Shown here: positions 1 to 40,732 of the stretch, in pieces
Position numbering within the stretch: the stretch's first letter is position 1
Layout of the letters: every line of letters begins with the position of its first letter
Source: a virus
IMG/VR virus record: IMGVR_UViG_3300015242_000030
Location: 1-40,732 of that record
Length of the DNA: 40,732 bases
Reading direction: 5' to 3' (one strand)
Notes under the pieces: generated by a model
Seen by the model: only the letters and a program-made list of their open reading frames with translations
What the model was told of the DNA's origin: nothing
Databases searched by the model: none
Made by a program: the position numbers and the translations under genes

Positions 1-344
1 CTCAGCAATCGGGGATGAAGACTCGCGCGCAAGTAGGACAGACAGTTGCTACTCAGGGCGCCTCAGGCTTAGATGTAAATAAGGGCTCGAACGTTGCAGT
101 TCGTCAGAGCGAGACGGAGATTGGCCAGTACGAGCAAACGGTGATTCGGAGTAACGCAGCGAAGAAGGCTTACGGATATGAGGTTGAGGCAGCAAGCGAT
201 ACGGCTCAGGCGAACCTTGATACAATGGCGGCTTCACAAGCTGAGAAGGCTGGTGATATCGGTGCGTTATCTTCTCTCCTCGGCGGGGCTTCTAGCGTGA
301 GCTCGAAATGGTTACAAGGTAGGCAGATAGGATTATTTAGCTAG
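1..344 (+). CDS. Internal virion protein, C-terminal part (5' end outside window)
   Basis: The reading frame is open from the window edge (codons in phase from base 3) to the TAG at 342-344, so the gene begins upstream. The visible 114 residues have the alanine- and glutamine-rich helical pattern of podovirus internal virion proteins, including RSNAAKKAYGYEVEA and the ending GALSSLLGGASSVSSKWL, which resembles T7 gp14-like proteins of many podophages. Its stop overlaps the GTG start of the next virion gene (TAGTG), as expected for translationally coupled virion genes. An internal ATG at 15 exists but has no need to be a start. The family assignment rests on memory of similar C-termini, not on a search. 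Confidence 0.7.
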   Translation, partial: QQSGMKTRAQVGQTVATQGASGLDVNKGSNVAVRQSETEIGQYEQTVIRSNAAKKAYGYEVEAASDTAQANLDTMAASQAEKAGDIGALSSLLGGASSVSSKWLQGRQIGLFS

Positions 345-2059
345 TGGCACAAGTTCCATATAATCCCGTACCGCAGGTTACTGCTCAGGATATTGCTACG
401 CCTAACGTTCGCGTGAGTGGAGATAGCACAGCCTTTGGCGGGGCAGTAGCCAAAGCATTTCAGGGTTTGGGCCAGACATTAGAGCACTCTGGCGATCAAA
501 TCTGGCAACGGGCGGTAGCCTTACAGGAAGTTCAAAACGAAACCGCCGCTCGTGATGCCGATACTAATTATATGATCCAAACTGGGAAGCTTCATGCAGA
601 ATTCTCCTCTCTTCAAGGACAGGATGCGGTCAGCGCTTTTCCGAAATATATGGAGGACTTACGAACCCAGCGAGCGGCAATTAGAGACTCCCTTCCGAAT
701 GATGACGCTCGACGGAGATATGATTCTTCTTCGCAGTCAACGATGGGGCGTACGATATTCAATGGGGCCGGGCACGCAGCAACACAGCAGAAGGTTGCGG
801 CGAATGGCGCCATTGAAGCGAGGTTTAAGACAACGGCAGATGGAGTCTATGCTAATCCGACTGATGACGTGACGTATGAGGAGGCGAAGTCGTCGACGAT
901 TGCGGATAACGAGAGCCAGGCCCATATTAAAGGGTGGACTGCAGATCAAGCTCAGGAGATGCAGAGGGCAAAGGTCAGCACGTTATTAGCTCACCGTATT
1001 ACCGGCCTGTCGAAGCAAGCGCCGTTTGAAGCTCAAGAGATGCTTGAGAAATACAAAAATGATCTCTTTGGCGATGATCGGCTGAAGGTTGAGAACACAG
1101 TTCAAGGCCAGATGCGCCAGACTGGTGCAAGGCTTATTGCTAATAAAGTTGGGCAGGACCCCGACACAACCTTGGCCGATCGGCTAGAGGCTGGCGATAA
1201 GGCAGCGAAAGAGCAGAGCCCAAAGGATGAGTTATTTCCTGATTTCGTTAGAGATAGAATCACTGCTGATTACAACAAACAGCAGAAGGCCAAGACGGAT
1301 GTAGATCGAGCTAATTACCAAACGATTAGCTCGGCGGTACTTGGTCTCAACAATCCTGATGGAAAGGTACCAACGACTGTAGAAGAGCTTCGTGCCGATC
1401 CTACCGTCGATGCTGCATTCGGCTCGCTCAAGCCTCCTCAACAACGGGCTATTATGAAGCAGTTGGCGCAGAATGCTAAGGGTGATTTTAACGAAACGCC
1501 AGAGAGGCGAGATCGATATTACCAACTTCTTGGCATGGCTCACGAAGACCCGGCGAAGTTCTTAGATCAAGATATCCCCAGCGAGCAAATCCCTGCTAAA
1601 TGGAGGGATCAGTTGTTTAAGCAGCAACTAAAGACGAAAGTCGGGGCTACTCAAGACCCTAGAGTTCAGCGGGCTCTAACCGATCTTAATGGTATGATGT
1701 ACAATGCTGGGATCGCCAAGGTCCAAGACCCAGATAAATTTTATCAATTCTCTGGTGCCATGCAGGATCAAATCAAAGATTTTATTGAGGAGCATAAAAA
1801 AGCCCCAACTCTTGAAGATACAAAGAAGATGGGGGCTCAGTTAATTCAGCTTCAAACTGTGCCGGGTAAGTGGTGGGGAACCAATCAGACTCCAACTTAC
1901 CAAATTGATGTACCAGACAGTATCAAAGACAAGCTTAAAGATCGAGCTAGAGATAGGCTCGGCGTTAGTGAGCCAGGCGATAAAGATATTCAGCGTGAGT
2001 ATGTGAGAATGAGATTCCATGAGCTTTACGGCGGGAAGGGTTCCAATGCCGGAGAGTGA
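344..2059 (+). CDS. Internal virion protein (571 aa)
   Basis: This gene starts with GTG, sharing one base with the preceding stop, and encodes a long, mostly helical, charged soluble protein without membrane segments or signal peptide. The N-terminus (VPYNPVPQVTAQDIATPNV) and the length fit the second of the internal core or ejected proteins of podoviruses, in the position of T7 gp15. It lies between a gp14-like C-terminus and a giant polyvalent protein, the usual gp14-gp15-gp16 order. The predicted role is in the ejection apparatus inside the head. The role comes from gene order and general character; no catalytic motif was seen. Confidence 0.7.
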   Translation: MAQVPYNPVPQVTAQDIATPNVRVSGDSTAFGGAVAKAFQGLGQTLEHSGDQIWQRAVALQEVQNETAARDADTNYMIQTGKLHAEFSSLQGQDAVSAFPKYMEDLRTQRAAIRDSLPNDDARRRYDSSSQSTMGRTIFNGAGHAATQQKVAANGAIEARFKTTADGVYANPTDDVTYEEAKSSTIADNESQAHIKGWTADQAQEMQRAKVSTLLAHRITGLSKQAPFEAQEMLEKYKNDLFGDDRLKVENTVQGQMRQTGARLIANKVGQDPDTTLADRLEAGDKAAKEQSPKDELFPDFVRDRITADYNKQQKAKTDVDRANYQTISSAVLGLNNPDGKVPTTVEELRADPTVDAAFGSLKPPQQRAIMKQLAQNAKGDFNETPERRDRYYQLLGMAHEDPAKFLDQDIPSEQIPAKWRDQLFKQQLKTKVGATQDPRVQRALTDLNGMMYNAGIAKVQDPDKFYQFSGAMQDQIKDFIEEHKKAPTLEDTKKMGAQLIQLQTVPGKWWGTNQTPTYQIDVPDSIKDKLKDRARDRLGVSEPGDKDIQREYVRMRFHELYGGKGSNAGE

Positions 2060-5000
2060 TGACTATGAGCAGGCTGCGTTAGGTCAAGGGATTACGTCGA
2101 TTGACGACGATCCTGAGCAGGCTGCTCGTGCGATGAAGCTTAGTCATTATACTGGCGTGCCGAGCCTTGCTATCTATGGAGATATGGAGGGGTTTGAGCG
2201 GCAAGATAGGGAGCAGCTTACCTCTCACTTTCTTCGAAATAATCCAATGCTGCAAGATTACATCAACTCGCATCCTATGGCGGCGAAGGTTTCGAATGAT
2301 GATTGGCATAAGCTTGATGAGGCTTCAGCCGCAACCAATAAGTTGAATGTTCCATCGAAAATGGATGCGCTAAAGCGAGCCACGGGCTTGGCTGGAGCGG
2401 TTAAAGGGTTTAAGGAAGGTTATGGGGAGGAGCCTTTTGGTTCGTCGCTTGAGTCAACGCCAGCCGATCTTGAGTACCAGAAAACTAATCCGATAACCTA
2501 TTCCTTGCTGAACGATCTCAAACATGTAGTTGGCGAGCCGATTGAGCTCATGAGCCGAGTGTTCGGCGGAGCTATGGGTGCCATTGGTGGAATGGCTGAG
2601 GAGACCTATAAGAACCTTGGTCTAGACCCTGGCGACGCTGAACGACTCGGCAGAGATGTTCGAGGAATGGCCGAGCAGCATTTTATGGGCCTAACCGGGA
2701 CCAAGATGCATATACCGGAGGGAGAATCTCCGGCGTTGAGAGCTAAGATTAAGCCTTCGCCAGAGGATTTGACTGCGGCTATAACTGCTGCCAAGCCTTA
2801 TATCGACGCTGGGCTCGAACCACCAGTTGGTATTCACCCTCTAATTGACAAGGCAAAGGTTCAGCAAGCCAAAGTCGATATTAAGAATCTCGATGAAGCG
2901 TTACAAACATCTTCGGCAAGCGCAACACGTGAGAGATCGCCGGAGCTTTATGCAGGATTTATTCGCCAGCACACCGATGCGGAGATTGGGATTTCAGCCG
3001 AGGCAGTACGCAAGCTGTATGGCGATGCTCGGCCAACTGCTGAGGATGGTAAGCTTGGGTGGATACCAGATTTGGAGCAGCAGCTTTCCACTTCCGAGGC
3101 GGTTGGAGGAGATGTTAAGGTTCCGCTTGCGGATTGGCTGGCGAAGGTAGAGCCGGATTTGGCGAAGGAGCTTCATGACGATATCAGGATTCGCAAAGGC
3201 GGACTGACGTTGAATGAGGCGGAGCAGATTGGAGAACATAAGTATGAGGAGATAGAAAAGCCAAAGGAGGGTAAAGAGGCTGTTGAACCTGAGCCAGCTA
3301 CTCCTGTTGAAGCCGTTCGCCAGCAAGCCAAGCTCGATCCGCTTTATGAGGAGGGTGGGAAGTGGTTTAAGCCTGAGACTGAGGAAGGGGAGTGGATTCA
3401 GTACGGTAAGAACACCGAAGCCTTTGTGCCGAAAGAGTTTTCGAAATATGAAGATGCTCTTTCAAAGATTGTAGACGAAGAACTACAAAGGATTGTACCA
3501 AATCAAGTTCAGCCATTGAAGGCTGGCAATATTCGCAATACCAAAGGTGGGATGGCTGGTGGGGTCTATACTCAGTTTAGAAGCAAGCTGCCAGAAATCC
3601 TCTATGCCCTTCGTGAAGACGATCCAATCGGTACGGCTCGGCATGAGGCTATCCATCACCTTCGGGCTTATGGCTTCTTTACGGATGGTGAGTGGGCCAC
3701 TTTAGAAAAGACTGCGAAAGAAGAGAATTGGATTTACAAAAATCGAGGGAATGGAAGCGTTGCAGATCGATATAAGTATTTAAAGGATGAGCCGGAGGCA
3801 TTACTTGAAGAGTCTATTGCTGATGAGTATCGCTATTGGGCTCAAGACCCAGCAGCAGGGCATATCGCCTCTCCAATCTTTGAGAAGCTAAGAAAATTTC
3901 TCAATGCTATCAAGGAGCGGGTGCAGAAGCTTATCACCGCCAACCCTGAAGTTGAGGATATCTTCAACCGAATTCATGTCGGCGAGGTGGGTGCGAGAGA
4001 AGGGACTGGACCTAGAAATGTTGAAGCGTTTCAGCCGAAGTTTGAGGAGTTAGGTGAGCCAGATAAGAAGCTCTTCGACAAAGCCTCAGCCATCGGCATG
4101 ACGACCGACCAATACAAACGATACCTTAAGCTGATCGAGAAGCGCAACGCCGAAGACCAACAAGCTCAGATGAAGAAGGCGACGGAGCTTGAGAGCCGGA
4201 AGCAATCTAAAGAATGGAAAGAGAACGGGGCGAAGGTTCGAGAAGAAGTCGCACCAGATATCCGCAACCGACCCGATATTGCCGCTTCAGACTTCCTCGA
4301 AAAGCACAAGCTTGATGAATCAAAACTCACCGTCGAACAGAAGAAGGCATTGCCAGATGGATCTTATGGCCGTGGTGGTGTTGACCCTGATCTTATTGCT
4401 GGACATTTTGGTTATCTATCCACCGAGGATATGGTGGCCAAACTTGGTCAGCTTAAAGAGTCGATGGGGGAGATGAACAAACCCTCTTACATCCGCAAAG
4501 TAATTGATCAAGAGGTCACTCGGCGGATGGAGCGGGAGTACGGAAAGCTCGATGAGAATATCATTAAGGAAGCGCAGGAGCATGTCCTCTCACAGACCCA
4601 GATGGACCTCCTTCATGAGGAGACTGTGGCGCTGGGGATGCAGGCTGGGTCGGAGATGCCCTTTACTAAAGAAGAGATAAAGAGCTGGGTAGAGGATCAG
4701 TTTAACAAGTCGAAGGTTAGTACTGCGGATGTAGATAGTTATTTGGCTAATGCTGGTAAGGCTGGCAGAGCCGTTGAAGACGCTCTTCTTAAGAATGATC
4801 CAACCGAAGCCTTTCGACAGAGGCAACGGCAGTATTTAGCGGCGATGTTAGCGAAGCAGTCGCAGAAGTTAGAAAAGGAGCGAGATCAGTTCGATAGTAA
4901 AGCTAAGAGGTTTGCCAAAACCGTAGTGCCGAGTGTTGAACAGGAGTATACCGACTTCATCCACGATATCCTTTGGAGGGTTGGCAAGCCTATTCAGCGA

Positions 5001-7361
5001 AGCTTGCAGAATCTCGCCGAAGCGAAGGAAATGAGTGGATATAAGGACTTAGAGAGCTTTGTCGATTCCAAAACTGGTATGATGCATGAGATGCCTGTGG
5101 CAGAGTTTCTCTTCGATCCAAATTATCGAAAGCAAATTGATGAGATGTCGGTAGAAGAGTTTAGAGAAGTTAAGAAGGCAATTGATACGTTAGAACATAA
5201 TGGTAAGGAGGCTCGGCAGGTTGAGGTTAATGGGGCTAAGCAGGATTTAGCTGAAACTATTGATAAGATGGTTGAGCAGCTGGCGACGCTAGGGACGAAG
5301 GAGCATAGAATCGATAAGAAGCCGGGCAAAGCTCTAAACACTATCAGACATTATTGGGCCTCAAGCCTAACTGCCGAGACCATTCTCAATCGAATCGATC
5401 GTGGAGACCCTAGGGGTCTATTCAATCAAGCTGTAGTTCGCCCAATGTATGATGGTGCTTATTATAAGACCCAGCTTGAGCGAAAGTATAGCAATATGCT
5501 CAAGGATATTGCCGACCCAAAAGATTTGGATAAAGTAGTTGAGAATAAGACTTGGAAAGATCCACTGACCGGCGAGTATATGCGGATGAGCCGGAGGAAT
5601 CTATTGGGGATTCTACAGAATGCTGGGAATAGGAGTAATCTTAAAAAGCTCGCTGGTGGTTATGGAATAACTCCAGAAGAAGCTATGAATTGGGTACATA
5701 AGCATGCAACGAAGGAGGATTGGGATCGAGCGCAGAAGATTGGGGATATCTTCAAGTCGTTGGTTGAAGAGGCTGATAAGATGGGGTCCAATATCAGCGG
5801 CGTGCCGATTGAGAAGATTCCAATCGAGCCGGTTCAAAGTGCACATGGGACTTATAGTGGCTGGTATCATCCAATCAAATACGATCCATATAGGCCAGGA
5901 ACAAGTAAGAAGTTGATGGGTCCTAATGCACTTCAACAGGAAGAGTACTTTAGAGCTACTACTCCAAGCGGGTACCGCAAGCAGCGAACTGGATATATCG
6001 CGCCGATCGAGCTCAACCTCGATATCGTCCCTGTACGAATGATGCAGATGATTCAAGATATTGCTATGCGACCGGCGGTGTTAGAGGCATCGAAGATTCT
6101 TTATGATAGCCGATTTCAACGGGCGATGATTAAGCATTATGGAAAGGAGGGGACGGATCAATTAATCCCTTGGTTGAAGGATTCAGCTAATTTCTCTAAC
6201 TTCAACTCGGCCTCGGCTGCTGTGGCCGACTCGACGATTAATCATTTTAAGACTAATTTGGTTGGGACGATGGTTGGATTAAATCCTCATACTATCTCCA
6301 AGCATGGACTTACTGCGTTGATAAATTCGGCTAACCAAGTAGGACCGATCAACTTGCTGAAGGCTTCAGCTAGCGTGTTTGGTCAAAGCAGCTTTGATAC
6401 AGCCAAGCGCAATGTTACCTTTGCAATGGAGAACATCGATGAGCTCCAGCGAAGGAATAGAAATTGGTCAGATACACTTCACGGCCAGCATGAGCAAAGC
6501 TTGGGTAAGTTGGGATTGCGAGAGAAATCTCTTCAAATAGGAACTTCGCCAATTGCCTTTTTCGATTTGATGTCAGCTATCCCCACTGGCTTGGCGCAGT
6601 TTGAGAAATCAATGAAGGAGGGGGTTGATAGAGGGCAGGCTTTGTTCGAAGCTAGTCGAGCAGTGAGGCAGGCGCATGGTTCAAGCATCATCGTCAACCG
6701 CCCGGCGATCATGCGGAGTAATGGTCTAGGGCAGACTATGACAGCTCTTTATGGCTTCTTTAGCCATATGTTACAGAAGCATTATGAGTTGGCGTGGAAG
6801 GCTAAAGAAGCGTACAAGCTTGGGACTGGTGGCGATTTACAAGGAGCAATAAGCGAGATACCAAAGCTTGTATCCCATTTTATTGCTTATGCAGTTATCC
6901 CGGCTGTAATTGAAGAGGCTGTGACGCCTTATACCAATTCTGAGAAGGAGAGTTGGGGGAAGAAGGCGGCGAAGACGATGGTCTTAGGCTTTAGTTCTTC
7001 TCTTATTGGAGTTAGAGACTTTGTTAATGGATTCATTAACGTAAGAGACCCCCAAGCAGGGCTTATCGGTTCATTCTTTAAGTCTATCTCGGATGTTGGG
7101 AAAGACCTCGGTCGAGGTGGGCATATGTCGCCGGATCAGGCTGGGCGAGCGATTAAGAATGCATTCGTTCTAACTGGAGCGTTGACTGGATTGGCCAATG
7201 CTCAAGAGGGTAAATCGGCTGAGTATATCTATCGTTGGATGCATGGACAAGAACATCCAAGAAATTGGATGTGGGCTCAAGATCATATAGTTCCTGGCGG
7301 GCCAGATACGGTGTTAGGGGGGATTACGAGAGGTACGGCTAGAAGGAGGAGAGGCGAATGA
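2046..7361 (+). CDS. Giant polyvalent internal virion protein with zincin-like motif
   Basis: This 1771-aa protein is the largest in the window and sits where podoviruses encode their large ejected protein. I chose the ATG at 2046 because GGGAAGGG lies just upstream; an in-frame ATG at 2019 lacks such a site. Near residue 533 it has HEAIHH followed about 50 residues later by EESIADE, a pattern compatible with a gluzincin-type metallopeptidase (HExxH plus a downstream Glu). The middle is helical and charged. The region around residues 1310-1350 (GYIAPIELNLDIVP, PVRMMQMIQDIAMRP) resembles the repeated domains of large polyvalent phage proteins. It overlaps the previous gene by 14 bases and ends ARRRRGE, where the purine-rich codons form the ribosome-binding site for the lysin gene. 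Peptidase activity is inferred from the motif only. Confidence 0.75.
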   Translation: MPESDDYEQAALGQGITSIDDDPEQAARAMKLSHYTGVPSLAIYGDMEGFERQDREQLTSHFLRNNPMLQDYINSHPMAAKVSNDDWHKLDEASAATNKLNVPSKMDALKRATGLAGAVKGFKEGYGEEPFGSSLESTPADLEYQKTNPITYSLLNDLKHVVGEPIELMSRVFGGAMGAIGGMAEETYKNLGLDPGDAERLGRDVRGMAEQHFMGLTGTKMHIPEGESPALRAKIKPSPEDLTAAITAAKPYIDAGLEPPVGIHPLIDKAKVQQAKVDIKNLDEALQTSSASATRERSPELYAGFIRQHTDAEIGISAEAVRKLYGDARPTAEDGKLGWIPDLEQQLSTSEAVGGDVKVPLADWLAKVEPDLAKELHDDIRIRKGGLTLNEAEQIGEHKYEEIEKPKEGKEAVEPEPATPVEAVRQQAKLDPLYEEGGKWFKPETEEGEWIQYGKNTEAFVPKEFSKYEDALSKIVDEELQRIVPNQVQPLKAGNIRNTKGGMAGGVYTQFRSKLPEILYALREDDPIGTARHEAIHHLRAYGFFTDGEWATLEKTAKEENWIYKNRGNGSVADRYKYLKDEPEALLEESIADEYRYWAQDPAAGHIASPIFEKLRKFLNAIKERVQKLITANPEVEDIFNRIHVGEVGAREGTGPRNVEAFQPKFEELGEPDKKLFDKASAIGMTTDQYKRYLKLIEKRNAEDQQAQMKKATELESRKQSKEWKENGAKVREEVAPDIRNRPDIAASDFLEKHKLDESKLTVEQKKALPDGSYGRGGVDPDLIAGHFGYLSTEDMVAKLGQLKESMGEMNKPSYIRKVIDQEVTRRMEREYGKLDENIIKEAQEHVLSQTQMDLLHEETVALGMQAGSEMPFTKEEIKSWVEDQFNKSKVSTADVDSYLANAGKAGRAVEDALLKNDPTEAFRQRQRQYLAAMLAKQSQKLEKERDQFDSKAKRFAKTVVPSVEQEYTDFIHDILWRVGKPIQRSLQNLAEAKEMSGYKDLESFVDSKTGMMHEMPVAEFLFDPNYRKQIDEMSVEEFREVKKAIDTLEHNGKEARQVEVNGAKQDLAETIDKMVEQLATLGTKEHRIDKKPGKALNTIRHYWASSLTAETILNRIDRGDPRGLFNQAVVRPMYDGAYYKTQLERKYSNMLKDIADPKDLDKVVENKTWKDPLTGEYMRMSRRNLLGILQNAGNRSNLKKLAGGYGITPEEAMNWVHKHATKEDWDRAQKIGDIFKSLVEEADKMGSNISGVPIEKIPIEPVQSAHGTYSGWYHPIKYDPYRPGTSKKLMGPNALQQEEYFRATTPSGYRKQRTGYIAPIELNLDIVPVRMMQMIQDIAMRPAVLEASKILYDSRFQRAMIKHYGKEGTDQLIPWLKDSANFSNFNSASAAVADSTINHFKTNLVGTMVGLNPHTISKHGLTALINSANQVGPINLLKASASVFGQSSFDTAKRNVTFAMENIDELQRRNRNWSDTLHGQHEQSLGKLGLREKSLQIGTSPIAFFDLMSAIPTGLAQFEKSMKEGVDRGQALFEASRAVRQAHGSSIIVNRPAIMRSNGLGQTMTALYGFFSHMLQKHYELAWKAKEAYKLGTGGDLQGAISEIPKLVSHFIAYAVIPAVIEEAVTPYTNSEKESWGKKAAKTMVLGFSSSLIGVRDFVNGFINVRDPQAGLIGSFFKSISDVGKDLGRGGHMSPDQAGRAIKNAFVLTGALTGLANAQEGKSAEYIYRWMHGQEHPRNWMWAQDHIVPGGPDTVLGGITRGTARRRRGE

Positions 7362-7966
7362 GATATGAAACAAAATGGCATGAATACGCAGCGCACTGGA
7401 ATGCAATGGTTATCGGCCCAAGCCATCAGCACGAGCTTGACCATGCTGCATCAACGTTGCTTGCTGAGAAGTCTTCGTTTCAATCGGCTTCGGCAGCTAT
7501 TTGGGATGTACAAAATCAAACAAGGTTTAGTGCCATTCCTTGGTATATGATTGCTATTATTCTTTGGCGAGAGCGCGATCTCAGCGTGCCTTTGCTGGAA
7601 GCATACTTGGGTAATGGGCAGTCTATTCGCCACCGTACTACAATCGAGCCAAGGGGTAGAGGGCCATTTCCAACCTTTAATGCCGGCTGTATCGATGCGG
7701 TGAAGATTGACGGCCTTGATCGCGTGCTCGATTGGCGATTGGAAAAGATACTCTATTACTGCGAAGTTCTGAATGGAGCTGGGTATAACAATCGGGGAGT
7801 TCCTTCGCCATATATCTGGTCTTTTACTAGTCAATATGCTAGAGGAAAGTACGACTATGATGGCCACTACAACTACTCGCTTGTAGACCCTCAACCAGGC
7901 TGTGCTGCGTTGTTGTCAACACTAGCAAAGCTAGATAAAACTATTATTTTTGTGAGAGAGGACTAA
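7358..7966 (+). CDS. Endolysin, lysozyme-family (COG5526-like)
   Basis: The 202-aa protein starts at an ATGA overlap with the preceding stop and has a strong AGGAGG-type site. It resembles a family of phage and bacterial lysozyme-like proteins in which a Trp/Tyr-rich N-terminal helix pair leads to a catalytic Glu. Here that is IPWYMIAIILWRERD with Glu72, followed by a C-terminal NGAGYNNRGVPSPYIWSF segment (139-156) typical of the family. It should cut peptidoglycan glycan strands at the end of infection. There is no signal peptide, so it would need the holin-like protein encoded directly downstream. The family match is from memory of related sequences; the catalytic residue assignment is inferred. 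Confidence 0.75.
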   Translation: MRYETKWHEYAAHWNAMVIGPSHQHELDHAASTLLAEKSSFQSASAAIWDVQNQTRFSAIPWYMIAIILWRERDLSVPLLEAYLGNGQSIRHRTTIEPRGRGPFPTFNAGCIDAVKIDGLDRVLDWRLEKILYYCEVLNGAGYNNRGVPSPYIWSFTSQYARGKYDYDGHYNYSLVDPQPGCAALLSTLAKLDKTIIFVRED

Positions 7967-7968
7967 TA

Positions 7969-8232
7969 ATGGACCAAGCAACTAGCGCTTTTCTTAGCTG
8001 GCTGGCGGCACGTGCAAGTGAGCCCTCGACCTGGGTCTCGCTTGGATCGATGGTAACTGCCGTCGGATTCAATCTCGCACCAGAGTATTGGACCTACATC
8101 GCTGGCATCGGCATGGGCCTTGGTGGGCTAATTGGTCTTATCTTGAGAGAGAAGAAGACCACCACTAACGAGATCAAGACCGTAGCTGAGAAGGCAGTTG
8201 TTGATAAGGTCTCGCCAGAGGCTCTTAAATGA
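7969..8232 (+). CDS. Holin-like small membrane protein
   Basis: The 87-aa protein begins two bases after the lysin stop, with GAGAGGA upstream. It has two hydrophobic stretches, roughly residues 22-34 and 39-58 (YIAGIGMGLGGLIGLIL), followed by a charged tail rich in Lys and Glu. Two membrane segments plus a charged C-terminus next to an endolysin is the usual picture of a holin, which would open the inner membrane for the lysin. No specific holin family is recognised, so an accessory membrane protein is possible. Confidence 0.6.
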   Translation: MDQATSAFLSWLAARASEPSTWVSLGSMVTAVGFNLAPEYWTYIAGIGMGLGGLIGLILREKKTTTNEIKTVAEKAVVDKVSPEALK

Positions 8233-8408
8233 ACCCTTTAGACTACATCAAATACCTTCCTCTCATTATCCAATTAGCTCCAGACCTCCAACAGCTTCTA
8301 TCCAAAGGAGGTCCGTTATTGGACGCACTGGCCAAAACTGAGCCAGACCTTGTCCCAATAATAAAAAGGATTGTTACAAAAATACAAGTGTATAAGGAAA
8401 CTCCATGA
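8229..8408 (+). CDS. Small protein after holin (59 aa), unknown
   Basis: The ATG overlaps the holin stop by four bases (ATGA), a common sign of translational coupling. The 59-aa product begins MNPLDYIKYLPLIIQLAPDL and ends with a Lys-rich helix (IIKRIVTKIQVYKETP). It is amphipathic rather than clearly membrane-spanning. Placement in the lysis cassette suggests a lysis accessory role, but no family is recognised. Confidence 0.5.
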   Translation: MNPLDYIKYLPLIIQLAPDLQQLLSKGGPLLDALAKTEPDLVPIIKRIVTKIQVYKETP

Positions 8409-8437
8409 GCTAGGCTTTTTCAACGTAGGGGATAAAC

Positions 8438-9112
8438 ATGAGAAAGCTCTATCTCGCACTACTGGCTAGCACTCTTGCTACGCCAGCCTTCGCTGCGGAC
8501 TTGCCTGTAAAGGCCAAGTCCTTCCTTCCTACCATCACCTGTACTGTAACCTCCTGCTCTGGCTGGTATGTTGGAGTAGACTTGACTGGGATTGGCTCCA
8601 ACGCAGACATCATTGGTCAAGGGCTGGGTGGTTCAGTCTTTGCCGGCGGTGGCATGGTTGGAGTTAGTGGGGGCTATCAGCTTTGGAATGGAACTTACTT
8701 CGCCGCTTTTGAAGTAGGTTGTTCCTACGATGCCTCCACAATTACCACTCTAGCAGCGACTCAGCGATACTTCTGCAACCAAACTGTAAAGCTTGGTGGT
8801 GCGTTATCAAACATCATCTCGCTGGCTCAGCCTACCCCATCTCAAGGCGGACAAGCAGTAGGGGTTCCTTCTAGCTTGGCTAGTGCACTCTTGGCTCCAT
8901 ACGTACTTGTGGGCTCAGCCGAAAGGTCTTGGGGAACGGCTTGGGATACAGGAGCAGGGGCGCAGTTTATCATCGCTGCTGGTTGGAATCTCAAGCTTGA
9001 GTACCACTATCTAAACTATGGCCAATCGGCTGCGGTTCAGACTGGGATTGGTGTTATCTCAACGGGTAAGACTGAGAATCTTATTCGTCTTGGTGTACAG
9101 GCGATGTTCTAA
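8438..9112 (+). CDS. Phage-encoded outer-membrane beta-barrel protein
   Basis: The 224-aa product starts after AGGGGATA and has a clear Sec signal peptide (MRKLYLALLA, cleavage expected after AFA at residue 19). The mature start ADLPVKA is typical of Rhizobiales outer-membrane proteins of the Omp25/Omp31 kind. The remainder has alternating Gly/aromatic strands (CSGWYVGVDL, GGYQLWNGTYFAAFEVG, WNLKLEYHYLNYG) and ends LIRLGVQAMF, with the C-terminal Phe that the BAM machinery recognises. It therefore probably folds as an 8-stranded barrel in the host outer membrane. It sits at the end of the lysis cassette, before a hairpin terminator. It could mask or replace a receptor (superinfection exclusion) or help lysis; both are inference. 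Confidence 0.75.
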   Translation: MRKLYLALLASTLATPAFAADLPVKAKSFLPTITCTVTSCSGWYVGVDLTGIGSNADIIGQGLGGSVFAGGGMVGVSGGYQLWNGTYFAAFEVGCSYDASTITTLAATQRYFCNQTVKLGGALSNIISLAQPTPSQGGQAVGVPSSLASALLAPYVLVGSAERSWGTAWDTGAGAQFIIAAGWNLKLEYHYLNYGQSAAVQTGIGVISTGKTENLIRLGVQAMF

Positions 9113-9126
9113 CTACCCCTGAACTA

Positions 9127-9144
9127 GGGCGCGCAAATGCGCCC
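9127..9144 (+). terminator. Hairpin terminator after the outer-membrane protein gene
   Basis: A perfect 6-bp GC stem (GGGCGC / GCGCCC) with loop GCAAAT lies 14 bases after the stop codon and is followed by a pyrimidine-rich ACTTTCTT. The T-tract is weak, so partial read-through into the next small gene is likely. Confidence 0.5.
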
Positions 9145-9155
9145 ACTTTCTTGGA

Positions 9156-9425
9156 ATGGGAATGGAAAAAGACATCATCGGCATCGTAATCGGTGGGGTC
9201 TCTGCATTTGCCGGCGCGCTGACAGGGGCAGCAATGCTTGCGTGGTGGTTAGCTTCAAGATTTAATAATGTTTATACAAGAATGGATTTGATGGAGAAGC
9301 TACTCATAGCCAAGATCAACGACCACGAACAGTTAGATTTGACTAGATTTGCTGCACAAGACCTTGCTATTATGAGGATTGAGCTTGCTTTACAAACCAA
9401 AGGAAAATCATTACATCGAATTTGA
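9156..9425 (+). CDS. Small membrane-anchored protein (89 aa)
   Basis: It has an N-terminal hydrophobic segment (about residues 7-33, IIGIVIGGVSAFAGALTG continuing to WWLA) followed by a charged helical region. One membrane helix with a helical tail next to lysis genes would fit an inner-membrane spanin, but no paired outer spanin with a lipobox was found, so this is only a possibility. A second in-frame ATG at 9162 could be the real start. The gene converges on the minus-strand replication operon and overlaps its last gene by 15 bases. Confidence 0.55.
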   Translation: MGMEKDIIGIVIGGVSAFAGALTGAAMLAWWLASRFNNVYTRMDLMEKLLIAKINDHEQLDLTRFAAQDLAIMRIELALQTKGKSLHRI

Positions 9426-10631
9426 AGTAAAGACCCGAAGCTTGGTTCGAGGATCGAGAGCCACACATTTAATCATCCCAGATTGTTGCATCACTTCTAA
9501 GATTTTCTGAATGCTGTTCGCGTAAGTCACTCTCGTTCTGGCAAATCCTACCAGCTGATGCTCACTAACCCCATTCGGATACTGTCGAACGAAGAATGCA
9601 ATCTCATCCATCGCTTTGCTATCCGCCGAGCCTGAGACGGCAGTAAAGATTTTGCCCATCTCTTTCTCAGCTTCACATAACCAATTATAGGCTCGATCGA
9701 AATCACCTTTAGACATTGAGAGGATGGCCTCGCCGCGGTCTATACAGGCGACCATCGATAGCTTAATCATATGAGCAAAGCGCCGAGTGCAGTAGTGGGT
9801 TAGCTTTGGGTGGTTGGGGACTGGTGGGTAGCCTAGACTCTTCCATCCCTGCATCTGCTCGGCGTAGGCTTCATCCCAGCCGATTTGGCCCACTATAGAA
9901 TTGATCAGCTTTAGATCGTCGAGCATATCCTTTGGCATCTCTCTTACTTTAGCCTTGAAGACATCTATCTTTGGTTGAGAGTCTGCGTAGATGAAAATGA
10001 TTCGAGAAGTGAATCCGTCTTCCCAAGCCGACTCCGGAATGAACTTCATTATATTTGCTGGGGTAGTGCCAGTGAGGATGTTTAGTTGGGGTCGGTCGAT
10101 TTTTAGCTTTAGCCCGGTCGTTCGTCGATGTTGTCCGTATGGCGAGTCGGTATCGTAGAAGGTGGTTAGGCCTGGGATAAGTTCGTTCCCTTTGTATTCC
10201 TGCATGAAGGCTGAGAGTTCGTCAGGGGCGATGTAGAGGGTGTTGTATTCGATCATTGGATTAGGGAGTTGGATTATCTGTCGCTTGCTCTCGGCTAAGA
10301 GGTCGACGAGGGAGGCCATCGTTAGAGAGGTCGGGCCTATGTGGATGTCTGGGACTTCTCGGGCGAAGCCCATCACCGATTTAATCGCTCGAGACTTTCC
10401 TAAGCCTGGGTGGCCCACTAAGAAGGTGTAGAGGTTGGGGTAGAGTGGCGAGCTTGTAGTCACCCAAACCTTCTGCTCGAGGACCGCAGCCATAACAGAG
10501 ATAGCGGCCCACTTACGATAGATTACTGGCGATTCAAGATTAGACGTATGCTCTACGAAGGCGTCGATCCAAGATTGACACTTGCGGCGTGCGTGTCCGT
10601 TTGTCGCCGGGGAAATAGTTTTTAAGCCCAT
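9411..10631 (-). CDS. P-loop ATPase, DUF3987/primase-helicase-like
   Basis: The protein has a Walker A motif GHPGLGKS (residues 73-80 from the ATG at 10631), preceded by a region like DUF3987 proteins (VIYRKWAAISVMAAVLEQKVW), and later ILTGTTPANIMKFIPESAWEDGF, which resembles the sensor region of these ATPases. Proteins of this type sit in phage replication modules and are thought to act in DNA unwinding or primase loading. It is the last gene of the long minus operon, directly after the polymerase. I preferred ATG 10631 (406 aa); a TTG at 10661 would add ten residues. Either start lies inside the polymerase gene (92-122 bases overlap). Confidence 0.75.
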   Translation of the reverse strand: MGLKTISPATNGHARRKCQSWIDAFVEHTSNLESPVIYRKWAAISVMAAVLEQKVWVTTSSPLYPNLYTFLVGHPGLGKSRAIKSVMGFAREVPDIHIGPTSLTMASLVDLLAESKRQIIQLPNPMIEYNTLYIAPDELSAFMQEYKGNELIPGLTTFYDTDSPYGQHRRTTGLKLKIDRPQLNILTGTTPANIMKFIPESAWEDGFTSRIIFIYADSQPKIDVFKAKVREMPKDMLDDLKLINSIVGQIGWDEAYAEQMQGWKSLGYPPVPNHPKLTHYCTRRFAHMIKLSMVACIDRGEAILSMSKGDFDRAYNWLCEAEKEMGKIFTAVSGSADSKAMDEIAFFVRQYPNGVSEHQLVGFARTRVTYANSIQKILEVMQQSGMIKCVALDPRTKLRVFTSNSM

Positions 10632-12039
10632 CTTCGTTCGACCCTGATTTATATTCGCCAAAGTTCCAGCCGGTCTTAGCGCCGTATGGGATTATAAACT
10701 GTCTATCATTATTGAGTTGAATAGGCTGAGCAAGCTGTGCAAGTATTTTGGGGACAATGTCGTCTTCTCTATCTTCTGGATATTGAACGACGATGGCATC
10801 ATGGTTTTGCATGAGCAACTCACAATCTCGATGGCACCAGACGCAGAGCATTCCAGTGTTAACGATATCTGCAAGGGAACCTTGTGGATCATAAGCAATT
10901 GCCTCTCTTAGAGTTTCTGCACTATCGCGGCGGCCGAAGAAATGCCGCCGCCGACCGGTGAGAGAGATAAGTTGGCCAGTTCCTTTTAAGGTCTGCTCGA
11001 CATGAGCATGCCAGCGAAGATGGGCGGGGAAGGCTATAAAATATTTGGGTTGGAACTCTTCAATCATACTTATGTCGACTTTAGCTTGATTTGAAAGCGT
11101 CCGTGCTTTACCTCCATAGTTAGTTCCATGTCCGATCTTTTTACACATAAAGCGTCGAGAGTAATGTCGATAGTAAGGCTGCTCAGCCAATTCCTTATCA
11201 ATTTTAGGGTCTCCGGTCCAGGATAACTTGGACCAACAAAGTTTAGCAACGTTAGTGTGCAAGTCACCGGACTCACATGCGTCAAGGTACTTTGCATCTC
11301 CGAAGAGGTTCCATTCGATTGCTCCGACGACACGACTCTCTCCTTGTTCTGCATCAAAATATCCCATTTTCATCCCAGGATCGGCTATGAAGATGCTGCG
11401 GAGGAGGTCTTCAACATTTTGAAGATTGCCTCCCGTACCAAACTCGCTCAGCGAGGAGGAGAACCTTCCTGTGGTTGTACCTGCTATGTTGTATGAAGTT
11501 CGCATCCTCCCATCTTTATCGATATCGGTTTTAAGTACCGATATCTTCTTTCCAATATCCCTCATCGCCTTCATATGAGAGACGATTGGCCTAGCGACGG
11601 TATAGGCCTCCATCTTCTCTAATGCATCGCGGTTGACGGTGACTCGGCCCATCTTCTTAATCGGTGGTATCTTCAGGACTTCATAGAAGACCTTTTGGAG
11701 GTCTCGATTGCTTCGCCAGTTGAAGTCCCAGACATCGCATCCTTCCCCGACGATCCTTTCGAGCTGTCTTTCAAGTCGGTCCAGTTGATCGTGGTATTCC
11801 TCAATGACTTCCGCCTTTCTCGCTTGATCCACCAGAACGCCACGTAGGCGCATTTCAAGCACAGGCGCTTGTAGACTACGTGAGAATGCGTACGTCGCAG
11901 CCGTATGGTTGTCCAGTTGTGGGAGCAGGACATCAAGGACTTCGGCGGTGATGCAGCAGTCGAGGCCATTGTACGCCCATTCCCTTTCTATTGGTTTAAG
12001 GTCTTCGGGCTTCATTTTATCGGTTTGAATGATTTTCAT
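10540..12039 (-). CDS. DNA polymerase, family A, polymerase domain
   Basis: The 499-aa protein carries the family A motifs in order: motif A DAEQGESR (229-236), the O-helix motif B around R296-K300 to Y308-G309 (KKIGHGTNYGG), and motif C as HDA at 413-415 instead of the usual HDE. TTTGRFSSS (188-196) precedes motif A, as in PolA-type enzymes. The N-terminus contains YNGLD (23-27), the Exo III motif of the 3'-5' proofreading exonuclease, whose Exo I and II motifs are in the preceding gene. The start lies two bases after that gene's TAG, in another frame, and a TGA blocks this frame just upstream. So this is a separate polypeptide unless frameshifting occurs. It would copy the phage genome. Confidence 0.92.
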   Translation of the reverse strand: MKIIQTDKMKPEDLKPIEREWAYNGLDCCITAEVLDVLLPQLDNHTAATYAFSRSLQAPVLEMRLRGVLVDQARKAEVIEEYHDQLDRLERQLERIVGEGCDVWDFNWRSNRDLQKVFYEVLKIPPIKKMGRVTVNRDALEKMEAYTVARPIVSHMKAMRDIGKKISVLKTDIDKDGRMRTSYNIAGTTTGRFSSSLSEFGTGGNLQNVEDLLRSIFIADPGMKMGYFDAEQGESRVVGAIEWNLFGDAKYLDACESGDLHTNVAKLCWSKLSWTGDPKIDKELAEQPYYRHYSRRFMCKKIGHGTNYGGKARTLSNQAKVDISMIEEFQPKYFIAFPAHLRWHAHVEQTLKGTGQLISLTGRRRHFFGRRDSAETLREAIAYDPQGSLADIVNTGMLCVWCHRDCELLMQNHDAIVVQYPEDREDDIVPKILAQLAQPIQLNNDRQFIIPYGAKTGWNFGEYKSGSNEDGLKNYFPGDKRTRTPQVSILDRRLRRAYV

Positions 12040-12041
12040 TG

Positions 12042-13052
12042 CTACTCATCGCGCTTTATGGTTGTCACTCGCTCACGCATTTGTTTCCAGTTCGCCTCGT
12101 CACAATATATTGAGCCAAGAAAGCCCAATCCCTTCAAACTCTCTGGCTGTAGCGCATGGTGCAAAAGCATCGTATCCTCCTCCGCGCCGAAGACCTTTAT
12201 TCCTTGGGCTCGCCAAAGGAAGGCGATGTCGTAGAGGCCGTTTTGGAAAAGTTTTGGTATTTTACTCGATAGAACGTTGCGTATAAATCCCCAGACGCTT
12301 TGCTCAATGAGTGCAGTAGGCCAGTAAGATCGTCCCATTCTTCTGGGGTCAACGAATGGTATAACGAGTGCGATTCTTCTGGAGGGAGCAAATCCAATAC
12401 ACGTAATTTGATTACCAGCGGTCTCAATATCGACACTAAGGATGTTACATCTGTCGATATATTGTAGTTTGAAGTCATTGAGGTCCTCCAAGGTTGGTTG
12501 AATCCATATGGTTCGTTTCGGCCGGCGAATCTCTGGGAACTCGCTTTCTCGTCTAGCTTTCATCAAATCGATAACGGTGGTCGGGCGAAGCTCCCACTGT
12601 CGAAGGACTGCCGCTGGATGGTATGTCGGTAGAACCTTAAAACCGTCCACGGTGAGGGTTGAGATGGTAGTGGTTCCACGCAGTTTCGATATAAAGGACT
12701 TGCCTGTAAGAGCCCAAAGGGCTGTATTGCCGAGGGCAACCAGGAGATTAGGGTTGATTGAGATGAGTTCATCCCCGAGACGATTGAGTTCTCCAGCGAA
12801 CTCAGATCGCAGATATTTGCCTTTGAGGAGTGGGGGGTAGCCTCGAATGCCTTCGGCTTTGGTTCCACAGAGGGCTTCGAGCTTATTGTTTGGTGGCCTG
12901 AGATTAAGAACGTTGGTACAGTAACAATCAGCGCGGTTGATGCCAGCCTCGCTAAGCATTCGAGTGAGTTCATAACCGCTCGGGCCAACAAATGGTACAC
13001 GTTCTCTCTCCTCTTGCTCTCCCCAGGCTTCACCAATGCAGGCGATGTTCAT
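12042..13052 (-). CDS. Uracil-DNA glycosylase-like domain fused to 3'-5' exonuclease domain
   Basis: Residues 1-170 match family 4 uracil-DNA glycosylases: GEAWGEQEE (7-15) and PFVGPSG, then TNVLNLRPPNNK (46-57) and HPAAVLR (145-151). The N-terminal CxxC of iron-sulfur enzymes is absent. Residues 200-336 look like a DEDD exonuclease: LSVDIETAG (Exo I, D208/E210) and FQNGLYDIAF (Exo II), then EEDTMLLHHALQPESLKGLG. The Exo III Tyr/Asp motif is missing here and is encoded at the start of the next gene. ATG 13052 was chosen for the GGGGGA site; a TTG at 13067 lacks one. UDG-like domains joined to family A polymerases occur in some phages (SPO1-type polymerase, from memory). Whether the glycosylase removes uracil or only binds DNA is open. 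Confidence 0.85.
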   Translation of the reverse strand: MNIACIGEAWGEQEERERVPFVGPSGYELTRMLSEAGINRADCYCTNVLNLRPPNNKLEALCGTKAEGIRGYPPLLKGKYLRSEFAGELNRLGDELISINPNLLVALGNTALWALTGKSFISKLRGTTTISTLTVDGFKVLPTYHPAAVLRQWELRPTTVIDLMKARRESEFPEIRRPKRTIWIQPTLEDLNDFKLQYIDRCNILSVDIETAGNQITCIGFAPSRRIALVIPFVDPRRMGRSYWPTALIEQSVWGFIRNVLSSKIPKLFQNGLYDIAFLWRAQGIKVFGAEEDTMLLHHALQPESLKGLGFLGSIYCDEANWKQMRERVTTIKRDE

Positions 13053-13065
13053 ATTTCCCCCAGAC

Positions 13066-13095
13066 AAAAAGAGGAGGAGAGGGCCACTCTCCTCC
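13066..13095 (-). terminator. Intrinsic terminator inside the replication operon
   Basis: Read on the minus strand, a perfect 9-bp stem GGAGGAGAG / CTCTCCTCC with a 5-nt loop is followed by TCTTTTTG. It lies 14 bases after the stop of the SSB-like gene and just before the ribosome-binding site of the UDG-exonuclease gene. It should lower expression of the polymerase genes relative to the upstream ones. Confidence 0.75.
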
Positions 13096-13109
13096 CAAGT
13101 TGGGCGTTC

Positions 13110-13580
13110 TTATTCGATCGAGAAGGTCTTATCGATGTTGGCGAACATGCTCTGTCCGTCTTCGCTCGGCACGTGCTTGAGATGGATGCCGACTTGGCGA
13201 CCAGGAGTCTCGGCGATCATTTGGCGGATAGACATGTCATCGGAGTCAACATCGAACCCACAATGGCGAAGGAATTCCTTAAGCCGCCAAAGAGCGTCTT
13301 CCGTAATGTAGTAGGTGGCACGGATAGTGCGATCGCTAAGCGAAGTGACCTCGCCAGAGGGCTTGGTCAGTCCGGCTTGAAGCTCTTCAACATCGACATC
13401 ATCGCCGGGTGCGAGGAACTGCAAAGTCCATTCCACGTACTCTGTCTGCTTCTTGGTTGATTTATCAAACTTTGGCAGGCCCTTAATCAGCATGGTATAG
13501 CTGCCGATTGGGAGGGGTTTTGGCCGATTGACTTCGGTTGGAGCTTTATCGAGGATTGCGCCGAAATTGGGTGTATTCAT
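13110..13580 (-). CDS. Single-stranded DNA-binding-like protein (156 aa)
   Basis: The protein begins MNTPNFGAILDKAP and has a beta-rich core (IGSYTMLIKGLPKFDKSTKK, then EYVEWTLQFLAPGDDV) with an acidic middle, followed by a helical part (ALWRLKEFLRHCGF). A soluble beta-rich protein with this kind of core next to a Sak4-like ATPase is usually an SSB or a DUF669-like recombination partner. There is no long acidic tail as in typical bacterial SSB. It starts four bases after the ATPase stop, with AAAGG upstream, and a terminator follows. The functional call rests mainly on context. Confidence 0.5.
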   Translation of the reverse strand: MNTPNFGAILDKAPTEVNRPKPLPIGSYTMLIKGLPKFDKSTKKQTEYVEWTLQFLAPGDDVDVEELQAGLTKPSGEVTSLSDRTIRATYYITEDALWRLKEFLRHCGFDVDSDDMSIRQMIAETPGRQVGIHLKHVPSEDGQSMFANIDKTFSIE

Positions 13581-13583
13581 TTG

Positions 13584-14435
13584 TTAGACCTTTCGAATGA
13601 GTTTGGGTTTGTTAGCGAGTTTGGGTGGGTCACGGAGAACCGCAAAGAAGTCCGCCAAGCCGGTTTCGATTGGAAAGCTTGGGGCCATGGCAAACGGCTT
13701 TGGGTTCTTCAAGTCTAGCATCGCTGTCGCTTGGGTTTGGATTGTGCGCTTACCTCCTGGGCTGGTTTGACAGAGGGCCACGGAATTGAAGTAACGAGGG
13801 ATCGTTGGCCCTAACGCCGATCCTACTGAAGTCGGGTAACCTTTCTTGGTTCCGTCAGGGTTATCCATATACCTCACATGAGAGTTGACAATGACGTTAG
13901 TTCTGAACGACTCTGAGGTAAGGAGAGCGAGAACGCTTTCAACTGCATCTTGTGCGTCTTTGTAAACGGCCCGCATATCATATTTACCATCTCTCGACTT
14001 GGGAGCGAGGGGCTCTCTGAATGCAAACGCAGCATCGGAAAAGAAAGTAAGGGTATCAAGTACGAGAATGGTGTCGGGTCCCCACTCCGAAGGAACTCCA
14101 AGGTCAACATCATTTCCGTCGAGGCTGTATTTCCATCGATCAAGCATTTTAAGGCCGTCGATAAATGCTTTTGGATTTCCGTCAATAACGGGTCCTAGGG
14201 GAGAGGATTTGAGTTTGTCTCTGAGGGTTCGGAATTCGACATTTTCCACCATCTCCGGGCTGTCGCGAAGGACAAATTGTTTCAAGGGTTCGAGGCCATT
14301 GTCGTAGTCGAGGATGCGGAGCTTGTAGCCAGCGCGAACTAGAGTGGCTAGAGCTCCAGTCTTACCCGATCCGCTGTCGCCCTCTATTAATAGCTTGGTG
14401 TACTCGTTACTCTGGTGCTGCGACAGGCTTGGCAT
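13584..14435 (-). CDS. RecA-fold ATPase, Sak4/AAA_24-like recombination protein
   Basis: A Walker A motif GDSGSGKT (19-26) lies close to the N-terminus, followed by RILDYDNGLEPL and a Walker B-like stretch TILVLDTLTFF, then NVIVNSHVRYMDNPDG. This is the layout of the short RecA-like core of phage Sak4/AAA_24 proteins, which promote single-strand annealing together with an SSB. The next gene encodes an SSB-like protein, which supports this pairing. The gene overlaps the 66-aa gene upstream by 29 bases, and its ribosome-binding site is AGAGGT. Confidence 0.8.
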   Translation of the reverse strand: MPSLSQHQSNEYTKLLIEGDSGSGKTGALATLVRAGYKLRILDYDNGLEPLKQFVLRDSPEMVENVEFRTLRDKLKSSPLGPVIDGNPKAFIDGLKMLDRWKYSLDGNDVDLGVPSEWGPDTILVLDTLTFFSDAAFAFREPLAPKSRDGKYDMRAVYKDAQDAVESVLALLTSESFRTNVIVNSHVRYMDNPDGTKKGYPTSVGSALGPTIPRYFNSVALCQTSPGGKRTIQTQATAMLDLKNPKPFAMAPSFPIETGLADFFAVLRDPPKLANKPKLIRKV

Positions 14436-14607
14436 AAAGAACCTCTGTATAAAGAGTTAAGATATCTCCGGCCTTCACATCCATGTAGTCTTCGACCGAG
14501 ACGGTCATGGTTGTTGAGCCGCCGAGGGCGAGCTTCATATGGTACTGGGTTCGCTCAGTGACGCGATATTTGCCCAAAACCATTACTATTCGAACTGACT
14601 TATCCAT
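14407..14607 (-). CDS. Small beta-rich protein (66 aa), unknown
   Basis: The sequence (MDKSVRIVMVLGKYRVTERT, then SVEDYMDVKAGDILTLYTEV) predicts a small all-beta, possibly OB-like fold. It overlaps its neighbours on both sides (8 and 29 bases), so it is embedded in the recombination part of the operon. No family is recognised. Confidence 0.6.
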   Translation of the reverse strand: MDKSVRIVMVLGKYRVTERTQYHMKLALGGSTTMTVSVEDYMDVKAGDILTLYTEVLYAKPVAAPE

Positions 14608-14818
14608 TTCTGGATTCGATTGTTAGAGTTATAGGCCCAGGTCTTATTGATGGCTCTTCATCAAACATGATAGCGAATGCTCCACCAAATACGCTAAAAC
14701 GAACTCGCCAACCTTCTGTAACATCATAAAACTTGGCATCTTTACCTACTCCTGACAGCCATTTCTTACCAATTATCTGTTCAACCGCAACTATATCGCC
14801 TTTAATCTTATAAACCAT
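14600..14818 (-). CDS. Small beta-rich protein (72 aa), unknown
   Basis: The likely start is ATG 14818, which overlaps the stop of the nuclease gene as TAATG, with GAGG just before. An ATG at 14842 in frame would add eight residues but lies inside the nuclease gene. The product has repeated hydrophobic beta-strand patterns (VRFSVFGGAFAIMFDEE, GPITLTIES) and no recognised family. It may be a partner of the nuclease or the annealing ATPase; this is a guess from position. Confidence 0.55.
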   Translation of the reverse strand: MVYKIKGDIVAVEQIIGKKWLSGVGKDAKFYDVTEGWRVRFSVFGGAFAIMFDEEPSIRPGPITLTIESRNG

Positions 14819-15825
14819 TACCTCGATTTGAGTGGATTCCATCTTTCCTCCGGCGATTGTTGAGTAAACCCTGACTTAAGAAACTGCTTCCTCACACTCG
14901 GCGATTTAGAGCAGACCTCGCGGAACCTACACCCACCGAACTTATCACAGGCGGTATCGTTCATCGGCCAATACCCTTCGGTCGCATAGTCCTCGGCCTT
15001 GGCGAACCAGAAGCGGAGGTCTTTGAGCCACTCTTCGAGATTGTCTTGAGTGCGGTAGGTGATGCCACGGGTGAAGCGAGAGAAGTCGATGGCAACTTGG
15101 GCTGCATCGATTATTACCCCTCGGATGGGCGAGTCGAGGACTACCTTCCCGGCGAGGGTGTAGAGAGTCATTTGGTTATTGGGTTCGAATTGATTGAAGT
15201 AGTAGTCGCCGGGGGTCGAGGTGGTGGTTTTTCGATCCATGACGAAGAGTTCGTCTTGGAAGTTGACGATACGGTCGAGGTGGCCGCTAAGTAGGTAGGG
15301 CTGAGGTAAATCATCGACACTTGGGGTATTGCCATTAGCTACCAAAGTTGCATATGATATCTCTTGACTCTTTGGCCCCCACCCCAACTCAAACCTAAAG
15401 CTCACCTCGACGGCGGGCTTTCCGTCTTTAAGGATAAGGGTGCTTGCTGGGTCATTCTCAAATCTGTCAAGATACCAGAGGACGGTTCGCACAAGGTTAT
15501 TTCGATTTTTGTACTTGTGGTCGGGTTGCCATTCAACGGTACGTTCGAGTAGTGCCCGCAGTGTATCGTGCACAGCATCATTGTGGGGAATTCCGCTTGC
15601 ACGGCAGATATCATATTCTTGCAATGCTTGATGATATTCAATTCCAAATCGGAGATGGACTGATTCGACATCGCTTGACCATCCTTCTATCATCTGATAG
15701 TAATAAAGTCTCGGGCAGGTTTTCATCCACCCAAGCGAGGTGCTGTCCCAAGCGTACTGGATATTGGTGTTGGGGAGGAAGGGGGAGAGGGTTGGACCGC
15801 GAACGAGGTCTTCGGCAATACTCAT
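14818..15825 (-). CDS. PD-(D/E)XK nuclease, Cas4/RecB-like, with Fe-S cysteines
   Basis: The 335-aa protein has the RecB/Cas4 pattern: Cys37 in MKTCPRLYYYQ, a His-containing helix (GIEYHQALQEY), then GHLDRIV and VMDRKTT (Asp and Asp-x-Lys of the active site), followed by NQMTLYTLA (QxxxY motif). Near the C-terminus three cysteines (CDKFGGCRFREVC) would complete a 4Fe-4S cluster with Cys37. Such enzymes resect DNA ends. Together with the Sak4-like ATPase and SSB-like protein, this gives a phage recombination module. The start overlaps the stop of the preceding 57-aa gene (ATGA), and GGGAGA lies upstream. Confidence 0.85.
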   Translation of the reverse strand: MSIAEDLVRGPTLSPFLPNTNIQYAWDSTSLGWMKTCPRLYYYQMIEGWSSDVESVHLRFGIEYHQALQEYDICRASGIPHNDAVHDTLRALLERTVEWQPDHKYKNRNNLVRTVLWYLDRFENDPASTLILKDGKPAVEVSFRFELGWGPKSQEISYATLVANGNTPSVDDLPQPYLLSGHLDRIVNFQDELFVMDRKTTTSTPGDYYFNQFEPNNQMTLYTLAGKVVLDSPIRGVIIDAAQVAIDFSRFTRGITYRTQDNLEEWLKDLRFWFAKAEDYATEGYWPMNDTACDKFGGCRFREVCSKSPSVRKQFLKSGFTQQSPEERWNPLKSR

Positions 15826-15995
15826 TCTGAGTCTCCCAATTGCTTAAGCGCTCGTTCTATCTCGACCTCGCTTTCGGCAACGTTAAGCATTGCTCGGGCC
15901 ATTGCTTGAAATTTCTTATAGTCCTGTGGATAATAACCAATCATAAAGATGGTTGCCTCTATTGCAGCCGCCTTTATTTGTCGATCTGTTGGCAT
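15822..15995 (-). CDS. Small helical protein (57 aa), unknown
   Basis: The start overlaps the stop of the preceding gene (TGATG), and a strong AGGAGG site lies inside that gene's last codons. The stop overlaps the nuclease start by ATGA. The product (MPTDRQIKAAAIEATIFMIG to ERALKQLGDSE) is helical, with no recognised domain. The double overlap and strong site make it a real gene despite its size. Confidence 0.65.
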   Translation of the reverse strand: MPTDRQIKAAAIEATIFMIGYYPQDYKKFQAMARAMLNVAESEVEIERALKQLGDSE

Positions 15996-16216
15996 CAAAA
16001 CCTCCTCTTAAATCCATCTGGCGGTTTCGGCTTCCCCATCCCTAGCTTAGATAGAAGGTCATCAGCTGAGATTTTCTCGCCTAACCCTTTCTTCGGCTTA
16101 ACCCCGGCTTCGAAGGAGGCTCGGGCTTTACGCTGGTAGGCGATAATATCGTCGAGGTCCTGAGCGGAGAGTTCGAGAGGGTCTAAATCCATAAGCCTAT
16201 CTATCTCATTGGCCAT
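15995..16216 (-). CDS. Small hydrophilic protein (73 aa), unknown
   Basis: The product begins MANEIDRLMDLDPLELSAQD and ends GFKRRF, where the AGG-AGG codons for Arg-Arg form the ribosome-binding site of the next gene. Its start lies 11 bases inside the ribbon-helix-helix gene and has GAAGGAAAG upstream. It contains a helical acidic N-terminal half and a Lys/Pro-rich C-terminal half. No family is recognised. Confidence 0.65.
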   Translation of the reverse strand: MANEIDRLMDLDPLELSAQDLDDIIAYQRKARASFEAGVKPKKGLGEKISADDLLSKLGMGKPKPPDGFKRRF

Positions 16217-16379
16217 ATTCTCTTTCCTTCTTTAATTGTTTCAAGTGGTTTACCTCTCGATGGATGTAATGGCGAATAGCCTCAGAATACCCATGCCCAT
16301 AGTACTTTTGGAGCCATTCTACATCGGCATCATACAGATTGAGGGTCACTTTGCGAAGCTTATCCCCTGCCATTCTCAT
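16206..16379 (-). CDS. Ribbon-helix-helix DNA-binding protein (57 aa)
   Basis: The sequence KLRKVTLNLYDADVEWLQKY followed by GYSEAIRHYIHREV has the beta-strand, helix, turn, helix pattern of Arc/MetJ-type ribbon-helix-helix proteins, with VTLNL as the DNA-contacting strand. A site AGGAAGGA lies at good spacing from ATG 16379 (a second ATG is at 16373). Proteins of this kind bind palindromes as dimers, so it is a candidate partner of the repeated palindrome found at 20.4-25.0 kb; that link is only an idea. Confidence 0.7.
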   Translation of the reverse strand: MRMAGDKLRKVTLNLYDADVEWLQKYYGHGYSEAIRHYIHREVNHLKQLKKEREYGQ

Positions 16380-16578
16380 CGGCGTCCTTCCTCACAATCC
16401 AAAGCTTATTCTCGGCCATAGGAAAGATAATCACTAGTTGCTCTAGCTCGGGGTCTGCGGCTTCGCCTCTCGCCCGATAAAGCTGCTGCCGAAGCAACAC
16501 CCGGTCATCCGTCTCAATGGCGAGTCCCGTTTCCAGGGTGAGTGCTTTTTGCCAATACTCGAGAAGGACGTGGGCCAC
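16360..16578 (-). CDS. Small conserved phage protein (72 aa), unknown
   Basis: A GTG start follows GGAGG embedded in the end of the previous gene. The sequence contains DDRVLLRQQLYRARGEAADP and ends near ENKLWIVRKDAD, a combination I have seen in phage proteins of unknown function. It overlaps the ribbon-helix-helix gene by 20 bases. Confidence 0.65.
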   Translation of the reverse strand: MAHVLLEYWQKALTLETGLAIETDDRVLLRQQLYRARGEAADPELEQLVIIFPMAENKLWIVRKDADENGRG

Positions 16579-16580
16579 GC

Positions 16581-16991
16581 TTAGAACCTCCGCTTAAAGG
16601 TGGAGAGGGCTTGGCTTTGGACTTCAAGTTCTCGACTATCGCTGTTAAGGCTTTGCTCGACGCCATTTGCCTGCTCCAGTTGGGATAGTGGTTCGGATTT
16701 ATAGTCAGTGGATTTCTTTCGGGTGATGTAGAGAAACCAAGCCTCACCCTCTTGCCGTTTGCGGATGGAGAATTGATCGTAGATACTCTGCGCGTGCATT
16801 GGATGCTCGACGGGGTAGATTTTCTTGTTGTCATCTCGGTCGATCCGGCGAGCTTTGTTCAAGCGAAGATTCTCTCGCCAAGCATCGGGCTCGTTGGTGA
16901 AACGGATGCGTAGGCCGATTGAATCAGCGACTGCAGCGTCCCAATGCTCGTAGCAGTCAGAGTAGGAGATGCGGGAACTACTTATTGCCAT
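16581..16991 (-). CDS. Conserved phage protein (136 aa), unknown
   Basis: ATG 16991 follows AGAGGCTGG and overlaps the zinc-ribbon gene by 14 bases; a longer frame reaches 17087 but lies inside that gene. The product has AWRENLRLNKARRIDRDDNK and a middle part (EHPMHAQSIYDQF, EGEAWFLYITRK) that resembles uncharacterised phage proteins found beside replication genes. It ends FKRRF because of the ribosome-binding site of the next gene. It may work with the 72-aa protein that follows. Confidence 0.65.
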   Translation of the reverse strand: MAISSSRISYSDCYEHWDAAVADSIGLRIRFTNEPDAWRENLRLNKARRIDRDDNKKIYPVEHPMHAQSIYDQFSIRKRQEGEAWFLYITRKKSTDYKSEPLSQLEQANGVEQSLNSDSRELEVQSQALSTFKRRF

Positions 16992-17163
16992 TTCCAGCCT
17001 CTTTCTCCGTACAGATTGTACATGTCCATTCGGATATCTCGCGGCTAAATTCAGAATCAGGTTGGTAGAAGAATTTGGCTGTGCCAACCTCTAGTTGCCT
17101 ATTGGAAATAAATCTCCCACAAATAGCGCATTTAATCGGTATAGTCACGGCTAGTGTTGCCAT
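16978..17163 (-). CDS. Zinc-ribbon-like protein (61 aa)
   Basis: Two CxxC pairs (CAICGRF near residue 12 and CTICTEKE near residue 48) are spaced as in small zinc ribbons. The N-terminus MATLAVTIPIK is a beta-strand. It overlaps the helicase gene by 13 bases and the 136-aa gene by 14. It may bind nucleic acid or mediate protein contacts; no family is recognised. Confidence 0.65.
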   Translation of the reverse strand: MATLAVTIPIKCAICGRFISNRQLEVGTAKFFYQPDSEFSREISEWTCTICTEKEAGNGNK

Positions 17164-18590
17164 TTCATCTGATCGCTGTTGATCTCATACAGCGCCTCCT
17201 TAGCTCTGGTGGTAATGACGTATCGAAGATTTTTCTCCTGTTCCCCGTCGCCGATGAGCCATGGGTCGAGATGGTAGACGGTATCCCATTCTAGGCCCTT
17301 GGCTTTGTGTCCGGTGAGGAGTTTGATTGTTCCTTGTTGAGCAAAGAGGTGCTCTGCATAGCCCACAGCTTGGTCTAGCGTCGAGCCAAAGCTGGCAAAG
17401 ACCTTCATGCACTCTGCCATATCGTAGATGGTTTTGGGAGATTGGGAGGTTTCGAGCTTGGCATCTCGCCAGTTCTCAATCATTATGAGGAGGTCTGATT
17501 GTTTGATGTGACCATCGCCGAGCTTTTGCATGATTCTAATCAATCTGGGGCCAATATCAGACCCAGCAACGCTAACGCTACGCCCAACACTAAGAAGGTT
17601 AAAGGCAATTCGAAATAGAGGAGCATTATTCCTACAGATAATGGCACTAGAATCAACAATGTCCTTAGGACTAAGCAGGTTAAGCACTTCATAATGCCCT
17701 CCTTCCTTCATCCATTTATAGCTAGGTACTCGCCAGTGCGCCGCTTCGACGATAACTCGAGGGCATCTAAACGTGATGCTAAGGTCGCGCTCTTTGCAGT
17801 TGAACTTGGCTTTGATGCTTTGCATTCCTTGTTGTAAAGCTCCACGAAAACCATAGATGCTTTGGAAAGGATCACCGACTGCACAGAGCCTACCTTTAAC
17901 GAGCTTGTCGAGCATTGCATGATTCGTGGGGTTGAGGTCTTGCGCTTCGTCGACGAGGACATGGGGAAATCGAGGAAATGTACCTCCGAACAATGAGGGC
18001 ATAAAAATCTGATCGTTATAATCAATGAGCCCTTTGTAAGATGCTTGGATTGAAGAGAAGAGGAGAGAGTCAATGAGGTCGGCGATGAGCGGCGATGGTT
18101 TCTCTTCGAGTGAGGCATGGAATTGGCTCCGATCTAGAAGACGTTTTGCAGAGGGGAACTTGCCATCGGGTACATAGCCGAGAGCCTTCGCCAGCGATAT
18201 TGCCGAAACGATATCGAACCACGCGTCGGAGGCTGCACGGCGATCATCTCCTTTAAGGCTGGCGATAGCCTCTTTGAGATGCGCTTGCGTCTTCTTCGGA
18301 TCGAGCGAGATTTTGCCGACTGCCGAGGCCCAAATCCTATGGCCGAGGCTATTGAAAGTCCTAACAGTAGTGGTGGAAGGGAATCGTTTGGACATTTCAT
18401 CAGCAATTCTCTTATTGAACGCGAGGCATAAGACGGGTTGCTGTGGCGATGCAGCTTGTACCATGTCAAGAGTTGTCGTTTTGCCTGTTCCTGCGAGAGC
18501 ATTGACGAGTAGGTTGTCATTGGTTGTCTCGATTAGGTTGATGATATCTTGCTGCTCATCGGTTGGAGAGAGCTCAGTCTTGTCCAACAT
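17151..18590 (-). CDS. Superfamily 1 DNA helicase, UvrD/PcrA-like
   Basis: The 479-aa protein starts at ATG 18590 (AGAGGA upstream, TAATG overlap with the preceding gene). A longer frame to 18848 would run through two upstream genes. It has the Q-motif region (SPTDEQQDIINLIE), Walker A NALAGTGKTTT (30-40), motif II VLVDEAQDLNP, the GDPFQSIYGFRGA motif III region, and C-terminal LTGHKAKGLEW and YVITTRAKEALYEI (motifs V and VI). It is shorter than UvrD (about 720 aa), like other compact phage helicases. It would unwind DNA 3'-5' in replication or recombination. Confidence 0.9.
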   Translation of the reverse strand: MLDKTELSPTDEQQDIINLIETTNDNLLVNALAGTGKTTTLDMVQAASPQQPVLCLAFNKRIADEMSKRFPSTTTVRTFNSLGHRIWASAVGKISLDPKKTQAHLKEAIASLKGDDRRAASDAWFDIVSAISLAKALGYVPDGKFPSAKRLLDRSQFHASLEEKPSPLIADLIDSLLFSSIQASYKGLIDYNDQIFMPSLFGGTFPRFPHVLVDEAQDLNPTNHAMLDKLVKGRLCAVGDPFQSIYGFRGALQQGMQSIKAKFNCKERDLSITFRCPRVIVEAAHWRVPSYKWMKEGGHYEVLNLLSPKDIVDSSAIICRNNAPLFRIAFNLLSVGRSVSVAGSDIGPRLIRIMQKLGDGHIKQSDLLIMIENWRDAKLETSQSPKTIYDMAECMKVFASFGSTLDQAVGYAEHLFAQQGTIKLLTGHKAKGLEWDTVYHLDPWLIGDGEQEKNLRYVITTRAKEALYEINSDQMKWQH

Positions 18591-18751
18591 TATAGTGAAT
18601 CCTCTATACAGGTGAAGGCTACGTCTTTGCTCGCCCCTTGCAGCCATTCGCCGATGCTCGTGCAGGCTCGCATACTTGGCATTGGTTCGATTTTGATTTG
18701 GACGTAGGGGCCGACGAACCAGACGACGATGAGGAAGATGGAGGTGTTCAT
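18590..18751 (-). CDS. Small membrane-anchored protein (53 aa)
   Basis: TAATG overlaps occur at both ends, with the preceding 61-aa gene and with the helicase. The N-terminus MNTSIFLIVVWFVGPYVQIK is hydrophobic (one membrane helix or uncleaved signal), followed by a short polar tail with two cysteines. Function is unknown; the overlaps argue that it is translated. Confidence 0.6.
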   Translation of the reverse strand: MNTSIFLIVVWFVGPYVQIKIEPMPSMRACTSIGEWLQGASKDVAFTCIEDSL

Positions 18752-18936
18752 TAGTGATGCTCCTCATACCGCTTAGCATATTCATTGAGCCCGGCGAGCA
18801 ATGCATCAGTCTCAGACCTATTGTCTCGGCGCGCCTCCCAATAGGCATCTTTAGCAGGTTCGATCAAAGCCTGCCACTCAGTCGGCATGTTCGGGAGGTG
18901 AAAGTATGGATTGTTGTCGTAGTATGGGTTTTTCAT
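18751..18936 (-). CDS. Small soluble protein (61 aa), unknown
   Basis: ATG 18936 overlaps the stop of the preceding gene (ATGA), with AAAGG upstream; the frame can be extended to 19011 but would lie inside that gene. The product begins MKNPYYDNNPYFHLP and is rich in aromatic and acidic residues, ending EYAKRYEEHH. No family is recognised. Confidence 0.6.
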   Translation of the reverse strand: MKNPYYDNNPYFHLPNMPTEWQALIEPAKDAYWEARRDNRSETDALLAGLNEYAKRYEEHH

Positions 18937-19145
18937 TGCATCAAACCTTTGGTAGCTAGCTTCACTACTTGATGCTGCATTCTTTTCATCAACTCTGAAA
19001 TTCCAATCCATCCCGTGGCGAGGAGGTGGTCAGAGTCGTTGTCTTGCATGTTGAGAAGGTGCCCCATCATCGCGGCGGATTCTTGAGCTTTGACGAGATG
19101 CTCGATGAGTTGGGAGTAGACTTCGGATTGGGTGGGGACGTTCAT
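18933..19145 (-). CDS. Small helical protein (70 aa), unknown
   Basis: The start overlaps the preceding stop by four bases. The sequence (TQSEVYSQLIEHLVKAQESA, then GWIGISELMKRMQHQVV) predicts two or three amphipathic helices. No family is recognised; placement in the early operon suggests a small host-interaction or regulatory protein. Confidence 0.6.
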   Translation of the reverse strand: MNVPTQSEVYSQLIEHLVKAQESAAMMGHLLNMQDNDSDHLLATGWIGISELMKRMQHQVVKLATKGLMQ

Positions 19146-19339
19146 GGCATCTTCTCGCTATCTTCCATAGGGTATTGTTGACCTAAAGTATTTTCAACCA
19201 TTTTGAATATTTCTCGGGCTATAGCACATACACGGCCAGAATCCTCCGGCCAACTAATTCTGTTACCTTTATATCCAATACGATGAAGTTCTCTGGCTCT
19301 TGCAATCAAACGGGAATAGTCATCTCTATTAAAGGACAT
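19142..19339 (-). CDS. Small basic protein (65 aa), unknown
   Basis: The start overlaps the preceding stop (TGATG), and its ribosome-binding site CGGAGG is contained in the Arg-Arg codons that end the upstream gene. The product begins MSFNRDDYSRLIARARELHR and is helical. No family is recognised. Confidence 0.6.
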   Translation of the reverse strand: MSFNRDDYSRLIARARELHRIGYKGNRISWPEDSGRVCAIAREIFKMVENTLGQQYPMEDSEKMP

Positions 19340-19668
19340 CAGAACCTCCGATTGATCTTCTTCGCTAACCCTAAGCTGGCGAGGAGCCTTTGCCCTCCAA
19401 AGAGGCCTTTTCGGGCGATCTTGGCGGTTTCGCTGGGGGCGTTGCAGGAATAATGGTCAGGCCAATCTTCAGGTACGACTGGCTCTATATTGGAATTAAA
19501 TGATTCCATTAACAATTCATCTAGCATCTTCATCCAAAATGGATATGCCCTATGCCCACTTGTTGGGATAATCCAGATATCCCCTTGGCTGTCTTCGCCG
19601 ATTTTCTCGGCAATGTCGAAGGCGGGGGCGCCTCGCACGCGGTGGAGGATGAGAAATGGCTGGCTCAT
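19339..19668 (-). CDS. Conserved phage protein (109 aa), unknown
   Basis: ATG 19668 overlaps the stop of the membrane-protein gene by ATGA; the frame stays open further upstream to 19863 but that part is the membrane gene in another frame. The sequence SQPFLILHRVRGAPAFDIAE, WIIPTSGHRAYPFW and PEDWPDHYSC resembles an uncharacterised protein repeatedly found in phages of alpha- and betaproteobacteria (from memory). It ends NRRF. It is soluble and probably conserved; the role is unknown. Confidence 0.65.
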   Translation of the reverse strand: MSQPFLILHRVRGAPAFDIAEKIGEDSQGDIWIIPTSGHRAYPFWMKMLDELLMESFNSNIEPVVPEDWPDHYSCNAPSETAKIARKGLFGGQRLLASLGLAKKINRRF

Positions 19669-19838
19669 TTTTCCCATCCCACCAAAGCATATACCGATGA
19701 CAATATCATAATAATCATGAAGGACATTACAGCATAGATATAAATCAGTACATGACAGCCTGACGTTAACCAATAATAGAACCAAACTGGAAATGTTAGC
19801 CACATAATGGGGCCTACTACCATACAAGCTCGCCTCAT
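19665..19838 (-). CDS. Small two-helix membrane protein (57 aa)
   Basis: GGGAGGAG lies at good distance before ATG 19838, and both ends overlap neighbours by ATGA. The product has two hydrophobic helices (GPIMWLTFPVWFYYWL and VLIYIYAVMSFMIIMILSS). It may insert into the host inner membrane early in infection. No family is recognised. Confidence 0.65.
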   Translation of the reverse strand: MRRACMVVGPIMWLTFPVWFYYWLTSGCHVLIYIYAVMSFMIIMILSSVYALVGWEK

Positions 19839-20125
19839 ACTCTCCTCCCAATCTTACTCTCAACCGCCTCTAATACCCCAGCCGACTCCTCCTCAGTAAG
19901 TTTGCGCGAGCGAGGGAGGTCGGGCTTGGCGGTGGTTGCAAGTAGGCTAGAGCAGAGGTCGAAGAGGGGTTTGATGTCGGTTGAGGAAAGAAGGACTCGG
20001 CCTTCCATCCGTCTGCGCGCTTCGATGTATAGGTTGATAGCAGCGGCGATTATGAAAGAGGCGTCGGTGTCTTCAGCGGCGGTTAGAGAGGCGAGGATTT
20101 GGGAGATGGGTGGTTGGTCGGTCAT
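19835..20125 (-). CDS. Small helical protein (96 aa), unknown
   Basis: The start overlaps the stop of the 53-aa gene (ATGA). The protein is alanine-rich and helical (FIIAAAINLYIEARRRMEGR) and ends IGRRV, with the codons GGG-AGG-AGA serving as the ribosome-binding site of the membrane-protein gene. No family is recognised. Confidence 0.6.
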   Translation of the reverse strand: MTDQPPISQILASLTAAEDTDASFIIAAAINLYIEARRRMEGRVLLSSTDIKPLFDLCSSLLATTAKPDLPRSRKLTEEESAGVLEAVESKIGRRV

Positions 20126-20283
20126 GAATTCACCGGCAGGTTGTAGTGGATTAACTGTTCAATCTTGTGTCTAATTGCTGTTGTATCGTAAGCGATTATC
20201 TCACCACTGTATAAACGGTCAACCTCTTTAGCTAAGGAGCCTAGGATTTCTAGGATAGTTAGATTAAGTTCATGCTGAGTCAT
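20122..20283 (-). CDS. Small helical protein (53 aa), unknown
   Basis: TAATG overlaps the preceding gene and ATGA overlaps the next. The sequence MTQHELNLTILEILGSLAKE followed by DTTAIRHKIEQLIHY predicts two helices. Unknown function. Confidence 0.6.
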   Translation of the reverse strand: MTQHELNLTILEILGSLAKEVDRLYSGEIIAYDTTAIRHKIEQLIHYNLPVNS

Positions 20284-20600
20284 TAGATCATCCCCAATCT
20301 TCGAAGGACTTCGCGGGCGGTGCTTCGCATTGAAGGTGAAATAGCCCCAACCCGTTTAATCGGAACGTTATGGTAGTTTGAGACTGTCTTAGCCTTATCG
20401 ATTTGGTGCTGAGTAGGATCGCCGGCCGAGCCGAGCTTGGAGTCGAAGGTGCGTTGCTTTAGCAAGATTAAGGCGCGGCCAAAGCCTTCAGCCGTGGCAG
20501 GGACGCGGATTGTGTGGCTGCGAATGCCGACTGGTCCAGGGAGCTCTAAGTAGAGATAGTCGTCTACGACCCAGGCGAGGGCGGCCCATTTGGGGGTCAT
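20283..20600 (-). CDS. Conserved small protein (105 aa), unknown
   Basis: The start overlaps the 126-aa gene by ATGA. The N-terminal half is beta-rich (DYLYLELPGPVGIRSHTIRV), and the C-terminal half is basic and helical, ending STAREVLRRLGMI. One imperfect copy of the GAGACTGTCT palindrome lies inside (20378-20392). No family is recognised. Confidence 0.6.
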   Translation of the reverse strand: MTPKWAALAWVVDDYLYLELPGPVGIRSHTIRVPATAEGFGRALILLKQRTFDSKLGSAGDPTQHQIDKAKTVSNYHNVPIKRVGAISPSMRSTAREVLRRLGMI

Positions 20601-20977
20601 GGCTTGTCTCTGAATTGTGCGGTTCTACTATTTGGATTGGTTCCTATAGCATCGTTATTTCGTTTATCTATTGTTCCGGTTTTTGCTGCACGCCTACCCG
20701 GCGATTGATCACTATCTGTTCCGGCGAAGAAAGCATTCGGATGTGCAGGCAGTATAAATTCAATCATAGCGAAGTTGGCTGCATCGATCAGAAATTCTGT
20801 ATTGCCTGTCTTAGCATACTCGCGGAGGCGGTCTGTAAGTGACGTGATAGCACTAACCTTTGCTGGGAAGCCCTTGACAATTGGACCGTATTTGTAGTAG
20901 CTGACAACCATTCTATCCCGCATACCCTGAACGAAGGTCTCCGAGAATTCGGTTGATAGGATTTTATTAATGGTCAT
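20597..20977 (-). CDS. Conserved phage protein (126 aa), unknown
   Basis: The segment RMVVSYYKYGPIVKGFP, RLREYAKTGNTEFLIDAANF and AMIEFILPAHPNAFFAGTDS matches a widespread phage protein of unknown function, known to me from actinophages and others, often near replication genes. It is soluble and about the usual length. It begins three bases after the stop of the DnaJ-zinc-finger-like gene. Confidence 0.7.
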   Translation of the reverse strand: MTINKILSTEFSETFVQGMRDRMVVSYYKYGPIVKGFPAKVSAITSLTDRLREYAKTGNTEFLIDAANFAMIEFILPAHPNAFFAGTDSDQSPGRRAAKTGTIDKRNNDAIGTNPNSRTAQFRDKP

Positions 20978-20979
20978 GG

Positions 20980-21165
20980 CTAATCCACCTTCTGCTCGAC
21001 AACCTCAGGCTTAACCCGGCCGATGCCGTTGCAGGCGGGGCAGGTAATGCAATCTAAATCCAGATCATTTTGCGTAACCCTTATAATGCCCGCCCCTTCG
21101 CATTCACCACAGATGCGGTGATAGCCTAAGGCTTCGGCGGAACGCAGGAGTTGTGCTCGGCTCAT
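20980..21165 (-). CDS. DnaJ-type zinc-finger-like protein (61 aa), first gene of the replication operon
   Basis: Cysteines at 19, 22, 39, 42 and 45 form CGECEGAG and CPACNGIG, the CxxCxGxG repeats of the DnaJ central zinc finger, but no J-domain is present. Such short proteins are common in phages and may mediate protein or RNA contacts. The gene begins about 25 bases after the expected transcription start of the promoter at 21196-21224, with AAAGGG as ribosome-binding site. Confidence 0.7.
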   Translation of the reverse strand: MSRAQLLRSAEALGYHRICGECEGAGIIRVTQNDLDLDCITCPACNGIGRVKPEVVEQKVD

Positions 21166-21195
21166 GGCTTACCCTTTCAATCTATTATACCAAGT

Positions 21196-21224
21196 AGTAT
21201 ATCACATTTTGGCGGAAAAGTCAA
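21196..21224 (-). promoter_or_regulatory. Strong sigma70-type promoter for the long replication operon
   Basis: On the minus strand -35 TTGACT and -10 TATACT are separated by exactly 17 bases, with TGTGATATACT giving an extended -10. It lies directly upstream of the DnaJ-like gene and downstream of a terminator, so it should drive the 11.8-kb operon down to 9411. Confidence 0.85.
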
Positions 21225-21266
21225 GACTTTATTCCTATTATCTAGGTATCATTTTGAAATTCGGGC

Positions 21267-21300
21267 AAAGAAATAGCCCCAAGGCCGAAGCCAAGGGGCT
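21267..21300 (-). terminator. Terminator with UUCG loop before the replication promoter
   Basis: On the minus strand the stem AGCCCC / GGGGCT encloses GGC-TTCG-GCC (a C(UUCG)G tetraloop) with a TT/TT internal loop, followed by ATTTCTTT. It follows the stop of the small gene at 21308 and separates the two minus-strand units. Confidence 0.75.
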
Positions 21301-21307
21301 AGATTAG

Positions 21308-21484
21308 TTAGAGCTTTCTCTTAGCTACAGCTATTTCGAACATATCTAGGTAAGTCTTGCAGAGTAGACTTAGAACAAAGTGTACATCGGGTGGTGTGAG
21401 ATCGTCGAATTCCGCACCTAGCATTTGCGTAATTCTGTCGGCGGCTTGGATGCAACGCTTAGGTTTTTCATTATTCATCGGCAT
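21308..21484 (-). CDS. Small protein (58 aa), unknown
   Basis: The frame extends to 21520, but that part lies in a terminator hairpin, so the start is ATG 21484 or 21478, behind TTTTGGAG. The product (CIQAADRITQMLGAEF, PPDVHFVLSLLCKTYLD) is helical, with no recognised domain. It stands alone between two terminators. Confidence 0.6.
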   Translation of the reverse strand: MPMNNEKPKRCIQAADRITQMLGAEFDDLTPPDVHFVLSLLCKTYLDMFEIAVAKRKL

Positions 21485-21490
21485 GGCTCC

Positions 21491-21524
21491 AAAAGGAAAG
21501 GGGATGGGTTTATGGCCCATCCCC
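21491..21524 (-). terminator. Terminator after the coiled-coil gene
   Basis: A perfect 9-bp stem GGGGATGGG / CCCATCCCC with a 7-nt loop is followed on the minus strand by TTTCCTTTT. It begins 9 bases after the stop of the coiled-coil gene. The ribosome-binding site of the next small gene lies directly after it. Confidence 0.75.
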
Positions 21525-21532
21525 GGTTGATG

Positions 21533-22105
21533 TTAGGCGAGGTCTGAGCGAATCTTCTCAAGCTTAGCACTGGCCTCAGCTAGCTGCTTACCGGTTGCGT
21601 CCAACTGGTTATTCACTAGGTCGGCTTGGTCTCGCCAATAGTTTCGATTGTCTTTGGTTCGGCTTAGTTCGTCTCCAATAGATGCCACCGACGACCTCTC
21701 ACGATCAAGCGAAGCTGTGAGGTTCGAGACAGTCTCACGCTCGCCATCTCGCTCGGCGATGGCGAGCTGGAGTTGCTGGCGCAGGCTTTCAATCTGAGAG
21801 GCTTGGGCATCGATTGTGCCCTGCTGGCCCGCAACCACACTCTGTGATCGCTCTAGCTGGGCCTTCGCATCGTCTCGCTCACGCTCAACCATCCGCATAA
21901 GCTCGTAAGCCTCATTCACATCGCCTTTGAGCTTGGAAGTCTCAGCAACAAGCTGATCAATTCTATTGCTAAGATTATTGACCGTCTCACGCACCGCCAC
22001 AAGCTCTCGGGCTTGGGCTGAAAGGCCAACGAACGAAGTTGCGATACGATCGAAGTATTCGCGCATGTCGCTCTCCGTGACGGGACTAATGTTGGAGTTT
22101 TCCAT
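21533..22105 (-). CDS. Coiled-coil protein (190 aa)
   Basis: From about residue 30 to the end the protein is one long heptad-like helix rich in Glu, Gln, Arg and Leu (for example ERERDDAKAQLERSQS and SQIESLRQQLQLAIAERD). No enzymatic motif, membrane segment or signal is visible. It contains RETVNNL and RETVSNL, one of which is encoded by a copy of the GAGACAGTCTC palindrome. It may be a scaffold-like or host-interaction protein; no family is recognised. Confidence 0.65.
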   Translation of the reverse strand: MENSNISPVTESDMREYFDRIATSFVGLSAQARELVAVRETVNNLSNRIDQLVAETSKLKGDVNEAYELMRMVERERDDAKAQLERSQSVVAGQQGTIDAQASQIESLRQQLQLAIAERDGERETVSNLTASLDRERSSVASIGDELSRTKDNRNYWRDQADLVNNQLDATGKQLAEASAKLEKIRSDLA

Positions 22106-22154
22106 AGTCGTGGTTCCGTTCCTACGGGTTAGGGATTAGAGATGGTAGACAGTC

Positions 22155-22787
22155 TCAGTGATGGGCAGTCGCTTGGGGCTTAGACTTCTTGCCAATTCCA
22201 GCAACAACACCCTTGGCCACGAGCTTATCAGCCTTTTCCTTAGCCAACTTAGCTTCGGCATCAGCCTTCTTTTTCGCGTTGATAGGGATCGTAGTGACGT
22301 CGACCTTGACGCCAGCAGTCACAGCGGTAGAGCGAGCTTCGACGTTGGCCTTAGCCGCATCGAGCAAGACTTTGCCATCGTCGGTTTCGAGGTAGGCTAC
22401 TGCCGCGGTAGTGATATCCTTGGCATCGACGTAAGAGACCCTGACCCCACGCCGCTTCATCTCGTCCTTGATGACGTTGCGGGCAAGACGCTTGGCCTCG
22501 GTCATAACCGCGCCGGAAGTGCCCTTGGCGGCCTTCACGCTAGCAAGCTTGATCGTTCCAGCGTTGATAGCTGCAACATTCTCTTCAGCCTTCGCCATCG
22601 CCGCGGCTTGAGCCTTGGCGAGGTCGTCACCTTCAAGTTTGGCAACGGTGATCTTCGACATTCCTCGATTGACCATCTCTTTGAGCCCAAGCACAAGCGC
22701 GGCTTGGTAAACGTGCTGTGGAATGAGGTCCGTGTCGATTGCAACCGTGGCTTTGCCTTTGGTGACTGGGATATTGACTTCGGGCAT
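22155..22787 (-). CDS. Ala/Lys-rich basic protein (210 aa), possibly DNA-binding
   Basis: The N-terminus (MPEVNIPVTKGKATVAIDTD) is beta-like; the rest is alanine- and lysine-rich helix, with a conserved-looking centre (VIKDEMKRRGVRVSYVDAKD) and a tail rich in Lys (NAKKKADAEAKLAKEKADK). This composition recalls histone-like or nucleoid proteins, but no family is recognised. The gene has its own long structured leader (22788-23093) and a GGAGC ribosome-binding site. A 229-aa frame on the opposite strand is a by-product of its codon bias. Confidence 0.6.
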   Translation of the reverse strand: MPEVNIPVTKGKATVAIDTDLIPQHVYQAALVLGLKEMVNRGMSKITVAKLEGDDLAKAQAAAMAKAEENVAAINAGTIKLASVKAAKGTSGAVMTEAKRLARNVIKDEMKRRGVRVSYVDAKDITTAAVAYLETDDGKVLLDAAKANVEARSTAVTAGVKVDVTTIPINAKKKADAEAKLAKEKADKLVAKGVVAGIGKKSKPQATAHH

Positions 22788-23093
22788 TCGAATGCTCCAA
22801 TTAGGTTAAAGGGCCGGCGAAATCCTAGGCTTAAACCACGACTGTGATAGCGCCCATTGCTTTCGCCGGCTTGTGCGGGATTGCACGGGGTTGGCGTGCG
22901 GGGAGATAGAATAGGCGTCTTTCCGCCCTGTCACCCTATTTGCCTCTAGCTAACGACTCCGGGTACGGGCCGAACAGGCTTCTCACTCCTGTCAGATGTC
23001 CAATGGTAATTTCCCGCCTGCCATTGGCTATCCTTCTAACTCTTTCGAGTGGTGCGGGGGATATAAACTCAATTGTAGAATTTCAATACTCGT
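22788..23093 (-). other. 306-base gap with structured leader and inverted repeats
   Basis: No convincing gene is seen; the longest minus-strand frames here have 10-16 codons. The gap holds the 10-bp inverted repeat at 22813-22870 directly before the 210-aa gene and a 7-bp repeat CCAATGG / CCATTGG (23000-23027). A weak promoter-like pair GTGACA-N17-TTCTAT reads towards the 210-aa gene. The gap probably carries separate regulation for that gene. Confidence 0.4.
22813..22870 (-). promoter_or_regulatory. Structured 5' leader of the 210-aa gene
   Basis: A perfect 10-bp inverted repeat GCCGGCGAAA / TTTCGCCGGC closes a 38-base loop that ends 26 bases before the start codon. The loop contains GCGCCCATTGCT, a 12-mer found again at 23841-23852. 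It could be an RNA switch, an attenuator or a protein site; the sequence does not say which. Confidence 0.4.
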
Positions 23094-23282
23094 CTACACC
23101 TCACGTATACGTATTGTTTGACTTGCCAGGAAGTTTTTGAATGGAAAAGCCATTCCAATTCCTCCCTTATTCCATAATACTGTCGCGCAGTTGTTGCATA
23201 ACAGCATTTTAGATATCCCAATAGAAGTAGTCCACTCCCATTCGCATTCAGCAAGTTGCTGGCAAGTTTGACACCTTAGCAT
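23094..23282 (-). CDS. Zinc-ribbon-like protein (62 aa)
   Basis: ATG 23282 follows GAGGTCC; the open frame reaches back to 23417, but that part overlaps the next gene. The product has CQTCQQL near residue 4 and CNNC near residue 29, two CxxC pairs of a small zinc ribbon, with Trp-rich strands between them. No family is recognised. Confidence 0.6.
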   Translation of the reverse strand: MLRCQTCQQLAECEWEWTTSIGISKMLLCNNCATVLWNKGGIGMAFPFKNFLASQTIRIREV

Positions 23283-23342
23283 TTTGGACCTCACATGAGG
23301 GGTTAGCCGTGATGATAGCCTGATTGATTGGGGCTTCGTCCA

Positions 23343-23357
23343 CTGAGACAGTCTCAG
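23343..23357. repeat. Perfect copy of the 15-bp palindrome CTGAGACAGTCTCAG
   Basis: This exact palindrome lies in the gap between the 75-aa gene and the zinc-ribbon gene, about 60 bases before the latter's start. It is the best copy of a motif dispersed through 20.4-25.0 kb; its position in a gap rather than a gene makes an operator role possible. Confidence 0.6.
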
Positions 23358-23376
23358 CAAGCGATGGTAGGCTGTC

Positions 23377-23604
23377 TCAATAGTATTTTGAAGCTTGTGA
23401 GAAAGCCTTATCAGCAAGCTTCACGAACTCTGAGACTGTTTCAGAGTCCGAGACAGCCTCTGGCTTGAAGCTTCGCCAGCCCTTAGTCGGATGGCAATAC
23501 CAAGCCCTACTGCCGAAAGCGGGGAAGACTTTCCCATCATTTAGAATGTATTGGCCGGTGAAGGCTCTAGGCCGTTTCAGCCTGCGCCTGCGGTATCGGT
23601 TCAT
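23377..23604 (-). CDS. Small basic protein (75 aa) with WYC...ETVS motif
   Basis: ATG 23604 follows GAGGTCGAC. The N-terminus is strongly basic (MNRYRRRRLKRPRAF), then FGSRAWYCHPTKGWRSF and SETVSEFVKLADKA. The WYC-x(5)-W and ETVS parts recur in the 135-aa protein encoded upstream, which suggests a shared small domain. The basic start could bind nucleic acid. No family is recognised. Confidence 0.6.
   Translation of the reverse strand: MNRYRRRRLKRPRAFTGQYILNDGKVFPAFGSRAWYCHPTKGWRSFKPEAVSDSETVSEFVKLADKAFSQASKYY
23430..23444. repeat. Palindrome copy CTGAGACTGTTTCAG (14 of 15)
   Basis: This copy lies within the 75-aa gene and encodes SETVS there. One base departs from the consensus CTGAGACWGTCTCAG. 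A weaker neighbour (GAGACAGCCTC) follows at 23450-23460. Confidence 0.55.
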
Positions 23605-23667
23605 TGTCGACCTCGCGTGTTTGGCACGCCAAGCCTGCGCAATCCCTATTCACTTGTCAAACAGCCC

Positions 23668-23706
23668 GCCAAGCGAGGGTACACAATACCTAATCCCTCG
23701 CTTGGC
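23668..23706. repeat. Perfect 12-bp inverted repeat in a non-coding gap
   Basis: GCCAAGCGAGGG and CCCTCGCTTGGC flank a 15-base loop in the 270-base gap between the 69-aa and 75-aa genes. No T-tract follows on either strand, so a terminator is unlikely. It may be a protein-binding site or an RNA processing or stability hairpin. Confidence 0.5.
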
Positions 23707-23753
23707 CTACGAAGTAGACCACATATTGCGGTGCACAATCAATCGATTTGTTT

Positions 23754-23789
23754 GCATACCAGCCATGCATTTCTGCATATCTACTTGGC
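23754..23789 (-). repeat. Diverged direct repeat, copy 1
   Basis: On the minus strand this reads GCCAAGTAGATATGCAGAA and continues to GGCTGGTATGC. A similar 37-base copy is at 25043-25079. Copy 1 lacks one base, so a possible short peptide frame (MQK..GWYA) is broken here. Confidence 0.45.
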
Positions 23790-23874
23790 ACGATTCTTGC
23801 CTAGCCTTAGCCCGTTCGCGGTTTGTTCCAGATTGGGGCTGCGCCCATTGCTGGCGCTAACGCCCTTAACAATC

Positions 23875-24084
23875 TCAGTGTTCGATATTTAGCTCGTCTT
23901 CAAACTGATTAAGCAGCCTAGCCGCAATCGCCAGATCACCATCCTCCAACCCATGCTGATAAGAATAAACCCGATTGTTTCGCTTGAATACCACAACAGT
24001 AATCCCATAAACCTCATTGTCAATAACCCTCGCCACTTCTTCCACAAACTCGGAGACAGTCTCAGTCATCTCACTGACTCGCAT
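23875..24084 (-). CDS. Small acidic protein (69 aa), unknown
   Basis: TAATG overlaps the stop of the 135-aa gene, whose last codons (AAG-CGG-AGG) contain the ribosome-binding site. The product starts MRVSEMTETVSEFVEEVARV, then a beta hairpin (YGITVVVFKRNNRVYSY), and ends in an acidic helix. ETVSEFV is shared with the 75-aa protein. No family is recognised. Confidence 0.6.
   Translation of the reverse strand: MRVSEMTETVSEFVEEVARVIDNEVYGITVVVFKRNNRVYSYQHGLEDGDLAIAARLLNQFEDELNIEH
24051..24065. repeat. Palindrome copy CGGAGACAGTCTCAG (14 of 15)
   Basis: This copy lies at the start of the 69-aa gene, where it encodes TETVS, 20-34 bases inside the coding region. A protein bound here could block translation-coupled transcription of the gene. 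Confidence 0.5.
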
Positions 24085-24491
24085 TATCGCCTCCGCTTGT
24101 AAGTTGAGACTGTCTCAGGCAACCACGGACCGTAAAGCTCTGAGCCACAATACCATCGCTTGCGATTAGAATGCACAACCAATCCGCCGACGACACCCGC
24201 CAGCGCCCCTACAGCCGGCTCGGCTAAAGGCTCGGCTGTGACCTCGCTAAGCCTCTCAGTAGGCAATGTAGGTCTTGGCTTAGCCTCTCGCCTGCGCCTA
24301 GGCTGTCTCGGCTCACGTGCAGCTAGCTCGGCGGCGGTCAGGGGTGGGACAGCATCAACAAATAACTCTGCGTTTGGCGTTGCGACTGTCTCAGTCGCAG
24401 CCTTAGCAGCACTATCAGCAATCGCCTGTTGCATAGCCTTACGCTCCAGCAATGAACGCAGTACCATCGCTGGGTCTATTCGCTGTTTCAT
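24084..24491 (-). CDS. First gene of the early cluster (135 aa), unknown
   Basis: ATG 24491 follows GGAGG about 30 bases after the expected transcription start; a TTG at 24509 lies too close to the promoter. The N-terminal part is helical (MKQRIDPAMVLRSLLERKAM), the middle is Ala/Arg-rich (AAREPRQPRRRREAKPRP), and the C-terminus has KRWYCGSELYGPWLPETVS, similar to the 75-aa protein. Being first behind a strong promoter, it is a likely very early, host-directed protein. No family is recognised. Confidence 0.65.
   Translation of the reverse strand: MKQRIDPAMVLRSLLERKAMQQAIADSAAKAATETVATPNAELFVDAVPPLTAAELAAREPRQPRRRREAKPRPTLPTERLSEVTAEPLAEPAVGALAGVVGGLVVHSNRKRWYCGSELYGPWLPETVSTYKRRR
24104..24118. 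repeat. Palindrome copy TTGAGACTGTCTCAG (14 of 15)
   Basis: This copy lies in the C-terminal coding part of the 135-aa gene (PETVS). A further copy in the same gene (24380-24394, GACTGTCTCAG core) sits in a longer hairpin, TGCGACTG-TCT-CAGTCGCA. Confidence 0.5.
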
Positions 24492-24519
24492 CGGCTGACC
24501 TCCAATCAATCAAGCCAAT

Positions 24520-24548
24520 AGTATATCACACTCGACAGCGATTGTCAA
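24520..24548 (-). promoter_or_regulatory. Strong sigma70-type promoter for the first early cluster
   Basis: On the minus strand -35 TTGACA and -10 TATACT are 17 bases apart, with an extended -10. TGTGATATACTA is identical to the promoter at 21196-21224, although the spacers differ. It drives the cluster beginning with the 135-aa gene. Confidence 0.85.
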
Positions 24549-24619
24549 GCATTATCTTACCAATCTCTTTTGCCTCGCTCGACCTATTACCTCTAATATC
24601 CCTAATACCCTACACGCTA

Positions 24620-24740
24620 GGGGGTGGCATATGTGTCGGAGAAGAGAAATTTCCGCCTCTGTTTGTGTCCAAAAAAAAAACACTTTAGAGAAACAGATAG
24701 CAACGAGAGAAAACTCTTTCTCCGACACATACCGACCCCC
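24620..24740. repeat. 121-bp imperfect palindrome with an A10 run near its centre
   Basis: Perfect 14-bp arms TATGTGTCGGAGAA (24630-24643) and TTCTCCGACACATA (24718-24731) extend outward with a small bulge to GGGGGTGG / CC-G-ACCCCC. Nested inside are TCTGTTT (24658-24664) and AAACAGA (24691-24697), then GTG/CAC around AAAAAAAAAA (24671-24680). The whole could form a large cruciform or RNA hairpin. Confidence 0.75.
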
Positions 24741-24773
24741 CTGGCCTGTAGGCCATTAGTCATTATAGGGATA

Positions 24774-24857
24774 TTAGTGCAAGCCGATGGCAAAGCTATT
24801 CGCCAGAATAGCCAAGGCCACTAGCCCGACTATCCACAAGCCGAGATACTCACTCAT
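24774..24857 (-). CDS. Possible 27-aa membrane peptide
   Basis: The peptide MSEYLGLWIVGLVALAILAN, with six more hydrophobic or polar residues, is a single membrane helix. Its start overlaps the end of the 41-aa frame, and GAGGG lies 6 bases upstream. It may be a toxin-like or leader peptide. Size alone makes it uncertain. Confidence 0.35.
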   Translation of the reverse strand: MSEYLGLWIVGLVALAILANSFAIGLH

Positions 24858-24975
24858 ACAACGCCCTCAGCCGCCTGATGCTGGCATACTCTCGCCTCGG
24901 CTGCTTTGCCCAACACCAGCAAAGCCTAAGCCTACCAAACCGCAGCCAATGCAACCCACCAATCTTCCGATACAT
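24850..24975 (-). CDS. Possible 41-aa basic peptide
   Basis: The frame starts at ATG 24975 behind a very strong AGGAGGG site and encodes an Arg/Trp-rich peptide (MYRKIGGLHWLRFGRLRL, ending RRLRALYE). The strong site and the overlap with the next small frame support translation; no promoter was identified for it. A further 18-codon frame (25012-25068) lies upstream. Confidence 0.4.
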   Translation of the reverse strand: MYRKIGGLHWLRFGRLRLCWCWAKQPRREYASIRRLRALYE

Positions 24976-25042
24976 CCAACCCTCCTATGTTAGCGACTGT
25001 TTCAGCATACGCTATTGCCTAACCACGTCAACCCTCGCTCGC

Positions 25043-25079
25043 GCATACCAGCCCTGCGCCTTCTGCATTGCTACCTGGC
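25043..25079 (-). repeat. Diverged direct repeat, copy 2
   Basis: On the minus strand it reads GCCAGGTAGCAATGCAGAA and continues to GGCTGGTATGC; it matches 23754-23789 at roughly four of five positions. It includes the start of an 18-codon frame (MQKAQGWYARARVDVVRQ). Confidence 0.45.
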
Positions 25080-25134
25080 GATAGCCGGGGGTGGGGGCCA
25101 AAACTCGGACTTCCGCGGCCGGCCAGAGGTCCTA

Positions 25135-25181
25135 AGCAAATTTTGTGCGGACCCAATCACCCATACCCTATAAAATTTGCT
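25135..25181. repeat. 10-bp inverted repeat followed by G6 and T5
   Basis: AGCAAATTTT (25135-25144) and AAAATTTGCT (25172-25181) flank 27 bases and are followed by GGGGGGATTTTTG. The AT-rich arms beside G-runs resemble an origin or a protein-binding site more than a normal terminator. It lies 58 bases before the plus-strand promoter. Confidence 0.5.
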
Positions 25182-25238
25182 GGGGGGATTTTTGAAAGGC
25201 CCATACGTGGCGAGGGCGGGCGATTATGAAAATAATTC

Positions 25239-25268
25239 TTGACTTTCATGGTTTGCCTATGCTATACT
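25239..25268 (+). promoter_or_regulatory. Plus-strand sigma70-type promoter for packaging and head genes
   Basis: TTGACT and TATACT are separated by 18 bases, with TGC before the -10 (extended -10). It is the only clear plus-strand promoter found before the terminase genes and should drive the late structural operon. Confidence 0.75.
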
Positions 25269-25291
25269 TAGAGGTGAAAATGGAATAGTGT

Positions 25292-25462
25292 ATGGATAAA
25301 AGATACTACAGAAGCTGGCGCGAGACCGAAGAGATGTTCCGACGAACTCGGGATGTCAATCAGCGCGTCACCCTACCAAAATTGAAATTTATGGAGCAAG
25401 AAGAGTGCTCGGACGAGGCCGACCAGCCCAATCCCCGGCGATCCTCGCACTGCGAGAGCTGA
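25292..25462 (+). CDS. Possible small leader gene (56 aa)
   Basis: This is the first frame after the promoter, encoding MDKRYYRSWRETEEMFRRTR and a basic to acidic remainder. It overlaps terS by 58 bases in another frame. Its ribosome-binding site is weak, and the better site (GAGGTGA) precedes a two-codon frame (ATG GAA TAG) at 25280. It may be real or may be upstream sequence only. Confidence 0.35.
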   Translation: MDKRYYRSWRETEEMFRRTRDVNQRVTLPKLKFMEQEECSDEADQPNPRRSSHCES

Positions 25463-26064
25463 CCGCCGCCGATCTTCTGACGCCGAGGGGTCGAGCCCCT
25501 GCGGTCAAAGTCTTGCGTGACTCCCACCACATGGTAGCGAGGCTCGTGGCGATGGGGCTACGCAGTGGCGATGTGGCCGAGCGTACCGGCTACAGCCTAG
25601 TCCGCATCTCAATCCTCAAAGCCGATCCGGCCTTTGCCGACCTCGTCGCCAGCTACCGAGCCGATGTCGATGACGCGTGGAAGACCGAAACCAACGAATA
25701 CTTCTCGACGGTGGCTCATAATCGAACCATGTCTGCTCGGCTCATCAACGACACTCTAGCCGAGGCTGACGTAGGGGATATTCCCTTGAACCAACTCGTC
25801 GCCATCCACTCGGATAGCGCTGATCGCACTGGCTATCCCAAGCTGAAGGCTGCCCTCAACGTCAATATGGACTTTGCCTCCCAGCTCGACGCGGCGATCG
25901 ACAGATCGAAGAAAGCCAAAGTCATCGAGCATTTGCCTGATCCAGTCTCAATCTCCGCCCCTTCGCTTGATCCCGCCCCCGATTCGGCACGGGGGATTGG
26001 TGCGGGGCAGCAGGAAACCAACTCCCTTTCGGCTGCCCCGCTGCCTTTGAAGAGGCGAGCATGA
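25405..26064 (+). CDS. terS: Terminase small subunit
   Basis: The 219-aa protein directly precedes the large terminase region. It has a helix-turn-helix in the N-terminal half (HHMVARLVAMGLRSGDVAER, then TGYSLVRISILKADPAFADL), as expected for a subunit that recognises the packaging site, followed by helices and a Pro/Ser-rich tail. The GTG at 25405 is the only usual start in this frame; its ribosome-binding site (AAGAAG) is weak. Its stop overlaps the next start (ATGA). The call is from motif and position. Confidence 0.75.
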   Translation: MLGRGRPAQSPAILALRELTAADLLTPRGRAPAVKVLRDSHHMVARLVAMGLRSGDVAERTGYSLVRISILKADPAFADLVASYRADVDDAWKTETNEYFSTVAHNRTMSARLINDTLAEADVGDIPLNQLVAIHSDSADRTGYPKLKAALNVNMDFASQLDAAIDRSKKAKVIEHLPDPVSISAPSLDPAPDSARGIGAGQQETNSLSAAPLPLKRRA

Positions 26065-26342
26065 ATCGCCGAGGCTTTATCACAGGATTCGCTTCGTTCC
26101 TCGCTGCCCCGGCGATTGTCCGAGTCTCAAGCTTGATGCCGATCTCAGCACTGAGACTGCCTACCAACCTCACCGCAACTGAGATAGTTAATCGGACCTT
26201 GATTGCGACTGATATAGAGAATGCATGGATAGAGGAGCTATCTCAACGAATGGTAGCCACAATCATCTATGGCAACCAGATGTTTTGTAGCCCGCAACAA
26301 TTCACTGGCTTTCATTCGGGGTTGATAAATGAACCTCGCTGA
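26061..26342 (+). CDS. Small protein with Tat-like signal and capsid-like segment (93 aa)
   Basis: The N-terminus MNRRGFITGFASFLAAPAIV has a twin-arginine motif, a hydrophobic region and Ala-rich end, as in Tat signals. Residues 60-83 (LSQRMVATIIYGNQMF, then SPQQFTG) match the major capsid protein at 121-143 (MSQQVASTLIYGNQAV, then NPERFTG) with about half the positions identical. It overlaps terS by four bases and terL by 14. A packaging-module protein with a capsid fragment is odd; I do not know its function. It may be a relic of capsid gene duplication or a capsid-interacting peptide. Confidence 0.6.
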   Translation: MNRRGFITGFASFLAAPAIVRVSSLMPISALRLPTNLTATEIVNRTLIATDIENAWIEELSQRMVATIIYGNQMFCSPQQFTGFHSGLINEPR

Positions 26343-27816
26343 GTGGCTCGGCAGCGTCAGCGACGACCCCTACGCCTTCGTAATGGGCGCCTTCCCTTGG
26401 GGTGTAGCCGAGACTCGCTTGGCTGATGCCCTAGGCCCAGAGCAATGGCAGAAAGATATCCTCTTCGCGGTGCGAGATGGTCTTCCTGTCGACCAAGCGA
26501 TCCAACTGGCTACCGCCTCAGGCCACGGTGTGGGCAAATCTTGCCTCGTTGCTTGGCTCATCCTCTGGGCCATCTCTACCATGACCGATACTAAAGGAGT
26601 CGTCACCGCCAATACCGAGACTCAGCTGAAGACAAAGACCTGGGCCGAGCTCGGCAAATGGTTTCACATGTTCATCGGCCGAGAGCTCTTCAACCTTACT
26701 GCCACCGCCATCTTCAAGCCTGAACGCGAGCGCACTTGGCGGATCGACATGGTGGCTTGGTCCGAACGAAACACCGAAGCATTCGCCGGCCTCCACAACA
26801 AAGACAAACGAATCCTGCTGATTATGGATGAAGCCTCCGCCATCCCCGACATCATCTGGGAAACAGCCGAAGGCGCTCTCACCGACGCCAACACCCAAAT
26901 AATCTGGGCAGTGTTTGGCAACCCAACCCGCAACCAGGGTCGGTTCAAAGAATGCTTCGTCAATGGCCGATTTGCCAGCTTCTGGACCACCAAGCAGGTC
27001 GACTCTCGCACGGTCTCGTTTACGAATAAAGCCCAAATCAATAAATGGATTACTGCTTATGGTCCCGATTCCGACTTCGTTCGAATACGTGTCTACGGGA
27101 TGTTCCCCTCTGTTGGCGAGATGGAATTCTTTTCTGAGACAGACATTGTGGAGGCGCAGCTACGAGAGGCACAGAGTCAGCCTAGCGATCCGCTGGCAAT
27201 TGGAATCGATGTGGCGAGATATGGGAAAAATTCATCCGTACTATACTTCCGCAAAGGTCGTGACGCGACAAGCATTCCGCGGCAGAGATTCCAAGGGCTG
27301 TCTACTGTCCAACTTGCAGATAAAGTAGTCGAAGCGAATTTCGCCTACCACGCCGACGGCCTAATGATCGACGGCGGAGGAGTTGGTGGAGGCGTAGTCG
27401 ATAACGTTCGCCATCAGCATTTGTTCTGCTACGAAGTGCAGTTCGGCGCCAAAGACGACACCCCACACACCGTCTTCGGTTCAGCCGGCGAGAAGTATGC
27501 CAACAAGCGCTCAGGGATGTACGGCGCAGCCCGCGCTTGGCTCAAGACCGGCTCAATCCCCGCCGACCCAGACTTCAAAAAGCAATTCTCTGCCATCCGC
27601 TATATCCTCAACAAACGAGACGAGATCCAACTCATCTCCAAAGAGGACATGCTTAAGCTCGACCCCGATCTCGAGCTTGATGATATCGACGCCTTCGTAC
27701 TTACCTTTGCCCACGCCCTCGCATCCCATGCTGAGGCTGGTAGCGAGTTTCCCCGAAAGCTCCTCGTCGAGTCGGAGTACGATCCCTTCTCGCGCGAGCG
27801 AATGGAGGCCGCCTAA
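26329..27816 (+). CDS. terL: Terminase large subunit
   Basis: The 495-aa protein has an N-terminal ATPase: Walker A SGHGVGKS (64-71) and Walker B ILLIMDEAS (162-170, catalytic Glu168). The C-terminal RNaseH-like nuclease has GIDVARYGK (Asp294) and GLMIDGGGVGGG as the second acidic strand, and LELDDIDAF near the end as the third. It drives ATP-dependent packaging and cuts DNA at the portal. The start overlaps the preceding gene by 14 bases, with GGGG upstream. Confidence 0.93.
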   Translation: MNLAEWLGSVSDDPYAFVMGAFPWGVAETRLADALGPEQWQKDILFAVRDGLPVDQAIQLATASGHGVGKSCLVAWLILWAISTMTDTKGVVTANTETQLKTKTWAELGKWFHMFIGRELFNLTATAIFKPERERTWRIDMVAWSERNTEAFAGLHNKDKRILLIMDEASAIPDIIWETAEGALTDANTQIIWAVFGNPTRNQGRFKECFVNGRFASFWTTKQVDSRTVSFTNKAQINKWITAYGPDSDFVRIRVYGMFPSVGEMEFFSETDIVEAQLREAQSQPSDPLAIGIDVARYGKNSSVLYFRKGRDATSIPRQRFQGLSTVQLADKVVEANFAYHADGLMIDGGGVGGGVVDNVRHQHLFCYEVQFGAKDDTPHTVFGSAGEKYANKRSGMYGAARAWLKTGSIPADPDFKKQFSAIRYILNKRDEIQLISKEDMLKLDPDLELDDIDAFVLTFAHALASHAEAGSEFPRKLLVESEYDPFSRERMEAA

Positions 27817-28011
27817 ATGGATGATAGCCCCTCCGCCTCGCCAGCCCTCCCAGCCTTGCCTCAGGCTGTCCCTCCACCGCCGATGTTTGGAGCATCTCCA
27901 CAAGGCAAGAAGCCTCAGCGTAAGTCGATGCAGCCGAGCTTTCTTGGTACAGGCTCAGTCCCTCAAGCCGGCCAACTTGGCAACAAAACCTTACTTGGAG
28001 GCGCGACATGA
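27817..28011 (+). CDS. Small Pro-rich protein between terL and portal (64 aa)
   Basis: The start follows the terL stop without a gap. The Pro-rich N-terminus and PQRKSMQPSFLGTGSVPQ, then GNKTLLGG are a pattern I know from small proteins between terminase and portal genes in podophages. It may be a small virion or assembly protein; no specific function is known. Confidence 0.65.
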   Translation: MDDSPSASPALPALPQAVPPPPMFGASPQGKKPQRKSMQPSFLGTGSVPQAGQLGNKTLLGGAT

Positions 28012-28214
28012 TTATAGAAAACTGTAGCACTTGTGGCGGTACACATATTGGTTCTCTAAAATGTCCATTTCATAATCTACCATGCACTATTTGTGGAACT
28101 ACAACAATATTTGCTTGTTCGGATTGTGCCATAGATACAGGTAATAGTATTCATGTCTGCCCTAAATGTTCTACCACTCATGAGTTGACTATTCATGGCC
28201 GGGTAAACGAATGA
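28008..28214 (+). CDS. Multi-cysteine zinc-binding protein (68 aa)
   Basis: Nine cysteines in CSTCGG, PCTICG, FACSDC and HVCPKCS form two or more zinc ribbons; FACSDCAIDTGNSIHVC is a pattern seen in small phage proteins. The codons are more AT-rich than in terL and the portal gene, which suggests separate origin. It overlaps its neighbours by four bases on both sides. It may bind nucleic acid; unproven. Confidence 0.65.
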   Translation: MIIENCSTCGGTHIGSLKCPFHNLPCTICGTTTIFACSDCAIDTGNSIHVCPKCSTTHELTIHGRVNE

Positions 28215-28420
28215 AGGTCCCTGAATCAATCGCTGGGGCACAAGAGTCTGGTGGCTTATTGAGTCAGCCTCAGACTCAATCTCCCTCGACGGCTAATCTG
28301 CTTATGGCCGCTGCCGATCTCCATGAGCAACAACGGACGATGCCTTCCGGCCCGGCTGAGAAGATGCCTGCCAAGCTTACCGCTCGGGGCCATAACCGCA
28401 AGCTGAAGGTCGTTAGGTAG
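28211..28420 (+). CDS. Small hydrophilic protein before portal (69 aa)
   Basis: It starts by ATGA overlap and ends directly before the portal ATG. The composition is Gln/Ser/Ala-rich, with a basic end (HNRKLKVVR). The final codons contain AGGT, the ribosome-binding site of the portal gene. No family is recognised. Confidence 0.55.
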   Translation: MKVPESIAGAQESGGLLSQPQTQSPSTANLLMAAADLHEQQRTMPSGPAEKMPAKLTARGHNRKLKVVR

Positions 28421-30157
28421 ATGGTTCAGCTGGGGGCCGGCACAACCGATATGACGCCATCGCAGCTGGCCCTCAAGCGCCAATGCGAGGGTCGGCTGTT
28501 GGGCCTTCGCGTCAATCGATATTCCTGGTGGACCCACGCTCGCGAGCTTGCCGACTACATTCTGCCGAGGAGATACAAATGGCTGATAACCCCAAACCAA
28601 CAGAGCCGCGGTTCTCCGATTAACAATCATATTCTGGATTCTACAGGTACATTAGCTGCCCGGAACCTGGCCTCTGGTATTATGTCAGGAATAAGTTCGC
28701 CAACCCGCCCTTGGTTCCGCCTAAAGATCGGCCGGATAGACTCAACCCAAACCTCGCCGATTAGCCTCTGGCTCGCCGAGTGCGAACGCCTAATGATGCT
28801 AATCTTTCAAGAGTCTAACTTCTACACCGCTCTCGCCGTGATGTACTTTGACCTCGTAGTATTCGGCACCGCGGTAGTGCTTATCTACGAAGACTTTGAG
28901 AACGTCATCCATTGCTACAACCCCTGCTTTGGCGAATACTACCTCGACGTCGACGGAAAGTATCGCCCTTGTATCTTCTACCGCGAATTTACAATGACCG
29001 TCTCTCAAGTGGTAGAGCAGTTTGGCAACGACAACTGCTCCCCCAGCGTTCAATCCCTTTACCGGGATGGTGGAGCTTCGCTTACTCGAGAGCTAGTGGT
29101 GGCCCATGCAATCGAACCAAACGAAACCCCCAAGAAGTTTGGAATCCCTGAACACTTCAAGTATAGGGAAGTGTATTGGGAGTGGGGAGGGTCAGCCAGT
29201 CCGCAGGGTGGTTCCAACTACTCTTACGGCTTCCTACGTATTCGAGGTTATGAAGAATCTCCTGCAATTCCAGTCAGGTGGGACCTTGTATCCAACGACG
29301 CCTATGGTCGTTCCCCGGCGATGGACGCCCTACCTGACATTAAGCAGCTTCAGCAAGAAGTTCGGCGCAAAGCCCAAGCGATCGACAAGCACGTCAACCC
29401 ACCAATGGTTGCCGATATCCAACTAAAGAATCAGCCAGCCTCCCTCCTTCCTGGCGGCGTTACCTACGTTTCTGGCATGACTACAGGGAAGGTCGGCTTT
29501 GCCCCCGTCTACACCGTCCAGCCTGAACTCTCTGCCATGACCGAAGACCTTAATGAGGTTCGGGAGCGAATCAAGAAGATATTCTTCAACGACGTCCTTC
29601 TTACCATTTCTCAGTTCGAAACCCGCTCGAATGTTTCCGCCACCGAGATCGACGCGCGTAAAGCCGAATCCCTGATCATGCTCGGCCCTGTCCTCGAACG
29701 TGCTACCGACGAGGGATTGAAGAACTTCGTTGAACGAACCTTCGGCATTATGTCTCGCGTGCACGGGCTATTGTCTACCGCCCCGCAAGAGATCGCCGGC
29801 CAGAACATGACTCTCGAATTTCAATCGATCCTTTCCACTGCACAACGCGCAGCGCAGAGTTCTGGCATCGAGCGGCTCTTCGGCATGATGGGTAACCTGA
29901 TGGGTATCGACCCTGCTGCCGCTGACAACGTCGATATCGACTATGGTCTCGACAAATACTCGGACCTCTTGGGGAATGATCCCAAGCTCATCCGCTCGCC
30001 GGCTGCTCTGGCCGATATCCGCAATCGTCGAGCTCAGCAGCAACAAGCTCAGCAACAGCAGGAAGCTTCAATGGCAGCTGTGCAGGGAGCTAAGGTCTTG
30101 GCTGATACCCCAACCGGTGCTGGCCGCAACGCCCTTCAAGAAATGACAGGTATATAA
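28421..30157 (+). CDS. Portal (head-to-tail connector) protein
   Basis: The 578-aa protein has the N-terminal signature of podovirus head-tail connectors (RYSWWTHARELADYILPRR, then NHILDSTGTLAARNLASG), with GISSPTRPWFRL next, followed by DALPDIKQLQQEVRRKAQAI and FETRSNVSATEIDARKAESL. It forms the dodecameric ring through which DNA passes and to which the tail attaches. The C-terminus is Gln-rich. A second ATG at 28451 (MTPSQLALKRQ) is an alternative start. Confidence 0.92.
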   Translation: MVQLGAGTTDMTPSQLALKRQCEGRLLGLRVNRYSWWTHARELADYILPRRYKWLITPNQQSRGSPINNHILDSTGTLAARNLASGIMSGISSPTRPWFRLKIGRIDSTQTSPISLWLAECERLMMLIFQESNFYTALAVMYFDLVVFGTAVVLIYEDFENVIHCYNPCFGEYYLDVDGKYRPCIFYREFTMTVSQVVEQFGNDNCSPSVQSLYRDGGASLTRELVVAHAIEPNETPKKFGIPEHFKYREVYWEWGGSASPQGGSNYSYGFLRIRGYEESPAIPVRWDLVSNDAYGRSPAMDALPDIKQLQQEVRRKAQAIDKHVNPPMVADIQLKNQPASLLPGGVTYVSGMTTGKVGFAPVYTVQPELSAMTEDLNEVRERIKKIFFNDVLLTISQFETRSNVSATEIDARKAESLIMLGPVLERATDEGLKNFVERTFGIMSRVHGLLSTAPQEIAGQNMTLEFQSILSTAQRAAQSSGIERLFGMMGNLMGIDPAAADNVDIDYGLDKYSDLLGNDPKLIRSPAALADIRNRRAQQQQAQQQQEASMAAVQGAKVLADTPTGAGRNALQEMTGI

Positions 30158-30385
30158 ATGGAACACGAACCCTCGATTGTAGTTCGCACTCGCATCTCCC
30201 CTTGGCAGCATAAAGCCTTGATGAGGCTCTGCCACCGCAACCGAGTCGCCCTTCCCGACCTCATCCGCGCTTGCCTAGTCGATGCCTTAGCCGAAGAGGG
30301 ATTCTATGAACTTCAACGCAGCCGAGAGGCGGGACGTGAGCGAAGCCCGCAAAGCAGCCAAACTGTGGGACCAACAACGTCGTGA
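30158..30385 (+). CDS. Ribbon-helix-helix-like small protein (75 aa)
   Basis: The start follows the portal stop without a gap. IVVRTRISPWQHKALMRLCH followed by ALPDLIRACLVDALAEEG has the strand-helix-helix pattern of Arc/CopG-type proteins. The C-terminal 25 residues overlap the next gene in another frame. A DNA-binding regulator inside a head operon would be unusual, but small proteins of this kind occur after portal genes. Confidence 0.55.
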   Translation: MEHEPSIVVRTRISPWQHKALMRLCHRNRVALPDLIRACLVDALAEEGFYELQRSREAGRERSPQSSQTVGPTTS

Positions 30386-30764
30386 AATTATCGTTGGCAT
30401 TATGTCTGTTGCTCCTGGCCGCGCTTGGGTCTACGATCTTCTATCTTCATGTCACATCTTTTCAACGAGCTATTCAAGCCAAATGTCCGCGATGGCATTT
30501 GCAGAGGGTGAGCGGAATATCGGGCTCAGACTACTTAACGATATTATGTCATCCTGCCCCAACGAATACATCACAATGATGAGGGAATATAATGAGCGAA
30601 GCACAGCAGCCGACAGTCGTACAGTCGCCGGAAGGGGTGGAGCGGACGCCAACGGGCGAGATCGTCGATCAGACGGGGAAGACGGAAGCAACGACGTCGA
30701 CTACACCCGAGCCGGTGAAGACGGAAGCGGAGACGGATACGACGAAGACGACAGAGCCGGGTAA
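30306..30764 (+). CDS. Conserved phage head-module protein (152 aa)
   Basis: The segment QQRREIIVGIMSVAPGRAWV, DLLSSCHIFSTSYSSQ, AEGERNIGLRLLNDIMSSCP and YITMMREYNERS matches a conserved protein of unknown function found between portal and scaffold genes of many podophages (from memory). A good GAGGG site precedes ATG 30306. The C-terminal 55 residues are low-complexity (Asp/Gly/Arg) and overlap the scaffold gene in another frame. The 65-aa frame at 30382-30579 is the competing reading. Confidence 0.75.
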   Translation: MNFNAAERRDVSEARKAAKLWDQQRREIIVGIMSVAPGRAWVYDLLSSCHIFSTSYSSQMSAMAFAEGERNIGLRLLNDIMSSCPNEYITMMREYNERSTAADSRTVAGRGGADANGRDRRSDGEDGSNDVDYTRAGEDGSGDGYDEDDRAG

Positions 30765-31308
30765 GACTGAGCCAGCCAAGGGCGACAAAAGCCTCCTCAA
30801 TGATAAGGATGCTGCTGGCGCCCCAGAAAAGTATGCCGATTTCAAAGTCCCTGACGGCTATGAGCTTGACAAAGCTGTCGCCGAGAAAATCTCTCCAATG
30901 TTCAAAGAGATGAACCTTTCACAGGATCAGGCTCAAAAGCTGGTCGACTTCTATGTTGCTGAGACGAAAGAAAGCCAAGAGCGCCCATTCAAGGCTTACA
31001 CCGATCTGCGGAAGGAATGGCGCGATAGCGTCGCCTCCGGCCCTCTTGGCGATAAGCTTTCCGACGTGAAGGTCACCGTCTCTCGCGTGATTGACTCTCT
31101 TCCTGCCGATGTAGCGAAAGGCTTTCGCGAAGCGATGGATCTAACCGGTGCTGGTGACAACCCCTTCTTCATCCAAGCGATATACGCTTGGGCTCAAAAG
31201 CTAGCACCCGGCACCCACGTCCCAGCTGGCGGAGTAAGCAAATTCGCAAACGCGGTCGATGGCAAGCCTCGCTCGGCTGGCAGTGCATTATATCCTAATC
31301 TTCCATGA
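30592..31308 (+). CDS. Scaffold protein
   Basis: The 238-aa protein is acidic, with a Thr/Glu/Lys/Pro-rich unstructured first third, then APEKYADFKVPDGYELD and LSQDQAQKLVDFYVAETKES, the typical scaffold pattern of this phage group. It should guide capsid assembly and leave before maturation. ATG 30592 follows GAGGGAATATA. The first 173 bases overlap the end of the 152-aa gene. Its stop overlaps the endonuclease start (ATGA). Confidence 0.85.
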   Translation: MSEAQQPTVVQSPEGVERTPTGEIVDQTGKTEATTSTTPEPVKTEAETDTTKTTEPGKTEPAKGDKSLLNDKDAAGAPEKYADFKVPDGYELDKAVAEKISPMFKEMNLSQDQAQKLVDFYVAETKESQERPFKAYTDLRKEWRDSVASGPLGDKLSDVKVTVSRVIDSLPADVAKGFREAMDLTGAGDNPFFIQAIYAWAQKLAPGTHVPAGGVSKFANAVDGKPRSAGSALYPNLP

Positions 31309-31811
31309 TTACACAAGAAAAGTTCAAAGAGCTATTCGATTACGATCCGATTAGTGGCCGGTTTACTAATCGAATAGCTCGTGGCTCTAGAGCTCATGTT
31401 GGAGATAGAGCCGGTACATATCATATTTATGGATACCGACAAATACAAATAAATGGGTATGTTTATAAGGAACACAGACTTGCTTGGTTATATATGTATG
31501 GCGAATTTCCAGAAGAAATTGATCATATCAATGGTATTAGAGATGATAACAGAATAGCCAACTTGCGTTCTGTAACGCGAGGACAGAATAACGCTAATTC
31601 CGAAAGAGAAGTTGGAATTGCTGGCGTTAGAGGAGTTACCTGGTTTGAGCGCGACCAAAAATGGAAAGCACAAATCAGACTTGATGGCAGATGTAAGCAC
31701 CTGGGATACTTCGACACCGTCGAGCAAGCACACTGTGCATATCTCGCCGCTGCGGATTTATATCATGGTGAGCATGCAATTCATAATCGACCGTTTCGAA
31801 GGAGATTCTAA
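31305..31811 (+). CDS. HNH homing endonuclease with AP2 domain
   Basis: The N-terminal part has YKEHRLAWLYMYGEF followed by EIDHINGIRDDNRIANLR, the HNH motif; the C-terminal part GVTWFERDQKWKAQIRLDGR and HLGYFDTVEQAHCAYLAAA is an AP2 DNA-binding domain. It is a free-standing mobile endonuclease gene lying between scaffold and capsid genes. Its codons are more AT-rich than its neighbours. It ends RPFRRRF, and the AAGGAG inside those codons is the ribosome-binding site of the capsid gene. Confidence 0.9.
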   Translation: MITQEKFKELFDYDPISGRFTNRIARGSRAHVGDRAGTYHIYGYRQIQINGYVYKEHRLAWLYMYGEFPEEIDHINGIRDDNRIANLRSVTRGQNNANSEREVGIAGVRGVTWFERDQKWKAQIRLDGRCKHLGYFDTVEQAHCAYLAAADLYHGEHAIHNRPFRRRF

Positions 31812-32855
31812 ATGGCGACTATCGGCGCCGTAGCCCTCAGCTATGCTGATTGGGCCAAGAGAATGGATGACGGCTATAGAGTAGCTGTTATTATCGAGCT
31901 GCTTAGTCAGACGAATGAAGTGTTGGACGACATGCTGGTGATGGAGGGCAACCTTCCAACAGGCCATAAGACGACCGTCCGCACTGGCTTGCCTCAAGCA
32001 ACCTGGCGATTGCTCAATGCAGGTGTGCCGAACGCGAAAAGCACAACGGCTCAGATTGTCGATACCTGCGGCAATCTGGAAACCTACGCAGTCATCGACA
32101 AGGACGTCGCTGACCTCAACGGCAACACCGCCGACTTCCGCCTCTCTGAGGTTAAAGCCTTCTTGGAGGGCATGAGCCAGCAAGTCGCTTCGACCCTGAT
32201 CTACGGCAACCAAGCAGTCAACCCCGAACGCTTCACTGGCTTGGCCCCTCGCTACTCTACCAAGAACACTACCAACTCCCAAACCGCCAACAACGTCCTC
32301 GACGGTGGCGGCACTTCGAATACAAACACCTCAATGTGGATCCATGTCTGGGGCAGCGACACCGCCCACGCCACATTCCCTAAGGGCAAAATCACCGGCC
32401 TCCAACACAGAGATATGGGTGAGTGGCCGGTCCAAGACGCAGCAGGCAACACCTACCAAGCCTACCGTGACCACTTCAAGTGGGAAATCGGCTATGTTCT
32501 TCGTGACTGGCGATATGTCGCTCGCGTCGCCAACATCGACGTGACGCAGCTAACCGGCGTTGCTGCAGCGAACCTGATCAACCTGATCGTCCGCGCGCTC
32601 TACCGACTACCCACCGCTCCTGTCTCGGCTACTACCATCCAAACCTCAGACACCCCTGAAGTCCGGGCCAATATGGGCCGAACCGTGATCTACTGTAATA
32701 GGATCATCCGAACCTATTTGGACCTTCAGGCAATGAATAAGACTAATGTGCTCCTTCGAATCGAAGAATTCGATGGAAAGCCCGTCACCACTTTCCGCGG
32801 CATCCCCGTCCGTACCTGCGATGCCATTCTCTCTAACGAGGCGCAAGTCGTCTAA
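31812..32855 (+). CDS. Major capsid protein, BPP-1-like
   Basis: The 347-aa protein starts directly after the endonuclease stop. LSYADWAKRMDDGYRVAVII, LLSQTNEVLDDMLVMEGNLP, TVRTGLPQATWRLLNAGVP and DKDVADLNGNTADFRLSE are the signature of the BPP-1-type HK97-fold capsid proteins. It builds the icosahedral shell. The segment 121-143 reappears in the 93-aa protein next to terL. Confidence 0.92.
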   Translation: MATIGAVALSYADWAKRMDDGYRVAVIIELLSQTNEVLDDMLVMEGNLPTGHKTTVRTGLPQATWRLLNAGVPNAKSTTAQIVDTCGNLETYAVIDKDVADLNGNTADFRLSEVKAFLEGMSQQVASTLIYGNQAVNPERFTGLAPRYSTKNTTNSQTANNVLDGGGTSNTNTSMWIHVWGSDTAHATFPKGKITGLQHRDMGEWPVQDAAGNTYQAYRDHFKWEIGYVLRDWRYVARVANIDVTQLTGVAAANLINLIVRALYRLPTAPVSATTIQTSDTPEVRANMGRTVIYCNRIIRTYLDLQAMNKTNVLLRIEEFDGKPVTTFRGIPVRTCDAILSNEAQVV

Positions 32856-32866
32856 AGGAGCTTGAC

Positions 32867-33412
32867 ATGATTCTCGACAACCTCTTGATGTTCGACTCGC
32901 CTCTGGCGCCGAACAACCTTGCTCAAGTAGCAGGGACCTACGTCTCGACGAACGTCATCGATCTCGGCCTAAACTCTGGTATTCCCACCTCTGCGAATGG
33001 TGGTGGTGCTCGAGATATCGGCATCGGCGACGATCCGGCGATGAAGATGTTGGTGCAGGTGACCACCACCTTCACCTCTGGTGGCGCTGGTACCCTTGCC
33101 ATTGCCCTCCAAGGTGCCATCGATAACGGCTCTGGTGCACCCGCCGCCTTTAGCACTTGGTGGACCTCTCCTACCTATGCTTTAGCCACGCTGAACGCCG
33201 GCTCTCGGCTATACGACATGGATATGCCCCGGCCTCCAGACGGCATCGCCATCCCCCGCTTCCTTCGTATGCAGTATGTAATCGGCACTGCTACGATGAC
33301 AGCTGGAGCTATCGTCGCCGGCTTGGTGCTGGATCGAATGGATCAGCCTTACCAATCAACCGACAACTCGATTCTCGGCGGCTATCCTGCCGGCATCGTA
33401 ATTGCAAATTGA
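32867..33412 (+). CDS. Bbp16-like virion structural protein
   Basis: The 181-aa protein (DNLLMFDSPLAPNNLAQ, then STNVIDLGLNSGIPTS and MKMLVQVTTTFTSGGAGTLA) matches the family named after Bordetella phage BPP-1 Bbp16, which follows the capsid gene in that phage. It is probably a capsid decoration or stabilising protein. Start: ATG 32867 after AAAGGAG. Its stop overlaps the next start (TGATG). No signal peptide. Confidence 0.88.
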   Translation: MILDNLLMFDSPLAPNNLAQVAGTYVSTNVIDLGLNSGIPTSANGGGARDIGIGDDPAMKMLVQVTTTFTSGGAGTLAIALQGAIDNGSGAPAAFSTWWTSPTYALATLNAGSRLYDMDMPRPPDGIAIPRFLRMQYVIGTATMTAGAIVAGLVLDRMDQPYQSTDNSILGGYPAGIVIAN

Positions 33413-34050
33413 TGAAACGACTTTACCTTGCTGGGTTAGGGCTTCTTGCGCTTACTGCGGCGGCCCTATCCCAAGTCAACGTAGTCCCTCAAGTCGGACT
33501 AACCACTGCCTACCTCGCCAAGGCAACCTACTCCTCCGCCTTCTTTGGCTTGGTGCCGGTAGTCACCTCGGCCACAGATCAAATCTGCATCTCTGGCTCG
33601 GCTACCAAGACCATCCGGATTCAGCGGCTAACCATCGCTGGAACCACCGCAACGGCTAATCAAAGCGTGCCTTTGAGCTTACTCCGTCGAGTCTCGCTCG
33701 ACACCGGCGGCACTGCTGCTCTAACCACCGCCAATCCTGGCGTCACTACCCAAATCGCCAAGCGAGATGTCTCTACCTCAGCTCCAACCGCTGTACTTGT
33801 GTCTTACACCGCTGCTCCTACTATCGTCGACTCTGCTCCTACCTATATCGATTCGCTGATGATGACTATGTCTTTGGTCGTTGCAACCGGATCACCTGGG
33901 GTAGTCGACTTTAACTACGCTAGAGATATCGAGAACCTCCTCCAGGCCCCGACTCTTGTTGGGGTTAATTCACAAATCTGCGTTAACAACTCCGCAGCTT
34001 TGACGAATGCCTCGCTTTGGAATGGTTCTATCGTTTGGACAGAGGAGTAA
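33412..34050 (+). CDS. Virion-type protein with Sec signal peptide (212 aa)
   Basis: ATG 33412 overlaps the preceding stop (TGATG); no clear ribosome-binding site is present. The N-terminus MKRLYLAGLGLLALTAAALS is a Sec signal. The mature part (ISGSATKTIRIQRLTIAGTT, ending GSIVWTEE) resembles a beta-rich protein found in phage virions, from memory. It is the first of six genes in a row with signal peptides. It may be a decoration or tail-surface protein; why it is exported is unclear. Confidence 0.65.
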   Translation: MKRLYLAGLGLLALTAAALSQVNVVPQVGLTTAYLAKATYSSAFFGLVPVVTSATDQICISGSATKTIRIQRLTIAGTTATANQSVPLSLLRRVSLDTGGTAALTTANPGVTTQIAKRDVSTSAPTAVLVSYTAAPTIVDSAPTYIDSLMMTMSLVVATGSPGVVDFNYARDIENLLQAPTLVGVNSQICVNNSAALTNASLWNGSIVWTEE

Positions 34051-34053
34051 GCC

Positions 34054-34485
34054 ATGAAGAAGTATCTCCTACCTTCGGCATTGATTCTGGCTCTGGGGCT
34101 AGGCCTAGCGCTGGCGCAGAACATCACTAAAGGCATCCAACTCTCGCAGGACCCAACAGGTCCGATCGGGATGGATGCTTCAAACAACGTCTACTTCCCA
34201 AACAAAATCCTCTCTACTCGAACGACCACGCCAGTGCTCTCTAGCTGTGGCACTTCCCCCTCAGTGGTTGGGAATGACACTGTTGGGAAGTTGACCACCG
34301 GCTCGGCTGCTACTACCTGCACTATTACCTTCTCGGCGGCTTACAATGTGGCTCCAGCCTGCATCCTCTCGGCACAAGGGGCCTCGCCGGTGATCCCAAC
34401 CTACACCACCTCAACCACCGCTATCACCGTAACGGTTGATGTGGCTTCAACCGTTTACAACTACATCTGCCTCTCTCAAGGGTGA
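34054..34485 (+). CDS. Secreted beta-rich protein (143 aa)
   Basis: AGAGGAG precedes ATG 34054. The N-terminus MKKYLLPSALILALGLGLAL is a signal peptide (cleavage near ALA-Q). The mature part has FPNKILSTRTTTPVLSSCGT, then VVGNDTVGKLTTGSAATTCT and PACILSAQGASP, a pattern seen in tail-fibre-end or phage-associated surface proteins. It includes several cysteines that could form disulfides outside the cytoplasm. Confidence 0.6.
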   Translation: MKKYLLPSALILALGLGLALAQNITKGIQLSQDPTGPIGMDASNNVYFPNKILSTRTTTPVLSSCGTSPSVVGNDTVGKLTTGSAATTCTITFSAAYNVAPACILSAQGASPVIPTYTTSTTAITVTVDVASTVYNYICLSQG

Positions 34486-34489
34486 TGTC

Positions 34490-35734
34490 ATGTGGAAGCT
34501 TTGGCTGGCGCTTTGCTTCGTGACTCTGGGCTTTGCGCCGGCCCAGGCTCAACCTGTTACCCTTCCACCACCAGCTGGGTGGACTGGGATAATTTGTGTC
34601 TACAACTCTTCTCAACCGACTCTCACCTCCGGTCAGGCTGGCTTTGTTCAATGTGACTCTCATGGCAACCTTGTTACTGGCAGTGGAGCTAGCTCATCTA
34701 CTGGATTTGCGCCACTAGCCTATGCCACGCCGCTATCTGTTACTACGACTTCAGGCTCAACGACTTTGCCGACTGGCACCGTAGTCGTTGTCTACAATAC
34801 CGGTTCCGTCGCGGCCTATTGCACGCTTGGTATCGGCCTGGCTGTGGCCGGGACTTCGAACGATCAAATCGCTCCAGGCGGATTCTGGACCTACTCGCCC
34901 GGCGTCAACAATACGATCGCGTGCATCACGGCAAGCAGCACGACTACGCTGAACATCGCTGGCGGCTCTGGCTCACCAGCGGGCTCAGGCGGAGGGGGTG
35001 GGTCTGGTGGAGGTGGTGGGGCAGTCACGATTGCTGATGGGGCTGATGTCACGCAGGGTGCGCTAGCCGATGCTGCGTGCGCTACAGATACCGGCACTTG
35101 CACGCAACAAGCGTTGATAAAGCGCCTGCTGCAATTGGCTGACTCATGGATACCATGCCAGGCTGCAACTACTCCAACAACAAATTCGCCCGTTTCGTCT
35201 GGATCAAGCGTCCCCGTTCAATGTAATCTGCGCGGTGTCTTGTGGACCAATTCGGCCATTGATCAGACAACGCCGGGCACAAGCAACCTCGTCGCGGCAG
35301 GACAGAACGGGACCTGGACGGTCCAGCCCGGCAATACCGCCAACACCACACCGTGGCTCGTAACGACGACGCCCGGCACATCGGGTGGCACATCGACTAC
35401 AGGGAATATTGCTGCCAATAACACGACGGCAGTGGTGATCAAGGCAAGCGCTGGGCAGCTTTATGGTGTGCAGGTCTATGGAATTGGGACCGCCCCAGCA
35501 TATCTAAAGATTTACAATGCTACAAGTGCTACTTGCGGATCAGGGACGCCGGTGAAACGTTTAATGATTCCAGCAGCATCCACCGCCGCGAATGGTGCTG
35601 GTAGCAATATCTCCTTCGGTAGCGGCGTAGCCTTCGGAACCGGTATCACTTACTGTGTCACGACCGGTATCACTGATGCCGATACATCGGCCCCTGCTGC
35701 GTCTACCTATTTGGTCAATCTGGACTGGAAGTGA
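34490..35734 (+). CDS. Secreted two-domain virion-type protein with Gly linker (414 aa)
   Basis: ATG 34490 follows AAGGGTGA. The signal peptide MWKLWLALCFVTLGFAPAQA precedes a beta-rich domain (LPTGTVVVVYNTGSVAAYCT), then a GSGGGGGSGGGGG linker (about residues 165-180) and a C-terminal domain (KASAGQLYGVQVYGIGTAPA, ending YLVNLDWK) like those in phage virion or tail surface proteins. Six or more cysteines again suit an oxidising location. The frame is open further upstream to 34436, inside the previous gene. Confidence 0.65.
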   Translation: MWKLWLALCFVTLGFAPAQAQPVTLPPPAGWTGIICVYNSSQPTLTSGQAGFVQCDSHGNLVTGSGASSSTGFAPLAYATPLSVTTTSGSTTLPTGTVVVVYNTGSVAAYCTLGIGLAVAGTSNDQIAPGGFWTYSPGVNNTIACITASSTTTLNIAGGSGSPAGSGGGGGSGGGGGAVTIADGADVTQGALADAACATDTGTCTQQALIKRLLQLADSWIPCQAATTPTTNSPVSSGSSVPVQCNLRGVLWTNSAIDQTTPGTSNLVAAGQNGTWTVQPGNTANTTPWLVTTTPGTSGGTSTTGNIAANNTTAVVIKASAGQLYGVQVYGIGTAPAYLKIYNATSATCGSGTPVKRLMIPAASTAANGAGSNISFGSGVAFGTGITYCVTTGITDADTSAPAASTYLVNLDWK

Positions 35735-36837
35735 TGCGAAAAGCCTTTCTTTCATTGATAGCATTTTTGTGGCTGTTGACGCCGGCCTCGGCTCAGCTGA
35801 CTCAGCTTGGAGTTGGTGAAGGTGGGTTAGGTGGTGGCACGTGCGCTCCAGGAACTATTACAGTATTTCTTACTTCAGCCAGCTCTTCCCCCTGGGCTGT
35901 TCCTGGCTGCTGGAACAATGCAAACAATTCAATTGAGGTCATTGCCTCTGGAGGTGGTGCCGGCGGCGCATCGTCAGCAACTCATAGCGCGCCGGGAGGC
36001 GGTGGAGCGTACTCGGCCGTAACCAACCAGACCATCTCAGGCAATGTCGGGTTCTCATGCGGCAATGGCGGTGCTGGGGGTATTGGTGGCGGTAATGGTG
36101 GTGTTATCGGCCCCGATGCTTGGTTTTGTAGCAGCACATCGAACTGCGCTTCGATTGGGGGCTCAGCTGTCATAGTTGGTGCCAAAGGTGGCGCGGGCGG
36201 CGGTTCTGCCTCTGGAGTAATTAGCGGCGCAGCCGGTGGCGCTTCAGCAAGTGGCGTTGGTTCAACCAAAAATTCCGGTGGCAAAGGTGGCGATAACCCA
36301 GGTGTCTCCGCTCCGGGTGGTGGAGGTGGGGCAGGTGCTCCAAGTGGGATAGGTCGGGCTGGTGGCGCTGGTGCAGCAGGCGGTGGAGGTTCGGGTGGAG
36401 GAGGTGGCGGGGCTTCTAGTGCGACAGCAGGTTCTTCACCCAGCGCTGGGACTGGCGGCGCGGGCGGGCTTGGTTCCGATGCTACAGCTGGTGGAACGGG
36501 TGGTGCTGTAAATGCAGCCGGTGTCGGCGGCAACGGGACAACCCCAACTGCTGGCGCTTCAGCAAGCGGTCCTGGCGGCGGCGGCGGAGGCCAAGGCTCG
36601 ACTGGCGGGGGTACTGCTGGAGCAGGTGGGGCAGGTAAGGAATGGGATGCTACACACGGTAGTGGAGGAGGGGGAGGTGGAGGAGGTACAGGAACAGCGC
36701 CCGGGACCAGTACTAATGGAGGCGCTGGCGGTCTTTATGGGGGTGGTGGAGGTGGGGCAGGTACGGAAACCACTTCTGGCTCGACGACTGGCGGCGCGGG
36801 CGTGGGATGTCTGATCGTAGTTAAATATACGAATTGA
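35734..36837 (+). CDS. Secreted glycine-rich protein (367 aa), tail-adhesin-like
   Basis: TGATG overlap marks the start (a GTG at 35731 is also possible). A signal peptide (MRKAFLSLIAFLWLLTPASA) is followed by a region made mainly of Gly with Ala, Ser and Thr, in runs such as GAGGAGAAGGGGSGGGGGG, and the end GCLIVVKYTN. Gly-rich sandwiches of this type occur in phage receptor-binding adhesins (for example the T-even gp38 group). The role as an adhesin is inferred; a secreted or surface-displayed form would be new. Confidence 0.6.
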   Translation: MRKAFLSLIAFLWLLTPASAQLTQLGVGEGGLGGGTCAPGTITVFLTSASSSPWAVPGCWNNANNSIEVIASGGGAGGASSATHSAPGGGGAYSAVTNQTISGNVGFSCGNGGAGGIGGGNGGVIGPDAWFCSSTSNCASIGGSAVIVGAKGGAGGGSASGVISGAAGGASASGVGSTKNSGGKGGDNPGVSAPGGGGGAGAPSGIGRAGGAGAAGGGGSGGGGGGASSATAGSSPSAGTGGAGGLGSDATAGGTGGAVNAAGVGGNGTTPTAGASASGPGGGGGGQGSTGGGTAGAGGAGKEWDATHGSGGGGGGGGTGTAPGTSTNGGAGGLYGGGGGGAGTETTSGSTTGGAGVGCLIVVKYTN

Positions 36838-36838
36838 C

Positions 36839-39800
36839 ATGAAAAAAATAATAACCATCCTTTTCTTGATTATGACGGTTTCCTTCGCTTCGGCGTATTT
36901 TCCGAAAGGATTGGTTATTGCTCCACCTCCGCCAACACCTGATCTGGTCTTCGAGTTTACGACCGGCGCCGTCACGAATTGCACGCTGGCGACATGTCTC
37001 GCCAATACCCGCGCTGATTCAGTTCAATGGTTTGATTCCGCCGGGGCGTGGTTTACCTGCAGCCCCAACACGCTGTGCCTCAACGGCTTCGGTCTGCTCA
37101 ATCAGGCACCGTCGACTAATCTGATCTTATGGTCGCAGGATTTGGATAACGCCTATTGGACCAAAACCAATGTGACGATCACAGCCAATTCAACCATCGC
37201 GCCTGATGGGACGTCGACCGCAGACACGATAACCGACACGGCGACGAATAGTTTTCATGCAATAAGCGAAGGAACGAACGCGACTTTCGTAAACGGCTTT
37301 ACTTATGCATTCTCGAAGTATGTAAAGGCTGGTACGCATAATTATGTGCAGATGACTGTGCCATTTGGGCAATTCTCGAATATTCCTTATGCCAACTATG
37401 ACCTGACAACCTGCAAACCGACGCTCGTAGCTTCGAATTCGCCGGCGGTTATTGCCTCTCCAATTGGAGCTGCTGCCGGAGGGCAACCTGTTGCTGGTGG
37501 GTATTGCTGGCTGTGGTTAATAGCCAAAGCAACATCGAATGCGGCCAACTCCGGCCTCAATCTGGTAATGATCAACGATCCCTTGTCGGTAAGGGCACCA
37601 GTTTACCCCGGTACTGGCGGTAGTGTCATAGCATGGGGACTGCAGGTCGAGACGCTGGCGCCGTCGTCGTACATGGCGACGGCGGGGTCAACGACCTCGC
37701 GGGCTGGCGATCAGATCCAAGCGATCGGCGCTCTCGCTACCGCATTGAATGGTAGCCAGGGTTATGTCGCGACCACACAGGGCCAGATGTATGGCCCGCA
37801 ATTCGTGCCTGGCGGGGTCATTGTCGGCCGAAACAATATCACCGACACCATCTTGCAGCTGACCGGATTACAGACGGTCAGTGCGAAGTCGGCTAATAGC
37901 AATATCGCGCCAGCGACTATCGGCTCTGCTCCTTCGATCGGACAGGGGCCAACCAAATTAGGGGCGTCCTGGGGGCCATCAAAGATATCGACCGTTGCAA
38001 ATGGCGGCACGGTCGGCACGTTTGCCGGTACGTTCAGCGGCTCCGGCACGCCCTATCTGATGAGCCCCGGCCCGGCCGTCGGAGGCACGACCGGATATGC
38101 TTCCGGGTATTTGCAAAAGCTTACTGTCGGAACGACGCAGCCAAGCGATGCAGCCTTGGCCGCGGCCGCTCCGGTGTCCGGCATTCCCCTGGGGGCCGGC
38201 ACAATCGCGGTCACGGTGCCTGCGAATGGTGACGCCGTCACCGGCTTTGAGACGCTGACTGCAACGTCAACCAATGGTCAGTATCTTCAGAACGTTGCGT
38301 TCTTGATCGACGGCTCGCCGATAGCGTCGACGGCAAGCTGGGGCTCATTCCTATTCAACTGGAATAGCGCGTCGGTGCTGGATGGAGCGCACACGATCGT
38401 CGCCACGGGAACCGATCTGCTTGGAAACGCCGGCACGTCGCCGACGATCAACTTCACGACCAACAATGGCACGGCTGGCGGAAATATTCATTATTTTGCG
38501 AATGGTGGCGCGGACACCGGTAACTGCACAAACATTGCGGCACCCTGTGCCACTATCTCATACGCAAACACTTTAGTTTATCAGCTGGCAGACCAGATTC
38601 TCTTTAACGGAGGCGATACGTTCGTCGGCTGCCTCGTCATAAATGGTCTGACCAACTGGCTCTCGACAAACGCAAATCGCGGAACGATCGGCTCGTACGG
38701 TACTGGGGTCGCGACCATCAATCCGAACTGTACCGGCGAGAGCGGAGGCATTCGCGTTAACGCTGCAAACGGCGTGATCGTCCAAGACTTGACGGTCAAT
38801 GCCCTGACTATCCCGACCCCGCGGGGGGCAGTCATTCTGCAGAACAGCACGGGCTCGCAGGTAAGCGGTCTGGTGTTTCAGCGGCTGACCTTGTCAGGTG
38901 CTAGATATTTCCAAAGTACCGCTCCTGCGGGTGGCCAGGGCCAGAATGGCGGCGATTTCTTTTATGAAGGCTTTCCGGGGAATGGTGGCTTCAATGGTCT
39001 TCAGATTCTCAACAGCACGATTTGCGGCTCGTCTGGAAACACCAGTGGGGATGACAGCGCGATTGCTGGCTTTGGGTCGAATATCAATATTCTGAATGTT
39101 ACCATTCAGGGAAACATCGCCTGCAATATCGGTGGCGGCCCGGTGGCAGCCGCGGGTTTCGGGAAAGCCTACCCCCCAATGGGTGACGGTATTCATATCC
39201 AAGCAATGAATACCGTGCTCTCGCAGTTCAATCTTGCCCATGACAATGGGGGCAACATGTCTAGCTGCGGCGGCCCAGCAGGAACGATAACGGCGTCGGC
39301 AAATACAGTCACGGCGCAGTTCAGCGAAAGCTATAATATAACCTATGTTCCGGCTGGCGCTTTGAACTATCCCACGGGATGGTGCGACGGCGAGGGCGGA
39401 GACTTCGACAACGATACGCTCAATGCGCTTGGTCAATATTTTTACAGCCACGATAATGCCGGGCCGAGCTTTCTTCTGTTCATGAACAATACCGGCTGCT
39501 GCTCCGGTTGGAACAATAATACCTGGCGCTACAGCATCGGCGAGAACGACGACCGTACCGGCTCGACGGGTCTTGCGCAGCTGACCTTTCAACCGCTGCA
39601 GAGCGGCCATACTGGCAATATGTACAACATGACGGAGTGGAATAACCTTGTTTTTAACGGCAGCGCTTTTGGAAATACCAATGTTTGTGCGCCTGGGTTT
39701 GCTGTCAATACTGCGAGTGCCCTTAGCGGAGTTCTCAAAAACAGCATCTTCTCGCTGGGGGCCTGCACGTCTGGCGGGGGTGGCTGGGAGCCCGCGAATA

Positions 39801-40216
39801 TGCGCGGTGTCGCGACGCCAACTGGGCTCGTGATTAGTAACAACATCTATCACAACAGGGCCGGGGCTGCTGGCGGCGGGTCATGGTGGTTTGGTGCAAC
39901 GCTTTATACTAGCCTTGCGGCATGGCAGGGGGCGGTGACCGGCGGCGATCCGGGTTCGTCAACTTCTAACCCGCTAATCTCTGGCACGCCACCATTCGGT
40001 GTCTGCACATGGACGCCAAGCAGCGGCAGCGGCCCGCAGCCATGTCCTGGCGGGACTGGAACGCCAACTTATGGCGTGAGCGCGGGCTCGCCAGCTATCA
40101 GCGGCGGCACTGCAATCGGCGCTGTTCCGACAACACCAACGAGGGATTACTATGGTAATGCGGTTCCTGGGACCGGTCCTTGCACTAACATTGGCGCTTA
40201 CGGTGTCTGCCCATAG
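36839..40216 (+). CDS. Tail spike/fibre-like protein with Sec signal, Ig-like and beta-helix regions (1125 aa)
   Basis: MKKIITILFLIMTVSFASA is a signal peptide. Residues about 91-290 (APSTNLILWSQDLDNAYWTK to SRAGDQI) resemble carbohydrate-binding modules of phage tail proteins. Residues about 460-541 are an Ig-like domain (VPANGDAVTGFETLTATSTN). From about 545 (HYFANGGADTGNCTN, then PCATISYAN) a right-handed beta-helix begins, as in depolymerase spikes. No ribosome-binding site is seen before ATG 36839, which lies one base after the previous stop (TGACATG), so translation may be coupled. Base composition is richer in GC than the left part of the window, which suggests exchange. It probably binds or cuts surface polysaccharide. 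Confidence 0.75.
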   Translation: MKKIITILFLIMTVSFASAYFPKGLVIAPPPPTPDLVFEFTTGAVTNCTLATCLANTRADSVQWFDSAGAWFTCSPNTLCLNGFGLLNQAPSTNLILWSQDLDNAYWTKTNVTITANSTIAPDGTSTADTITDTATNSFHAISEGTNATFVNGFTYAFSKYVKAGTHNYVQMTVPFGQFSNIPYANYDLTTCKPTLVASNSPAVIASPIGAAAGGQPVAGGYCWLWLIAKATSNAANSGLNLVMINDPLSVRAPVYPGTGGSVIAWGLQVETLAPSSYMATAGSTTSRAGDQIQAIGALATALNGSQGYVATTQGQMYGPQFVPGGVIVGRNNITDTILQLTGLQTVSAKSANSNIAPATIGSAPSIGQGPTKLGASWGPSKISTVANGGTVGTFAGTFSGSGTPYLMSPGPAVGGTTGYASGYLQKLTVGTTQPSDAALAAAAPVSGIPLGAGTIAVTVPANGDAVTGFETLTATSTNGQYLQNVAFLIDGSPIASTASWGSFLFNWNSASVLDGAHTIVATGTDLLGNAGTSPTINFTTNNGTAGGNIHYFANGGADTGNCTNIAAPCATISYANTLVYQLADQILFNGGDTFVGCLVINGLTNWLSTNANRGTIGSYGTGVATINPNCTGESGGIRVNAANGVIVQDLTVNALTIPTPRGAVILQNSTGSQVSGLVFQRLTLSGARYFQSTAPAGGQGQNGGDFFYEGFPGNGGFNGLQILNSTICGSSGNTSGDDSAIAGFGSNINILNVTIQGNIACNIGGGPVAAAGFGKAYPPMGDGIHIQAMNTVLSQFNLAHDNGGNMSSCGGPAGTITASANTVTAQFSESYNITYVPAGALNYPTGWCDGEGGDFDNDTLNALGQYFYSHDNAGPSFLLFMNNTGCCSGWNNNTWRYSIGENDDRTGSTGLAQLTFQPLQSGHTGNMYNMTEWNNLVFNGSAFGNTNVCAPGFAVNTASALSGVLKNSIFSLGACTSGGGGWEPANMRGVATPTGLVISNNIYHNRAGAAGGGSWWFGATLYTSLAAWQGAVTGGDPGSSTSNPLISGTPPFGVCTWTPSSGSGPQPCPGGTGTPTYGVSAGSPAISGGTAIGAVPTTPTRDYYGNAVPGTGPCTNIGAYGVCP

Positions 40217-40732
40217 CGAAACGCCGTTTCAGTTCACGCAAGAATGGCAAGCCGAGCAGCTGTCGTTTGCTATTCGCCGGGTGCTAAGCGAGCCAGAGAA
40301 GAAGCAGCAATACGAGCGGCCGTCACAGCGACTCGGCCCGCAGTTTCATTTCATCTGGGATGAGGAACAGCTGTTTACGGCAGAGCAAGCTCTTACCAAC
40401 CCCAAGGCAATCCCGCCCGACGACAAGTGGCTGGCCTCACACCCTGAAGCCTGGGAGCGGTTCGAGAAGATCAAGGACAAGCTGCACAATAGCCCGACGA
40501 TGACATGGCCAATGGGCACTCGCCGACACATCACCTTTACCCTTGGCCAGACCATCATGATGGGGATGGCGCTCACTCGCTATCACTGCCGGCAGACGCA
40601 TGGTCCAGGGTTCGTGCGTTGGATGGATGATCAAGGGCAGGCGCAGCAGCTGCAGCAAACGGAATACTGGGGCGAGGATGATGGATACGACGAGAACGAG
40701 AACCTGAACAAGTTCTCGCCTGAGATGTGCGC
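40152..40732 (+). CDS. Secreted protein, 3' end outside window
   Basis: The frame begins inside the end of the fibre gene (65 bases overlap) at ATG 40152 or 40158 and remains open to the window edge (193 codons). MRFLGPVLALTLALTVSA is a signal peptide, followed by a soluble, charged part (FTQEWQAEQLSFAIRRVLSE, then FHFIWDEEQLFTAEQAL). No family is recognised. It is the sixth consecutive gene with a signal. Confidence 0.65.
   Translation, partial: MVMRFLGPVLALTLALTVSAHSETPFQFTQEWQAEQLSFAIRRVLSEPEKKQQYERPSQRLGPQFHFIWDEEQLFTAEQALTNPKAIPPDDKWLASHPEAWERFEKIKDKLHNSPTMTWPMGTRRHITFTLGQTIMMGMALTRYHCRQTHGPGFVRWMDDQGQAQQLQQTEYWGEDDGYDENENLNKFSPEMC

Follow-up and report, generated by a model that had tools for sequence, protein, structure and literature searches.

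A conserved cassette of signal-peptide genes suggests exported, disulfide-bonded fibres in a soil podovirus lineage

By the standard teaching, the cytoplasm is where tailed phages assemble. The window analysed here, an IMG/VR virus contig of 40,732 bases, carries six consecutive late genes (33412-40732) that each begin with a predicted Sec signal peptide. Are their products really exported, and if so, do they belong to the virion? Judged from its late genes, the window is a BPP-1/epsilon15-like podovirus; PHROG and Pfam searches placed the Head-tail_con portal, GP7 capsid and Bbp16 cement genes in the expected order. BPP-1 and BcepC6B, podoviruses with GP7-type capsids, have the same order of portal, protease/scaffold, capsid, Bbp16 cement and tail, with a capsid 48% identical, but only one small gene lies between cement and tail protein in these phages and the signal-bearing cassette is absent. 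The window capsid is at most 55% identical to those of the nearest isolates, and 80 soil contigs encode capsids at least 87% identical to it. The head genes and the cassette are as follows.

28421..30157, + strand: portal / head-tail connector (PF12236, E 5e-134; phrog_332)
30592, late gene of the window: protease/scaffold gene
31812..32855, + strand: major capsid protein (GP7 family), no signal peptide (PF20911, E 5e-133)
32867..33412, + strand: Bbp16-type cement protein, no signal peptide (PF21190 Bbp16, E 2.6e-14; phrog_427)
33412..34050, + strand: signal-peptide protein 1 (family c12); predicted signal 33412-33471 (ALS/Q); 192-aa mature part with 2 conserved Cys; predicted beta jelly-roll
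34054..34485, + strand: signal-peptide protein 2 (family c15); predicted signal 34054-34116 (ALA/Q); 122-aa mature part with 4 Cys; H-type-lectin-like by model
34490..35734, + strand: signal-peptide protein 3; predicted signal 34490-34549 (AQA/Q); 394-aa mature part with 10 Cys
35734..36837, + strand: signal-peptide protein 4 (family c95); predicted signal 35734-35793 (ASA/Q); glycine-rich 347-aa mature part with 6 Cys
36839..40216, + strand: signal-peptide protein 5; predicted signal 36839-36895 (ASA/Y); 1106-aa mature part with 22 Cys
40158..40732, + strand: signal-peptide protein 6, cut by the contig end; predicted signal 40158-40211 (VSA/H)

The six genes are tightly packed after the cement gene, with gaps of -1, 3, 4, -1, 1 and -59 nt from the cement gene onward, and the cement stop codon overlaps the start of the first of them (TGATG). 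They lie inside the late/structural operon and do not form a separate transcription unit of the moron kind. This location bears on the idea of a lysogenic-conversion cassette, in which exported adhesins would sit on the host surface with no function in the virion. A separate signal-bearing outer-membrane beta-barrel gene at 8438-9112 would suit such a role; the placement within the structural operon, where neighbouring genes lie -59 to 4 nt apart, and the fibre motifs and replaced fibre genes described below, argue against it, and the scanned window proteins included no recognisable integrase. We regard lysogenic conversion as very improbable.

Signal peptides were called with a home-made, rule-based test that demands a basic n-region, an uncharged hydrophobic core and small residues at -3 and -1. 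Run for calibration on 50 kb of E. coli K-12 in which starts are annotated, it detected 11 of 13 exported proteins and wrongly called none of 31 that are cytosolic or belong to the inner membrane. All six window N-termini passed, and the n-, h- and c-regions with A-x-A expected of Sec and signal peptidase I substrates are kept in their homologues. In about 80 soil relatives, 175 of 504 genes downstream of the capsid (late strand) were called against 14 of 354 upstream (Fisher P 4e-31, a value that, like the one given below, overstates independence for sequences related by descent; the families are many and unrelated). The rate on the other strand of the relatives was 5/154, whereas distant prophages of Acetobacteraceae and Gastranaerophilales had no such bias (15/191 versus 11/168). 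From the upstream rate of 14/354, some of which are genuine signals, the chance of six such genes in a row is below about 1e-8.

The signals are also conserved by family: 27/28 members of c12 (gene 33412), 25/27 of c15 (gene 34054), 59/62 of c6 and 48/50 of c10 carry one, and the head proteins almost never do (capsid 0/97, scaffold/protease 0/95, portal 1/84). Overall, the share with a signal is 89-99% in the signal-peptide families and 0-1% in head proteins. The single c12 exception is truncated, and several of the apparent exceptions are either truncated or have an obvious signal missed by the strict test. Hydrophobic, alanine-rich N-termini could mislead a test made at home; the clean E. 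coli and capsid controls and the independent cysteine and motif evidence below make such an artefact hardly credible, and calibration and family conservation dispose of both chance and artefact as sources of the calls. The first-pass annotation had proposed Sec signals on six consecutive late genes, and the proposal held for each gene at its coordinates. Its picture of a cassette confined to this phage and these six genes did not: by sequence comparison the cassette is a lineage trait, found across the soil relatives, in which the genes at the front are conserved and those at the rear vary.

The residues around the predicted cut indicate cleavage. In the c12 alignment the Gln at +1 is invariant while the signal itself varies, the pattern expected of a cleavage site; in the window protein the cut falls most likely after S20 (ALS/Q), as read from the sequence. 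Among the late signal-bearing proteins +1 is Gln in 156 of 250 and Cys in only one; the window proteins have no lipobox. We had considered +1 Gln as a special signature of the system, an idea weakened by its presence in 8 of 20 predicted signals from an alphaproteobacterial genome sample. Only a few proteins have Tat-type signals.

Cysteine content gave an independent line of evidence. The mature parts of the six window proteins contain 2, 4, 10, 6, 22 and 2 cysteines (the last protein truncated), all even numbers, and a 1780-residue cytosolic ORF of the window contains none; the earlier description of the mature parts as cysteine-rich is thus borne out and made sharper. Across the relatives, the count was even in 204 of 226 Cys-bearing mature signal-peptide proteins and odd in 22, whereas other late proteins were divided 191 even to 198 odd (Fisher P 2e-27, with the same reservation about descent). 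Density was 1.80 Cys per 100 aa in the mature signal-peptide proteins versus 0.32 in cytosolic fibres and adaptors. This parity suggests release into the periplasm and disulfide bonding there. The same data bear on a reading in which the hydrophobic N-termini stay uncut, as membrane anchors or virion-docking plugs, and assembly is membrane-associated, as the first-pass annotation had also offered. A few members lack charge in the n-region, and several phages do assemble at membranes, but cleavage and folding in the periplasm are indicated by the conserved A-x-A/Q site, the frequent +1 Gln (invariant in c12) and the even numbers of cysteines, and a lipobox Cys is almost absent from +1. An uncut anchor or plug is accordingly improbable, and membrane-associated assembly has become the less likely of the options first put forward.

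A motif shared with cytosolic fibres makes the cysteine gain directly visible. Many phage fibres contain the motif APTxxxGDNxxxIATTAFV; in the signal-bearing fibres of this lineage it reads TCPTRPxGDSSNACASTAFV, with Cys at two set positions. Within the clade the Cys pair was present in 19/19 fibres with a signal versus 0/7 without. In a wider scan for the Cys form, all 55 untruncated fibres had a signal (51 by the strict test, 4 by eye), whereas neither a signal nor the Cys pair occurred in any of 50 canonical-motif fibres of other phages. The exceptions are a signal-bearing fibre without the Cys pair (L117/L118) and a fibre with neither (L125). For a third motif, QCDxxGxL, and a C-terminal RRVR motif, non-signal cases were too few for comparison.

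What the window proteins themselves might do was approached through domain searches and models. Five of the six match no PHROG or Pfam family, no virion-anchor domain was found in any of them by PHROG/Pfam, and c15 and c6 or c12 gave no match against Pfam and PDB sequences. The AF2 model of the 33412 product (pLDDT 77.5) is a beta jelly-roll, with weak matches in the PDB to jelly-roll capsid proteins and significant ones in BFVD (E 2e-11) to small unnamed phage proteins. For the 34054 product (pLDDT 77.9), the top PDB fold matches were Helix agglutinins (probability 0.97), the R2 pyocin fibre (0.92) and the AP22 fibre gp53 (0.90), all weak by E-value (about 0.05-0.3); the likeness of the model to H-type lectins and to the tips of fibres is weak. 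Signal-bearing relatives of 34490 share the motif IICVYNSS...VQCDSHGNL (L083, L056, L285), and 35734 has a signal-bearing relative in L049. The large 36839 protein has a tail-protein-like domain at residues 84-429 (phrog_5939 'tail protein', E 5.6e-12), an Ig-like Big_7 domain at residues 455-522 (PF17957, above cut-off) and, at residues 53-293, matches to tail proteins of isolated phages; its C-terminal part is probably a beta-helix. BNR or lyase-like domains occur in relatives, in part at low significance.

Fibre motifs or domains are thus represented by phrog_5939 in 36839, by the TTAFV motif in relatives and by the weak lectin/fibre-tip fold of 34054. The virion- or tail-like character first ascribed to the mature parts is supported mainly through relatives, five of the six window proteins matching no family. 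The last gene, 40158, is the weakest and a doubtful member of the cassette because it overlaps 36839 by 59 nt, is truncated by the contig end, has no relatives found in IMG/VR and is not fibre-like. The idea of a whole exported cassette therefore stands for a conserved, fibre- and lectin-like set suited to an oxidising compartment, with doubt over its sixth gene. On balance we think it rather likely that the cassette encodes host-recognition proteins, namely fibres and lectin-like tips.

The arrangement of the usual fibre locus is in keeping with this. BPP-1, BcepC6B and 66FD have fibre or spike genes between the ejection-protein and lysis genes, whereas this slot is closed in the window.

2019..7966, + strand: empty fibre slot; a 1780-aa ejection-type ORF (2019-7361) overlaps a presumed endolysin ORF (7358-7966)

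The 7358-7966 ORF had no family match, and its presumed role comes from sequence and position. The same slot held no fibre in near-complete relatives. The window thus departs from the fibre layout of BPP-1/epsilon15-like phages while its head lineage holds. Since the usual slot is empty, the signal-peptide proteins are, by sequence, the only receptor-binding candidates found in the window. The window stops at 40732, short of the stretch expected to hold its adaptor, its tail genes and the fibre beside them, and a cytosolic fibre could lie there. Among 35 complete capsid-to-tail intervals scored by the strict test, 24 encode a large signal-peptide protein and no cytosolic fibre, 5 a cytosolic fibre and no large signal-peptide protein, 1 both and 5 neither; at least two of the last five (L006 and L155) have signal-bearing fibres by eye. 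Strict mutual exclusion of the two kinds of fibre, which we had entertained, is only partly true on these counts. In L078, L030, G003 and G004 complete cytosolic fibres occur alongside small signal-peptide proteins, so the latter are not always the sole receptor-binding candidates.

A split protein in the relatives links the exported and cytosolic sides. In some relatives a DLDQSG...GPSLGW domain forms the N-terminus of a fibre without a signal; in others it is a stand-alone gene of about 140-175 aa, also without a signal. The stand-alone form was followed, usually with overlap, by a signal-bearing fibre in 20 of 21 cases, the exception (L005) being a case in which the next gene encodes a cytosolic fibre that includes an anchor itself, and the fused form was followed by a non-signal gene in 8/8. 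A second small non-exported protein, c27, precedes a signal-bearing fibre in 21/24. Canonical podoviral tail fibres (anchor domain, phrog_1640 type) occupy the same locus and share motifs in relatives, but they have no signal, few cysteines and an N-terminal virion anchor in the same polypeptide; no such anchor domain was found by PHROG/Pfam in the window signal-peptide proteins, and in relatives the DLDQ domain is a separate gene. The splitting off of this N-terminal domain, the cysteine parity and the cysteine gain in the fibre motif together make export of the late signal-peptide proteins, as judged from sequence, almost certainly real. That a cytosolic piece and an exported one occur as neighbours in this way is the main reason to think that the two meet again on the virion.

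We propose that the phage exports its receptor-binding fibres, that these become disulfide-bonded in the periplasm and that, as we infer, they are joined to virions at lysis, which we consider probable. The tightly packed operon would be transcribed late, and the precursors would with near certainty pass through Sec and be cut by signal peptidase I at A-x-A/Q. The mature proteins would then, very probably, fold in the periplasm and acquire their disulfide bonds there, a step for which the evolutionary evidence is strong. Meanwhile heads and short tails would be assembled in the cytoplasm carrying small non-exported adaptors (the DLDQSG or c27 type of relatives); once the lysis genes open the cell, virions would come into contact with the fibres from the periplasm, and the adaptors would serve to attach them. 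These last two steps, taken jointly, seem a reasonably good bet. By a slightly narrower balance we favour the general statement that a widespread soil lineage of tailed phages builds its virion in two compartments, with a cytoplasmic head and tail and periplasmic disulfide-bonded fibres joined at lysis via small cytosolic adaptors. Likely benefits would be disulfide-stabilised fibres for life in soil and quick swapping of fibre modules. Counting against the proposal, the exported fibres become diluted after lysis and would still have to encounter virions.

The main alternative is that the proteins are exported but never become part of virions. As released lectins or depolymerases they could cover or remove receptors on debris and on cells nearby, which would spare progeny from being lost on debris or protect the lysing cell from superinfection. 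The export evidence is identical for this explanation, the lectin-like and lyase-like folds suit it, two conserved small signal-peptide proteins are kept even alongside complete cytosolic fibres, and T5 Llp, a late exported receptor blocker, offers a precedent. It leaves unexplained why the signal-bearing fibre directly follows the non-exported N-terminus of cytosolic fibres (20/21), why most complete intervals have no other fibre and why the canonical slot is empty, and we judge it unlikely, if a serious contender. The first-pass annotation had suggested that the proteins are exported and displayed or joined to virions outside; export is upheld, and joining outside is the option that the evidence favours.

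Known exported phage products differ from this cassette. T5 Llp, spanins, Lom and Bor are exported, Llp and spanins being made late; they are single small lipoproteins or outer-membrane proteins and not fibres, whereas the window cassette has no lipobox. The filamentous phage proteins pIII and pVIII are virion proteins with cleaved Sec signals, but they are unrelated and belong to a membrane-extruded particle, whereas the window is a tailed phage with a cytoplasmic head. To our knowledge no tailed phage makes host-recognition parts outside the cytoplasm, and a search of open-access papers gave no precedent for exported tail fibres in tailed phages. Receptor-binding fibres as such are already known; their export is new, and two-compartment assembly, if shown, would be a new principle.

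Two isolated phages offer testable cases. Burkholderia phage BcepC6B gp19, annotated as a tail fibre and the sole signal-bearing fibre of the BPP-1/BcepC6B pair, has the N-terminus MKKLIAILLAVPALALG, and Xanthomonas phage PBR31 gp35, annotated as a structural protein, has the N-terminus MKKLIALFSLFCTSAFG. Like the window cassette, both combine a signal peptide with cysteines, and they share a C-terminal domain with fibres of Klebsiella and Pectobacterium phages. Each gene lies directly after a cytosolic fibre/spike gene; unlike the cassette, it is a single gene, found where fibre genes canonically lie and with a complete cytosolic fibre next to it. In the PBR31 text searched, the esterase gp40 alone is credited with a signal peptide. 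These isolates make the idea of exported fibres directly testable.

If the proposal is true, the host range of a large uncultured soil lineage would be set by proteins made outside the cytoplasm, and exported fibres would perhaps be shared among virions released nearby. It would also account for the difficulty of recognising fibres in genomes of this kind, where most signal-peptide proteins have no PHROG or Pfam match, provide an easy criterion for searches (a late gene that combines a signal peptide with an even number of cysteines) and open a source of disulfide-stabilised binding proteins.

As to the host, the outer-membrane beta-barrel at 8438-9112, a seventh signal-peptide protein outside the cassette and absent from the first-pass annotation, matches Alphaproteobacteria weakly over most of its length and Terriglobia over part of it. 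The c6 profile matched 0/385 Alphaproteobacteria, and the c12 profile matched 5 of 299 Terriglobia genomes, one of the matches lying on a 382-kb contig.

The late operon of two related loci, L004 and L006, holds a predicted second exported fibre-like site, formed in each by two extra tandem genes for signal peptide-bearing proteins, with a domain of the small signal peptide-bearing family c10 in the second gene of each pair.

Tandem signal-peptide genes upstream (5') of the terminase gene:
L004: 129 and 541 aa
L006: 477 and 652 aa

At three other loci, cassette proteins have starts that resemble Tat, not Sec, signals, and these look like a second export route.

Cassette proteins with Tat-like starts:
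L131:5510-6376, RRKFLTGAAATLF
L160:4262-5695, RRGFLLATVSALA
L059:10430-12634, RRSFIAALLSSLS

Downstream of the tail genes in a prophage of a different type, lying inside a 382-kb Terriglobia contig, adjacent genes with signal-like starts form a run (L402; G410 contig 38, about 183.7-186.7 kb), and one of them is matched by the profile of c12, the family of the signal-peptide protein at 33412. Among the phages of soil Acidobacteriota, the cassette trait may thus have passed from one type to another.

Three genes of the window itself:
8438-9112, + strand, beta-barrel outer-membrane protein, 224 aa, signal peptide MRKLYLALLASTLATPAFA followed by ADLPVK
26061-26342, + strand, ORF encoding 93 aa, N-terminus Tat-like (MNRRGFITGFASFLAAPA), immediately 5' of the terminase gene
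31305-31811, + strand, HNH-endonuclease-like ORF inserted between the protease and capsid genes

The HNH-like ORF is probably a mobile homing endonuclease, because in other contigs its relatives (cluster c23) occupy different positions close to the capsid gene. Within the ORF preceding the terminase gene, a 30-residue segment shows 47% identity to the capsid protein (E 5.5e-4), and the ORF matches the GP7-type major capsid family PF20911 (E 0.0028). The outer-membrane protein gene lies directly downstream of the lysis genes, and the equivalent position in genome G010 encodes a similar signal-peptide protein (MKGLLALSLSVALGSAAFAADL). Full-length but weak matches to the window protein occur in Alphaproteobacteria, a possible hint at the host.
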